In this document: in pieces, positions 1 through 64,000 of the stretch
Position numbering within the stretch: position 1 is the first letter of the stretch
Layout: each line of letters opens with the position of its first letter
Origin: Isoetes taiwanensis
Lineage: Eukaryota; Streptophyta; Lycopodiopsida; Isoetales; Isoetaceae
DNA: 64,000 nucleotides
Direction: 5' to 3'
Assembly: GCA_021234155.1 (NCBI GenBank)
Contig: JAJEKV010000225.1
Location: forward strand, 310,001 to 374,000
Notes under the pieces: generated by a model
Database searches by the model: none
Told to the model about the DNA's origin: nothing
The model's input: the letters and a program-made list of their open reading frames with translations, nothing else
Translations under genes and position numbers: made by a program

Positions 1-533
1 GATTGCATTTAAGTTTTAATTATAAAAATTGAACAGCTTATTTTTAATTAATTTTATCAATAATAAACTATTCAATATTTGCTATTAAAATATAAACTTC
101 TATCTTTAAAACAAAACTTCTATATATCTTTTAAAGAATTTTGAACTAACACTTTTTTAAAGTATTTTTAAAGTTCTAAGAGTTTGTAAATTGTGAAGTT
201 CTCTCATATAGTTTCAAGTCAATCACTTATCAAACCATCATATTTCATTTACAAATTATCCTGATTCACAAATTTTAAATTTGTTAAGAAATCACTAAAA
301 GTTAAAATTTTATATTCTTGAAATGTCTAATTCTAAATAGATTCTCATGAAAATTAGTATAGAAAGCAATTTTATGCCTTTATAACAAGTATATTTTAAA
401 TTTAAAGATAAAGTTATATAATTAGAACATATAAAAATTATAAGAATCAAGAAGAATTAAACATGACATATAATTTTAAAATATTATTCCTGTTTATTAT
501 ATCTGAATAAGTTCAAGTTTTGTTGAATATGCC
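1..533. repeat. Right arm of foldback element, copy 1 (cut by window edge)
   Basis: AT-rich sequence that matches 30622-31141 in the same orientation and is the reverse complement of 29272-29800. It is therefore one arm of the long inverted repeat that is complete at 29272-31141, with its partner arm lying before the window. It ends at the same point as the other copy, in GAATATGCC, after which both copies continue with TTTTGGTCCACGGCTG. No coding sequence is seen in it. Confidence 0.85.
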
Positions 534-1049
534 ATTTTGGTCCACGGCTGAAAACAACAGTAAAAATAGAATACGGATTGTTTTTTTGAAGATTTGAAAA
601 AAAACTACATGTAGTTATATGGAGCCGTAGCTTCTTAGGGAGCCGTAGCTTTTTTTTTTTAAGAATGTGTGGTTTCTTAAGGAGGTGTAGTCTCTTTTTT
701 TAAGATGTGTTGTTTTCTCAGGCCCTATGGTTTTTTGAAGGGATTTTTTTTTTAAAGCGGTGTTTTTTAAGGTAGTGTTTTTTGAGGTATAGTTCTTTAT
801 GGCTTTCTAAGATCCATGTATGACCAAGTTATCCACATGCCATTACTGCCACAAAATGGCAGCATAAAAGAGCTGTATGCATGCTTGACACATTCACTAG
901 CATTTGACTTCATACATGTGTGTGCGTGTGAGCTTGTAGAGCGTGAAACTTGAAGACATCCATCACTTGGCAACTTGTAGAAGACACATTGATACGAAGA
1001 ACCAAAGATTGCCACTGGTTTGGCATCATATAGGCATTTCTTGAAGGAT
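534..1049 (+). mobile_element. T-rich CACTA-like subterminal zone, copy 1
   Basis: Starts with TTTTGGTCCACGGCTG, which closely resembles the sequence just inside both ends of the CACTA element at 18705-28649 (TTTTTGGTCCAC). It then holds degenerate repeats of the style tgtgtagtttttt, gtgttgtttt and ggagccgtagctttt, as expected of subterminal motifs. The same sequence recurs at 31142-31689. A minus-strand open frame at 797-1099 (100 aa) is also open in the second copy over 86 codons; it has no recognisable domain and may be chance. Confidence 0.55.
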
Positions 1050-4000
1050 TCAAACATGCCACCCCACTCTAACATGCCATGTGGGCTCCAACATGCCAAG
1101 GTGGCTCAAACATGCCACGTGGGCTCCAACATGTCACCTAGGCTCTAACATGCCAAGGTGGCTCAAACATGCCACGTGGGCTTCAACATGCCACCTAGAC
1201 TCCAACATGCCACGTGGGATTCAACATGCCACGTGGGTTCCAACACGCCACCTAGGTTCCAACATGCCACCTAGGCTTCAACATGCCAAGGTGGCTCAAA
1301 CATGTCACCTAGGCTCTGACATGCCACCTAGACTCAAACATGCCAAGGTAGCTCAAAGATGCCACGTGGGCTTCAACATGCCACCTAGGCTCCAACAAGC
1401 CAAGGTGGCTCACAACATGCCACCTAGGCTCCAACATGCCAAGGTGGATCAAATGTGACACCTAGGCTGCAACATGCCACCTAGGCTCCAACATGCCAAG
1501 GTGGCTCAAACATGTCAAGCTGGCTCAAACATGCCACGTGGGCTCCAACATGCCACCTAGGCTCCAACACACCAATGTGGCTCAAACATGACAGCTAGGC
1601 TCCAACATGCCACCTAAGCTCAAATATGCCATGTGGGCTCCAACATGCGACCTAGGCTCCAAAACACCAATGTGGCTCAAACTTGCCAGCTAGGCTCCAA
1701 CATGCCACCTAAGCTCAAACATGCCATGTGGGCTCCAACATGCCACCTAGGCTCCAACATGCCAAGGTCCCAACATGCCAAGGTGGCTCAAACATGCCAC
1801 ATAGGCTCCAACATGTCACCTAGGCTCCAACATGTCAAGGTGGCTCAAACATGCCACCTAGGCTCCAATATGCCACCTAGGCTCAAACATGTCAAGGTGG
1901 CTCAAACATGCCAAGTGTGCCCCAACATACATGCCACCTAGGCTCAAACATGTCAAGATAGCTCAAACATGCCACGTGGTTTCCAATATACCACCTAGGC
2001 TTCCACATGCCAAGGTGGCTCAAACATGCCACCTAAGCTCCAACATACCACCTGGGCTCCAACATGCCAAGGTGGCTTCAACCTGCCACCTGGGCTCCAA
2101 CATGCCAAGGTGGCTCAAACATGCCACGTAACATGTCACCTTGGCTGCAACATGCCAAGCTCAAATATGCCACCTAGGCTCTAGCATGCCACCTAGTCTC
2201 AAACATGCCAAGGTGGCCCAAACATGCCACGTGGGCTCCAACATGCCACCTAGTCTCAAACATGCCACCTAGGCTCCAACATGCGAAGGTGGCTCAAACA
2301 TGCCAAGGTGCTCAAACATGCCACCTAGGCTCCAACATGCCACCTAAGCTCAAACATGCCACGATGGTTCAAACATGCCACGTGGTTTCCAACATGCCAC
2401 CTAGGCTGCAACATGCCAAGGTGGCTCAAACATGCCACCTAGGCTCCAACATACCCCCGAGGCTCCAACATGCCAAGGTGGCTCAAACATGCCACCTAGG
2501 CTCCAACATACCACCGAGGCTCCAACATGCCAAGGTGGCTCCAACCTGCCACCTAGGCTCAAAGATGCCAAGGTGGCTCAAACATGCCACCTAGGCCACC
2601 TAGGCTCAAACATGCCAAGGTGGCTCAAACATGCCACCTAGGCTCAGGACATGCCAAGTTGGCTCAAACATGCCACCTAGGCTCCAACATGCCAACTAGG
2701 TTTAAACACGCCAAGGTGGCTCAAACATGCCAAGGTGGCTCAAACATGCCACGCGAGCTCCAAGGCCACCTAGGCTCCAACATGCCAAGTTGGCTCAAAC
2801 ATGGCACGTGGGCTCAAACATGTCACCTAGGCTCTAAGATGCCAAAGTGGCTCAAACATGCCACCTAGGATCCAATATGCCAAGGTGGCTCAAACATGCC
2901 ATCTAGGCTCAAACATGCCAAGGTGGCTCAAACATGCCACATGTGCTCCAACATGCCAAGGTGGCTCAAACATGCCAAGGTGCTCAAACATGCCACCTAG
3001 GCTCCCAACATGCCACCTAAGCTCAAACATGCCCGCGATGGATCAAGCATGCCACGTGGTTTCCAACATGCCACCTAGGCTCCAACATGCCAAGGTGGCT
3101 CAAACATGCCACCTAGGCTCCAACATACCACCGAGGCTCCAACATGCCAAGGTGCCTCCAACCTGCCACCTAGGCTCAAAGATGCCAAGGTGGCTCAAAC
3201 ATGCCACCTAGGCTCAAACATGCCACCTAGGCTCAAACATGCCAAGGTGGGCTCAAACATACCACCTAGGCTCCAACATACTCAAACATGCCACCTAGGC
3301 TCCAACATGCCACCTAGGCTCCAACATGCCAACTAGGGCTTAAACATGCCAAGGTGGCTCAAACATGCCACTGAAGCTCCAAGGCCACCTAGGCTCCAAC
3401 ATGCCAAGGTGGCTCAAACTTGCCAAGGTGGCTCAAACATGGCACGTGGGCTCCAACATGTCACCTAGGCTCCACGATGCCAAGGTGGCTCAAACATGCC
3501 ACCTAGGCTCAAACATGCCACCTAGGCTCAAACATGCCAAGGTGGCTCAAACATGCCACATGTGCTCCAACATGCCACCTAGGCTCCAACATGCCAAGGT
3601 GGCTCAAACATGGCACGTGGGCTCAGACATGACACCTAGGCTCCAACATGCCAAGGTGGCTCAAAAATGCCACATAGGCTCCAAAATGCCAACTGGGCTC
3701 AAACATGCTAAGGTGCTTAAAACATGCCACCTAGGCTCCAACATGCCACCTAAGCTCAAACATGCCAAGGTGGCTCAAACATGCCACCTAGGCTCCAACA
3801 TACCACCGAGGCTTCAACATGCCAAGGTGGCTCTAACATGCCAAGGTGGCTCAAACATGCTACCTAGGCCACCTAGGCTTAAACATGCCAAGGTGGCTCA
3901 AACATGCCACGTGGGCTCCAACATGCCACCTACTCTGGAACATGCCACCTAGGCTCCAACATGCCAAGGTGGCTCAAACATGCCATGTGGTTTCCAATAT

Positions 4001-4361
4001 GCCACCTAGGCTCCAACATGCCAAGGTGGCTCAAACATGCCACCTAGGCTTCAACATGCCAAGGTGGCTCCAACATGCCACCTAGACTCAATCATGCCAA
4101 GGTGGCTCAAACATGCCACCTAGGCCACCTAGGCTTAGACATGTCAAGGTGGCTCAAACATGCCACGTGGGTTCCAACATTCCACCTAGTCTCTCCAACA
4201 TGCCAAGGTGGCTCAAACATGCCACCTAGATTCCAACATGCCACCTAAGCTCTAATATGCCAGGTGGCTCGGGACATGCCATATGGGCTCCAACATGCCA
4301 CCTAGGCTCCAACATGCCAAGGTGTCTCAAACATGCCAAGGTGGCTCGAACATGCCAAGGT
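1050..4361 (+). repeat. 19-bp minisatellite array, forward orientation, copy 1
   Basis: More than 150 head-to-tail 19-bp units. Main types are CTCCAACATGCCACCTAGG, CTCAAACATGCCAAGGTGG and CTCCAACATGCCACGTGGG, with occasional deletions and 8-bp slips such as CCACCTAGGCCACCTAGG. Since 19 is one more than a multiple of three, three units make a 19-codon cycle that reads like TCHLGSNMPPRLQHAKVAQ. This explains the many long open frames here, which I do not treat as genes. Position and relation to CACTA-like ends suggest a subterminal repeat array. Confidence 0.9.
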
Positions 4362-4475
4362 GGCATGTTGGGCCTAGGTGGTATGTTTGAGCCACCTGGC
4401 ATGTTGAGCCTAGGTGGTGTGTTTGAGCCATATTGGCATGCCTGAGTCCATGTGGCATGGTTGAGCCTCCTTGGC
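4361..4475 (-). repeat. 19-bp minisatellite, inverted segment
   Basis: At about 4361 the array flips orientation through CATGCCAAGGTGGCATG, and about six units continue as GGCATGTTGAGCCTAGGTGG, the reverse complement of the preceding units. The same reverse orientation is seen at 26931-27870. This may be where left and right subterminal arrays of one element meet after internal deletion. Confidence 0.8.
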
Positions 4476-5118
4476 CAAAATGGACGACCTAGATTTTGAT
4501 CCGGGTCCTATCATTCTATTGGTCGATTTCAAATTGGCCGGGCATGTTCCCTTGCCCACCTCCATCATTCTTGACCGCCTATTACGCTTGAATGCTCCGG
4601 TATGGCGATGAATGCTGCTTCATCGACGCTTGCTTCACCGGAGCCCTAAAGCTATCTTGAGAAGCGGTGTATTGCCTTTTTCCTACCGAAGCTCAACGCA
4701 CCACCAAGTATTTGGCTATAGGTATTATGGGCGAAGCAGCCTTGGTGCGAAATCAGCGATCTTGGTGCCGCGCAACGGGTTACGCAACAATTTGTTTCTC
4801 CTTGAGACGTCCGATCTCCTAGGTTCAATGCGGGGAGGTATAGCGAGGTGCTACAATGGGTGCTATAACAGTCTTTGGATCAAGTGCTACGGTACCTTCA
4901 TGTGTCTTTGGACTCCCCACGAAAGGAACCAACCCGCTCATGGACCATAGGGGCAGTGGAATTGGGATCATCCCGCGCCACTACCCCGGGCAAATGCGAG
5001 TTCTTTGGAGAAACCACTAGAGAGGGAGAGAAAGGTCTACTAGCAACCGCTATCGGATCTCCAACATCAAAGCTGTCATTGTGAACTGCTTGGGACAATC
5101 ACTTTCGAAGATATACCA
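4476..5118. other. Unassigned segment between minisatellite and Copia integrase
   Basis: GC-richer than its neighbours. It holds a 43-codon plus-strand ORF (4480-4611, starting MDDLDFDPGPIILLVDF) and a 112-codon frame at 4612-4950, neither with a domain I recognise. On the minus strand it lies downstream of the Copia integrase remnant and may be decayed pol sequence, but I cannot show that. Confidence 0.3.
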
Positions 5119-5625
5119 TCATACCATGACATCTTCAACAAACCGAATCGACACCGCACAATAACCTCGCTTGTTGGAAGGATCATACAACTTGTAACCT
5201 TTACGATTTTCTGGATACCCAATGAAGATGGCTTTGATGTTTTCGTCATGCAACTTCCCATACTTTTTCAAATTTTCTCAACAGGTATGGAAGCATAAGC
5301 CAAGCATCCAAACACCCTCAAATGAGATACATGGTTTCATTCTCCAAAATGCTTCATAAGGAGTCACATCCTGGATTGCCTTAGTAAGCGACCTATTTGC
5401 CAAATATGCTCCTGTCACTACTACCTCTCCCCAAAAAGATTCAGGCAGTTGCTTGTGACTCATCATAGATCTTGTCAAATCAAGCAAAGATCTATTCCTT
5501 CTTTCAGCTAAACCATTTTGTGGATGAGCATAAGGAATGATTTCAATACCTTCTTCCATGAGAAACTCATCAAAGGCATTAGAAACATATTCGCCTCCAT
5601 TGTCACTTCTCAACTTTTTTTATTA
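5119..5625 (-). pseudogene. Copia retrotransposon integrase remnant
   Basis: Reading down the minus strand from about 5610, the frame begins with SDNGGEY, the second catalytic Asp region of a Copia integrase core. It runs through PYAHPQNGLAERRNRSLLD with the catalytic Glu, then the motif TPYEAFW. A frameshift near 5280 moves the reading into KLHDENIKAIFIGYPENRKG, the typical C-terminal integrase stretch, ending at TGA 5119-5121. The N-terminal HHCC zinc finger and first Asp are absent, and an A-run breaks the frame at about 5615. This piece is not collinear with the other minus-strand Copia half at 13.2-14.3 kb, so it is probably a different copy. Non-functional. Confidence 0.85.
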
Positions 5626-5945
5626 CCTCTCTGTCCTGTGTGTTGTTTACTGTGATCTTACCGATGAAAAAGCAAAGATCATTGCCAACACTCACAATCT
5701 TGCGATAAACAGTATAAATTGAAGATGAGCTTTGTCGATAATATCAGGTTTATGCACAAGGAATATGTCATTTTAAGGAAAAGTACGGTGATGACTTGAA
5801 GAAGCCAAAGATACTCCTTGGAGCTTAGGAGGCGCGTGCGCCATTGAATCCGCTTGAAATATGACGGCTTAACAAAAGGGATCACTCATTGGCCACGACA
5901 ACTAGTTCCAATTGGCTTTCAGAGATGGCAAGGTATGCACATTCC

Positions 5946-6580
5946 GTATTCCGGAATAACAAGTCGTACTAATGTTTTGTTAAGATTTTTTGTGTTTAGT
6001 TTTACTTGTCCACAAAGTCACGTAAAATTTTCCTGAACAAATATGGGAACTCCAAGACGAAATATTTACTATGTTCGAACGCGGGGAGTTGAAGAGCAAA
6101 GGCAAGGAGACAGCCAAGAAGATAACCTCTGACGTGCCTAGGAAAGAAATGACCATTACCGATGCGGAGGGAAATGCAGGCTTCTCCGACACCGAAGCTA
6201 CTAGGAGCGCATCGCCGGAAGGTTGTCGACAAGGAGTTTAGCCTTGAAAAAATGTCCAAGGAATTGCACAAGTAAGTCGTCTGTCAAGATTAATTGTTTG
6301 GTTGTTGTTGGTTTAATAGCATCGGTGTATTCTGGAATATATTTTGTGTAAACTGTGTATTCTAGAATACACATGCTTTATTGTAGTCGAGCAATGTATA
6401 TTCCGGAATACACAATAGTGTATTCGAGCAGAAAAAGCTTTTAAAACTTAAAATTTGTGTTTGAACAAACACTCACTAAAAGCGACTAATTAAAAGATTC
6501 CGTAATACACAATCATTTCCTTGAAGCAAAGCATATTTATTTTCAAGGTAGCAATACAGATGGATCGGTTGTGTATTACA
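5946..6580. repeat. Scattered TTCCGGAA-centred palindromes
   Basis: Copies and decayed copies of GTGTATTCCGGAATACAC: one in the 67-bp intron (GTATTCCGGAATAAC, about 5946), several at 6329-6415 (GTATTCTGGAATA, GTGTATTCTAGAATACAC, GTATATTCCGGAATACAC) and weaker ones near 6500 and 6570. The same motif is far denser at 34526-35060. All clear examples here lie in introns. Confidence 0.7.
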
Positions 6581-6598
6581 AATACAACTTGCTTTATC

Positions 6599-6611
6599 GC
6601 GAATTGTTTTT
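6599..6611. repeat. Target-site duplication, left (LINE)
   Basis: GCGAATTGTTTTT, repeated at 8414-8426. The left copy merges with the poly(T) that represents the 3' tail of a minus-strand LINE. Confidence 0.75.
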
Positions 6612-8413
6612 TTTTTAAGAACTGTGTCATCAATATATTAAAGAATGGTAATGTTACAAAGCAAGTGAGGAGGAAGGAGGCGCCCCAAAGAGGGCGGCGA
6701 TACCTCGACACTCCACAACAAACTCACGGAAAAACCGCAACTCTCTTCTTTGTACAAACCGACCATCACCATCTACAACACCCAAGAAGTCCCATCAAAT
6801 GGCAAACTTCCGCTCTACTACTCCCTGGGAATACCAAAAAGCTTTGAAATAGCTTGTACGAAGTCGAGGAATCGAGAGGCTGCAGTCGGCTGAATCGCCT
6901 GAAAGATCCACAACAACCGCCGCTTCCAAATCAACCACACCAACCAAGCCACGACGGATGCAAGGTTTGCTGCCGCAAGAGCGCCAAGCACCAGATACAC
7001 ATGAAGCAAAGAAGCTGGCGGCTAGTCAATCTCACTGAAACAAAGCCCTAACCCAATCCTGGCAGACGCAAGTGAGGGCATAAAACCGCATAATGCTCCA
7101 CGCCTCACGACGAAGGCCACAACAAGGGCAGAGAGGGCTCACACCCGCCTAAACCGACTCACAAGGGCATTCACTCGACATCTGCCGTGCACCACCCGCC
7201 ACGAAGCACCCTAACCTTCGGTGGGGAAGTGAGCTCCATGTCCACGCCCAAACCGAGCGCCATCGAGAACCCGGAAGCCGCAGAGACCACTTGCACGAAG
7301 GGGGCAAAGGGTCATGAATAGCCAGACTCCAAGAAGAAGACCGCACAAAGCAAGAAGACACAACATCCGGATGAACCTTCCAAACTCGCACCACCACATC
7401 ATCCCGAGGGACTATAGGTATGTGTAGGAATACTCCCCACCACGTGTTCCCGGGATAGCTTGGCCACGCCCCTCGTGAAAGCGAGCTCGAAAGAACTCCC
7501 ACCTAAGCTAGCTGACCACCCCAATACCAATCCTCCAAGGTGAGCACAAAGAGCTCGCTTCCAACGGGCTCAAGGCCCCGAAAGCATGCACGCAGTGGTA
7601 GCCAAGGGCAAGTGCGCAGGGGGTAGAGGAACCCACAAGAAAGGAGAAGAGTGGTGATAAACCGAGGCATAATCTAGCCGAAAAAGAGCACACGACATGA
7701 TCCCAAGCCCGCAACACTCCCGTGAGAAAAGGGAATGCATGTGGGAAAGGCCGAGACCATACAACAAAGGCCTGAGGCAACTCCACATGCACAGATGGCT
7801 TCCCAAATGCCACACAATGGCGAAGAGATCGCAATAACAAACGGCCAAGCACCGGGGAGAAGATGCTCCATCCTGAGAATGCTCCAAACAAACTTGGAGA
7901 CCAACACCTTACTATGCGGCGCCAAATCCAGAATGGCCAAGCCCCCATCCTCCGGGGGAGACACTTCCACCAAGCCACTTTAACAACCGCCCTTCATCAT
8001 CCCCCCCACACAAAATTTGAACAATCTTATCCAAAGCCCAGATCTTACCCTCGGGAGCTAGCATCGCAGATCTTTGATATACATGAGTGCTACAAAGTCT
8101 TGACTTGGCAATAGTGATCCTCCCACCGCCATGGACGACTTGCTACCCTTCCACCAATTGAGGTGTTTAAGAACCCCGCAGAAAATCTCATCCCACACCC
8201 TCCCCATGGAAACATCCCTCCAAAGGGAATACCCAATGACTTAGTACACACATTACCCGGAAGCACCTTCCAAGGGAATAGAGCCAAACAAGGGGAGGCT
8301 GAGTCACCTGGGCCCATAATGCGGAGCACTTACCCCAATTGAGGAAAGAATGCACGAGGCCAAGGAGAAAGTATCCAACAAACCCTTCACATTCTACGCA
8401 AATTCCTCTCTTA
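6612..8413 (-). mobile_element. 5'-truncated plant LINE (RT tail and zinc-binding region)
   Basis: Minus-strand, frameshifted and interrupted by stops, but with the familiar order of the downstream half of a plant L1 ORF2. About 8340-8000 reads like the region leading to the xxFLWGG motif (here WIRLFKFCVGG). About 7970-7930 is GGLAILDLAPHSKVLVSKF (normally GGLGIxDLxxxNxALLxKW). Near 7130 is a CPCCG zinc-binding remnant, and about 6930 has the tail motif WLVWLIWKRR. The catalytic RT core is absent, so the insert is a typical 5'-truncated copy of about 1.8 kb. Poly(T) at 6607-6616 marks its 3' end and a 13-bp duplication flanks it. Confidence 0.75.
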
Positions 8414-8426
8414 GCGAATTGTTTTT
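8414..8426. repeat. Target-site duplication, right (LINE)
   Basis: GCGAATTGTTTTT, the second copy of the duplication at 6599-6611, directly upstream of the intron's polypyrimidine stretch. Confidence 0.75.
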
Positions 8427-8605
8427 CTTGTGTCTTGTTGTGTTTTTTTCTTTTTATTTTTTAACACAGTGTTTTCTGAATGTCTTGCAGCCAAAAGAAC
8501 GTCCTAACATGTCAAACATGTTTGATGGAGCAGTTAAACGTTGAAACATGGGACAGGTGCAAGGAGCTCTACCCTATTGCCATCTCCGACGAGCGCATTG
8601 TATAA

Positions 8606-10081
8606 TACGCTCCAAATTTATGATTCTTTGATAGTGTTGGAAAAGACTTCATTCTTTAAAATGCTTTCCTCCCAGATCATATCCAACCTAGCTTTCAAAT
8701 CCAATAAGCATGAACTCATATCCTTATCTTTTTTCTTCATCCATTGCTATGTTGTGTCCAGTAACTTTAATATATACATTAAGTGACTGCCTCAACAATT
8801 CCAAAGCATTCACTCATGCAAACAATGTCTAATTTCGATGTAGATCTAACACACAGTTTGCATCCATGAGCATGCTTGTCAGCATTAGTTTCATAGACAC
8901 AAAGCAGGTTTTCCTTGTTAAGGGCAGGGCCAAATAGTTTTATTTTCTTATTGCTTTCTTTTATATATTGGTGGCTTATAGCAGGACAAAATCCTTAGCA
9001 GCTTGAGAGAAGATACAACATCATTATTGTTGCCTTGGCTCTTTATTTAGAGACATGCAAGTATGGCAAGAAACAGAGATAGATGGAGGCAAAGATCTAA
9101 ATTTCAAAATGGTAAGCCAATTTCAAAGAGGTATATGGAGGCTAGCTATTGTTGGCTATCCTTACTCAAATCAACAAGAATATGTAAATCTGTTTTACTT
9201 TTATTGCTTCCATTCTTATTGTGCTGGCTAGTCAAAAGAAGAATAGAGCAAAAAATTTCATACCTCCGCAAAAAGCTCCAACTCATAGATTCTTCTGCTA
9301 AAATATGGCCATCTTGTTTTGCTTTGACAAACCTCTGATACACCACCATTCCTCGAACACATTTTGCACTTCAAATGATATTCTAAAGATGCACATTGCA
9401 TCATAACTTGGTACCGCAGCCCCCTTGATCTAAATATATGCCAGCAAAGTGTTGCTTTCTCGCAATGCCCCCCAAAACATGTTAGCTTGATCAACGCAAC
9501 CAAGGCAAACTGAAGATCAAGAGCTAACGACAAGAACCAAAGCAAATCTCAAAGTATATGACAGGCTAAGCCTCACTCTACTGGCATCATACATCACCAC
9601 ATAATCATTCCATCATAAATTTTTGCACCAAATCATATCATAAACTTAACTTCATTTGAGATTAGAGAAATTGAGATAAAGTTCATCAGAATCACATAAT
9701 CATACTCAAAATATCATATTTCAACATAATAATATTCAACTGATCAAGAAAGATACTCACAACTTCAAGAACTTTGCCCAGATGTGATCTTCCAAAATTG
9801 GGCTTCTCTTCTACGCGAATTTTGGCTATCTTATACAAAACTGCACTTGATCCTAGCGAGTGTAAATTTATACAGGGTCTTTTTTCATGGGCACTTTGGT
9901 TTTTTTTTATCCATATCGAAATTTTAAACGAAGTTAAGAATAATAAACAAGTTGGTATTAAGGAACATAACTACATAATAAAATGAATAAGTCATTATGT
10001 ATCATGAATACACAGACACATAGAATGGCCTTTCATATAGATACCAAAGTTGTAATGAACATAAAGCTTTTATAAACCTTA
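8606..10081. other. No supported gene
   Basis: AT-rich. Short open frames on both strands (for example 9258-9545 minus, 9063-9338 plus) show no domain, codon pattern or splice logic I trust. It separates the small spliced pseudogene from the SWIM-domain pseudogene. Confidence 0.5.
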
Positions 10082-10870
10082 CTATGCGAGCAACTTTGCT
10101 AAAGTAGTATCAGATAGAATTGGTTGAATCAAGGTCAAATCAGCCGTTGGATCTTTTCCTAATATCTTCATCAGAACATAGAACATATGTTTGCAAGGAG
10201 TATAATTGTTCTTCAATGCCTTGCTTCGAAACTCAGGGCAAGTGCAAGCAGGTTCTTTCTTGATGCTGACAGTATATGTTTGCGACTCCCTCTCCAAAAG
10301 AAAATCAACATGCCGATTTACCTGTAGCACATACGGAGTTACATTAATGTTACCCATATCTTTGCTTCTTTCCAAGTTCACTTCACACTGCCTACTTAAT
10401 TTTGACCTCCTCTTAACCCGTTTACCATCTCGTCGCATTGATATTCCTGAACGCATGATGCTTGCCTCTTCTGTGTAGGATCCAGGGCTAGGCTCCATAA
10501 CAGTCCTGTGTAAGCCCTCTAAGTTATACCCACCATTTTGAAGAACTTGAAGTTCATCCTGTGTCATGCATGTATCTGTTGCAACTGGCCACAGAATAGG
10601 TCTTGGTGGGACCTCTTGTAAACTAGGATGTGGATACCATGTGCACTTTAAGTTATCTCCACGAACGGAAGAAGAAGCGCTCCAATTACCACCCCTAAAT
10701 GTTACGATACCATAAAATGAAGGAGCATTGTAGATGCTATACCCTTGTTGACAAGCTTGTCACATTTTTTTCCATTTATGCTTGTCCTCCCTTGACATCG
10801 ACTTTTTCTTTGCTGTAGTCCCCGAATAGCCAGGTTAGTGTTTGCAACTTTGCCTTTCTCTTATTACAAT
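10082..10870 (-). pseudogene. SWIM zinc-finger protein, probably MULE-type transposase tail
   Basis: The minus-strand frame runs from about 10870 to the stop near 10082, with one in-frame TGA near 10755. An internal ATG at 10565-10567 gives 161 aa. The C-terminal half contains a complete SWIM motif, CxC then CxH: CTCPEFRSKALKNNYTPCKH. It is preceded by a basic segment, KRVKRRSKLSRQCEVNLERS. SWIM fingers of this type close MULE and FAR1-like transposases. Upstream in the same frame are QACQQGYSIYNAPSFYGI and TWYPHPSLQEVPPRPILWP, which I do not recognise. A possible intron lies upstream (GTAAGA donor near 10905 on the minus strand, CACTAAC branch-like site, CAG acceptor). The transposase core should lie at higher coordinates, where decayed coding is seen. 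Confidence 0.6.
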
Positions 10871-12480
10871 GTCTTTACTATTGAGCAGATTTCTTACAAG
10901 GGATCATCCCTAGCTACGAGGTATGTTAATAGCTTCCTTATCCGGTCTATGTGCTCCTTTTCAGCGTGACTCTTTGCGCTCACGTCCAAATTCTTTCTTT
11001 TTCGGTATAATTTGATCGTTTCCTCACGATTTCCCATGCTATGTATGGGCATCCCTTGCCTTATAGCTTCCTTATTTACAAAAAAGCTTGCCTCGAGAAG
11101 GTTTTATACCACTATTAAGTCTACCTTGTAGCCTTGAAAATAGCGTAGAGAGTCGGGACCCGGTCCTACATAATTGTGATCTAGATATGATTTGTACTTT
11201 GCACTCGGTAAAATAGCTTACGTCAAATCAAATAAAACGGCATCATACAATGATAGGGTCTTCTTGTAACCGATTCGCGACCATCCAAGTCCCATGTCCG
11301 GATTGAGAGAGATTTGTGTCCGGAATATGTATTGCATTTTGCTATACTTTGTTTGGCCTTCATAAAATTCCCCATCTAACGACCCTTTGATGCCACCATG
11401 ATAACCATGAGGATAGTGCCATTGCATCAGTTTTGTTGTATTTTCGGGAAGCCACTGAAGAATAGATCGATATTGATTTTACGCATCTTCATGGCTACCT
11501 GGCGAGCCTCCGGCACGCATTGGTCTAAGAAATATTGTCTACTCACGGGCTTAGATGCTTCTTTGTTTGCCTTTGCAAACATTGTTCAAAGTGGAAAACA
11601 CATGATCTTTCCTTTTCTAAATTTGGCTGCGCCTCAGAAGAAGACTTCTCGGGACGGACATTCCAATTTGCCTGGGCCTCGTCGACCATAAATCCATGAA
11701 ATTGTCTTTGGTGGAAAGCCCCTTTTTTAGCACTTTATTCATTTTTCTCCAAAACTTCTTTTGAGATTCTACATCCTCCGTCTTCATTTCGCATACAACA
11801 ATTGTTTGTAGACCTCGTATCCTAGTAAACAATATAGATACAATGGATATCTTTGTGCAATAAATATATTTTATAATTAGGTGTAGAAAGTATACTTACA
11901 TGGGATCATATACATGACAGGCCATTGTTGTCCACCCATTTATTCGCTTAACATGATCAAAATGCAACCATGATGTTGCCAGATCTCCTGACGGACGCAT
12001 TCGGTTCACCAAATCCACGCCCGAACCAGCCCCAATAGTTGACATCTTAAAGAAATAGCACCTCTCATATTGAGCATTATGCAATCGGTGGGAAACTTTG
12101 AACCATGGAAGAACTTCAGAACAACATCTCCTTTTTAAATACAATATGCTACTTAGCTCATCTTGGCATTGGCGATTTCTTTTTCTTGCATCATCAATCC
12201 ACTTCCTCGACCTAGCACATACAAAAAAAGGAAGCTTAGTTTACAACAATGGAGAAAATCCACACCTTAAAGCACACCTTCTTTGATTGCATAGTGGTTC
12301 CAGTCGTAGCAATAGAACATCTACTTGTTCAGTGGTCATTTTGTTTATGTCTTCAACATTCCTCTCGTGAATGACTTCATACCTTTACCCTTGCAGTGTC
12401 CTTCCATCTTATGCAGAGGACATAGCTCAGAGGATGTCATTAATTTCTTCTCCGACGCATAAACAGCGAAAGCAGCGAAG
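10871..12480 (-). pseudogene. Decayed MULE-like transposase body
   Basis: Several minus-strand open pieces in the right order upstream of the SWIM finger. About 12450-12400 contains CPLHKMEGHCKGKG. 11896-12144 is an 82-aa piece with RLHNAQYERCYFFKMS. About 11700-11560 reads DNFMDFMVDEAQANWNVR then FHFEQCLQRQTKKHL, which matches the style of MULE-like transposases (a D-containing strand, then a Cys/His-bearing helix). 11218-11427 continues with QWHYPHGYHGGIKGSLDGEF. Frameshifts and stops separate all pieces, and introns may account for some gaps. Family assignment is an inference from the SWIM tail plus these motifs; no terminal repeats or 9-bp duplication were found. Confidence 0.45.
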
Positions 12481-12870
12481 ATGTTTATTTATAGATGATG
12501 AAGCTATAGTTGATTAGTGTTCTTGTCTTTTGGTCTCTTCTCCAACAATAATAATTTTCCTTATGTGTTACTTTTTAAGTGGTTATTAGATCTCCTTATA
12601 TATTACTATGCACATTTACATAAAGCTATACTTTTTGGAACTTCTACATATTTTGCTATACTACTGTAGTTGTATTGCATGGAAGCACGTCTCAAGTTGC
12701 CTTTTTTTTTTCGCATTTCTTTTATTTTTAATTTCATTACAACACTACCCTAATTTCTATATATTAAAAGATGTAATAGTTGACACCACAAAATATCATT
12801 GAAATTTCACTAGTTGACCCCACAATCTTAAGCCATTGATATGAGGTTTATTGGTTTACAGACAAGACAA
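12481..12870. other. AT-rich spacer, nothing recognised
   Basis: Sequence between the MULE-like remnant and the Copia LTR, with no open frame of interest. The bases just before 12871 (GACAA) would be the target duplication of the Copia element, but its partner could not be found because the 5' end of that element is missing. Confidence 0.4.
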
Positions 12871-13223
12871 TGTTAAAGAAAAAAAACCAAAGTGCCCAAC
12901 CAAAAAGACCCTAGAAATTTTTTTTCCCGATCCTAGCCACTATAACTCTATTGAGAAAGCAATGGGAAATACAATCTCTACTTCTGAGCATTTTATAGTA
13001 CATAACGTACAATCAATATATACAACCCGGTGAGACTAAGAATAGTAGTCTCTGGATTTAACCGAATCCACTAATTACGAAAGCGATTTAGGATTCCGTT
13101 CTTTCGGTCTTGACAAAGTGCTACCTTATGTACATTACATCACCTTTCAAAGACATGTGTGCTAAGTCTTTGAACCATCTTTTTGTTAAAGACATTATGC
13201 TTAGTCGACATATTTATATTCCA
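12871..13223 (-). repeat. Copia 3' LTR
   Basis: On the minus strand it begins TGGAATATAAATATG and ends CTTTAACA, so it shows TG...CA ends over about 353 bp, a normal Copia LTR size. A TATA-like stretch (TTGTATATATTG, minus) lies at about 13012-13029. It directly follows a polypurine tract and the RNase H coding end. No second LTR of this element is visible in the window. Confidence 0.6.
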
Positions 13224-13234
13224 ACTCTCCCTTA
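13224..13234 (-). other. Copia polypurine tract
   Basis: Minus-strand TAAGGGAGAGT immediately before the LTR start, as required for plus-strand priming. Confidence 0.55.
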
Positions 13235-14310
13235 AATGTTGGCGACTAAGCAGAAGAAAATTTGAAACCAAGGTAATCCTTCTATCCCTTCACTGCAATT
13301 TCTTCATGCCCAAGCTCTCCTTCACATTGACAAGCGTAGATCCAACTAATGGTTTAGTAAAGCCATCAACAAACCGATCCTATGAGGAGGAATGAACAAG
13401 TTGAGAGGATCCCATTTGAATGCGCTCCCGGACAAAACACAAATGGGTGTCAAGGTATTTTGTCTTTTGGGTGGTACTTAGCATCCTTGGCAAGATGGAT
13501 GGTACTTGTGTTGTCGCACAAATATAATGTAGAGGATGGAGGTACCGCAGATCTGTCCACAAATGTTTAAGCTACAACAATTCCTCGCATCCCAACACCG
13601 AGTGCTTTGAATTACGCCTCCGTGGTCTTTGATTGACATGAGACCGCTGTCTTTTGGACAACCATGTCAAGCGTTAGGCCCTATGAATGTGACCATTCTT
13701 GTTGTGGACCTCCCGCTATCATGACCGGTTAGCATGATCCGCATCAACAAAGACTTTGTTTGGAAATCGAGGACCTCGATAAAAGAGACCTTCTGTGAAG
13801 TCCCCTTCGGATATGCCAGCCAGATCTTTTAGCGACCTTCCGGCGACCGGTGTCGAGATTGCTCATGAATCTGCAAAGGCCTCCCACAAACAAAAGAGAT
13901 ATCAGGTCTAGTGGACCGTGAGATATATCAACGCCCTACCAAGCTTCCGATAAAGTGTGGGATCACCTCCTCACCATCGAAATCAAGCTCAAGCCTTGTG
14001 GTGGATCAAAAGGACTTGCCACTGACTTTATGATCTTGCATACGATATCTTTGTAACATTTCTTTGATATATTTTTCTGAGAAATATAGATGCCATCGAG
14101 TCTTTGCCACACTTCTACACCTAAACAAGAATGCATAAGGCCAAGGTCAGTCATCTCAAAGGACAAAGATAACTTCAACTTCAATCTAGAAATCAGCATA
14201 TCAGCATCTCCTGTGATGATCAAATCATCAACATACAAAACCATAACGCACATTCGGCCTTCATGTGATTTGTAATAAAGATTGGGGTCCCTTGCGCCTG
14301 GCGAACCCCT
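13235..14310 (-). pseudogene. Copia pol 3' half: RT C-terminal part and RNase H
   Basis: The minus-strand frame begins right at 14310 with DPNLYYKSHEGRMCVM, then VLYVDDLIITGD, the RT catalytic YVDD box. It continues through MTDLGLMHSCLGVEV and, after breaks, to the RNase H end: YLDTHLCFVRE then VDGFTKPL (normally VADIFTKPL). Frameshifts occur near 13960 and 13400. The sequence stops abruptly at 14310 against CACTATAACCCC. The missing N-terminal half of the same RT is found on the opposite strand and ends at 29249, at the matching codon. See the inversion finding. Confidence 0.85.
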
Positions 14311-14789
14311 CACTATAACCCCAAAATTTGCTCTATGTGTTTTTTTTTTTTTTTTTTTGCAAAAAAAACAACATATAAAGACCATAGCGTTGTAATGTTC
14401 AGAAAATGCTAGAAACAAGGCGTACTTTTTGTGTGGTTTTTCACACAAAAAAAAATGCATAGTTTTCATGTGTAGTTTTTTGACAAAAACTATGCGTAAT
14501 TTTTATGTGTGGTTTTCACCATAGCTTTTAAACAAAACTACACCTAAATTTTATGTGTGCTTCTACGTGTGGCAAAGTCCTAGGCGCTTTCACGGTTTTT
14601 CCGGTCAAAAATGATTTTCCTGGTTCAAAAAAATATAGCGGGATATCACGGCCGATCAAAAAAGGTATAAGGATTTACCGACTCATAATTATATGTGTAG
14701 GATTTTTTCCGGTTAAAAAAAAAAAAGTTATAGGATTTTTTTTATAAGGGTAGCTAGTATATATTTTCTTTATGGCTTATATTCCTACC
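14311..14789 (+). mobile_element. CACTA-type terminus with subterminal repeats
   Basis: Begins CACTATAACCCCAAAATTTG, nearly identical to the terminus at 29250 (CACTATAACCCCAACATTTG) and similar to the confirmed CACTA end at 18705. It is followed by T-rich inverted and direct motifs (catgtgtagttttttgac, caaaactacacctaaa). The other end of this element is not recognisable. It sits exactly at the break in the Copia RT. Confidence 0.6.
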
Positions 14790-15254
14790 TTATATACCTT
14801 ATGGGTTATCTGAAGCAAAAGAGTTGGCAGAGTTCTATGGAATGCACCAAGAAGTAGATGGAATTATGGTGAGAGGAATTGTGGACAGTTCTGCATTTAT
14901 GGAGGAGTTCCAAAGGTGGAAGTCTTGCTTGTGAAGAGTGGAGAGGTCGCACTTTCCTTGACATGTGGAGTATTATAAGTGCTCATTCAAATTGGGTAGA
15001 GAAATTTCCAAACCTGTTACGAGTTGCTTTTATTGGCATGGTGCAATGTTGTAGCAATCGCGAGTTGTGAGCGTGGTTTTGTGAGAATTAACTTCATGAA
15101 GAATAAGTTTAGGAACCAGCTCAACACGGACACTCTTGATGCACTTGTTCGCATCTCATTGGAGGGACCTAGTATGGAAGACTTTAACTTTGCTGCAACA
15201 GCTACTCATTGGCGAAATGCTGCCAATTACAGGCACATTTTCATAGGATTATGA
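14790..15254 (+). pseudogene. hAT transposase C-terminal (dimerisation) remnant
   Basis: A plus-strand frame in two overlapping pieces. The first carries WVEKFPNLLRVAFIG; after a one-base shift it continues with ASCERGFVRINFMKNKFRNQ then LDALVRISLEGPSMEDFNF. The CERGF motif followed by K-x-K-x-R-N-x-L and the L-x-x-L-x-R-I segment are hallmarks of the hAT family dimerisation domain. Only the last ~120 residues are present; the DDE core and BED zinc finger are absent. It is not obviously related to the hAT element at 18314-28938, which has no coding. Confidence 0.8.
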
Positions 15255-17867
15255 CTTGTTTATGTTAATTTTGTTGCAATTTAATAGGAAAATCAACTAT
15301 TCTTTGTAGGCTATAAATTTGTTTTTAATATCCTTTTATTTTTGAGATTTGAAGGAAATTTTCCGAACCAAAATTTTATTACTAGGATAAATCCCATTCA
15401 AATTTGTAGATGCCCGTTCATCCCACGCCTAGTAGGAAATTTTCCTGTTCGTTTAAAATACTTTGCCATACACTGGTGTGCTTTTTGCTCCAAAAACAAA
15501 GACAATGCATTGTTTTAGGTGTTCTTTTAACCCAAAGACAATGTATGGTTTTCATATGTGAATTTTTTTGGCATAGTTTTCCTTCAAATATCCACATGTT
15601 CTTTACATTATTTGTAGTGCAACTACATGTTGTTTTTCGTACAATAACACACGTTTTTTTTTTTTTTGTGTGTGTAGTTTTTAGTACAATAACACATAAT
15701 TTTTTAGTGTAGTTTTAAAGAAATTGTATTGGAGTAAAAGAAACATAGGAAACTTAAGAATAGCGATTGTTTTCCATTGTAATGAGGAAAGGGAATTACA
15801 TGATTGCAATAGTAAACAAAGAGAGTATCCTTCTGAAAGTATCATCTTATTTTCAGATAATAAAACCAAACTTTTTAATTACAAACATCTCAATTCAAGC
15901 GCATCAGCACTATGATTTTTATATCAGCTAGTGCAAGAGAAATTTTTTCTTTTATATAGTTATCCAAGTTTTTCTGCTTGGCCAGAATACACCATAATAT
16001 TTAAAGCATTTGTGAGTTTAAGAAATCTCTCACCACATCATTTACAAGCATCATATTGTAACCACCATTATACTCTCGGATATTGCCTCGTTACCTCAAA
16101 TAAGTATGCTTGAATAGGCCATTCCCAACATCGCTTGAACCACGCTATATTTAATGTTTGCCAACTAGATGGTAGTATATTTACTTCCCTCTTGTTTGAT
16201 CTTGGCATACTTGCTAATAAACACAACCATGCATTTCCATGCAACAGGGAGTTCAAAGTGGTCCACATATGTCACACCGGATTGAAATATTATTACAGGC
16301 GATTGTCGATGGCTTCCCCTTTGCGAAAGACCCAGATTGCCCGCATCACCCATACCGATTTAGCCCTAAAGCAAAAAAGCATATTTGATTCTACTTTTTT
16401 TATTTAACGAAGTGGAACACGCTTCTTTGAAGCTCGTTTTGCCGAAGCAATGATGCAATATATGAAAACAAAAATGGTTACTTATCGTACAATCCGGACA
16501 GCCCAAGCTTGGGCGAAAATGATAGTTGTTTTCAGATATTCCATCAAGTATTATATAAAAAATTATTACCAAGCCATCTCTTTCCGGTTCGCTGATACAC
16601 CTAGTGCTCGGTACTTGCTTGTATGGAAACCTATGTTAACAATGTCAAACATTTAGAAGAGATAAGCACACTACAAATAGATCAATATGTGTAGGATCAA
16701 AAGCCGAAGCAAGAAGAAACATTTACAAATGAAGGACCGAAAAGAAGAAAAAAAACCTTTTCACTTGACCTATTCGCTGCCAGATTCGAATTTTTGCAAG
16801 AGAGAAGGAATTTTACAAGGATCACCTGGAGAGATTCGCAAAAAGGAACCCGGAGAGTCTAGATTACCCGGATATGGTCTTCTCGACTAACAATCGGGGG
16901 CTTGACCAAGAATGCAAGCGATGCCTCCCTGTTCCGTTGAATCGCGTCGCCGATGTTACCTGTTGCAAAGGTACTCGGATCCGCTCGAACCACGACACCA
17001 CCGCTAAGGGGGAATAAACGCCGGGATGGACAAAGCGGAAATAGAAAGAGGCGAGATTCAAAATAGAAAGGGGATGGAATGGGCGCGGATCGATGATGTG
17101 TCCCCCCCAAAAAAACATATTTTAAGTATTGGTCCGTCATTTTTAGGGGCTTAAATAGCCCGACTATGAACAAAGTTAGTTATTTCTGTTTCATTCCAAA
17201 TTTTATTCATCCTTTCTTTGCTGCGAGCTTGTCATTTCATCGCAAATTCGCCTCCAAATCCTTGTTTGCCTCTATCCACCTTGTTTCGGTGCCTCCATAC
17301 TCCATGTTTGCCTTCGGACAAAAGAAAACAGGCGTAAGCAAAAGATCATACGCTCGAGAAAAATAATATGAAAAGCGAAGATCAATAGTAGAACATGGGT
17401 CTATTTATTGCACCGTCGGGGACCGCTGCAACTAATCTTCTCTTCATTCTATTGCAGTGCCCATTTGAGTATCGAGGCCCGAGTTGGATCCGGAAGGAGG
17501 GCCTCGAAGGGTTTGAGAATATAGGGTTGAAGAGTATAGATAGAGAATATACATCCATTTGCATTTGAAATTTATCCACGCCCATTGGTGGAAGGGAGGC
17601 GGGATAATTTGAATGGAAGTTTTCGAATGTTTATTGCTTGCTTTCGAAATTCATTTGTTAAAGAAAGGAGATGAGAAAAAGAACACAATCTTGGACATAT
17701 TATCTGTGGCAACAAGAAGCGGAAATAAGATCGGACATGAAGGATAAGCTTTACTTAATATTCTAAGAAGAACCGCGCTCAAGAATCTTTCGCGGCAACA
17801 AGAAGATTTGCAATAAGATCCGGCAAAAGCTGCAATAGATCCGGCAAGAAGGTTCAAAATAGGAAGC
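15255..17867. other. AT-rich intergenic sequence, no supported gene
   Basis: 15450-15720 again has CACTA-like subterminal motifs (acatgttgtttttcg, gtgtgtgtagtttttag). 16135-16407 is an open plus-strand frame of 90 codons with no recognised motif. 17400-17865 is GC-richer and repeats short phrases such as GATCCGGCAA near 17818 and 17840. No integrase is found upstream of the Copia linker at 17868. Confidence 0.4.
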
Positions 17868-18313
17868 TTGAGAAAGACCACTTGCTTGGGAGATGGGAAG
17901 AACATGGTCCAGGGAGTTTGGATTGGGGAACCAAGGGACCACTTGCTTGGGAGATGGGAAGAACATGGTCCAGGGAGTTTGGATTGGGAACCGATTCTTT
18001 GCATGTCAATACTTGTTGAACCTAGGAGATCAGCACGTCTGATGGAGAAACAGGAGAAGTCTACTGGATCATGTAACCTTGCCTTAATGGCAAAGGTCCA
18101 GGATCATGTTGATCCACAAACCTTTCATGAAGCAGCTAGTGATCCGCAGTGGCAGCATGCAATGGAAGAAGAATACTCTCAATTGTTGAAGCAAGGCACA
18201 TGGGAATTGGTTGAACTTCCAGCTGATAAGCAAGTTATTGGCTGTAAATGGGTGTTTAGAACCAAATTTCATGCTGATGGGACAGTGTCAAAACACAAAG
18301 CTAGACTTGTAGC
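17868..18313 (+). pseudogene. Copia pol: linker and start of reverse transcriptase
   Basis: The plus-strand frame has PRRSARLMEKQEK, the usual integrase-RT linker, then TFHEAASDPQWQHAMEEEY, the first conserved RT segment, and GTWELVELPADKQVIGCKWV. It reaches KARLVA, where it is interrupted by a hAT element inserted within the LVA codons. The frame resumes in the same phase at 28939. A 61-bp tandem duplication (17876-17936, again from 17937) lies in the linker. The integrase that should precede it is not present, so the element is incomplete as well as interrupted. Confidence 0.85.
18306..18313. repeat. 8-bp target-site duplication, left (hAT)
   Basis: CTTGTAGC, repeated at 28939-28946. Eight bases is the diagnostic length for hAT insertions. 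Confidence 0.9.
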
Positions 18314-18701
18314 CAGTGATGATTTTAGTGGTACTATGTCGTAATATGGGTATCACTATTTTGGCGATAATCTTGTATTCGAAACTTTTTTGGAAGGCGA
18401 TAAATTTTGTCCCTTCAAGAATTTCTGTAGTGCATGTGGCGATAAATATTAATCACAAAAGTATTTGTTTAGTATTTATCACGATGTCTAAAATCTTACC
18501 ATAGTATTCTTGTCATGAGTGCGACATAATGACATACATAAGAGCCACTAATTGATGTCGTAAGCCCCCATTACTTTTACTTTTGTATATGAGAATACTA
18601 TTTTCTCAAATGTGATTGTATCCCATGGTAAAGACATCAAATGGTATGGCTTTATCATGTTCTATAGACATTTAAGGCATAGGTAAATAAAAGTTCAAAA
18701 C

Positions 18702-18704
18702 CTT
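18702..18704. repeat. 3-bp target-site duplication, left (CACTA)
   Basis: CTT before CACACTGACCCC, repeated at 28650-28652. Three bases is the normal length for CACTA insertions. Confidence 0.75.
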
Positions 18705-18719
18705 CACACTGACCCCAAT

Positions 18720-19620
18720 TTTTGGTCCACAGTTGTTTTTTCCTTGTACGGAAGTGTTGTTTTATGCCAAAAACAACACCAAAATGGCCCCAAAAGTCCA
18801 CGTGGCCCGTTTATCCGGATTTGCACAAAGAGACAGTGGTTTTTGGCAGAAATTTTCCACGGTGGTCTTTTGGCCATTTTTGTCAATGTGTCCTTTTTTT
18901 TCACTATTGTTTTTATGGGTTTTTTTTTTCACGTGTGGTTTTTTTGTTGTCCTTTGTTTTGTAAGAAGTCATCGTTGTTTTTTTGAAAAGTACACGCCAG
19001 AGATTTACATATTACTACTAATGAAGAAGTAAAAAAATATATCTTTTTATTTTTTCTATCGTTTTTTTTTTTCCTCTACTTGTAGTTTTTAAAAGTTGAC
19101 ATTGTTTTCTTAGAGAAAGATGTGTAGTTTTTAAAAGAAATTCACATGTTGCATTTAAAATAATTACTATTTTCAAATATTGTTTTCCTCAATATTATAT
19201 GTAGCTATTAAAAGTACGACCACGTTATTTCTTAAATTGGTTGTTTACAAGTGTTGTTTTTGCAAGAAAATCAAAATAAAATATCCGTGGACTTTTTTAA
19301 CTTTACAAAAACAACATGTTTGGTTTTTACGTAGACATGTTTTTAAGCAATCAAATCTTGACCGCGTGGCACTCATTCTTATATGTGGATATGTGGCAAT
19401 GTAATTTTCAAAAATAGGTGTTGTCTTTTAGTATTATTTACATAAAATGCACATGTTGTTTTATAGAATTTTCAATAAACAACATGTCAAATAAATATTT
19501 TTAAGTGTTGTTTTCTTCAATAAACAACATGGTTAAATGCCATGGTTAAATGACAAGTTTTTTTTAAGTATTGTTTTCGATTACAATCAATTGCTATTTT
19601 CAAGAAATTGTTCATGCAAG
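18720..19620. repeat. Left subterminal motif region of the CACTA element
   Basis: Many short motifs in both orientations: gtgttgtttt, tgtgtagtttttaaaag, aaaacaacat and aaaaacaacaccaaaa. The open plus-strand frames at 18722-19032 are T-rich translations of this (poly-Phe) and are not genes. Confidence 0.65.
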
Positions 19621-21999
19621 TTTTGCAATTTATAACTTGTCATTCCTTCAAAGTGGAAAGAAACATTTCATCTATTGAATTTGTTCAAAATAACCCAATG
19701 CATGTATTTCAAGTATAAGAAGCTGATTCAAAAATCACATTTTCCAATTACTAAAACCATGATTTTCATATCCTCACTCTATCTCGCCTATTCAATTCAT
19801 GGGAAATCCTTTTTCTGCCCTATTCAATTCATGGGATTTTGAAATCTTGGAGGTTGCAAAACTAGTTTGCTTGTAATAATTGCTTGTAATGTACTCTTTA
19901 GGAGCAAACCATAATTTGAGGAAGCATATTTAGCCAAAAGCAGACCCGGTTACAATATTTTGCGAGCAGATCTTTGTCTATCTTTGTATTCTAGCTATAA
20001 ACTTTGTCAAACCTGCCAAAGAATTATAAAGAATAGTGGTCAAGTGTATGCAAGATTAAGCACCATATTGAAAACCATATGCAAGACTTGAACTACACCA
20101 TATTTATCGTAACTTTCTAATTGAGTTAGGGTTCTAATAGACAATGTAACCCAGGGCGGCTCTCATGCTTCCGGCTTTAAATAAATTAATAAGAAAAGAT
20201 AGCATCATACCATGATATACAAAAGCATCTCCGTCTTATCCAACATCATTAGAGGGCAGTTCCATAGTAATAGATCTGGCCCCGCGGAATATCAGCCCAA
20301 CACATAAAATTTTTTGCGGGCCAAAAACACATTTGGGCATCCCTAGACAACCAAGTTTTAGTTAAAACACAAATCCAACTACCATTTCCAAGCAAAAATG
20401 TAGATGTTTAAGGAAATCAACCCAAACTGTATGTAGGCCAAGATTATTTGACCTCTTTGAAATGTTACCTTATGGATTCGGCGGTTTAGAGCTCGGGCAA
20501 ATTCACGCGAGGCATGGTACAAGCAATCCATCATAAAAGCAATCACGAGCCTGTTATGGTCTTGAGCAGGCCGACCGGCATATCTTTGGTAAATAGATTC
20601 AAAACTGTATTTCTAGCAAAGCTTATCTCTGCCCTGTAGATTAGGAAACAAAGGATTATGCAGACGCCAAATGCACTATCTGTCACAAGCCGACACATCT
20701 TCGGCAACAAATCCGGTAGCATAGCAATATGCATATCGAAGCTGTGTTTTAGCGGGTAGCGAATCCGGCGACTACAAATCATGAAGCGACATTTGTGTAT
20801 GCGAGCTTCAAATCCGACATTTTCTGTGGGCCGGTTTAGGTGCCTCGTCTATTAGATTGGCTAGCAATCCAATCCGCCAAAAATTTGAGCTCCATGTATT
20901 CATCGGTGGCGGGCTAGGGCGACTCATTTGCTCATTTCATCTTGCATTGCTTTGGAGAGCTGCAATCTCAATCTCAAGGCTGCAAGATAATCATGCAAAG
21001 GAGCACAAAAAAGAAACAAAGAAAGGCAAAGCCGCAAAAAACGTAAGGAAGAAACAAAGGGCGAAAAAGCGCCAAAATCGACGTGGGAAAAAATTTTTTT
21101 AACCTAAACCAATAGGATGATCAGGACCAGGATCAAGATCTTGGCCCTTCATCTCTGCCTCATCTCTGCCGTTAAAATAAACCAATAGGATGTTAGGGCC
21201 CAAGATCTTAATCTTGGCCCTTCATCTCTGACCACCTTTATATTTTTTAGCTTAATCATTTTCTTTCACCTTCATTGTGCTTCTTTTGCCTTATATTTAG
21301 TGTTTAAATATTTTTGCCTAGCCAATATTTACATTTCCACCCATGCCCTTTATTAAAATTTTACCACCATTGCCTTTGTCCAAATACTCTTGTACCTAGT
21401 TCTTGTACCACGCATTTGTAAAAATGGCATTTCCAACACACCATTTCCTATTGCCCCCGTGTGATCTTTTCCTTTTATGATCTTTTCCTTTTATTTACCC
21501 TTCACTTATTACCCACCTTGGTCTTCAAGCCCTTTGTTCAAGCTAAGTGACCATTATTGCTCCACCATGGTTCTAAGCCTTTGGGTTTTCTTGCTTTTTA
21601 AAAAGGATGGACTTGTGCTAATCACTCTTTTTGAAAAACAAAATTTGGAACCAAAAGGGTTTAATTTGTGATATTTACCATATGATTGGCATTCTGATTG
21701 TTAAACAATACATTTGTTTGGCGATGGATGCACATTGAGCGATCCTTGTGAAGTGTTGTTTCTTGAAATCTAGGTCTAGTGTGATCCTATATTGTGCTAC
21801 TTATGTGATAATATTGGAAAGATAGATTTGGTGACTTGATTGGTCACAAATGGCTACTTGTAACGATACGGTATTAATGCATGATAAGATTTTAATGTCA
21901 CATTGTGGGTTGTTGGAGCATAGTGTTATGCACATTAAGTTAATAAGTGATGTTACATTTTGTAAGCTAATAAAGATCAAAGGGATATATATGGTACAT
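19621..21999. other. CACTA interior, no recognised gene
   Basis: AT-rich. 20857-21102 is an 81-codon plus frame whose tail is very Lys/Arg-rich (KKETKKGKAAKNVRKKQRAK), probably fortuitous. A 70-bp imperfect tandem repeat lies at about 21108-21230 (accaataggatg ... cttggcccttcatctctg, twice). Nothing resembles a CACTA transposase. Confidence 0.4.
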
Positions 22000-24900
22000 C
22001 TACTTTGTCGACCATGAGGCTTGGCGTTTTGATAAGTTCTCTGGACCCGATCTTGGATTTTTGAACCTGCTTTCGAAGCAAGTTACTTGAATGCGGATTC
22101 AAGCGCCGGATAGGGAAACCAGAGCTCGGGAGGGAGGGGGACATTGGCATTTGCCCTACAATAACGGCAAGGCCGCGAGGGGGTTTGCGTTTTGGAGGCC
22201 ATACCCTAGCCAGATTGGACGGGATCTTGCACAATGTCATGAGGTAGTGGGAGGCATTGGCCGGAAGGCGGAGCCCTAAAACCTTCGAGGAAGAAGTTCG
22301 TCCCAAAGATCCCTCACGGAGGGTCCTTGGCCCGCGGACGGGCAACTCTCCCACCCGGGGCGTGATCGACTCTTCCAGCGGACTCGAAACATCGACATTA
22401 CCACGGAGACCAAGTTTAGGTGGGCGAAGACCACCCTGCTCCGGAAGTGCCAAAGTAGCTCATGTCCAACACATTAAGTAGTGAATTGGCCTTAGCGGAG
22501 GGTGCGAGAATCTTTTGCCATGTAGAGGGTTAGTGTTTTCTTTTGCTGCAAAAATGACCATGTAACTTAGTCCCTAGGGTAATTTCGCTGGCCCCGGACG
22601 ACATGGCGAAGTCAAATCTCCATTAGAGCCTTTATCTTGCCCCGAACGACAAAACACTTGGATTTCTACGATTCATTGCGGGGACACTTCTTGGAGGATA
22701 TGTTCTCGGGACAGATTTTGAATTTTCTTGAGCCTGCTTTCGAAGCAAGTTACTTGAATGGAGAATTCAGCGGTGGGATAGGAAACGAGGTTCGGGAAGG
22801 GAGGCATTGGCATTTGCCCTCCCGGAGGAGCTGCTGGTAGGAAAGCTTTTGCCTCGGTAAATCCAAACCCTATTTAAATGGGTTTCTATTGCTTCTTGTT
22901 TTCAAGCTGCGGCTTCCGACCATGTCTCAAGTGCAACTAAATAAAACTTCGACCTCCATAGCGTAAACCCTACAATAACCTAGCAACGCATACGGGGTTT
23001 ACGTTTTGGGGCCATACCTAGCCATTGGACCCGGGGATCTTGCACAATGTCATGAAGTAGTGGGAGGCGTTGGCCTTGAAAGGCGAGCCCTAAAACCTTC
23101 GAGGAAGAAGTTCGTCCCAAAGGTCCTCTGCGGAGGGTCCTTGGCGGGCGGGCAACTCTCCCACCCGGGAATGTGATCGACTCTTCCAGCGGTCTCGAAA
23201 CATCGACATTACCCTAGAGACCAAGTTTAGGTGGGCGAAGACCACCCCCGCTCCGGAAGCGCCAAAGTAGCTCATGTCCAACATGTTAAGTAGTGAATTG
23301 GCCTTAGCGGAGGTGCGAGGGAATCTTGCCATGTAGAGGGTTCGTGTATCTTTGCTGCAAAAATGGCCGTGTAACTTGGTCCCTAGGGTAATTTATTTGT
23401 TTGGACGACATGGCGAAGTCAAATCTCCATTCAGAGCCTTTGTACTGCCCTAGGAACGACAAAACACTTGGGTTTCTACGGTCGATTCAATTGCCGGGGA
23501 CACTTTCTTGGAGGGATATGTTCTCCGGACGGATCTTGAATTATCTTGAGCTGCTTTCGAAGCAAGTTACTTGAATGGAGAATTCAGCGGTCGGGAGACT
23601 CCCCTTCGGGAAGGGAAGCCCCTTTGCCGGTGAAGGGAGGTAGGAAAGCATCTTTGGGGGATTTGACCCCATCTCGGGCATGGTCCCAGGCATACAGAGA
23701 GAACTCCATGCAAAGTTTTAGGATGTGTTAGTCTCTCTTGGCGTAGGCCCGAGATGTAAACCCTACCAAACCCTAGGGTTTGGACCGGGCTTGTCCAAGT
23801 GGGCTCCAACATGCCAACGATCAAGAGGGCCGTGGAACTTGTCCCTAGGGTAATTTAGGTTCGGATGACATGGAGAGGTCGGATCGCATGCCCGGGGGGC
23901 CTCCTCCATGCCCCAAAATCAAAACGTGCCACCTAAATGCCACTCCAAAGTGGTGAGCGGTGGCCATCCCAATCAAAAATCGAGGGCCTAAAGCTCACCC
24001 GGAAATGTTGGCAAATTTTTTGACATGGCTTCGGGGCCACTTGGCAAGCCAGGCTGGCTGAAAACCATGATTTTTCCCACCCATGCATTAATCATGAATT
24101 TGGATCATAAACACAAAGAAAATCTTGGAGATAAAGCCCCTTTCGAAAAAAGGTGAAATCTTGGCGGGGATGACCCCATCTCGGGCATGTCCCCGGCATA
24201 CTAGCGAGAGAACTCCATGCAAAGTTTGGATGAGAAAATGTAAACCCCGCAATAGAAGCTTGAATGGAGAAAGGAGAGGCATGAGGCGATGGCCCGAGCC
24301 AACCCCTTAGGATTACCGGTAGCGTCCCCTCTTGAAGAGTGGAGCTAGCTTTTGCTTCTCGGGTGGTCACATGTATACCACCTAGCAGTCCTAGTCTTTG
24401 CTATTCTCCTTCGATCTTCTACTATGGGGCCTCGGGGTGACCCCAAGTATCTTGTTTCTTGAGGCTAGTCCAAGTGAAGGGGCCCGGGGCGGGCTGGACC
24501 CCACTCGGAGGCGAGAATTTCCGATGGCTCGCCAATGGACCGGAACATCCCCATTACCTAGGAGACCAAGTTTAGGTGAGGGGAGGAAGACCATCCCTTC
24601 TCCAAGAAACGCCAAAGTAGGTGGTTTACTACACACTTGTAGTCAATTGGCATGGAGGTGGATCTTTGAATACCTCCTAGTGGGGGTAAGTGATTGATCC
24701 CACAGGGGAAAACTGGTAGTGGAACTTGTCCTCTAGGGTAATTTCGGCGTTCAGATGATGTGGATAGTCGGATCGCCAATCCGGGGGCCTCCTCCATGCT
24801 CCAAAATAAAAAACGTGGTCTAAACCACATTCGGGGCCAGCGGTGGCCATCCCAATCAAAATCGAGGGTCTAAAGCTCAGCCCGAAAATACGGGGGATTT

Positions 24901-26930
24901 TCCTGTCTTTCGGGACCACTTGGCAAGCCAGCTGGCTGAAAATCAGGATTTTTCCCGCCCCATGCATTAATTATGAATTTCCGACATAAACACAAAAAAA
25001 ACCAGGATAAAAATCGGGTCTCGAAAAAGGTGAAATCTTGGCGGGATATGCAACATGGCCTTTGCACATGCAAGAGAAAATGCACCGGCAATAGAAGCAC
25101 AAGCAGAGGCATGAGGCGAGCTTCGAGCCAACCCCCTTTACCGGAGGCCACTTGGTCGATAACGTCCCACCGAGCGGTGGAGCTAGCTTTTTTCTTCTCG
25201 TGGTCACATCCTAGTGCTCCTATTGTCACTTCAATCTTCTACGGGGCCTCGGGGTGAACCCCAAGTATCTTGTTCTTGCCAGGCTAATCCAAAGGCTGAG
25301 GGCCGAGGGCGGGCTGGACCCCCACTCCGGGCGGAGGCTGGCTCCGCCAATGGACCGGAACATCCCCATTACCTAGGGGACCAAGTTTAGTGGTGAAGAC
25401 CACCCCTCTCAAAGCGCCAAAGTAGGTGGTTTACTACACACGTGTAGTCAATTGGCATGGAGGTGGATCTTTGAATACCTCCTAGTGAGGGGTAAGTGAT
25501 TGATCCCACAGGAAAACTCGGCCAGTGGAACTTGTCCCCTAGGGTAATTTCGCCGTAAGGGACGGACAGCGGCGAGGTCGGATCGCCAATCCGGGGGCCT
25601 CCTCCATGCCCCAAAATCGAAAGCGTGGTCTAAACCTTGTCCAAGGCCAGCGGTGGCCATCCCAATCAAAAATCGAGGTCTAAAACTCATCCGAAATACC
25701 GGGGATTTTCCTATACTCTCGAGGGCCACTTGACAAGCCAGCTGGCTGAAAACCAGGATTTTTCCTGCCCCATGCATTAATTATGAATTTCGAACATAAA
25801 CACACAAAAAAGCCACAGGATAAAAATTCGGGTCTCGAAAAAGGTGAAATCTTGGCGCGGGATGTGCAACATGACATTTGCACATACCTTGAAAAATGTA
25901 CCGCACAATAGAAACCACAGCAGAGGCATGAGGCGAGCTTAGAGCCAACCCCTTCCAGGAGACCAGGGTCATTAGCGTCCCTACTAGGTAGTGGGCTAGC
26001 TTTGCTTCTCCGTGGTCACATGTATACCACCTAGCAGTCCTAGTCTTGCTATTCTCACTTCAATCTTCTACCCGGGGGCCTCGGGGTGAACCCCAAGTAT
26101 CTTGTTCTCATGAGGCTAGTCCAAGGCAGGGGGGGGAGGGGGCTCCCTGGACCCCACTCGGGAGGCAGAGGCTGGCTCCGCCAATGGACCCGGAACATCC
26201 CCATTACCTAGGGGACCAAGTTTAGGTGGGCAGAAGACCACCCCTCTCCAAAAAGCGCCAAAGTAGGTGGGTTTACTACACACTTGTAGTCAATTGGCAT
26301 GGAGGTGGCTCCTAGTGAGGGGTAAGTGATTGATCCCACAGGAAAACTTCGTGAGTGGAACTTGTCCCCTAGGGTAATTTCGCCGTTCGGACGACCTTGG
26401 CACAGGTCGGATCGCCAATCCGGGGCCTCCTCCATGCCCCAAAATCAAAACGTGGTCTAAACCTTGTCGGGGAAGCTGGCCAGCCATCCCAAAAAAATCG
26501 AGGGTCTAAAACTCATCCCGGAAATACTGGGGATTTTCCTATACTCCGAGGGGCTACTTGGCAAACCAGCTGGCTGAAAACCAGGATTTTTCCCTGCCCC
26601 ATGCATTAATTATGAATTTAGAGCATAAACACAAAGAAAAGCCACGGATAAAAATCGGGTCTCGAAAAAGGTGAAATCTTGGCGGGGATGTGCTGACATG
26701 GCTGCATCATGAGAGAAAATGCACCAGCATATATACCTTCGAGGAGACTCCCCTTCACAAGAAAGGGACCACCCGTCGAGGTGCACGGTGTTTGCTACCA
26801 GTGATCACATCCAAGGTCCATGTCACCATCATCTAGCCATGTCACCTAAAAATTTGCCAACATCACCCAATGAAAAAGACCAAAGATGGACATCTTTGGT
26901 TTTTAACCTAGTCAAAACTTAACCTTGCTT
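22000..26930 (+). repeat. Array of diverged ~820-bp tandem repeats
   Basis: The landmark CCAAGTTTAGGTG followed by gaagaccaccc recurs at about 22409, 23220, 24565, 25380 and 26215, giving spacings near 811, 1345, 815 and 834 bp. A second landmark, GTGGAGCTAGCTTTT-like followed by cttctcgtggtcacat, recurs at about 24340, 25175 and 26000. The first two units share ACCTTCGAGGAAGAAGTTCG and a diverged middle. Units are GC-rich compared with their flanks. Open frames on both strands repeat with the unit and vary in frame because of small indels, so I do not call them genes. 26746-26930 is a degenerate end of the array. Confidence 0.75.
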
Positions 26931-27870
26931 ACTTGGCATGCCATGTCACCACTTGGGGTGCCTAGGTGGCATGCTTGAGACTAGGTGGCATGCCCGAGCC
27001 ACCTTGGCATGTTGGAGCTGCATGGCATGTTGGGACCACCTTGGCATGTGGAGCCCCGTGGCATTATGGAGTCCCATTGGCATGTTTGAGCCACCTTGGC
27101 ATGTTGGAGCCTAGGTGGCATGTTTGAGCCCACCTTGGCATGTTTGAGCCACGGCATGTTTGAGCACGGGTGGCATGTTGGAGCCTAGATGGCATGTTTG
27201 AGCCACCTAGGAATGTTGGAGCCTAGGTGGCATGTTGGAGCCGGATGTGGCATATTTGAGCCACCTTGGCAAGTTGGACATAGGGTGGTATGTTGGGCCC
27301 AGCTTGGCATGTTTTGAGCCGCGTTGGAGCCTAGGTGGCATGTTTGAGCCATTTTGTCATATTTGCGACCCTAGGTGGCATGTTTGAGCCACCTTGGCAT
27401 GTTTGAGCCTAGGTGGCATGTTGGAGCCTAGGTGGCATGTTTGAGCCCACCTTGGCATGTTTGAGCCACATGGCATGTTTGAGCCTAGGTGGCATGTTGG
27501 GAGCCTAGGTGGCATGTTTGAGCCACATTGGAATGTTTGAGCCTAGGTGGCATGTTGGAGCCACCTTGGCATGTTGGAGCCTAAGTGAGCCTGCATGGCA
27601 TGTTTGAGCCTATGTGGCATGTTTGAGCCACCTAGGAATGTTGGAGCCTAGGTGGCATGTTGGAGCCCACGTGGCATTTTTGAGCCACCTTGGCAAGTTG
27701 GAGCATAGGTGGCATGTTGGAGCCTGCGTGGCATGTTTGAGCACGTTGGAGCCTAGGTGGCATGTTTGAGCCATTTTGTCATGTTGGAGCCTAGGTGGCA
27801 TGTTGGAGCCACCTTGGCATGTTTGAGCCTAGGTGGCATGTTAGAGCCACCTTGGCATGTTGGTGCCCAC
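26931..27870 (-). repeat. 19-bp minisatellite, reverse orientation
   Basis: The same unit as at 1050-4361, reverse-complemented: GGCATGTTGGAGCCTAGGT and GGCATGTTTGAGCCACCTT. About 45 units. It lies near the right end of the CACTA element, pointing opposite to the arrays that follow the CACTA-like left ends, as subterminal repeats of one family would. Confidence 0.9.
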
Positions 27871-27959
27871 GTTATGCAAAAATAGGTGTTAAGTAATTGA
27901 AGTAGTTGAAGTAACTTGTGTTACATGGAATACTAGTATAAGAACATGTGATCGTTGTA

Positions 27960-28445
27960 GCGTGCATCACATGTAGCAAAATCAAGTACTACGTCCCTAC
28001 CACTATAAAGACCCTCGTGATATGGAAGGATAGGACATGTAGAGAATCAAGTACTCTTTTCCTACTTCTATAAAGACATGTGAGAATAGAAGTATTACAC
28101 ATGTCGTATAATTCATGTATTCTTTTTCTACAATGCCTTAGCAAATAAAGTACTACGTCCTACTACTATAAAGACATGTGACATGGAAGCATATGACATG
28201 TAGAGAATCAAGTATTCTTTTCGACTTCTATAAAGACATGTGACAATAGAAGTATTACACATGTCGTAATTCATGTATTCTTTCCTACAATGCCTTAGCA
28301 AAAAAAAGTACTTTGTCCTACTACTATAAAGACATGTGAATGGAAGTATAGGACATGTAGAGAATCAAATATTCTTTCCTACATCTATAAAGACATGTGA
28401 CAATAGAATTATTAGACATGTAGAAATTCAAGTACTCTTTCCTAC
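27960..28445 (+). repeat. ~160-bp tandem repeat near right CACTA end
   Basis: Three units with the phrases AAGTACTACGTCC, actataaagacatgtga, GGACATGTAGAGAATCAAG and atgtcgtataattcatgtattc, starting near 27983, 28148 and 28307. The core ACATGTGA/TGACATGT alternates in orientation. Probably part of the subterminal region. Confidence 0.7.
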
Positions 28446-28649
28446 AGTGGATTGTATTATAAAATGACATGTCACAATAGAAGAAACTACAAAACAACAG
28501 TGGATGTTTTAGTCCACTGAAAAAAGAACACCATTATCGAACAAAACCATACCTTCACAAATCCACATGTAGGATTCTTTGAAAACAGGACATGTAGACC
28601 TACCAAAACTGATGTTTTCAACAGTGGACCAAAAACCGGGGTGAGTGTG

Positions 28650-28652
28650 CTT
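28650..28652. repeat. 3-bp target-site duplication, right (CACTA)
   Basis: CTT, the partner of 18702-18704. Confidence 0.75.
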
Positions 28653-28938
28653 CGTCTCTATACTCCCCGACTATATAAAATTGGTAACTCTATGTTCTTT
28701 AAGTAGGCCATATGTTTGAGATTTATGAATTGAGATTATTGATAGAGAGGCGAAAAAACTCCTTCACTGAGTCCATATAGTTGGCGAATGTGGTAGAAGA
28801 GGGAAAGCTTCTCTAAAAAAATTTGGCGAATTAATCTCACTATTTTACTAAAGGAAACCTACTAAGCATAGTGGCAATTTTTTCAAAAGTCCAAAAATAT
28901 AGCAATTTTGCGATAAATAACCACTAAAATCAACACTG

Positions 28939-28946
28939 CTTGTAGC
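28939..28946. repeat. 8-bp target-site duplication, right (hAT)
   Basis: CTTGTAGC, the partner of 18306-18313. The Copia RT frame continues through it. Confidence 0.9.
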
Positions 28947-29249
28947 CAAGGGTTTTGCACAGAAAAAAGGCTTAGATTATGATGAAGTCTTTGCTCCCGT
29001 AGCCAGAATGTCCACTATCAGATCAGTTATAGTTCTTGCTGCAATGAAAGGTTGGTTAATGTTTCAAATGGACACTAAATCTGTTTTTTTGAATGGTCAT
29101 TTGGAGGAAGAGGTCTATATGACACAACCCCCAGGATTTATTGTTCAAGGGAAGGAGCAGGTTTGTCATTTGAAGAAAAGCATTTATGGCTTGAAGCAGG
29201 CTCCAAGATGTTGGCATGCGAAAATTAATGTTTTCTTTCTTGGCTTGAG
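28947..29249 (+). pseudogene. Copia RT, middle part
   Basis: Continues the frame broken at 18313: KGFAQKKGLDYDEVFAPVAR, then FQMDTKSVFLNGHLEEEVYM with the first RT catalytic Asp, QPPGF, and KKSIYGLKQAPRCWHAKI. These are canonical Copia RT motifs in order with no stop. The frame is cut at 29249, just before the segment that leads to DPNLYY. The continuation lies on the minus strand at 14310. Confidence 0.9.
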
Positions 29250-29271
29250 CACTATAACCCCAACATTTGAT
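29250..29271 (+). mobile_element. CACTA-type terminus at the Copia break
   Basis: CACTATAACCCCAACATTTG, almost the same as the terminus at 14311. The foldback element begins just after it; on the far side of the foldback the CACTA-like sequence resumes (TTTTGGTCCACGGCTG). The foldback therefore appears to have inserted into the outermost bases of this terminus. Confidence 0.65.
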
Positions 29272-31141
29272 GGCATATTCAACAAAACTTAGACTTATTA
29301 GGATATAATAAAAGCAGGGAATAACATTTTAAAATTATATGTCATGTTTAATTCTTCTTGATTCTTATAATTTTTATATGTTCTAATTATATAACTTTAT
29401 CTTTAAATTTAAAATATACTTGTTATAAAGGCATAAAATTGCTTTCTATACTAGTTTTCATGCGAATCTATTTAGAATTAGACATTTCAAGAATATAAAA
29501 TTTTAATTTTTAGTGATTTCTTAACAAATTTAAAATTTGTGAATCAGGATAATTTGAAAATGAAATATGATGGTTTGATAAGTGATTGACTTGAAATTAT
29601 ATGAGAGAATTTCACAATTTACAAACTCTTAGAACATTAAAAATATTTTAAAAGAGTGTTAGTTCAAAATTCTTTAAAAGATAGAAGTTTTGTTTTAAAG
29701 ATAGAAGTTTATATTTTAATAGCAAATATTGAATAGTTTATTATTGATAAAATTAATTAAAAATAAGCTGTACAATTTTTATAATTAAAACTTAAATGCA
29801 ATCATTTGATTCATTTCATCTAAACCTACATTTTAGAAAAATAACATTTTAATCATATAAAGTTTATTTTAGATGAAAAAAATTTCAGAGGCCATCTTCA
29901 GGGGACTGTAGAAGTTTTTATATCACCAAATCTACCAAATCAGTTTTTTGTATCACAATCCCCCTGAAAACTCCTACAGAAAACTCCTACAGTCCTCCTG
30001 AAGATGGCCTCTGAAAATTTTAAGGTTAAAAGTTAAAATATTAAATTAAAAAAAAAAAGGACAAGAAAAATTGCTTACCTAGACTCCAAATCAAGAAGCC
30101 TAATCTCCATTCTACAAAAATCATACATTCTTGTATTTATAAGAATGTCTAAAAAGTAGATGATCGAGGAGATATACCATACAAAGAATATCACTCTTCT
30201 CAAGATCACAACCTTTCTCGCTAGAACTAGCATGCCTGAAAGAAAGACAAATATTATGATATAACTTGGGAAAAAAGAAAAAAATTAATCTTTCATAGTC
30301 TAGACAACATTATAGAAAAAACTTTGATAGAATTTAAGGAACAAGAAGAAGCAAGAGGAGAAGAAAAAATTCAAACTCTAAATTGTTGGAATAACATTGT
30401 TAACATTGTCAGATTATATATATTTTTATTTTTGTTGATTTTTATAAAATTTTCAGTTTATCTTTATATAAGAAGTATAACAGTTATAAAAATTTAAAAC
30501 TACTTTCTAAACTAACTATTACTTTAATCTATTTAAATTTAAAACTTTCATCTAAAATGAACTTTATATGATTAAAATGTTATTTTTTCTAAAATGTAAG
30601 TTTAGATGAAATGAATCAAACGATTGCATTTAAGTTTTAATTATAAAAATTGAACAGCTTATTTTTAATTAATTTTATCAATAATAAACTATTCAATATT
30701 TGCTATTAAAATATAAACTTCTATCTTTAAAACAAAACTTCTATCTTTTAAAGAATTTTGAACTAACACTTTTTTTAAAGTATTTTTAAAGTTCTAAGAG
30801 TTTGTAAATTGTGAAGTTCTCTCATATAGTTTCAAGTCAATCACTTATCAAACTATCATATTTCATTTACAAATTATCCTGATTCACAAATTTTAAATTT
30901 GTTAAGAAATCACTAAAAGTTAAAATTTTATATTCTTGAAATGTCTAATTCTAAATAGATTCGCATGAAAATTAGTATAGAAAGCAATTTTATGCCTTTA
31001 TAACAAGTATATTTTAAATTTAAAGATAAAGTTATATAATTAGAACATATAAAAATTATAAGAATTAAACATGACATATAATTTTAAAATATTATTCCTA
31101 TTTATTATATCTGAATAAGTCCAAGTTTTGTGGAATATGCC
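29272..31141. mobile_element. 1.9-kb foldback element with ~600-bp inverted arms
   Basis: The left arm 29272-29876 is the near-perfect reverse complement of the right arm 30548-31141. Outer ends read GGCATATTCAACAAAAC and its complement. The 670-bp centre holds a nested small hairpin element and about 500 bp of AT-rich sequence with no ORF. No clean target duplication is seen. A second, partial copy occupies 1-533. Non-autonomous; superfamily unknown. Confidence 0.85.
29881..30020. mobile_element. Small hairpin MITE nested in the foldback
   Basis: About 140 bp with inverted ends: left AATTTCAGAGGCCATCTTCA, right its complement (TGAAGATGGCCTCTGAAAATT), extending through ACTGTAGAAGTTTT. It sits at the inner end of the left arm, so the two arms of the large element end at different neighbours. 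Confidence 0.75.
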
Positions 31142-31689
31142 ATTTTGGTCCACGGCTGAAAAAACAAGATAAAAATAGAATACTGATTGTTTTTGAAGAT
31201 TTGAAAAAAAAACCTACATGTAGTTATATGGAGGTGTGGTTTTTCAAGGATATGATGTAGTTTTTCTTAGGGAGCCAGTAGCTTTTTTTTTTTAAGAATG
31301 TTGTGGTTTCTTAAGGAGGTGTAGTCTCTTTTTTAAGATGTGTTGTTTTTTTCAGGGCCCTATGGTTTTTGAAGGGATTTTTTTTTTTTTAAGGTGGTGT
31401 TTTTAAGGTAGTGTTTTTTTGAGGTGTAGTTCTTTATGGCTTTCTAAGATCCATGTATGACCAAGTTATCCGCATGCCATTACTGCCACAAAATGGCGGC
31501 ATAAAAGAGCTGTATGCATGCTTGACACACTCACTAGCATTTGACTTCAGACATGTGTGTGCGTGTGAGCTTGTAGAGCGTGAAACTTGAAGACATCCAT
31601 CACTTGGCAACTTGTAGAAGACACATTGATACGAAGAACCAAAGATTGCCACTGGTTTGGCATCATATAGGCATTTCTTGAAGGATTCA
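31142..31689 (+). mobile_element. T-rich CACTA-like subterminal zone, copy 2
   Basis: Counterpart of 534-1049, with one extra phrase near 31230-31260. The minus-strand frame at 31434-31694 (86 aa) is the copy of that at 797-1099 and stays open despite several amino-acid changes; no domain is recognised. Confidence 0.55.
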
Positions 31690-34526
31690 AACATGCCACA
31701 CCCACTCTAACATGCCATGTGGGCTCCAACATGCCAAGGTGGCTCAAACATGCCACGTGGGCTCCAACATGTCACCTAGGCTCCAACATGCCAAGGTGGC
31801 TCAAACATGCCACGTGGGCTTCAACATGCCACCTAGACTCCAACATGCCACGTGGGTTCCAACACGCCACCTAGGTTCCAACATGCCACCTAGGCTTCAA
31901 CATGCCAAGGTGGCTCAAACATGTCACCTAGGCTCTGACATGCCACCTAGACTCAAATATGCCAAGGTAGCTCAAAGATGCCACGTGGGCTTCAACATGC
32001 CACCTAGGCTCCAACAAGCCAAGGTGGCTCACAACATGCCACCTAGGCTCCAACATGCCAAGGTGGATCAAATGTGACACCTAGGCTGCAACATGCCACC
32101 TAGGCTCCAACATGCCAAGGTGGCTCAAACATGTCAAGTGGCTCAAACATGCCCGTGGGCTCCAACATGCCACCTAGGCTCCAACACACCAATGTGGCTC
32201 AAACATGGCGGCTAGGCTCCAACATGCCACCTAAGCTCAAACATGCCATGTGGGCTCCAATATGCGACCTAGGCTCCAAAACACCAATGTGGCTCAAACA
32301 TGCCAGCTAGGCTCCAACATGCCACCTAAGCTCAAACATGCCATGTCGGCTCCAACATGCCACCTAGGCTCCAACATGCCAAGGTCCCAACATGCCAAGG
32401 TGGCTCAAACATGCCACATAGGCTCCAACATGTCACCTAGGCTCCAACATGCCAAGGTGGCTCAAACATGCCACCTAGGCTCCAATATGCCACCTAGGCT
32501 CAAACATGTCAAGGTGGCTCAAACATGCCAAGTGTGCCCCAACATGCCACCTAGGCTCCATCATGCCAAGGTGGCAGAAACATGCCAAGGTGCTCAAACA
32601 TGCCACCTAGGCTCAAACATGTCAAGATAGCTCAAACATGCCACGTGGTTTCCAATATGCCACCTGGGCTTCCACATGCCAAGGTGGCTCAAACATGCCA
32701 CCTAAGCTCCAACATACCACCTTGGCTCCAACATGCCAAGGTGGCTTCAACCTGCCACCTGGGCTCCAACATGCCAAGGTGGCTCAAACATGCCACGTAA
32801 CATGTCACCTTGGCTGCAACATGCCAAGCTCAAACATGCCACCTAGGCTCAAAGATGCCACCTAGTCTCAAACACACGTGGCGGCTCCAACATGCCACCT
32901 AGTCTCAAACATGCCACCTAGGCTCCAACATGCCAAGGTGGCTCAAACATGCCAAGGTGCTCAAACATGCCACCTAGGCTCCAACATGCCACCTAAGCTC
33001 AAACATGCCACGATGGCTCAAACATGCCACATGGTTTCCAACATGCCACCTAGGCTGCAACGTGCCAAGGTGGCTCAAACATGCCACCTAGGCTCCAACA
33101 TACCCCCAAGGCTCCAACATGCCAAGGTGGCTCAAACATGCCACCTAGGCTCCAACATACCACCGAGGCTCCAACATGCCAAGGTGGCAGATGTTAAGGT
33201 GGCTCAAACATGCCACCTAGGCCACCTAGGCTCAAACATGCCAAGGTGGCTCAAACATGCCACCTAGGCTCAAACATGCCAAGGTGGCTCAAACATGCCA
33301 CTTAGGCTCAAACATGCCAAGGTGGCTCAAACATGCCACCTAGGCTCCAACATGCCAACTAGGTTTAAACACGCCAAGGTGGCTCAAACATGCCACGCGA
33401 GCTCCAAGGCCACCTAGGCTCCAACATGCCAAGTTGGCTCAAACATGGCACGTGGGCTCAAACATGTCACCTAGGCTCTAAGATGCCAAAGTGGCTCAAA
33501 CATGCCACCTAGGATCCAATATGCCAAGGTGGCTCAAACATGCCATCTAGGCTCAAACATGCCAAGGTTGCTCAAACATGCCACATGTGCTCAAACATGC
33601 CAAGGTGGCTCAAACATGCCAAGGTGCTCAAACATGCCACCTAGGCTCCCAACATGCCACCTAAGCTCAAACATGCCACGATTGATCAAGCATGCCACGT
33701 GGTTTCCAACATGCCACCTAGGCTCCAACATGCCAAGGTGGCTCAAACATGCCACCTAGGCTCCAACATACCACCGAGGCTCCAACATGCCAAGGTGCCT
33801 CCAACCCCGCCACCTGGGCTCAAAAGATGCCAAGGTGGCTCAAACATGCCACCTAGGCTCAAACATGCCACCTAGGCTCAAACATGCCACCTAGGCTCAA
33901 ATATGCCAAGGTGGCTCAAACATACCACCTAGGCTCCAACATACTCAAACATGCCACCTAGGCCACCTAGGCTCCAACATGCCAACTAGGCTTAAACATG
34001 CCAAGGTGGCTCAAACATGCCACGCGAGCTCCAAGGCCACCTAGGCGCCAACATGCCAAGGTGGCTCAAACATGGCACGTGGGCTCCAACATGTCACCTA
34101 GGCTCCACGATGCCAAGGTGGCTCAAACATGCCACCTAGGCTCAAACATGCCACCTAGGCTCAAACATGCCAAGGTGGCTCAAACATGCCACATGTGCTC
34201 CAACATGCCACCTAGGCTCCAACATGCCAAGGTGGCTCAAACATGGCACGGGTCTGGACATGTCACCTAGGCTCCAAGATGCCAAGGTGGCTCAAATATG
34301 CCACCTAGGCTCCAATATGCCACCTGGGCTCAAACATGCTAAGGTGCGCAAACATGCCACCTAGGCTCCAACATGCCACCTAAGCTCAAACATGCCAAGG
34401 TGGCTCAAACATGCCACCTAGGCTCCAACATACCACCGAGGCTTCAACATGCCAAGGTGGCTCTAACATGCCAAGGTGGCTCAAACATGCTACCTAGGCC
34501 ACCTAGGCTTAAACATGCCAAGGTGG
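31690..34526 (+). repeat. 19-bp minisatellite array, forward orientation, copy 2
   Basis: Same unit types and order as copy 1, with local unit gains and losses. Long open frames within it are products of the 19-bp period. Confidence 0.9.
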
Positions 34527-34680
34527 CCCAAACACAAAAGGCAAAGTGTATTCCGGAATACACGTTTGCTTTTGTCGTGTATTCCGGAATACACTTTGCC
34601 TTTTGTGTTTGGGCAAAGTGTATTCCGGAATACACTTTGCCTTCTTTATGAAGGGCAAAGTGTATTTCGGAATACACTTT
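34526..34680. repeat. Perfect 38-bp hairpin and TTCCGGAA palindromes
   Basis: 34526-34563 and 34577-34614 are perfect inverted repeats of 38 bp separated by 13 bp. Each arm contains the 18-bp palindrome GTGTATTCCGGAATACAC. Two more copies follow at 34618-34635 and 34660-34677 (the last with one change), joined by gcaaag/ctttgcc. Weaker versions continue to about 35060. Similar motifs are in introns at 5946-6415. Confidence 0.9.
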
Positions 34681-35103
34681 AGCCCTCGATAAAGTTCTAA
34701 ATTCCTATTCTGGAATAAGAAGTAAAATCTAACATATCTAAAAGACGTACTATGTACTTCACATGCTAATCTGTCCATATTTTTCGCTATGTGAACTGGA
34801 ATACAGCAACTCTGAATAGAATAAAAGGCGCTCGGGCTGGTGACTGAAGCTCTAGAATCAGAATACGCAACTGAGGCGCTAAATTTTCCTTTTTAAAGGT
34901 ATACTATGGTCCGCTCTCTTTTTCTATGTAAAGTGGAATACGACTTGTCCAGACAGACTGGACTAGTATATTCTAGTAGGTTTCGTGGACTTACACAGCA
35001 AATGCATCACACCAAACAGTATTCCGGAATAGCTATTTGTATTCTCGAATAGGAATTGCACAACCGACCACTGAGTTACTTACATGTCCCCATTGTTTTG
35101 CAG

Positions 35104-38100
35104 TTGTTTAAGATGGTTAACCGCGTTGTGAACAAACTACCACCACCTTTTGTTTCCCCTAGTACCTCTACTTCAGCTGGAACATGTGACGCAGATGCTT
35201 CTCTGACTCCTACCTCGTCAAAGTCCTTGTTACTCCTCGAAGACACTCCGAGTCCAGTAACTAGTAGACTACTACCACCTTTCCAACCCTCTCCAAGTGC
35301 TACCTCCTTTCATTGCCTCACCTGTTGCACGTAGCAATCTTGCACCACCTTTTGTACCATCCCCCGACACTACAGAGGCTCGACCTCAGCAAGTTTTTTG
35401 GAACAGACTACCCCAACCACTTGTAGTTTCTCCTTCTTCACTTAGACAAACAAGGAATGCAGCACGCTCAGAAGACTGCGAGATTCTCCACTGCTTCTCC
35501 CACCACGACTTCACTACAAATGAAGACGACCTTGCAGCATCTACTCCTCTTCACACAACTGTGGTGACACATGGGTTTGCAGAATTTCAGTTGGCTCTAA
35601 GGGGCATGTTTGAACGAACTCCTCTTGAAGAAGCTGCAACAACTTTTGCTGGCATGGCGTCTTATGGCCCATCTCCTTCATTCAACACTGTACCTCCGCC
35701 TTATCTGGGTACATCTTCACGTGGTTTGTTTTCCTCTACAAGCACACCACTAAGGGCAGAGGAGGTCACCCCTAGAGTAGAACTCTCATCAGAAGATGAA
35801 GACACCAACGAGATGCAACGAGATTACACATTCTCCAGCCAGTCCTCCAAGAAATTTAAGGTGGATTTTAGTTCGAGAGCATGCTCCTCTGTAAGAAGAA
35901 GAAACCTTATGGACGAGCACAAAATGAGGAGACTTTTAAGAACTAAATGCTGCTCATTGGGTTGCATCAATAAATTTAATATGTCTAAATTACGAGCAAT
36001 TAGAGACAACTACAGTTCAATGACATTGGCAGACCAGAATGCCTACTTGGCTTATCATGTAAGATCAAACTGCAACACCTTCTTGCACTACATTAATCGT
36101 GCAGAAGTCTGCCAGAAATGCTTTACGGATGTCCACCGTTTAGGGTCCACCAAAATGTCTAGAGTACACAAAAGACTGGATAAAAACCCAGCAATTGATG
36201 ATCATTGTGGACCAAGAAGAGTTGTAACCATGCATGCCCTTGTTATTGTGTCATGGATGGAGAAATATTTTAGAGAAACATATGAGAAGTTGCCTAACAG
36301 CAACATGTATCATTTGACAGATAACATCACCAAAAAGGATGTTTTTAACGAATACAAAAAGACTTGCATTCAGTTTCAGCACATCTCTTACTCACACTTC
36401 ACTGGACTGTGGAAAAATGAATTCGGTCTTGTAAAAACTCCCAGGAGACACCAAATGTCTGTTTGCTCAAGGTGTGCAGAATTAAAGAGTCAACGAGAAA
36501 CTGCAAAGACAGAGGTCGAAAGAAGTAAGCTCAAGTTCTTTTCTCTCTCACTTGTTTAAAGAAATGTTTTGACCTGATTTCTTCAACAAATAATGTGCAA
36601 CAGAACTTTACCAGACATCGTGAACAACAAGAAGCAGAGAGAAGAAAGCTTGCCAAGCAGGAAAAAAAAAGCTCGAGCATGCGAAATATATATACGTTCT
36701 AATTGATGGAATGGATAAAAAAAAACTATTCTACCCCATTCCTTGAATATTCCTAAAGATGTGCCAGAGGAATGTTCTATTAAGGTCCACCTTATAGGAG
36801 CTATGGTCTTCAAAGGAAGTCTAAAGTGCAAAGTATTTTGGCGTATCAAACTTGCATGGTGACCGAACCTCACAATTACAATTCTTAACAAGGTCCACAA
36901 TGAGCAAGAGCAATTACCACCCCGTGCTCTACCTGCAACTTGACAATACTATAAGGGAGAACAAGAATCAAACACTCTTTGCTTACTGTGTTATGTTAGT
37001 GGAGCTAGGCATCTTTAGAAAAGTGAAGCTCGGATTCTTACTTGTAGGTCACACTCATGATCAGATTGATCAAATGATCAGGAGATTTTTTGTGCGCCTT
37101 AGAAGAAAGAAGGCTTTTTCTCTTCCTACTTTAGTTCGAATTATTGAAGATTCGTACACTTATTGAAGATTTGTACACTCCTGTTCCAGTGATTGAGCTT
37201 CTTAAAGAGACTGCTGACTTCAGAGAGTTTTTTTTCTCTCAATGTTCGACAGAACAAGGTCGCGGAACAAGTTGAATGATCTCACCTTTCAACATCACAT
37301 CAAGTTCTACTTGAAGGATGGACAAAGCTTCTTCTACAGGGGAAGAAGTACACCACAACTAAGTACTGGAGTCCACCAGAGGGATTGCGCTTCCTTAAAT
37401 ATATTCCAGACACTTGCGTCATAGAACGTGCTGAGCAACTTCCTCTCAAAAATCCTAAGGAGTCCAAGTAGAAGAAAAGTACCCCAGTGACATCCTTAAA
37501 AGCCATTAAAAATAGAATTTCCTCAGGTTAAGTACTTCTTAGAAGAAGATCGGATGTGGTGGAGAAATTTCTTTCTTGAACAGAAAATTGTTATGCAAAA
37601 CCTAGCTCTAAGGTAGTTGCAAGAACCATTTCAATGGCCTAACACCTTTCATCAACTCCAGCACCAGGCAGGTCCAAGCAATGATACAATAGCACCTGCA
37701 GTAGAAGAAGACGAGGATCGAGTCATATACCTCGGACCAAGACGCAGGAATGAGCCTCAAGGTAATATCACAGAAATTGCCAAAGGTATGCTGATTTCTC
37801 TTCCAACTGAGGAGGATGACAAAGGTCGACCTTTCTGGGTAGCAAAAGTACTTGATACAGTCAAGGAGGAAGGCTTAGTCACTAAACTCAAGATTCATTG
37901 GCTTGCACTACGCTTAAAAAATGCTTTTGAAGGTAGATATGAGTTAGAAATGAGAAGCAAAGGAAAAGAGAGAAAGTCCAAGAAAGTGGGTTGTAGGGAT
38001 GAGTTGAACTAAGTGACGTGATTATATTGTGCTATGATTTCAAATTGAAATCTGACAATCGTCTACGTCAGAGGACTATCAATTTGCTTAAAAAGGCTTG

Positions 38101-38296
38101 TAATTACGAGGAAGAGGATGAAGAAGGGAGTGGTGGTGGCAATGCTTCACCATCTGTTGATAGTTACGAGGAAGACAACTCAAGCACTTCCTCGAGTGAC
38201 AGTGAAAAAAGTGAAGGTGATGAGGATGGCATAAATGAACATGATGACGTGCTGGATCCCTCTCTCATCACTCCTCACACTTTTGTACATAACTGA
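35104..38296 (+). pseudogene. DUF7869-like transposase-type gene, frameshifted
   Basis: Starts after a good acceptor (TTTTGCAG, 35103) with ATG 35113. The first part is Ser/Pro/Thr-rich, shifts frame near 35300 and continues open to 36558 with Cys pairs (CCSLGC, VCQKCF, VCSRCAEL) that suggest zinc binding. A likely GTAAGC...CAG intron (about 36524-36602) follows. Then come KYIYVLIDGMDKK (36700-36720), LQLDNTIRENKN (about 36930-36965) and VGHTHDQIDQ (about 37045-37070), a D...D...D pattern like an RNase H-fold transposase. It continues with LPTLVRIIEDSYTY and a segment PFWVAKVLDTVKEEG (37617-38012), and ends in an acidic Ser/Glu/Asp tail (38018-38296, TGA). At least five frameshifts or stops. 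I recall this pattern as the uncharacterised DUF7869 type found in repeats; the name is from memory and the DDE reading is inference. Confidence 0.6.
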
Positions 38297-39599
38297 GTAA
38301 AAGACTGTAAATTTTGCATGTGAATATGAAGATTTTATCTTCACATCTTGAGAATACTACAATTTCAGATTACAGACTTTACTTCAATTTCTTGTTAAAT
38401 ATTATACCCTCTTAAATTAGTGGCTTTTCTCGAAAACATACTTGAAGAAAATTCTATTTGCGAGGGAAAAGTGTGCCACTTTCATTTCTATCGTTGCATA
38501 AAAAATTAGTCATTTGGGGATCAAAAACAATTTCATGCACTTTTTTTTTTTTTTAATAACCTCATTTTATCCCCCTTTTTTGTAAAAATAAGGGAATCTT
38601 TAAGGAATATTCCTTTTGCTCTCGTTTCGATGATTCACTCTCGTTTATTACGCAATCTTGTTATTGAACCAAAAGGAACAGCAAAGCAAAATAACTGTTC
38701 TTGTGCTTACACAACCACAAGTCTGAACCTAGATCTGATATCTTATTGTTGATGTATGTTGCAGTTGATTCTGATATTATCTTATTTAAGGTGATCCCAA
38801 CCTGTGTTGGTGAGCATGTGCTGACAAGAGATAATCTCAAAGGTACATTTCATTATCAAGGTTATTAGAAACTTCATTGGGGAGGGGGGGGGTAATGGGG
38901 GGGTGGGGGAACAAAGGAGGAATGTCAAAGTCGGTTAGGCAAAGTGTATGTTGCCAAAGTATTTTTGGCTTGCCTTGGGATGATTAATTTTCTTTTGCAG
39001 AGCAAAGCGGTGATTTCTAATTTTATTTGGAAAACTTTTAATAATGTGGACGAGTCTTCAGGCTTCCATATTGTTTATCAGTCTTTGCATCTCTTTTGTG
39101 TGTCCATCTATTAGGTCACTTCTCCCTTGATCCACTAACAATATACCCTAACGCTTCTTCATTTTTCGGAGCATGAAAAAATGTACGATCTCTATTTCAT
39201 TTTTACCATCTTGCACACACTAGCACTGTTGCGAGTTGTTGGTAGATCCCCTTAGATAGTGGTCCTCTAGTATCTTCAGTCCATCTATTGATGCAACATC
39301 GATGGAAATTGGCAAGTGTACATATGGTTTCTGATTGGTATCTGATATGGTACATATGAGATGCGGTTGCTGACATGGGAAGAGTTTAGAACTAATTTCC
39401 TCCTTTTAAGATTGGATTAGGCTATTTGTTAGAAGGTGTTTTTAGTTCTTCCTCCAATAGCAGAAGCCCCCTCTCCCCCCTCCCCTCCAACGGTGCTACT
39501 TGAGCTTGTCAAAGCAAATAAGTTGGTGAATTTCATATACAAGATCTTGCTTGTTGCTGATGTCATGCCTCCTGGATGATAAAAAACTATTCTTATTCT
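38297..39599. other. Non-coding stretch with G-runs
   Basis: No supported gene. 38878-38910 has several runs of four or more G in about 33 bases, and 39468-39488 is a C-rich counterpart. Low-level similarity to LINE ORF2 connecting sequence is possible in 39300-39600 but too decayed to call. Confidence 0.4.
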
Positions 39600-40290
39600 T
39601 ATTCTTATTCTTCAGCAAAGTGGTCTTTAATCATCCCTAAGTACCAGCAGAAAGCAATATGGAAGTGGCTATCAGATAAACTACTCATCTCATAGTATCT
39701 ATTTTGTGGTGACAAATCATTCATCGCTGTGTGGACGCCAATATTTAGGTTCATGGATTTTGCCCTGAGGTGTCTGCAATTTGTCCTTTATGTGTGGAGA
39801 CTCAGGGACGAGACTTGCTTCTTCCTGTTTCAGCATGTCAGGCATGCTTGGTTATGGCTTCAAGGCCTCTTTCACTGTAATATGAATAGCGAGCAGGTGT
39901 TATTAACAGTCTATCCAGATGGCTTGAAAAATTTAGCAAAAAGGGCTTTTCTTTTGGCTTCTGCATGGATCATCTGGTCCATTCAAAAAAGAGGAAATCT
40001 CCATATGTTCAAAGATCATGTTTGTTCTGATGCACATGTTCTTGTCGAGGCTCAATAATGAATTGTCAAAGTATGCTCATCAATTGCTAATAATGTAAAG
40101 AGCTGTATTTGGGAGCACTACCTTCACATTCACACTTCTTATGAGCTTTTACTTCCTCTTCACATTGTTTAGATGTTTCAATGGGATGGATTTGCTTTAG
40201 TAACATTTTTTTTCGCTGAGTTTTTAGTCCCCATTGTACTAACTTTCTCTGAATATAATAAAAGCTCGCATCCTTCAAAAAACAGAAAAA
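39600..40290 (+). pseudogene. LINE ORF2 tail remnant (zinc-binding region and 3' end)
   Basis: A plus-strand frame at 39729-40058 and its neighbours reads like the end of a plant LINE: a CPLCVET zinc-binding remnant in one frame near 39780, then CFFLFQHVRHAWLWLQGLF, and ASAWIIWSIQKRGNLHMFKD (typical xxWxIWxxRNxxxF). An A-rich tail lies at 40276-40296. Upstream RT motifs are not recognisable. No target duplication found. Confidence 0.55.
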
Positions 40291-41178
40291 ATGTTAGATG
40301 ATGATAATGATATTCCTTATAAAAATGTAGAGATGATGGCCTCAATGGAGGTGTAATGAAGGTAAGTGAAGCTGGTGATTTTAGTCTCAGTTCTTATTTT
40401 CTATTCTATAAGGCAGATAAACTAACAGTATTCAGGTCATTAAGGAGCTAAGCTTGATAGAAAGTTCCAGAAGACATGATGGGATCTTAAGAATGACGTT
40501 TTCATGCGGGGCATGAACAATGAACTATGATAATCATGAAGGTACAGTATTCTAATTTGCTACAATTTCCTACCAATTGGTAGATTGTCTAGTAGTAGAC
40601 CACGCTGGCAAATCACTTTAAAGTAGACCATGTGCAAGGTGTTGCAAGTTGTCAAGGACAAGTCTCTGTGTGGACAATGGAAGTGAAGTATAATATTGGG
40701 ATGGCTTGCTTGTATTTTTATTACAAATAGAAGAACAAGTTTCTAGAAGTTGAGATTTAAGAGCTTGTAGATAAGCATTGGCATACCTGAATATGAGATA
40801 AGCATGTGCCCATTGAGATGGTTGCAAATAGGCTATGCTTGGATTAAGTCACAACAATACAGTTGTGGAACAAGCTTGAAGCTAAAATCAAGTATACTTG
40901 AAATCATTTGATATTATTATGATTCAAGTGGCAAAATGGATAGTTTTGGGAATCTGCATTGATACTAGCAGTATTGACATATAAAAAAGTCATGCAATTC
41001 CTACCAAGATAAATTATTGGAACATGGATATATACTAGGGACCTGAAGAAAGTTAGAAGAGGATCATTTAACAATGTGAAGTGCCATGTTTGAAACTCTA
41101 GTTCATGGTACTAGTAATGACTAAAGCTTGAGATATACCTAGGTACATTGTAGTATCCTATTTTATTGTTTTGGTTGA
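40291..41178 (+). mobile_element. Fragment resembling the interior of the 55-60 kb LTR element
   Basis: The phrase GAGATGATGGCCTCA followed by ggaggtgtaatgaaggta, and later ttttctattctataaggcagataa, match 56710-56820 just inside the non-coding LTR element. Similarity then fades. No coding is seen. Confidence 0.45.
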
Positions 41179-42724
41179 TGTGATGTCCCCTGCTCGTATA
41201 TGATGCCCCGCACGTATAGAGCTGAAGTTCATCCCTTCTGTCAGTGCAAGCCCCCTGATACGAGGCCATCTACCTATCATCGGGCTCTTGATGGTGAACA
41301 AGAATCCGACGGAAAAGAATAGACGTGTCATTCGTCCCGTCTCCTTTGGAATCTGCCCAGTTGCGGAAGTGCATAAACATAAGCACAAGCCATCACAGCA
41401 CATCAAATACATAACCACCTCAAAGGGTGGGATCACCATAATATAACATCTGAAATAACAACATCAGTAGCATCAACAAAGAGGGGAAATCCTACCCAAG
41501 GCTCAGCCTCATAGGAATCGACTGATGGCTGGGGCCTCCAGAAGTTGATGCAGACAGAACTCATGGCAAATGGATTTGGCTGGCATAAGAACATGATCGT
41601 TGGATAGTCCACTCCATCCGCCCCTCCTGTGCATACTTTGCAGGTAGGCTGAAATGTGTTGCCGATGTGACTGTAACCTGCCGGGTGCATAGTCAGAGGG
41701 ACTATTCCCGAGTTGCATCTCTCTAGTCTCGATAAGGCAAGAGGGGATCACTCCCCTCCAGAAGGTCCATGCCAACTACATACGAGCTAGAGAGCCATTG
41801 CTCATCTAGGACTGAACTCCACTGAGGCGACGCATGATCTAAGAGGTGTCGAGCCCATACCTTGCCCGCACTTAGTGGCAAGCTATTAGACCTAGCCCAC
41901 AATGTTCTCCAGCCATTGCTATGCACTAGAGGGATCAACTGTAGCTGGACAAGGCTTCCTTATCAGCCGGTCTAACCCTGCCGCTCACAGCCAGACGGGC
42001 TCCTATGCACAGGCTACATTGATTGGGTACTAATGAAGCTACCTAGGAACATCATCTACGAAGGCTCTAGATCTCTAGCCCCCTTCCAATACACAAGAAG
42101 TGCGCACAGAGCAATACAATATCATCCAATAAACTGAAATAACAGAGTAAAGATCTAATCTATCTACTCTAATCATACATGGTTAGGTTCATTCGTTAGT
42201 GACTAAGGTTGTTAGGCTCTAGAGGTCATCTACAGCTAAGAATCGATGCACTAGTCGGGAGGCTGCGGCATTGCATAACAGATCAACCGCATACTGGAAC
42301 CTTCTTGCTCCAAGTCCTCGGAATGTGTCCATGCTATCGGAATGGGCTAAGATGCTGGAGTCTTGACGATCCGCTTCAGAACGCGAGCTTCACTGCTGTT
42401 GTGAGGCCGGAATGAGTCAGGCATTTGAACAATGCATGCTCTTGAGGCTGAAATCCAAAAAGGGGGCACTTTTCCTGCCTCTTTATGCCAATGTTTTAGG
42501 GTTAGAGTTTAATGGGCCATATGGCTCATATGGGGTATTCCCATGTGGCAATATAGAATATATTCACATGTTGCATAACATGTGCAATATAATGGGTTCT
42601 AATGGTGTGCCCCATGGTACAACCCTTTACGGTTGTCGTGTACAAGTCGTCGTAGTCGACATGTACTAGTGACATGGTAGTATAATATATGTATTTATAC
42701 CGTAAGTTATACTGGAACATCACA
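41179..42724 (-). repeat. Probable LTR of a minus-strand retrotransposon
   Basis: 1546 bp with the short terminal inverted repeat TGTGATGT(C) ... (G)AACATCACA. On the minus strand it starts TGTGATGTTCCAG and has TATAAATA about 20 bp inside. It directly follows a polypurine tract. Open frames on both strands within it are weak. No partner LTR was found. Confidence 0.55.
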
Positions 42725-42735
42725 TTCTCCCCACC
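42725..42735 (-). other. Polypurine tract next to the LTR
   Basis: Minus-strand GGTGGGGAGAA immediately before TGTGATGTTCC. Confidence 0.5.
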
Positions 42736-44986
42736 TTGCATTGAGTCTGTCCGCAACATCGCGAGTCTTATCACCTTGAAATCCTGCATTAACTTTACAA
42801 TATATTTTACGTCTTAACGCGATTATACAATAACGTTACATAGATAAGATTTTAATATCATTCACAAGAATTAGACATAAGGAGTTACATCCTTACCACG
42901 GTTTAGTTAACATCTTAAATAAGCATTTATACCTTGGAACCCTGCATGATCTGGCTCCTTTAATGCATGTAATTAATTACCTTAAGGTAAGATTCCCACG
43001 TTAACATTATAGTAATATTGGATATATTGGTTCCAGTCGTATTATATTTAACTGATGGTTCTATGATAACTTTAAGGCCTTTAAAATATACCTTCCCACA
43101 ATTATATCAAGGCAATAATTCTAATATTTTAATTATTTATTATATAGTTAGGGTTCTTTATCGTCAGATCCAAGTGTTAAGCGTGTGACTCTCGTTCGCC
43201 ACTTGTTGGTGCTTGAACCTTAAAGGTATATGCTTTACATTGCTATACTTAAAATAAGACAAATTCTTATTATATTTACAAGGACCTTCAAGGTTATTTA
43301 CATGCCTTTGAAAGGAATTACATCCTTACGAAGGTTTAGTTAACATGTTATGTAAACATTATCTTACTTATCCCAATACCAAGATATCTACACAAGACAA
43401 AACTTTGTGTAATTATTGCATTAACATTTAACTTATCTTAATGAGATATATTAAAGATTGCAACACATTTTCTCATGTGGATTGCCCTAAATGCATGCCA
43501 CAATGATGTACTTTTAGTTTATATATTTTATGTGTTTTTAAGGGGTCCACATCCTTGCTTTATTTAACTAAAAGCTAGGCTACTAGCTCATTCCTAGGTA
43601 TGAATGCATGCATTTGATCATGGCGTAAAGAAATTATGCTTTCCCATCATGGCCGATGATTTCCAGCGTCCTATCATGCCTACCCGATTATACCCTTCTA
43701 GAATTCCTACATCTGTTACTGAGACAACGTGAGGAATGACAAGATTCCTGTCATGGCCATTGGTATAGGTGCATTTTCTATCATGCATCCTATGACAATT
43801 ACTAGATGATTTCTCTCTCCCCACCTTGGCTCACTGGACTCCTACAGGTAGAATGCACCTATTTATCGAGCCTGCGTCGACTATTTGAAGGTGACCTGGC
43901 CGTTGCATTGCCTCTGGGAATTCCGATGGTGGAGCTTGCCTATGATGTCGATTAACTTAATGTCGATTAACTTAATGTCAATTTGTCCTTAAGATGCAGG
44001 TATGTTCAATCATAATATTGAGCCGCCACTTTCTTTGAAAGGAGAATGATCCTGCACCCCTTCAATGGCGTTATCCAACGCACCCTATCCCCTCAATTGA
44101 TGTTGAACCCAACATCGTAGCTATTCTCTTCCCTTAAGAGGTTACACGCTTCTTACTTAAAATGTTTAATTTATTAGCCTTAGTTAAACGTATTTAACTG
44201 CCTTACATGATGGATGAAGCCATCATGTTTAACATATCTATCCCTAAAGCGATGGGTTACCAAATTATTAGAGTTAACCCGTGAGGTTTTGTCATCACGA
44301 CAATTCCTTTTGTCTCCAAAGACTGTGATTAATATACTTCTTATTTTATATGTACCTTATATGAATTATTCAATTTCGATTCTAGAGATTTACCCTCCCT
44401 TAGTTAATTACTCTCTTGGAATAATCCTACCAATTGAATTGATGCCATCGTAACAAGTTGACTGGACTTGTTAGATTACTTCTTTTCTTTCGGTTGGATT
44501 ATTCCTTGGAGGTACTAGATAGATACATAGTTAACAATTACCCTAGTATTGATTTCTTCTTAGCGAGATGACCAATCTCACCAAGTGGTTTCAATATGTT
44601 GGATGTGTGTTAACAATTGTGTATAATTTTAATTACTCCTATGCATTTCCTTCCCAATCCTTGACGCTTAGCTCAATCTTGGGACAATCCTTTCAACAAG
44701 AATATCTAAAAATGCCTTCTAATCCCATTATGGATATTATCATCCGTATATTTATCCTACTAGTCTATATGATGTTAGATCCCCGAGCTTGCTAGAAGCT
44801 CATCCACTCATTTCCTGCCTGAAGCAGCAAGGTGACATTCTTCCGAGTTGCTCAAGACTCTGGGCTCCTCCTGGATGTAGAGGTTGATCTTCATTAGAGG
44901 CCTCCCATTGCTGGTGGTTTTGATGATGTACTTGATGACTTAAAGTCTTATATATTCCTTCCCAAAGTCTAAAGATGGTGCCTTTG
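42736..44986 (-). mobile_element. Retroelement interior without coding, interrupted by a LINE
   Basis: AT-rich sequence with an internal repeat: TTACATCCTTAC followed by ggtttagttaacat at about 42883 and 43318, and a weaker form near 43548. A direct repeat atgtcgattaactta lies at 43945-43975. No gag or pol motif is visible. The LINE at 45000 inserted at its right edge, and the sequence beyond the LINE (53893 on) is gag-like on the same strand, so the two may belong together. Confidence 0.35.
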
Positions 44987-44999
44987 AAAAACATCCGTC
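44987..44999. repeat. 13-bp target-site duplication, left (LINE)
   Basis: AAAAACATCCGTC, repeated at 53880-53892 directly after the poly(A). Confidence 0.9.
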
Positions 45000-45354
45000 G
45001 AGGGCATGGGGAAAAGTAGCCAAGGAGGCGCTGCTGTGCGCGCCGTTTTGGCGACCGAATGTCATGGCTGCCAGGCTCGATCCTGAGTGAGCTCTACTAA
45101 GCTCCTCTACATCGGCCTATCTAGAGCAGAGCAGGGAAGATGGAGTTGAGCAATATTGCTCCTCCTGGCTTCCTCCTTTTCTAAGCAACTCTAAAGGCAG
45201 AGGGCAGAGCTAGTGTGCTAACTCTGCCATATCTGATATTAAGCGAGCTCTCATGAGCCCCTCTACATCGCTATACACAGCACACTAAGAAGGAGTTGAG
45301 CTATGCTGCTCCTCCTGACCTATTATCCATCTAAACAGGGAAACAGCAGCCGGA
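45000..45354 (+). promoter_or_regulatory. LINE 5' UTR with repeated monomer
   Basis: Two related ~155-bp blocks: gagctctactaagctcctctacatcg ... ggagttgagcaatattgctcctcctgg (from about 45088) and gagctctcatgagcccctctacatcg ... ggagttgagctatgctgctcctcctga (from about 45244). A 26-codon upstream ORF occupies 45006-45086. Repeated 5' UTR monomers act as promoters in some L1 families; that role here is inference. Confidence 0.55.
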
Positions 45355-45672
45355 ATGAGCAGTCCACATCTATCTAGGCACAGAAGCTATTCTAGTGCTA
45401 GGTTCTTCACCATAATCACTTATGGAGATCTCTATATGTGTGGCTGGTTGGAGGGCGAATTCAGCCAACTCTGGGAAGCCCTTGTTTTGGATAGAATCTT
45501 TCCTGGTCATCTCTTTCAAGCAGAAGCCTGGCTCACTCCACAAATCCCAGTCCAACTAATCGACTATTGGCTGGGCGACTATATGGGAGACAGGAATATC
45601 TCGGCTGCTGGCATTTTCCATGTTTACTGCCACTGGGCCCCCGGCAAAATCATTGTTAAAATCTATACTTAG
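45355..45672 (+). CDS. LINE small ORF A (GWLxG family)
   Basis: 105 aa starting at ATG 45355. A Ser/His/Arg-rich start is followed by a folded-looking segment, YMCGWLEGEFSQLWEAL, then WLTPQIPVQLIDYWLGDYMG and a closing AAGIFHVYCHWAPG. The GWLxG(x)4-5(L/I)WxxL core and the closing FxVxxxW recur in ORFs B and C, so the three are paralogues that arose by tandem duplication. Rich in Trp and aromatics, no Cys/His finger, no signal peptide. Not a family I recognise. As the first long ORF after the 5' UTR it would be translated by scanning. Confidence 0.6.
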   Translation: MSSPHLSRHRSYSSARFFTIITYGDLYMCGWLEGEFSQLWEALVLDRIFPGHLFQAEAWLTPQIPVQLIDYWLGDYMGDRNISAAGIFHVYCHWAPGKIIVKIYT

Positions 45673-45972
45673 CTGCTAGTTTTGCTTGGATGCTGATAGA
45701 TCCAAAGCTCTTGCAGTCAACTCTTGACCAGTCTGTCCTTCCTCTTGGGACCTCTTGCATGAAAGGTCAATTTGTCCCTTTGCTGCCGGGTTAGCTAGCT
45801 GCCTCATGAAACCTTTAGCCTCTGCAACTTTCATAAATTCATATGTGTTTGCTGAATCCACATTATGCTTTACAATCATTTCTCTGGCTCGGCTTGGGCT
45901 CTATATAAGCCCCTTTGCTGAATCTGCAGCACACAACTCCAGCCACAAGTGCCTGCATCTTCCGATGTCTCA
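45673..45972 (+). promoter_or_regulatory. Spacer between ORFs A and B with a TATA-like box
   Basis: No plus-strand ORF. Contains GGGCTCTATATAAGCCCC (TATATAAG at 45902-45909), a TATA-like box set in a short palindrome, about 65 bp before the ATG of ORF B. It could be an internal promoter for B onward. It is the only large gap between ORFs in the element. Confidence 0.4.
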
Positions 45973-46356
45973 ATGGGACTACCCCTGCCGCTCTTCTTAA
46001 ACTCCCCACCCTCTCCAGCAAACTATTCTCCATCCCCCTCTGATATTGAGATCTCAAGATATTTCGTCACCATCGAGGGTTCCCAACAGCTAGCCTGTGG
46101 ATGGTTGGAAGGTCCTGCTGCAGAGCTGTGGACATACTTAGTTGACGAGAGGCTGGTCCCAGAGATTTATTTTGTTGGTGAGAGTGGCACGCCTGCTGTT
46201 AATCCAGAGGAAACACTGAGGCTTTGGAGGCTCGAGTTTCTTGGAATTGATCGTCCGGCTTTTGCCACCTTCTACGTTCACAGTGCCTGGATGATAGATT
46301 CAGTCAAGCTAGATTTGCACAAGGTGCCTCTCCCATTTGAGATCATATCTGATTGA
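45973..46356 (+). CDS. LINE small ORF B (GWLxG family)
   Basis: 127 aa from ATG 45973; an upstream GTG in frame is not needed. Pro/Ser-rich N terminus (about residues 1-25), then ISRYFVTIEGSQQLACGWLE, GPAAELWTYLVDERLVPEIY, and a C-terminal part RLWRLEFLGIDRPAFATFYV with HSAWMIDSVKLD. It shares the GWLxG core and FxVxxxW closing motif with ORFs A and C. Ends TGA 46354-46356, 29 bp before ORF C. Function unknown. The conserved fold across three divergent copies suggests selection at the protein level in the family. Confidence 0.6.
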   Translation: MGLPLPLFLNSPPSPANYSPSPSDIEISRYFVTIEGSQQLACGWLEGPAAELWTYLVDERLVPEIYFVGESGTPAVNPEETLRLWRLEFLGIDRPAFATFYVHSAWMIDSVKLDLHKVPLPFEIISD

Positions 46357-46385
46357 AACTTCTAGAATGGTTTCTCGAGATCTCA

Positions 46386-46736
46386 ATGGATCAAAGCCCC
46401 TCTGTTACATCGCTGCACTCATCTTCCTCTGATCCTAGTTCGGTTCATCTGCACTATTCCCCGCCATACATAGTCCGCACAGCCATTCTTGCTAATCATA
46501 ACTATATCTGGTGGGGCTGGCTCAGAGGGGATCTGGAGGATATCTGGACATCCTTGATTGATAGGCAAATCCTTTTTCTAGATCAATTCTATTGTGTTGG
46601 TGGACTGCAACTTTTGGGAGATCTTCACAATACAAGGAGGGTGGTTAGACTGCTTGCCCGGGGATCACTCACAGCCTTACCTCTTCAAGCTTTTCTTGTT
46701 AAGCGTACATGGTTGAATGATACCCTTTTGGGTTGA
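46386..46736 (+). CDS. LINE small ORF C (GWLxG family)
   Basis: 116 aa from ATG 46386. Ser-rich start, then PYIVRTAILANHNYIWWGWL, RGDLEDIWTSLIDRQILFLD, and LPLQAFLVKRTWLNDTLLG at the end, matching the layout of ORFs A and B. It is the most diverged of the three. The stop (46734-46736) is only 11 bp before the ATG of the gag-like ORF, so translation of the latter could depend on reinitiation. Confidence 0.6.
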   Translation: MDQSPSVTSLHSSSSDPSSVHLHYSPPYIVRTAILANHNYIWWGWLRGDLEDIWTSLIDRQILFLDQFYCVGGLQLLGDLHNTRRVVRLLARGSLTALPLQAFLVKRTWLNDTLLG

Positions 46737-46747
46737 GCTATACTAAG

Positions 46748-48535
46748 ATGGAGATCAATCAAACTAGCTATGCAGAGGCGGCTGGTCTTCTCACACAGAT
46801 AGACTGCCCGCAGATGAACTGCCCGGAGGATACTCAATCAAGAGGGCTTATCTCTGTCCATACTCAAGAAGTGGCTAACAGGATTCGGTTTCTACAGATC
46901 CACTGTCTGATTGGTAAGCTGCTTCGTGGATCCCCCAAGATGGGTGAGATCCGAAGGACCCTGGGAATTATCTGTAGATCCAGAACCCCGCCAAAGGTGC
47001 AAGCTTTAGGGAACTCCTACTTCGCAATCATTGTCAATCTACCTAAGGAAGCTGAGATTCTGTTTAGAAGGGGGATCATATCCACCATGCATGGGCAATT
47101 CTTCGTGCAGAAATGGCGGCCAGGCTTCAACCCCATGCTCCCAGACGCTCTTTTCTACCCAGTTTGGGTCTCTCTAGAGGGGCTGCAGTTTGAACTCTGG
47201 ACAGAGAGAACTCTCAAAACTTTGACGTCCTCTATTGGAGAGTATGTCTGTTTTGACAACAGAAGTGAAGATGTGCCCAGACTATGTGTGGCAATGGATC
47301 TACTCAAACCCATCCCCAAAGCTATTGAGTTTGAGGGTTTCTACAAAGAAAGCGTTGTGTTCCCTTTGACATCTCTGAGTCTGCCCCCAATCTGCGCTGG
47401 ATGTGGTCTTAGAGTCCACCCAAATGCTATGTGCCCATCAATAAAGGAATGCGACAAAGGAAAGGGGCCCATGGCTGAATGCATCTCTGATGTACCTGAT
47501 CAAATCTCAGCCCAACGGCTGTTCTTTAAAGGGGAATGTTCTACTGCCACTCCTGACAACAATGACTCTGTTAAACCTCAGAAGGAACCAGAGGTATCGG
47601 GCCTTGTTGACCTTGTCGACCTTCAAAAGATGGATCCATCACATCCTCCTGAGCAAGCGGACCTGCTGGAGCTATCCAATGAGCACGACAGGGCTGCATG
47701 TAATACCCCTGTTGCAGATTTGTATGTATCTGCCCCCTCTATTACAGATTTGCATGTCTTTGCTCCCCCTGTTACAGATCTGCAGCCCTCTGCCCCCTCC
47801 ACGTCTCCTGATCTCAATGCTGGCTCTATCTCTGTTGCTTCTCCCACATTGGCACATATAAAGAAGACACCTCATAAAGTCAAATGGGCAGATATGGTGG
47901 AAGACTCGGTGGTCGTCTATGCTGATCACCCGGCCATTCAGGCCTCAGCCACCACTAATGAAGGGCAGGTAACATCGGCCCCTGGCCAAGATGATTTTCA
48001 GCCCGCAAATCTGCCGGACTGTCATGAACTAGAGAAGCCCCATAAGCCCACAAACCCAATCTCGGGTCAGGGAAGAAGAGCAATGGAGATAGAGGGAGAT
48101 CTGATTGCTGGGGAGAATGGATCTGATATGCCTGGGAAGCAGCCAGGATTTAACAGCCTATCTGGCCAGGACATACTAGCAACCAATGAACAAGACTTGT
48201 ATGCAGCCAGAAATCTCATTGAAGACATCAGGAAGAATCCCCTCTATGCTGAGATAGAATTTGCTAACCAGTTCATTAGGGAGAAAATCCCAGGTGTTGC
48301 TGCTGATCCAATTGCCACAACAGAGGCAGCCTATGTTACAATGGATGCTTTGCTCGTTGACTCAATCGGTAATGGTACCCCTCGGGCTACACAGGAGAAG
48401 ATCAAAGGAATTGAGTTACAGGAGACCCCCCCCTCTGCCTTAGTGGAAAAAAAGAAACGTAGAAGGGGTAGACGTAGTACAAGGAGAACGCAATTGGAAG
48501 ACCTCGTCATGGACGAGGCTGGTAGCCCTGGATGA
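46748..48535 (+). CDS. LINE gag-like ORF (DUF4283-type, CCHC knuckle)
   Basis: 595 aa from ATG 46748. The N-terminal ~200 residues have the look of the plant L1 ORF1/DUF4283 domain: LIGKLLRGSPKMGEIRRTLG, YFAIIVNLPKEAEILFRRG, FFVQKWRPGFNP, and PVWVSLEGLQFELWT. Around residue 220 is a perfect CX2CX4HX4C zinc knuckle, CAGCGLRVHPNAMC. A Pro/Ser/Asp-rich linker carries three short repeats (DLYVSAPS, DLHVFAPP, DLQPSAPS). The C terminus is very basic (KKKRRRGRRSTRR), a likely nuclear signal or RNA-binding tail. Predicted to coat LINE RNA. The frame is intact. Confidence 0.85.
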   Translation: MEINQTSYAEAAGLLTQIDCPQMNCPEDTQSRGLISVHTQEVANRIRFLQIHCLIGKLLRGSPKMGEIRRTLGIICRSRTPPKVQALGNSYFAIIVNLPKEAEILFRRGIISTMHGQFFVQKWRPGFNPMLPDALFYPVWVSLEGLQFELWTERTLKTLTSSIGEYVCFDNRSEDVPRLCVAMDLLKPIPKAIEFEGFYKESVVFPLTSLSLPPICAGCGLRVHPNAMCPSIKECDKGKGPMAECISDVPDQISAQRLFFKGECSTATPDNNDSVKPQKEPEVSGLVDLVDLQKMDPSHPPEQADLLELSNEHDRAACNTPVADLYVSAPSITDLHVFAPPVTDLQPSAPSTSPDLNAGSISVASPTLAHIKKTPHKVKWADMVEDSVVVYADHPAIQASATTNEGQVTSAPGQDDFQPANLPDCHELEKPHKPTNPISGQGRRAMEIEGDLIAGENGSDMPGKQPGFNSLSGQDILATNEQDLYAARNLIEDIRKNPLYAEIEFANQFIREKIPGVAADPIATTEAAYVTMDALLVDSIGNGTPRATQEKIKGIELQETPPSALVEKKKRRRGRRSTRRTQLEDLVMDEAGSPG

Positions 48536-48557
48536 AGGATGATAAGTAATTTTTGTG

Positions 48558-48710
48558 ATGGATCGTGCTACATACATATCGGATAAGATAAACTTTTTGT
48601 ATGGCGTGGGATGCAGTAGAGTATGCCTAAAGCAAACGTTGATGGTCGTGGAAGCTAAAGGGGGTAAGATCTCACCTTATGCTCCCAATCTCCGATTGCT
48701 ATTTGCATGA
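48558..48710 (+). CDS. LINE 50-codon ORF overlapping the next start
   Basis: ATG 48558, stop TGA 48708-48710. It begins MDRATYISDKINFLYGVG. No domain is recognised. It lies 22 bp after the gag-like ORF, and its stop overlaps the ATG of the next ORF as ATGA (48707-48710), the arrangement known to allow termination-reinitiation in some LINEs. It may be a real small protein or an uncoupled leader. Confidence 0.4.
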   Translation: MDRATYISDKINFLYGVGCSRVCLKQTLMVVEAKGGKISPYAPNLRLLFA

Positions 48711-49605
48711 TCCTATATCCCCCTACCCCCTGGTTTATGAGCTATTTTCAACTTGCTTGTATAATGATAAGTATGTTTCCCTCTCGTAAGTGGTTGTCTT
48801 TTTATTGTTGCTTCATGAAAAGACTAATGTTAGTAAGGAAGCCATATAATTTTGGGATTGATCATATTGAAAATGGGGTTGGGCAACAACAAGCCATGCC
48901 CAATAGCATCGATGGAGGTCATTGCAACCTCAAGCTGTGGAATAGCGGGGTGCAGGATGCTATTGAATTTGTCAATAGCAACCTCGTGACTCGGGAATAT
49001 ATAGGTCTAGACATCGATATGTCACCTTGTGAGGGTCAACTTAAGAAAACTTTAGGGGGCTCCCCTATCATTTTCACCAAAAGGAGGGAATGTCACACAA
49101 AACGACAAAGAGGAGCATCACTTATCCATATTTTATACGGATACTATAGGATGGGTTATGGTTTTGGATGGGCCGTCGATCTATGGTTACCACAATTATG
49201 CAATAGGTACCCAACCTATAGGTACCCAACCTGCCCGTGTAAAGATGAAAGACAAGCATTCATATCTAAGGCGAGCTGGTCTATTGGAAAGGGTTTGCAT
49301 TCATATCTAAGGCGAGCTGGTCTATTGGAAAGGGTTTGAATCATTATTGGCAATCATATGCAATGCCTCTTGGGAAGAAGCCGAGTTCAGAGTACACCAA
49401 TGTACCAATGTTGGGTGGTATGAATTGGCAATCATATACCATGTCCCCTGGGGAGAGGCCGCGTCTAGCATCAATGATAGTGGAATATGAGACAAATGAG
49501 CATGGGGAGTTAGGAACCCGAGGAGAGATGGGCTCAGGAATCTATGCTATGGGACAAACACCCTCTATGGTGGTAGGTGCTATTTTGAGCCCTTTCTTAT
49601 ACTAA
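48707..49605 (+). pseudogene. LINE unknown ORF, split by a 41-bp tandem duplication
   Basis: The first part, 48707-49339 (210 aa), starts at the ATG overlapping the preceding stop. It has a hydrophobic start (WFMSYFQLACIMISMF), then GIDHIENGVGQQQ and a repeat RYPTYRYPTC. A perfect 41-bp tandem duplication (49257-49297 and 49298-49338) shifts the frame. The second part, to 49605, has its own repeat, WQSYAMPLGKKP and WQSYTMSPGERP. Removing one duplicate copy puts both parts in the same frame, so an ancestral ORF of about 285 codons is likely. It ends 4 bp before the endonuclease-RT start. No domain is recognised. Confidence 0.55.
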
Positions 49606-49609
49606 ATAT

Positions 49610-52600
49610 ATGAAGATAGTTTCCTGGAATTTACGTGGTATTAAGGGCACTCTCAAGAGGGCTAGGGTCCTTGCTGCTATTAGATCTATGAAAGCTGACA
49701 TCATCCTTCTGCAAGAGCATAGACTCCCAACTTTTGAAGCGACATGCCTTGGTAAATGGGTTAGTGATAGCTATGATTCAGTTACATGCCCTGCGCATGG
49801 TACTAAAGGGGGAACAGGCATCTTGTGGAAGGGTCAGTCACCCATAGGCTCGTACTGTAGTAGGGGTGGTAGGTGGCAAGCAGTATTATTTGATACCTTA
49901 GAAGTTAAGTGGGGAATTATTAATATCTATGCATCCAATAAGCCCGCTGAGAGAGCTGCCCTATGGCTAGAAATAGAGACATGGATTCTACACCAGCATC
50001 ATGAGATTAAGAACTGGATATTGGGAGGTGATCTTAATATGACGGATGTATGGGATCAAAAGATAGGATTGCATAGGAACTTGACAGGAGAGGAGCAAAG
50101 GACTTGGCAATCTCTCATTAACAATGTTGGATTTACCCCATCCAATGTATCCTTCTCCTGGTCAAATAAACAGAAGGGACAAGACCGAGTATATTGTTTG
50201 CTGGATAGATTTTACATGGCTAATCCTTCTGCTCCCTTTATGGACAGAAGTTATGTTACTGGTGACTTGGCATTCTCTCATTCTGACCATGTCCCGCAAC
50301 ACTTGACTATTGAGGGAATTGCTGTTATGGGGGAGAGAAAGAATATCCCCTTTAAATTTAATACTGCATGGCTGGGTAAAGAGGCCTTCTGTAAACCATT
50401 TAAGGAATACCTTCTCTCCATTGAAGTCAGTGAGTCACCTAGTATGAAAACTTGGGCTAAGTTGCTCCGTATGATGAAAGACTGGGCGAAAGAGTGGGGG
50501 AAGAACAGAGCTTTGGAGTTTAAAAAGAATAAGAATGAGGTCTACAATATGCTTAAAATAGTAAGGCAAGGTCTTCTGGTGGATCCATACTGCGAGGCAA
50601 GTCAAAAGCTGGAGGAAGAACTGGAGGCCAAAGCAAAGGCTATCGAGGAGGATGAAGCTAGAGGGGCAGCAGTCCGTTCTAAAACTAAATGGTATGCGGA
50701 GCTGGACCATGAAAACTCTAAGTGCTTCTTTCGCTTAGCAGGTGCGAGATTGGGTGAAAATAGCATCACATCTATGCTTGACGACAAAGGAGTAATTCTG
50801 CAGGATCAGAAGGAGATCTCTGCTTATGTCAGAAACAGTTTCCACGATATGTTCAAGGAGGACACTATGCCCCCTCTAAACGGCTTTTGCGGTGTCCCAG
50901 ATGGATAAATTAGACTGGAGTAGTGGTATCACTGCAGAGGATAATTTGCGCCTCATGGGTGATCCCACCGAGGAGGAAATATATAAAACCTTATGCTCCC
51001 TTGCCCATGGAAAGTCTCCGGGTCCAGATGGGTTCCCGCCTGAGTTCTTTGTGGAATTCTGGGAAGTGCTAGGTCCATTCTTTATAAGAGCAGTTAAGGG
51101 AGCATGGTCCACAAGGTGTCTTCGTTCCTCCCTAACATCGGGATTCATTACATTAGTTCCTAAGGTTGATAGACCCCAGCACCTAGGGGAGTGGAGGCCC
51201 ATAGCTCTAACAAATGTATTATATAAGGTTATTGCTAAAACTATAGCCAATAGATTGAAGCCTATCCTAAATAGGCTCATTGGCAATGAGCAATCGACAT
51301 TCTTGCCGGGGAAGATCCATACTTGATAACTATTTGGCTGTAGAGAAGGTCTCCATTGGGCCAAAAGATCACAACAAAAATGTATTCTACTCAAGCTGGA
51401 CTTTCGGAAAGCATATGACACTTTGAGGTGGTCGGGACTAAGGGAAGTTATGGCTAGGCTGGGGTTCGATCCTCAGTTTATCAAGGCGGCTTTTGGTGCG
51501 AATAAGTTCGCAGCAGCTTGATTACGGTTAATGGGCAACCATCAGGACTCTTCCACCTAAGAAAGGGAATCAGACAAGGTTGCCCATTAGCACCCTACCT
51601 ATTTCTACTAATGGCTAGTCTCTTAAGCAAAATTATCGAGTAAAGTTGTGGGCCGGTTCTCTTAATGGGCTTGACTTCCTCTAAGCGAGGAGAGATTGAC
51701 AATAATGCAATATGCGGACGATACCTTTGTCTTCCTAAGGTATGATGATATGAGTTTTCTTTGCCTTTAAAGATTGTCTCCTGCTCTTTGCTGTTTTTGC
51801 GAGGATCGGGCTCAATGCACGTAAATGCGCAATTATGTGGCCATTCGAGGAGGAGGTAGATGCCAGGGTTAATTCTTTAGGTTTCCAGATCATTAAAGCA
51901 GGGGAAGCTACCAAGCTGCTTGGGTTACCACTTGTGGTATCAGATAATCTTAAAGGTCTATGGACTCCGATTCTTGATAAACTGCGGAAAAAGGTAGGAC
52001 TATGGTCTTCTAAAGGCCTTTCCATTCTTTGGAAGAATAACGATTGGCTAATCTTTGTACTAGCCTCCTCCCATGTATACTACTCCTCAATTATACTAGC
52101 TCAAAAAGGGGTATATAATCAAATTCAAGCTATTATCAGGAAGTTTATCTGGGGTGGCATGCACTTGGTTGCCTGGTCAGAGATATGCAGGGATAGGAAA
52201 AATGGAGGCCTAGGTTGCAAAGATATCTTGACCACGAGGCCCAAATTCTATCAGCCAAATATGTCGGAGAGCAATCGGGGAGGTGCCCCCGCTCGGACGA
52301 GTTTTGTTCGATACTGGCTTGGCCTATGTAAACTGAAAGGGAAGCCCTCTCTCCCCAGAGACGAAGCAGGTGCCATGTTCTTTAGATATAGGATAGCTCC
52401 TGGGACCTCTCCAGTGATGCGGAAGATTCTACAGGCCTGGTGTGAAATACAGCAACTTTTCTCCCCTATGGAGCCTGTACTAGATTCAGGAAACCTTAGC
52501 ATCTTCTGGAATACTCATATCTGGAGAAGGGGTGATCTCCCCCTTGCTCTATCTCATCCCCGTATCTTCACCAAATGGAAGGATGCAGGCATCACTAAAT

Positions 52601-53448
52601 TGCACCACCTATGGAGGAACGATAGGTGGACATCATGGTCCAGGTTCAAAACTCTAATCAGAAATCCAGGTGAGGCTGATAGAAAGGTCTTTAAGGAAGT
52701 CATAAAGAATGTACATGTCCTTACTGGTAAATGCGGCCCAGGAGAAAAATGGTTATGTCATGGTTCAGAAAAGTTTGAAGTTGGTAAGATATACCGCCTG
52801 CTTGTTCAACCAAGCCCTCTTAAAGCTACTAATACTCTTCGGCTGAGCGAAAGAGAAGTGATCAAGCTCCTAGGTGATTCCTGGACTACCCTTTGCTCGA
52901 GAAGGATTCAATATTTCAGATGGTTAGCCCTACAAGGTGGCCTTAATACGCGTGTCAGGCTAATCGAAAGAGGCACTGCTGTTCCATTGGAGTGCCCACT
53001 TGGCCATTCTACGCCCGAGAGGATCTGACACATCTCTTCTTACATCCCACGTATTATATGCTTCTGGCGTTGGGTTGCCCCCATTATTGGGCTAGAAGAT
53101 GCCAGTCTAGATTGGCCCCAGATAATCACCTCCAGCGAAAACGACAAAATATCTGCAACGCTAGTCAATATTGCCTTGTGGGTAGTATGGAAGCATAGAT
53201 GTGAGGTTGCTCTTGGAGGGAAAGCTATCTCCTTAGCAAAACTAAAGAACTGGTTCAACTACGAAGTTGCATTAATGGCCCTTGCACACCACAAGAAAAT
53301 GGGGAGTGCATATCACAAGGATTTGGATAGGATTGGAAGACTCGAAGGGTTCTATACATTCTTCAGGTGCAACTGGGATGGAAAAAAGGAAGATGAACAT
53401 GCTCTAACCGGGGTACTGGAAGCAGGTGAGGAGAACATTGGCTCGTAA
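49610..53448 (+). pseudogene. LINE endonuclease-reverse transcriptase ORF, frameshifted
   Basis: APE-type endonuclease at the N terminus (49610 to about 50310): SWNLRG (N7), QEHR (E36), YASN, GGDLN (D141, N143), LLDRF and SHSDH (D226, H227), all catalytic residues present. The frame is intact to 50908, then shifts. RT motifs follow in order: GKSPGPDGFPPEFF (51010), GFITLVPKVDRP and WRPIALTN, KLDFRKAYDTLRW (51394), GIRQGCPLAPYLF (about 51573) and MQYADD (catalytic YADD 51711-51722). Next come the connection (FIWGG, GGLGCKD) and the zinc-binding tail near 53000 (LECP...THLFLHP) with WVVWKHRCEVAL. Breaks occur near 50895, 51326, 51515, 51640, 51765, 52995 and 53180. Supplies nicking and reverse transcription in intact relatives. 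Confidence 0.9.
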
Positions 53449-53884
53449 TGGTGATGGAGTTTATATGGTCTCCTCCTCTCTGAGATGATCATGGCATGGG
53501 GACCTGGAATGCTGAGGTCATACTCCTATAGTACCATCAATAAGGCAAAGGTGACTTCATATAGTTGCACAATCCCCATAGTACTGTGCTGATGTGGAAG
53601 AGGTAGAGGAAGCCAACCAGGTGGTACTTCCATAGTACTCATCATCACGGGAAGACGTGTGATCCTGCGACCCCTGAGGTACTTGTGCCTTATTAACAGG
53701 GAAGAAGTTGAGGTAACCTCACCAAAGTACAAGAACCCCTACTGTGATTCACCCTCAAGACTGGAGTGATTTGACCCTGTGCGGTTTTTTCTTCAAGCTG
53801 ATCCATGGGGATCATGTACTATATTTATAAATTAATAGAGTTTCAACCTTACACTCAAAAAAAAAAAAAAAAAAAAAAAAAAAA
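53449..53884 (+). other. LINE 3' UTR and poly(A)
   Basis: Contains a direct repeat of the phrase atagtac(cat/tgt) and gtact(c/t)ccatagtact (53520-53640), then AATTAATAGAG and a 28-base poly(A) at 53857-53884, of which the last five overlap the target duplication. Confidence 0.8.
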
Positions 53885-53892
53885 CATCCGTC
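53880..53892. repeat. 13-bp target-site duplication, right (LINE)
   Basis: AAAAACATCCGTC, the partner of 44987-44999. Confidence 0.9.
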
Positions 53893-54353
53893 ACACTGGA
53901 TTCTTCATTTTAGCGGCTAAAGGATGACTCTGGATCTGATATTATTGTGTTAACTCCATCAACGTCTCTCATGTCGAGTCCGCTTGTCGATATCGTGTTG
54001 AAACTCCTCATTTAGCTGGAGGAATTGTTGTTCCAAAGGTTCCTCAGTTGTATTATTCTGCACCTGAGGGATTTCCACAGAGAGATTTATGTTACTTTAC
54101 TGAGGTTCTCCTCCTCGAGGATCACCTTCCATAGTAACCACCTCCTGAGGTTCATTTATGGTGCCATCTTCCCTGGCCGCCTCAAGCTCTGCTTTGAATT
54201 CAAATCTAGGCAAATCATAATCCAAGTGGATGCCCTGCAAAGCTGACAGTAGGCCATCATGTTGGGGGTGAACCGACATACCATCCATTGGCTGCGCACC
54301 GCTATACGGAACATTCTCGAGGTCCCTATCGCCATTACGCTCGATACCAAAAT
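53893..54353 (-). pseudogene. Retroelement gag start with primer-binding site
   Basis: On the minus strand TGGTATCGAGC (54342-54352), a variant of the Met-tRNA primer site TGGTATCAGAGC, is followed by an open stretch from about 54288. This begins MDGMSVHPQHDGLLSALQ and passes RFEFKAELEAAREDG and, after a stop, EEPLEQQFLQLNEEF, a coiled-coil style typical of gypsy gag N termini. It is interrupted at 53892 by the LINE. The sequence next to the primer site should be the end of a 5' LTR but does not match the LTR at 41179-42724. Confidence 0.5.
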
Positions 54354-54954
54354 GTCAAGCGTGAATTAAGCTTCCCAAACAATGGAGAATGGCCAATGGT
54401 CTACCGCTCACAACTGTTGGGATTAGTCTTCCGGAGAACTAAGCAGTAAGTCTAGCTTCCTCTTGATTCTTTCCAAAGGAATTGAATGGCCTTTCAACAC
54501 AAAGGCCAGTGAATTATTGTAACGTTCCTAACCGACATGCCCTTAACCAACTGGGCAAAACCGTCTAGGCGTTTATGAGTAGTCGCTTCTACCCATTTAT
54601 GCGGTGTCACCGGGGAACGCCTACGAGGCACATTCAAGGTTGAATACTCGGCGGTCTACCATGGGCCCGTTCTGATCTCTCCCACTAGAACTATGCTTGT
54701 CCTCGAGCATCCAAGCCTATACCAAGTCTTTGCAAATTACCCATGCATATAGGTACCCATGGAGACTCGAACTCGAGACCCTTTCGATACCAAGCTATGC
54801 GTTCCTAACCGACATGCCCTTAACCAAGCCGGGCAAAAACCGTCTAGGCGTTTATGAGTAGTCGCTTCTACCCATTTTTATGCGGTGTCACCGGGAACGC
54901 CCTACAGGCACATTCAAGGTTGAATACTCGGCGGTCTACCATGGGCCCGTTAAA
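54354..54954. repeat. Imperfect ~280-bp tandem repeat, possible LTR remnant
   Basis: A ~150-bp phrase (gttcctaaccgacatgccctta ... gcggtctaccatgggcccgtt) occurs at about 54522-54672 and 54805-54953. Between them lies GGAGACTCGAACTCGAGACC, whose complement resembles a tRNA-gene B box, next to another cgataccaa primer-site-like stretch. No coding. The second copy abuts the non-coding LTR element at 54955. Confidence 0.5.
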
Positions 54955-56616
54955 TAACGGACCTAGCAACCCTAGCACCAACATTGAGATGTAAGTAACG
55001 TTGCCATTATATAAGAGTGCATTTTCAAGGTAAAATAAATGATTATGTGCTAGGAATACATGCATGCAATGTGTCCATGCATGCGATTGTGTGCATGCAT
55101 GCATGCAAGGGCATTGCTAGGTTATATAAGTGCAACAATATTATTCTTGATTTCTTGGGGAAGGAGTTTTCCATGGGGAAAGAAGTCTTTTATGTGATGG
55201 TGAAGCATCGGAAGGAGATAGATTGCGGATGGATTGTTGAAGGAGCGAGTTGTGTGCGAGAGATCGGGGGGCGTTCTTTGGGAGCCTGGAGGAAGCAAAG
55301 CGGGATTCAGGTGGGGATCAAGCCTTACACACAGGGTTTTCTAGTGTTTGTATAGTTTGTGTTGATTTAATAATGATTGCTTTGAACATAGTATAAACTT
55401 GGAGTTAAATCATATGAGCATGGTCATGAATAGGCATGCATGGTTAATGGATAGCGAGCATATTAACCAATTCAATAAACTAGTTAGCAGGGTTATGGAA
55501 GCCACCGTCATTAAGGTTATAAGTAGTAATTTGAAGGAAGTTGATCTAGTTAAAAGTAATAAGATATTAGTGAAGATTGTATTTTGCTTAAGCAGGGCAT
55601 TGCATGTTGCATGGTAGAGATAGTAATGTTTATATGAGGATTTCCTTTGTTGCATGAGGTGTAAATTATGGAATTTCTAAGGTAAATTTGATATGGAAAT
55701 GTGCCTAGTTGATATTGGGTGGAATTCATAGTATTGTGATCTATGTGTAGTATAATTCTTTGATATAGACCTCGGGGCGGAGTCTAGGTGCGATGGTCTA
55801 GACTCGCGGTTATTACCTGAGTGCTATGTAATGGTATTATTTGAACATCGGGCGTTGGTGCCGTATGGTACAAGCGTCATGCTGATTAAGTGGTCCTCAA
55901 TCTTTGGCCTTAGCGTGGATGGGTGTGTACACTGCGTGGTTACCCGCCTCTATGTCCTTGGCCCGATCGGCCCGAGTTGACCTTGCTCGGACCAGGAGGA
56001 ATATTGGTTGCAATGTTGATGCTATGATTGCTTGGTTATTGTATATGTGTTTTTAATGTTGGAATTAACTTGCAATGGTCATGCTTGGTGTAATTATGCA
56101 TTGTGATTATGCTTGTTGGACTAAGTAACCTAGGTTGCAGGCGCAGGCTACGGTAAGGCTAAGTTATTGTTCTAAGTTAAGGCTTTGTAGTGATTGTTTT
56201 AAGATATATCCTAGATCCCCGATCCCCACTTAGTCCAGGTGTGACTAACCCCGTGGTTGATGGTGTAGCAGAGGTGTGAGATGCTCTAGGGAAAGTAGCC
56301 AAGCTTGGAGAGAGTAGAAGTGTGTGGATTGCTATTCAATAAACTTGATTATTATTACTATTATTATTATTATATATGGGCTTGAAGTTACAATTATTAA
56401 GCTCATTCATAGTGTCTTGAGGGATATTCTTTGAGTAATGGGCAAGTACATGTTTGGAACCTTAGAATATGTACAAAGATTAGATTCTTTACCTAAGTGT
56501 TATTGTTGCAGATGCATGAGTTAATTTCTTAAGTTTTTAAGCTTAAGTAGATCAATGGTCGAGATTGATGGGATCTCCGGTTACCATAAAGGTTAAGCGG
56601 CGGGCCAAAATCGTCA
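54955..56616 (+). repeat. 5' LTR
   Basis: Begins TAACGGACCTAGCAACC (not a canonical TG) and ends CGTCA. TATATAAG lies at 55008-55015, only about 54 bp from the start, so the U3 region is short if this is the promoter. Contains the alternating phrase gcatgcatgcatgcaa. A 73-codon open frame (55399-55617) recurs in the other LTR only because the LTR is duplicated. Confidence 0.85.
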
Positions 56617-56618
56617 GT

Positions 56619-56629
56619 TGGTATCGAGC
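56619..56629 (+). other. Primer-binding site
   Basis: TGGTATCGAGC two bases after the 5' LTR, a variant of the initiator Met-tRNA site common in gypsy-type elements. Confidence 0.7.
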
Positions 56630-58762
56630 ATAGTTGGATCCTTGGATGTATGATGGCGAAGTCTAGATTCAAGTTGAAATTGTTGGATTATGCTAATAGT
56701 ATTATGTGGAGATGATGGCCTCAGAGGAGGCGTGACAAATTGTTTTATGAAGGTATGTGAAATTGATTACATGGTATTTCTATAATCTTGGTTGATTTTC
56801 TATCCTGCAAAGCAGATAAGCTAGAAAAATGTACTTCATCAAGGGGCTAACTTTGATTTAGGGTTGCCAATGTGCGCATAGCATGGAAGTGATGCTTGAG
56901 GGAGATTAAGTTTACGGTGTGCGTTTCACTTTGGTAACCACTTCTTATAGTGTAGATGTGATCTCATAGTAGTATACTCTGGTGGCAAGAAAATTTGGAA
57001 TAAGCAGTGCATGATATATAATGCCTATGATATTCAGGGAAGGTTCATCTCACCATATCGGATGAATAAGATTCTTGATGTGATGTTAGGTGCATCCTTT
57101 TGAAGCTAAAAATTGAGAAAAACGAGGTGACATCTATATATTGCTATCCAGTGGTGAAATAACAATAAGTTGCTAAGTTGATAGCATTCAGGCTATGGTG
57201 GGATAAGGTTACAACACGGTGGTTGTAAGACAAGTTTTGAGAATGCTTAGATATGCTTATAAAATAAGATTGGCGTGATAGTCAGATTGAAGCTCATGTG
57301 TAAATAGCAGATGTGTGACATAGAAGGAAATGTCATGATTACATCATGGTCCTACTTGAGATCTATAAAGTTGTTGGCCTTAGGGTTATGGCTAGAATAG
57401 TCGGTGATAGCCTTGAAAAAGTTCTTGGCCTTGAAAAAAACTTCTTGAAGTATAAAAGCGCTTAATGGAACAAAGTGGTCAGGTTACGCATTTATATTTA
57501 GAGAATGATATACATTTAAATTATGGCAGATTGAAGAATTGATTGGCCAAGATTGAACAATGTTATCTATCTTATGGATAAGGAAGAAGAAGATGATGAA
57601 TAGAGGAATAACATATTTAATCGTGGTAGTAGGTGAACCATGAAATTGAGCGAAAGAGTTGTCGGATAAAGGCCGGACATGAGATAAAGGCAGGAGGGAA
57701 TGTATAGACATGGGGAAGTGCCATTTTGAAAATCTTAGAACGTAACAAAAGAGTTGTAAGCACATCTAGTAATGGTGCTTCCATGTATTGTAATTATTTG
57801 GCATGCTAGAAGTGATTGTAAATTAATGGAGGGATGGTGATTGCATTACTTGATTAAGGATACAGTCAAAGGATTGAAGTTGTGAACGAAATACATGAAG
57901 TAAGAGCTTCATTGAAATTAACGGCAATTGATGCCTATAAAATCTTGTTGAAAGACTAACCAGTGTGATGGGGTAATATGTATGGAAGTAGGCTAAATAT
58001 AGAGGCCAAGTGTATAGCCTAGGATACTTCAATGTCATTGGATGAACTCGTAGAGGAATTCTCTGTACCATGGGTTATAATTCTTATGGGATCCCTTGTA
58101 TCAACTAAAGTATGTTACCTAGCTATAAGATACCCAGACTGGGGGGACTTGATTATGTATTTTGCTTGTTACTTTTTGGATTTGGCCACCCAAGAAGTCT
58201 CGAGAGATTACATATCTAGTTTGACCTGAGTATCTCTTTGGAATGGTGGGTTTTTTTTTTTCTATGGCACGTACCTTCTTTATGAAAAGTTGCGTTAACT
58301 GCATTATGTTTATTATATTGAATTGGATATGTAGTATACTCATAATATTTGAGTTAGTTCTAGACTTGGCGGTATGTTAAATTGAATCTTAGAAGGGTCC
58401 TGCATTGGAGCTATCTAATATGTATCTTTCCTTTAGCTTAAATTACTTGTATGAAGCTAGCTTTGAATTTTCAAGTTTGGAGATGCATCATCTTGGATTG
58501 GAAGGCTAAGCAATTGTGTTTGACAAGGATGGGTCAGTTCTAAGGGACAAAATTGTATTCATTTGGGAGTATGTTGAATTGAGGATTAAGATGTGGAGGC
58601 ATAAAGGGAAGAGACCCGAGGAATTAAGGAGGCAGACTATAAAAAAAAAAAATTTAGATCAATGGTTGAGTTTGTTCCAATGAAGATGTCACAAAGGGAG
58701 ATACAAACTAGATTTTCATGAGTGCTCTAAGATGCACCCATGAGGACATGGGTTGAATTTTT
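56630..58762 (+). other. LARD interior without coding capacity
   Basis: AT-rich, with stops in all frames. The longest frames (57484-57765 minus, 57823-58071 minus) have no domain. The phrase GAGATGATGGCCTCAGAGGAGG near 56712 recurs at 40331 in a related fragment. Confidence 0.6.
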
Positions 58763-58773
58763 GGAGGAGGAGA
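58763..58773 (+). other. Polypurine tract
   Basis: GGAGGAGGAGA immediately before the 3' LTR. Confidence 0.8.
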
Positions 58774-60434
58774 TAACGGACCTAGCAACCTAGCACCAAC
58801 ATTGAGATGTAAGTAACGTTGCCATTATATAAGAGTGCATTTTCAAGGTAAAATAAATGATTATGTGCTAGGAATACATGCATGCAATGTGTCCATGCAT
58901 GCAGTGTGTGCATGCATGCATGCAAGGGCATTGCTAGGTTATATAAGTGCAACAATATTATTCTTGATTTCTTGGGGGGAAGGAGTTTTCCATGGGGAAA
59001 GAAGTCTTTTATGTGATGGTGAAGCATTCGGAAGGAGATAGATTGCAGATGGATTGTTGAAGGAGCGAGTTGTGTCACGGAGATGCGGGGGCGTTCTTTG
59101 GGGAGCCTGAGAGGAAGCAAAGCGGGATTCGGTGGGGATCAAGCCTTACACCTGGGGTTTTCTAGTGTTTGTATAGCTGTGTTGATTTAATAATGATTGC
59201 TTTGAACATAGTATAAACTTGGAGTTAAATCATATGAGCATGGTCATGAATAGGCATGCATGGTTAATGGATAGCGAGCATATTAACCAATTCAATAAAC
59301 TAGTTAGCAGGGTTATGGAAGCCACCGTCATTAAGGTTATAAGTAGTAATTTGAAGGAAGTTGATCTAGTTAAAAGTAATAAGATATTAGTGAAGGTTGT
59401 ATTTTGCTTAAGCACCGGGCATTGCATGTTGCATGGTAGAGATAGTAATGTTTATATGAGGATTTCCTTTGTTGCATGAGGTGTAAATTATGGAATTTCT
59501 AAGGTAAATTTGATATGGAAATGTGCCTAGTTGATATTGGGTGGAATTCATAGTATTGTGATCTATGTGTAGTATAATTCTTTGATATAGACCTCTGGGG
59601 CCGGAGTCTAGGTGCGATGGTCTAGACTCGCGGTTATTGCACAGTGCTATGTAATGGTATTATTTGAACATCGGGCGTTGGTACCGTATGGTACAACGTC
59701 ATGCTGATTAAGTGGTCCTCCAATCTTTGGGCCTTGGCGTGGATGGGTGTGTACACGTGGTTACCCCGCCTCTATGTCACTGGCCTGATCAGCCGAGTTG
59801 ACCTTGCTCAGACCCAGAGGAATATTGGTTGCAATGTTGATGCTATGATTGCTTGGTTATTGTATATGTGTTTTTAATGTTGGAATTAAGTTGCAATGGT
59901 CATGCTTGGTGTAATTATGCATTGTGATTATGCTTGTTGGACTAAGTAACCTAGGTTGCGAGGCGAGGGCTACGGTAAGGCTAAGTTATTGTTCTAAGTT
60001 AAGGCTTTGTGGTGATTGTTTTAAGATATATCCTAGATCCCCGATCCCCACTTAGTCCAGGTGTGACTAACCCCGTGGTTGATGGTGTGCTGCGAGAGGT
60101 GTGAGATGCTCGGGAAAGTAGCCAAGCCTGAGGGCGAGTAGAAGTGTGTGGATTGCTATTCAATAAACTTGATTATTATTACTATTATTATTATTATATA
60201 TGGGCTTGAAGTTACAATTATTAAGCTCATTCATAGTGTGCAGGGATATTGCTGAGTAATGGGCAAGTACATGTTTGGAACCTTAGAATATGTACAAAGA
60301 TTAGATTCTTTACCTAAGTGTTATTGTTGCAGATGCATGAGTTAATTTCTTAAGTTTTTAAGCTTAAGTAGATCCAATGGTCGAGATTGATGGGATCTCC
60401 AGTTACCATAAAGGTTAACTGGCCAGGCCCGTCA
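58774..60434 (+). repeat. 3' LTR
   Basis: Collinear copy of 54955-56616 with TATATAAG at 58826-58833. Differences are scattered single-base indels and a few substitutions. Confidence 0.85.
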
Positions 60435-61114
60435 CAATTATCTCCCTGAGATAATTCCTATGGTGGAAGCATCAATCTTGTACCAATTGCCAATACTGCA
60501 ATCAAACAAACAGGAGTCTTGTATCTCAAATACAAGAGACTATTGCTTGCGATTTTTACAAGCAATCAGCCCCAGAATTCCTTCTGCTATCAAGCCACCA
60601 CCCAAGTGCTTCAGAGGCCAAAACTGTGCTGAAAGGGATCAAATTTTGCTGGAGGATATCAAGAATTCCCTTGTCTGGTCTGTAACAGAGCTAGAGAAAA
60701 TTGGATGCCTTCACAATCCATGGATCTCCTCTACTACCAATTTCCAGGCCTTAAATAAGACCGAAACCCCCTCTTGCATGCTTTCTCATTCAATTTTGAG
60801 CCTATCCAGGTGCTTAACATGCCTTGGCATGCGAAATCTGCGAACAGATCGAACCTGTTGTTAATCAATATGATATCAGAGATTCCAGAAAGCTTCGAGC
60901 TTTTCTTGGCTTTTTTCCTTATTGGTTTAATCTAAGCCAACCACAAGGCGCCACTTAGCCCCTCTAACATTAATATTAATGTTTCAAGAAATCCCATCGA
61001 TCCGAGCCATCGGATCGAGATTCTAGAGAGGGCAAGCATGCATCTCTCGCACGCATGCATTGCATGCTTTCTTCGCTATATTAGGCGAGGTTCTTCATCA
61101 ACATCTCATCGGCG
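60435..61114 (+). other. Unassigned region with a 134-codon ORF
   Basis: 60460-60864 is open from an ATG (MVEASILYQLPILQSNK ... LRTDRTCC). It has several Cys residues but no recognised domain and average-looking composition; it may be chance or a remnant. Downstream, 61035-61085 has gcatgcat phrases and CTATATTAGG, which would suit a plant promoter, but no gene follows that I can support. Confidence 0.25.
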
Positions 61115-61675
61115 TCAGCAGTACCTTATTCTCTATGCTTTGAAATCCACCCTTTCCCCCTTAATTGTTTAATATATTTGTCGCCTGACACGCGTGACCA
61201 ACCCCTCTATTTGACGAGGTTTTTCTTTTGTTGTCGCGTGGCACGCGTGATCAGCTCCTCCACTTTGAGAGATTTGTGTCTTCACATTTGTTGTAGTGTT
61301 GGTGATGTGCAGGTATAGGTTGGCAAGCGACAACAGCTTCAACTTCTCCATTCGTGGATGTTTTGGGAGCAATTTTTCAGTCTTATGTTTGTCCAAGCCC
61401 CTTGCCGAAGACTTATCACTAGGGTTTTTCCTCGAAAACCTGAAAGGGCGGGGATTTTTAATCCCGGTGATAAGCTTTCAGCAGGTACACAAACCAAACA
61501 TCTATTAGCATTGTATTTTTTGGGGTCCAAGTTATATAATTGGACAATCGCTTTATTTTTTTGTGGGTAGTTTGCATGTGTACGGCTACCCACTATCTAC
61601 TATTATAGAAATTCTACTGAGATGAATGAGAAGCCTATGTATCCTCTTCTCTCTCAGCAGTACCTTATTCTCTAT
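61115..61675. repeat. Segment bounded by a 22-bp direct repeat
   Basis: TCAGCAGTACCTTATTCTCTAT occurs perfectly at 61115-61136 and 61654-61675. The 517 bp between them contain an imperfect repeat (tgtcgcctgacacgcgtgaccaaccc / gtcgcgtggcacgcgtgatcagctcc, about 61180 and 61233). Either a target duplication of an unrecognised insert or a local duplication. Confidence 0.5.
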
Positions 61676-61949
61676 TCTTTACAACCATGCAGGGGAGGGG
61701 CTTCTCCTTGCTTGGATTGACCAATTTGGCATTTCTTTCATGCTGTTGCTTCTTTGGTCATAACCCTTTGACCTTTCGCCCTCGATCCCATTTTTGATAA
61801 GGAAGTTCTCTTCTATTCGGGAGGTTTTTGTCATTTTCATGCAAGCCCCATTCTAGAATCATAGTTAATGTTTATTTCATAATCATAAAAAATCTGGCCT
61901 CTAAGGCCAACTTTGGCTAACCCTGATATGTTCCTATAGCCCAACTATG

Positions 61950-63320
61950 GGCTTATGGTCCACCATAGAGAAACTATGCCCCCCCGGCATGCTATCGGTG
62001 GTATTGCCGTGTTCATGGAATGCCATCAGGAGTTCATTATCAGTCGTACCTCTGGAAGCACCTGTAACATCCAGGGCCTAAATCCTGTTTGTGTGAGGGC
62101 CCGTACCTTTGCTTCCTCCACCCATATAGTCAATTGTTGCTTGAGAATGTCAGCCAGCAGTTTTGCAAACAATGAACTAACCATGATTGTTTGGTAATTG
62201 GATGGGCAGTGAAGGTCACCAGGCTTGTAGATGGGAACAACCCTGCTAGTGGTCCACCGTGGGAGAAAGCATTGTAACGCCCTGTTGAACAATGTAGCTA
62301 GGATGGGCACTATGGGTGGCCCTCCATTTGAGCAGCTCTACTTGCATGTTGTTTAAGTTTGCTACCTTTCCATTGGCAAGATGCTCTAAGCTTTGTGACC
62401 TCAACCTCTGTAATTTCTAGTGCTGAGCACATCTATATAGGTACTGCTGCTCAAACTTCTAGAAGATCATAAAACTGCTGCAAGTATTGTGCCCACAACT
62501 TAGAAGTGACATTCCCCGTATGCTGTAGATGCTTCCTTAGTACCTTTCACCAGAAGGTCATGGGATGACAGTCTAGGAGATAGAACATTATCCTTTGATG
62601 CTTTAAAATATACATGGCTTTCTTTTCCTTGAGAAAAGTGCGGTACTGACTGATCGCATATGGAGGCAAAGCGGGACCAGTGACCTGTCGAATCTAGCAT
62701 TTAAGTTCTTTACATTCACATCAAACCATTGGTTACGAGGGAAGATTGTTGCTCTTGAAGTACTTCATGGGCAGCTTCTCCGAAAGCATCTCTCGGCAGC
62801 AACCATAAGCACATCAACCAATTGGCCAGTCTGTTGTTGTAGCGTGGGAAGCTGCAGAATTCCAGCTGGATCATATGTGAGCATCTGGACATAAGCCTCT
62901 ACATGGTCATAATCCAAGCGCAGCTGAGGCATGCGAGGAGTTTTAGCACAGGGGATCCAAACAGTCTGCCAAGCCAGCTACAGGAAAAGTGGTTGGCAGT
63001 CTGGGTCCACTTCTTCGTCCTTACTGTATGTTCCAACGGGAAGGTTGTAAACTAGGTGCATATCCCGCTCAGTTATGAGCACATAAGCCACAACACTGGA
63101 GCCGCGCCCCTGGTTCTCCTGCCTACAAGTGTAGCTGGCAGAGGATGGCCATTGCGCTAAAGCATTGCAAATAACCAAGTAAAAGATGTTGTACATCTTT
63201 AGCAATTGTCTACCATAGTGCATGACCAGATGCGATCTTTCATCCGACGCCCCTGGCCAAGCAGTCTCTATATTTTCAAAATTATCAAATGCCCTATGCC
63301 ATTTATATGATCCCAAATTT
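61950..63320 (-). pseudogene. LINE fragment: endonuclease end and start of RT
   Basis: Minus strand, from high to low coordinate. 63316-62978 holds the end of an APE-type endonuclease (GRQLLKMYNIFYLVICNA, then SSVVAYVLITERDMHLVYNL). About 62750-62450 has the spacer with LWAQYLQQFYDLLE. 62310-62026 has RT motifs FLPRWTTSRVVPIYKPGD, NYQTIMVSSLFAKLLADIL and a GFRP box. It ends before the YxDD motif. Several frameshifts. It belongs to a different LINE clade from the element at 45 kb (linker and RT block 2 differ). Confidence 0.7.
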
Positions 63321-63758
63321 ATATACCTCCACCAATTCTTCGGATGCCGCTGATTCTGGATGTCAAAATGGAGCTGCTTATTCCCAAAAGAAAGCCACGA
63401 AAGATGTAACAGCCGCTGCTATGCAACAATAAAAGCATGCAGGCACTCTGCGAATTCGCCCCTCCTCTTATTCTAAAGATTCTAAACCTTGGAGCCAGCA
63501 CTTTGCATGATCTACAAACATGAGAGATCTACGGCAACTCAGGGGTATGCGGTGAAATTCATTAATACATATGAGTATATTGTAGTTTTTCCCACGGAAA
63601 TATAGAGGTATTTTCATAAATACATAAAAATACAAGGGCATATTTTTATTTTCATTTTTATTTTTCAAAAAGAAAAATTGATACCAAAAGAAAAACCTTG
63701 GCTAACTTTCTCCTTTGCATTTTTTGTAACTTCTCCAATTTTCCTTTTGGCCCCTCTT
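63321..63758. other. No supported gene
   Basis: Short minus-strand frames without recognised features. 63650-63670 is A/T-rich low-complexity sequence. Confidence 0.4.
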
Positions 63759-64000
63759 TCATTTCTCCTGCATGTTTTGTATCTGTTTAGCCCCCTCTTT
63801 CATTTCTTTTGCACATTCCATGACTTCCCCATCTTTCTGTTTAGCTTCCTCTTTCATCTCTTTAACGTCTTCCTTGGCCAAACCTGCCTTTCCCTTGACA
63901 GCATCCGGACCAATTACCTGGACGATCATGGTCGATTCGGTATTTGCCAAAGCTGTTCGGCATTCTCGGCAGCGGTTGACCCCCGGGCGAGCGGCGGCGG
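63759..64000 (-). CDS. C-terminal part of an unknown ORF (continues past window)
   Basis: The minus-strand frame is open from the window edge to the stop at 63759. It begins within a segment with CRECRTALANTES and then a charged, Lys/Glu-rich helical stretch, KEDVKEMKEEAKQKDGEVME, with the near-repeat CAKEMKEGAKQ. The repeated K-E-M-K-E-(E/G)-A-K pattern is 19 residues apart and could be a coiled coil or LEA-like helix. Start, length and identity are unknown; it could be the first ORF of the LINE fragment just downstream on this strand. Confidence 0.35.
   Translation of the reverse strand, partial: AAARPGVNRCRECRTALANTESTMIVQVIGPDAVKGKAGLAKEDVKEMKEEAKQKDGEVMECAKEMKEGAKQIQNMQEK

What the first reader, a model, noticed from the sequence alone, without database searches (positions are those of the whole stretch)
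45000..53884. A LINE built like an operon: up to seven ORFs in one 8.9-kb element
The element is complete (13-bp target duplication, poly(A)). Before endonuclease-RT it has A, B, C, a gag-like ORF, a 50-codon ORF and an unknown ORF. From C onward the gaps are 11, 22, -4 (ATGA) and 4 nt. Known plant L1 elements normally have two ORFs. A single transcript with this packing would need repeated termination-reinitiation, subgenomic RNAs or internal promoters. The layout is read directly; the expression model is inference.
Basis: partly seen in the sequence, partly recalled or inferred. Interest (0 to 1): 0.85.

Follow-up and report, generated by a model that had tools for sequence, protein, structure and literature searches.

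The report
Multi-ORF LINE with three paralogous mini-proteins
A plant-type jumping element carries, ahead of its two usual genes, three related small protein genes that selection has preserved across many sister elements in the same genome, packed end to end like a bacterial operon, which is unlike the textbook two-gene element of this kind.

Summary
The element (45000-53884; 13-bp target duplication, poly(A)) is real; ORF2 reads as broken in this copy. ORFs A, B and C are genuine: each open in 6 of 7 other copies checked, dN/dS 0.16-0.24 (EN 0.21), 0.02-0.11 in sister families. They are paralogues of one protein family unknown to Pfam. 112 of 136 gag hits outside the subfamily have such an ORF upstream on the same strand; families carry one, two or three, in conserved order, with B-C and C-gag gaps of -4 to 50 nt.

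The 50-codon and "unknown" ORFs differ: no codon-position signature, and the unknown ORF occurs genome-wide only in this subfamily. It is cut short here by a 41-nt duplication. Yet a long stop-free frame reaching the EN start occurs in 23 of 30 elements examined, in mostly unrelated sequence, with stops avoided and tandem duplications nearly all multiples of 3. I read it as a spacer kept open for translation, not for its peptide.

Best mechanism: one polycistronic RNA translated by termination-reinitiation (inferred). Observation partly confirmed, interpretation partly supported; a new variant of plant L1-type LINEs.

The parts
44987..44999 (.). 5' target-site duplication AAAAACATCCGTC
   Evidence: sequence
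45000..45354 (+). 5' UTR with six ATGs and a partly repeated segment (45068-45145 / 45216-45316)
45355..45672 (+). ORF A, 105 aa, small-protein family, A type
   Evidence: dN/dS 0.20-0.23; paralogue of B, E 2e-11
45973..46356 (+). ORF B, 127 aa, small-protein family, B type; AF2 core strand-strand-helix-strand-helix-strand-strand
   Evidence: dN/dS 0.18-0.24; model mean pLDDT 80
46386..46736 (+). ORF C, 116 aa here (119 aa in 6 other copies), small-protein family, C type
   Evidence: dN/dS 0.16-0.17; paralogue of B, E 4e-5; length difference near its 3' end against the other copies aligned there
46748..48535 (+). ORF1/gag, 595 aa, DUF4283 domain at residues 63-181
   Evidence: Pfam PF14111 E 2e-17; N part dN/dS 0.25-0.27
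48558..48710 (+). 50-codon ORF
   Evidence: intact in 7 of 11 other copies that cover it; no codon signature
48707..49339 (+). first part of the gag-EN spacer frame X (the 'unknown ORF'), cut short by a 41-nt duplication
   Evidence: no codon signature; stops avoided; found only in this subfamily; AF2 mean pLDDT 28.5 for the L016 version
49258..49339 (.). 41-nt tandem duplication that shifts frame X; shared with the 5'-truncated copy L064
   Evidence: absent from 11 of 11 fetched copies covering it; present in L064
49363..49605 (+). rest of the spacer frame (80 codons), ending 4 nt before the EN ATG
49610..50908 (+). ORF2 endonuclease part
   Evidence: Pfam PF03372 E 3e-12; dN/dS 0.16-0.21
50901..53448 (+). 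ORF2 RT and C-terminal part, reading in several frames with stops in this copy
   Evidence: Pfam RVT_1 E 4e-7 and a zf-RVT match below its cut-off; pieces listed
53449..53884 (+). 3' UTR and poly(A)
53880..53892 (.). 3' target-site duplication (its leading A's merge with the poly(A))

Best explanation
This is an old copy, ORF2 reading as broken, of a plant L1-type LINE from a large clade that carries one to three extra small genes (A, B, C) between the 5' UTR and ORF1. A, B and C arose by duplication of one ancestral ORF before the sister families split, and each has been kept as a functional protein (shown). All ORFs lie in one sense array with stop and next start close together from B onward (shown). 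The full-length RNA is most likely translated as a polycistron by coupled termination and reinitiation (inferred). The stretch between ORF1 and EN is a spacer whose reading frame is kept open so that ribosomes arrive at the EN start codon. The fact of translation is selected, not the peptide (stop avoidance and in-frame duplications shown; the reason inferred). The small proteins are probably structured accessory factors of the retrotransposition particle or of reinitiation (function inferred).
For: A/B/C selection: pooled dN/dS 0.23/0.18/0.17 against EN 0.16, frame-specific among forward frames; disjoint pairs 0.20/0.24/0.16; sister families 0.02-0.11 in the 9 of 12 pairs that gave a value, 3 saturated; 0-0.07 in 6 pairs of the single-ORF family. 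Open in other copies: A, B and C each in 6 of 7 copies examined, near full length. Paralogy: A-B E 2e-11, B-C 4e-5; C clade 100/100, A plus single-ORF type 99/98, B 74/58. Clade-wide: 112 of 136 gag hits outside the subfamily have an A/B/C hit upstream on the same strand within 4 kb; none downstream or antisense among the rows entered. Packing: B-C gaps in 13 elements and C-gag gaps in 12 are -4 to 50 nt, including an ATGA and a 0-nt junction. Spacer: a stop-free run up to EN exceeds dinucleotide shuffles (P <= 0.0075) in 23 of 30 elements, against 0 of 13 upstream of the first small ORF (best 0.023). In-frame stops were 0 in nine of ten pair tests and 1 in the tenth, with 3.0-5.5 expected. 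Duplication periods are multiples of 3 in 10 of 11 sequence groups.
Against: No RNA, ribosome or protein data exist here. No calicivirus-type TGGGA motif is enriched upstream of the small-ORF and gag starts (1 of 19 junctions); it precedes EN in 3 of 7. Exact spacings vary and the A-B gap is 248-340 nt (7 elements). Of the 23 long spacer frames, 11 end within 5 nt of the EN ATG, 3 end 16-28 nt before it, 6 overrun it by 26-35 nt and 3 run in frame into EN. An end at +4 (ATGA) is automatic in that frame, because the EN ATG is followed by A. Seven of 30 elements lack a long spacer frame. The frame-shifting 41-nt duplication is shared by the window and L064, a separate insertion, so a source with a split spacer frame was still copied; in the window the two parts lie 23 nt apart. 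The pairs were chosen because both frames were open. The ORF1 tail also lacks a codon-position signature in substitutions, and the composition test fails to single out A, B, C and the gag N part as well, so neither proves that the spacer peptide is unimportant.
Confidence: 0.57

Rival explanations
1. The ORFs are expressed from several RNAs (internal promoters, or splicing that brings each ORF near a cap) and the packing only reflects compactness.
For: A, B and C are conserved proteins however they are made; the A-B gap of 248-340 nt could hold a promoter or intron.
Against: B-C, C-gag and X-EN junctions of -4 to 12 nt in several families leave no room for promoters, and retrotransposition needs the full-length RNA (general knowledge).
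Confidence: 0.2
2. The spacer frame X encodes a real, very fast-evolving protein (for example a host-defence antagonist).
For: Open in 23 of 30 elements, duplications mostly multiples of 3, stops avoided; of 17 X tested L044, L045 and L050 show codon-position information at z 2.7-4.5 (L062, a gag-type tail, 6.8), and in this test the real genes A, B, C and gag N part reach only 0.1-1.5, so a low z does not exclude a protein.
Against: Substitutions are flat over codon positions and dN/dS in frame is the lowest of the three frames in only 1 of 6 pairs; no similarity between most families; Pfam none for 6 tested; AF2 mean pLDDT 28.5 against 80 for ORF B (7 against 31 rows).
Confidence: 0.3
3. The unknown and 50-codon ORFs are chance open frames in a non-coding inter-ORF region; only A, B, C, gag and ORF2 are genes.
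For: No codon signature, no homologues in sister families for the unknown ORF; a duplication that splits the frame was propagated.
Against: Stop-free runs up to 513 codons before EN against a shuffled mean of about 40; negative control upstream of the first small ORF; stop avoidance within the subfamily. For the 50-codon ORF alone this rival is not excluded.
Confidence: 0.17
4. A, B and C are relics of the gag DUF4283 domain duplicated upstream.
For: A short shared W-LEG-LW motif.
Against: Profile comparison E 0.7, probability 0.1.
Confidence: 0.08

Closest known systems
Plant L1-clade LINEs, e.g. Celine of poplar (PMC11288735, passages read)
   Same: ORF1 with DUF4283, ORF2 with endonuclease and RT, poly(A), target duplications; Celine's two ORFs overlap and reinitiation or an IRES is suggested for it
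   Different: Celine has two ORFs in 6.1 kb; here 8.9 kb with three extra paralogous small ORFs and a long gag-EN spacer frame
SART1 of silkworm (termination-reinitiation at UAAUG; PMC5972666, passages read)
   Same: A non-LTR element whose second ORF is reached by stop-start coupling
   Different: One coupled junction with a direct stop-start overlap; here several junctions in a row
Caulimovirus pregenomic RNA (PMC5902531, passages read)
   Same: Consecutive ORFs joined by short gaps or fused stop-start codons and translated from one RNA in plants, with a viral transactivator in CaMV
   Different: A virus and not a LINE; no homology to its proteins was tested; any transactivator role for A, B or C is conjecture
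Primate L1 ORF0 (recalled, no call)
   Same: A small extra ORF in the 5' region of a LINE
   Different: ORF0 is antisense and young (recalled); A, B and C are sense, paralogous and under strong selection

Membership tests
Plant L1-type LINE | ORF1 with DUF4283 | tested here: met
   PF14111 E 2e-17
Plant L1-type LINE | AP-type endonuclease followed by RT in ORF2 | tested here: met
   PF03372 E 3e-12 and PF00078 E 4e-7 on adjacent pieces
Plant L1-type LINE | poly(A) end and target-site duplication | tested here: met
Plant L1-type LINE | two ORFs only | tested here: not met
   three further conserved ORFs under selection. I take this as a variant feature, not a defining one; the review PMC9033089 (passages) states two ORFs for L1
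Plant L1-type LINE | RT falls in the L1 clade on a tree | not tested
   no reference RT set of eukaryotes was at hand
Termination-reinitiation polycistron (works like SART1 or caulimovirus) | stop and next start within a few nt or overlapping | tested here: inconclusive
   15 of 25 B-C and C-gag gaps are 14 nt or less, 10 of 25 are 24-50 nt; X-EN within 5 nt in 11 of 23 long spacer frames; A-B 248-340 nt, not met
Termination-reinitiation polycistron (works like SART1 or caulimovirus) | downstream ORF output depends on translation of the upstream ORF | not testable with these tools
   needs reporters
Termination-reinitiation polycistron (works like SART1 or caulimovirus) | TURBS-type TGGGA motif upstream (calicivirus subtype) | tested here: not met
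   1 of 19 small-ORF/gag junctions; 3 of 7 EN starts
Any described protein family for A/B/C | sequence or fold match | tested here: not met
   Pfam: best E 0.2 (31 members); PDB sequences none up to E 1; Foldseek PDB best E 0.98, viral models best E 0.03; the VIA-align look never ran

The most novel reading that the evidence does not exclude
A eukaryotic mobile element with a true multi-gene translational operon. Up to seven ORFs on one RNA are read by serial termination-reinitiation. They include an ORF1-ORF2 spacer that is selected only to be an open, translatable path ending at the ORF2 start, whatever its sequence, and a family of small paralogous proteins that may act in trans to license reinitiation.
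Probability: 0.33. Interest if true: 0.92.

Novelty: new variant of a known kind. Interest (0 to 1): 0.75.

Why it matters
LINEs are usually taken as one- or two-ORF elements. A clade with one to three additional, strongly conserved small genes means that plant L1 biology has unstudied components. An element with this many packed cistrons would be a natural test case for how plant ribosomes reinitiate after long ORFs. The spacer frame, if it is selected to be open and not for its peptide, would be a clean example of translation itself being the selected trait. It also warns that long open frames without codon signature can be functional without encoding a functional protein.

Tried and rejected
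Homology of A/B/C to the gag domain: a shared motif only, profile E 0.7. PPR-like capture in the L030/L045 spacer, seen by eye: Pfam gave nothing for L045, so dropped. Calicivirus TURBS motif: not enriched. Reading the unknown ORF as simply non-coding from flat dN/dS: withdrawn after the stop-avoidance, shuffle and duplication results. Codon-position information as proof that X is random: withdrawn, since A, B, C and the gag N part also score low in that test. Fold search of ORF B: no significant match. Species identity: not found; only Arabidopsis-type telomere repeats (402 matches, overlapping ones counted, against 0 for the control) and domains that I recall as plant-type, so I say plant-type. 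Relatives in other genomes: the other collections offered hold prokaryotes, phages, plasmids, viral contigs and metagenomes; I did not search them for this element, so occurrence elsewhere is untested.

Full report
OBSERVATION. The finding covers an L1-type LINE at 45000-53884. The 13-bp AAAAACATCCGTC is at 44987 and at 53880 behind the poly(A). Pfam finds DUF4283 in the gag-like ORF, an endonuclease domain, RVT_1 and a zf-RVT match below its cut-off, and nothing credible for A, B, C or the small ORFs. ORF2 reads in pieces in three frames. An 80-codon ORF ends there. A 41-nt duplication is the reason.

COPIES. The window's own genome (1.66 Gb) is held. A gag query had 4776 candidates, of which the best 150 were scored and matched. 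I fetched 12 stretches; by BLASTN all 12 hold copies of this subfamily, six of them full length or nearly. They are not all independent. L018 and L020 share their 3' flank. L011 and L019 share a 5' truncation point. It shares the 41-nt duplication. It is identical to the window over long stretches but has 200-base blocks with 10-22 mismatches and gaps, as local assembly error or patchwork conversion would give, so not every break in this copy need be real.

A, B AND C ARE GENES. In the 7 copies examined for ORFs upstream of gag, A, B and C are each open at or near full length in 6 (A is cut in L016 and slightly short in L020, B is lacking in L016, C in L020). Pooled NG86 dN/dS is A 0.23, B 0.18, C 0.17, gag N part 0.25, EN 0.16. 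The two shifted forward frames give 0.75-1.59 for A, B and C; the reverse frame whose codons share third positions gives 0.30-0.32, as is usual for coding DNA read backwards; the A-B gap and the UTRs give 0.44-1.17 in forward frames. Rows that did not align to A, B or C (5, 3 and 3 of 13) were left out. With disjoint pairs the values are A 0.20, B 0.24, C 0.16, gag N 0.27, EN 0.21 (3, 4, 4, 5 and 4 pairs). In sister families 12 pairs gave 9 values of 0.02-0.11; 3 were saturated.

ONE PROTEIN FAMILY. BLASTP links A-B (2e-11) and B-C (4e-5). A 31-row alignment has two invariant residues, G and W, in a GWLEG..LW motif. A tree of 29 rows gives C 100/100, A with the single-ORF type 99/98, B 74/58; the program warns that long branches meet at C and A. 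The single-ORF family is nested in A, so it most likely lost B and C (inference; recombination is not excluded). Pfam, PDB sequences and two Foldseek libraries show no significant relative. AlphaFold2 gives ORF B a confident core of about 90 residues, 68 of them at pLDDT 90 or more.

CLADE-WIDE. Of 12 sister stretches fetched upstream of gag, three carry A-B-C, six B-C, one a truncated single ORF, and two (L024, L031) no ORF of 50 aa or more that matched; in L024, however, the genome searches find B- and C-like stretches. Some of these 12 are close kin (L021/L022/L028, L026/L027), and C of L023 has a divergent end. A high-copy family sampled in four loci has one A-type ORF of 91 aa at its 5' end, then gag; in L033 and L035 the gag frame overlaps EN by ATGA. 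Co-location: of 149 gag rows used (one of 150 was the second piece of a gag already counted), 138 lie beyond the 11 best. 94 have an A- or B-query hit upstream on the same strand within 4 kb and none downstream or antisense. For A only 58 of 150 rows were entered; those left out are mostly, not only, the 92-codon-frame family, so the counts are lower bounds. C-query hits add 19, giving 113 of 138; only the rows on contigs of the remaining 44 were entered. Two of the 138 are L019 and L020, subfamily copies (one with, one without a hit), so outside the subfamily it is 112 of 136.

JUNCTIONS. B-C gaps (13 elements) are -4, 12 or 28-38 nt; C-gag gaps (12) are 0, 1, 3, 11, 24 or 50; A-B gaps (7) are 248-340. 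In the 6 subfamily copies with an intact C the C-gag gap is 1 nt; an in-frame ATG lies 30 nt further upstream in 8 of 11 copies that have the gag ATG, so gag may start inside C. Twenty-four ATGs precede gag in the window, so simple leaky scanning is unlikely.

THE 50-CODON ORF. It is intact in 7 of 11 other copies that cover it (L018 and L020 are one insertion). Its dN/dS is 0.69-0.78 with no position signature. I cannot say that it is a gene.

THE SPACER FRAME. Genome-wide, the unknown ORF has 26 match rows: at the window, at the 12 fetched copies (for L012 further along its contig) and at L064. Between gag and EN the subfamily keeps one stop-free frame: 297, 302 and 302 codons in L009, L011 and L016, and 110-237 in nine others, the window included. 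Its substitutions lack codon-position bias (53/63/52). Yet in ten pair tests in-frame stops were 0 (once 1) against 3.0-5.5 expected, P 0.0015-0.037, not independent. Sister families mostly have unrelated sequence there: 22 spacer proteins fall into 16 groups by BLASTP at 1e-3 (L062 looks like a gag-type tail and L044 has a weak match to one gag). In 30 elements (20 newly sampled from EN hits chosen mostly for long ORF2 frames, 7 sister families, 3 copies) the run reaching the EN start was 24-513 codons against shuffled means of 33-47. P was <= 0.0075 in 23 of 30, and in 16 of the 20 new ones including L062. The failures are L013, L025, L029, L048, L049, L054 and L060. Of the 23, 11 end within 5 nt of the EN ATG, 3 end 16-28 nt before, 6 overrun by 26-35 nt, 3 are in frame with EN. 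Upstream of the first small ORF none of 13 reached that level (best 0.023). In six related pairs, in-frame stop differences were 0 in five and 4 in one; the other frames had 1-15. In-frame dN/dS was 0.56-1.10, the lowest of the three frames in 1 of 6. Gap lengths were mostly multiples of 3 in two pairs (L030/L045, L046/L047) and mixed in the rest (pairs chosen because both were open). Tandem duplications, found in 14 of 33 sequences, have periods that are multiples of 3 in 10 of 11 sequence groups (L050 grouped with L029 by eye; some may lie in gag tails; in L029 and L060 the two ends of a repeat differ by an indel). The exception is L048; the 41-nt one of the window and L064, which that call did not list, is another. 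Codon-position information is that of random stop-free sequence (z under 2.1) in 13 of 17 X, but A, B, C and the gag N part (z 0.1-1.5) are not singled out either, only EN (3.7) and gag tails (16-33), so this test is weak. AlphaFold2 mean pLDDT for X is 28.5 on a 7-row alignment. I conclude that the frame tends to be kept open while the peptide is nearly free to change; a fast-evolving protein remains possible.

MECHANISM. Shown: conserved small proteins; sense-only array; close stop-start junctions from B onward; a frame kept open up to EN in most elements examined. Inferred: one RNA, serial termination-reinitiation, and the spacer as a ribosome path. Precedents are SART1 and the closely packed caulimovirus RNA (PMC5972666, PMC5902531; passages read). 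Against: no TURBS-type motif, some frames overrun EN or fuse with it, a split spacer was propagated, and there are no expression data. The role of A, B and C is unknown; my first guess is a structured accessory or reinitiation factor (conjecture).

NOVELTY. Plant L1 elements are described with two ORFs (PMC9033089; Celine, PMC11288735; passages read). Eight searches of the held library (55 and 80 aimed at reinitiation) listed no paper that by title or abstract start describes such small ORFs. Most subscription papers are not held, and the main plant LINE survey (Heitkam 2014) was seen only as a reference. Novelty is therefore probable, not proven.

Noticed in passing
window 54971-56553 and 58789-60374: Near-identical direct repeats 3.82 kb apart, probably the LTRs of a short LTR element.
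   Followed up: no
window 970-4070, 26957-27950, 31687-34500: Degenerate 19-bp tandem repeat arrays at three places, one in opposite orientation.
   Followed up: no
window 1-1043, 29318-29841, 30622-31680: A sequence of about 1 kb repeated directly 30.6 kb apart at 93-100% identity, with an inverted partial copy.
   Followed up: no
L033-L036 (single-ORF LINE family): Numerous: many of the 92 A-query rows left out have an open frame of 92 codons. It keeps one A-type ORF close to the 5' end; in L033 and L035 gag overlaps EN by ATGA.
   Followed up: partly
G000:C556:158794-160053 (L060 lies next to it): An EN hit sits in an open frame of 2543 codons, about double the usual ORF2.
   Followed up: no
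L018 and L020 (contig C1047, 50 kb apart): Same 3' flank, so one insertion copied by a segmental duplication.
   Followed up: partly
window 48357-53884 against L064: Two copies identical over long stretches with blocks of clustered mismatches and gaps: local assembly error or patchwork conversion.
   Followed up: partly
ORF A and B of sister families, e.g. L025, L021: The N-terminus MG.PLP is shared by A and B types across families; possible targeting or modification signal.
   Followed up: no
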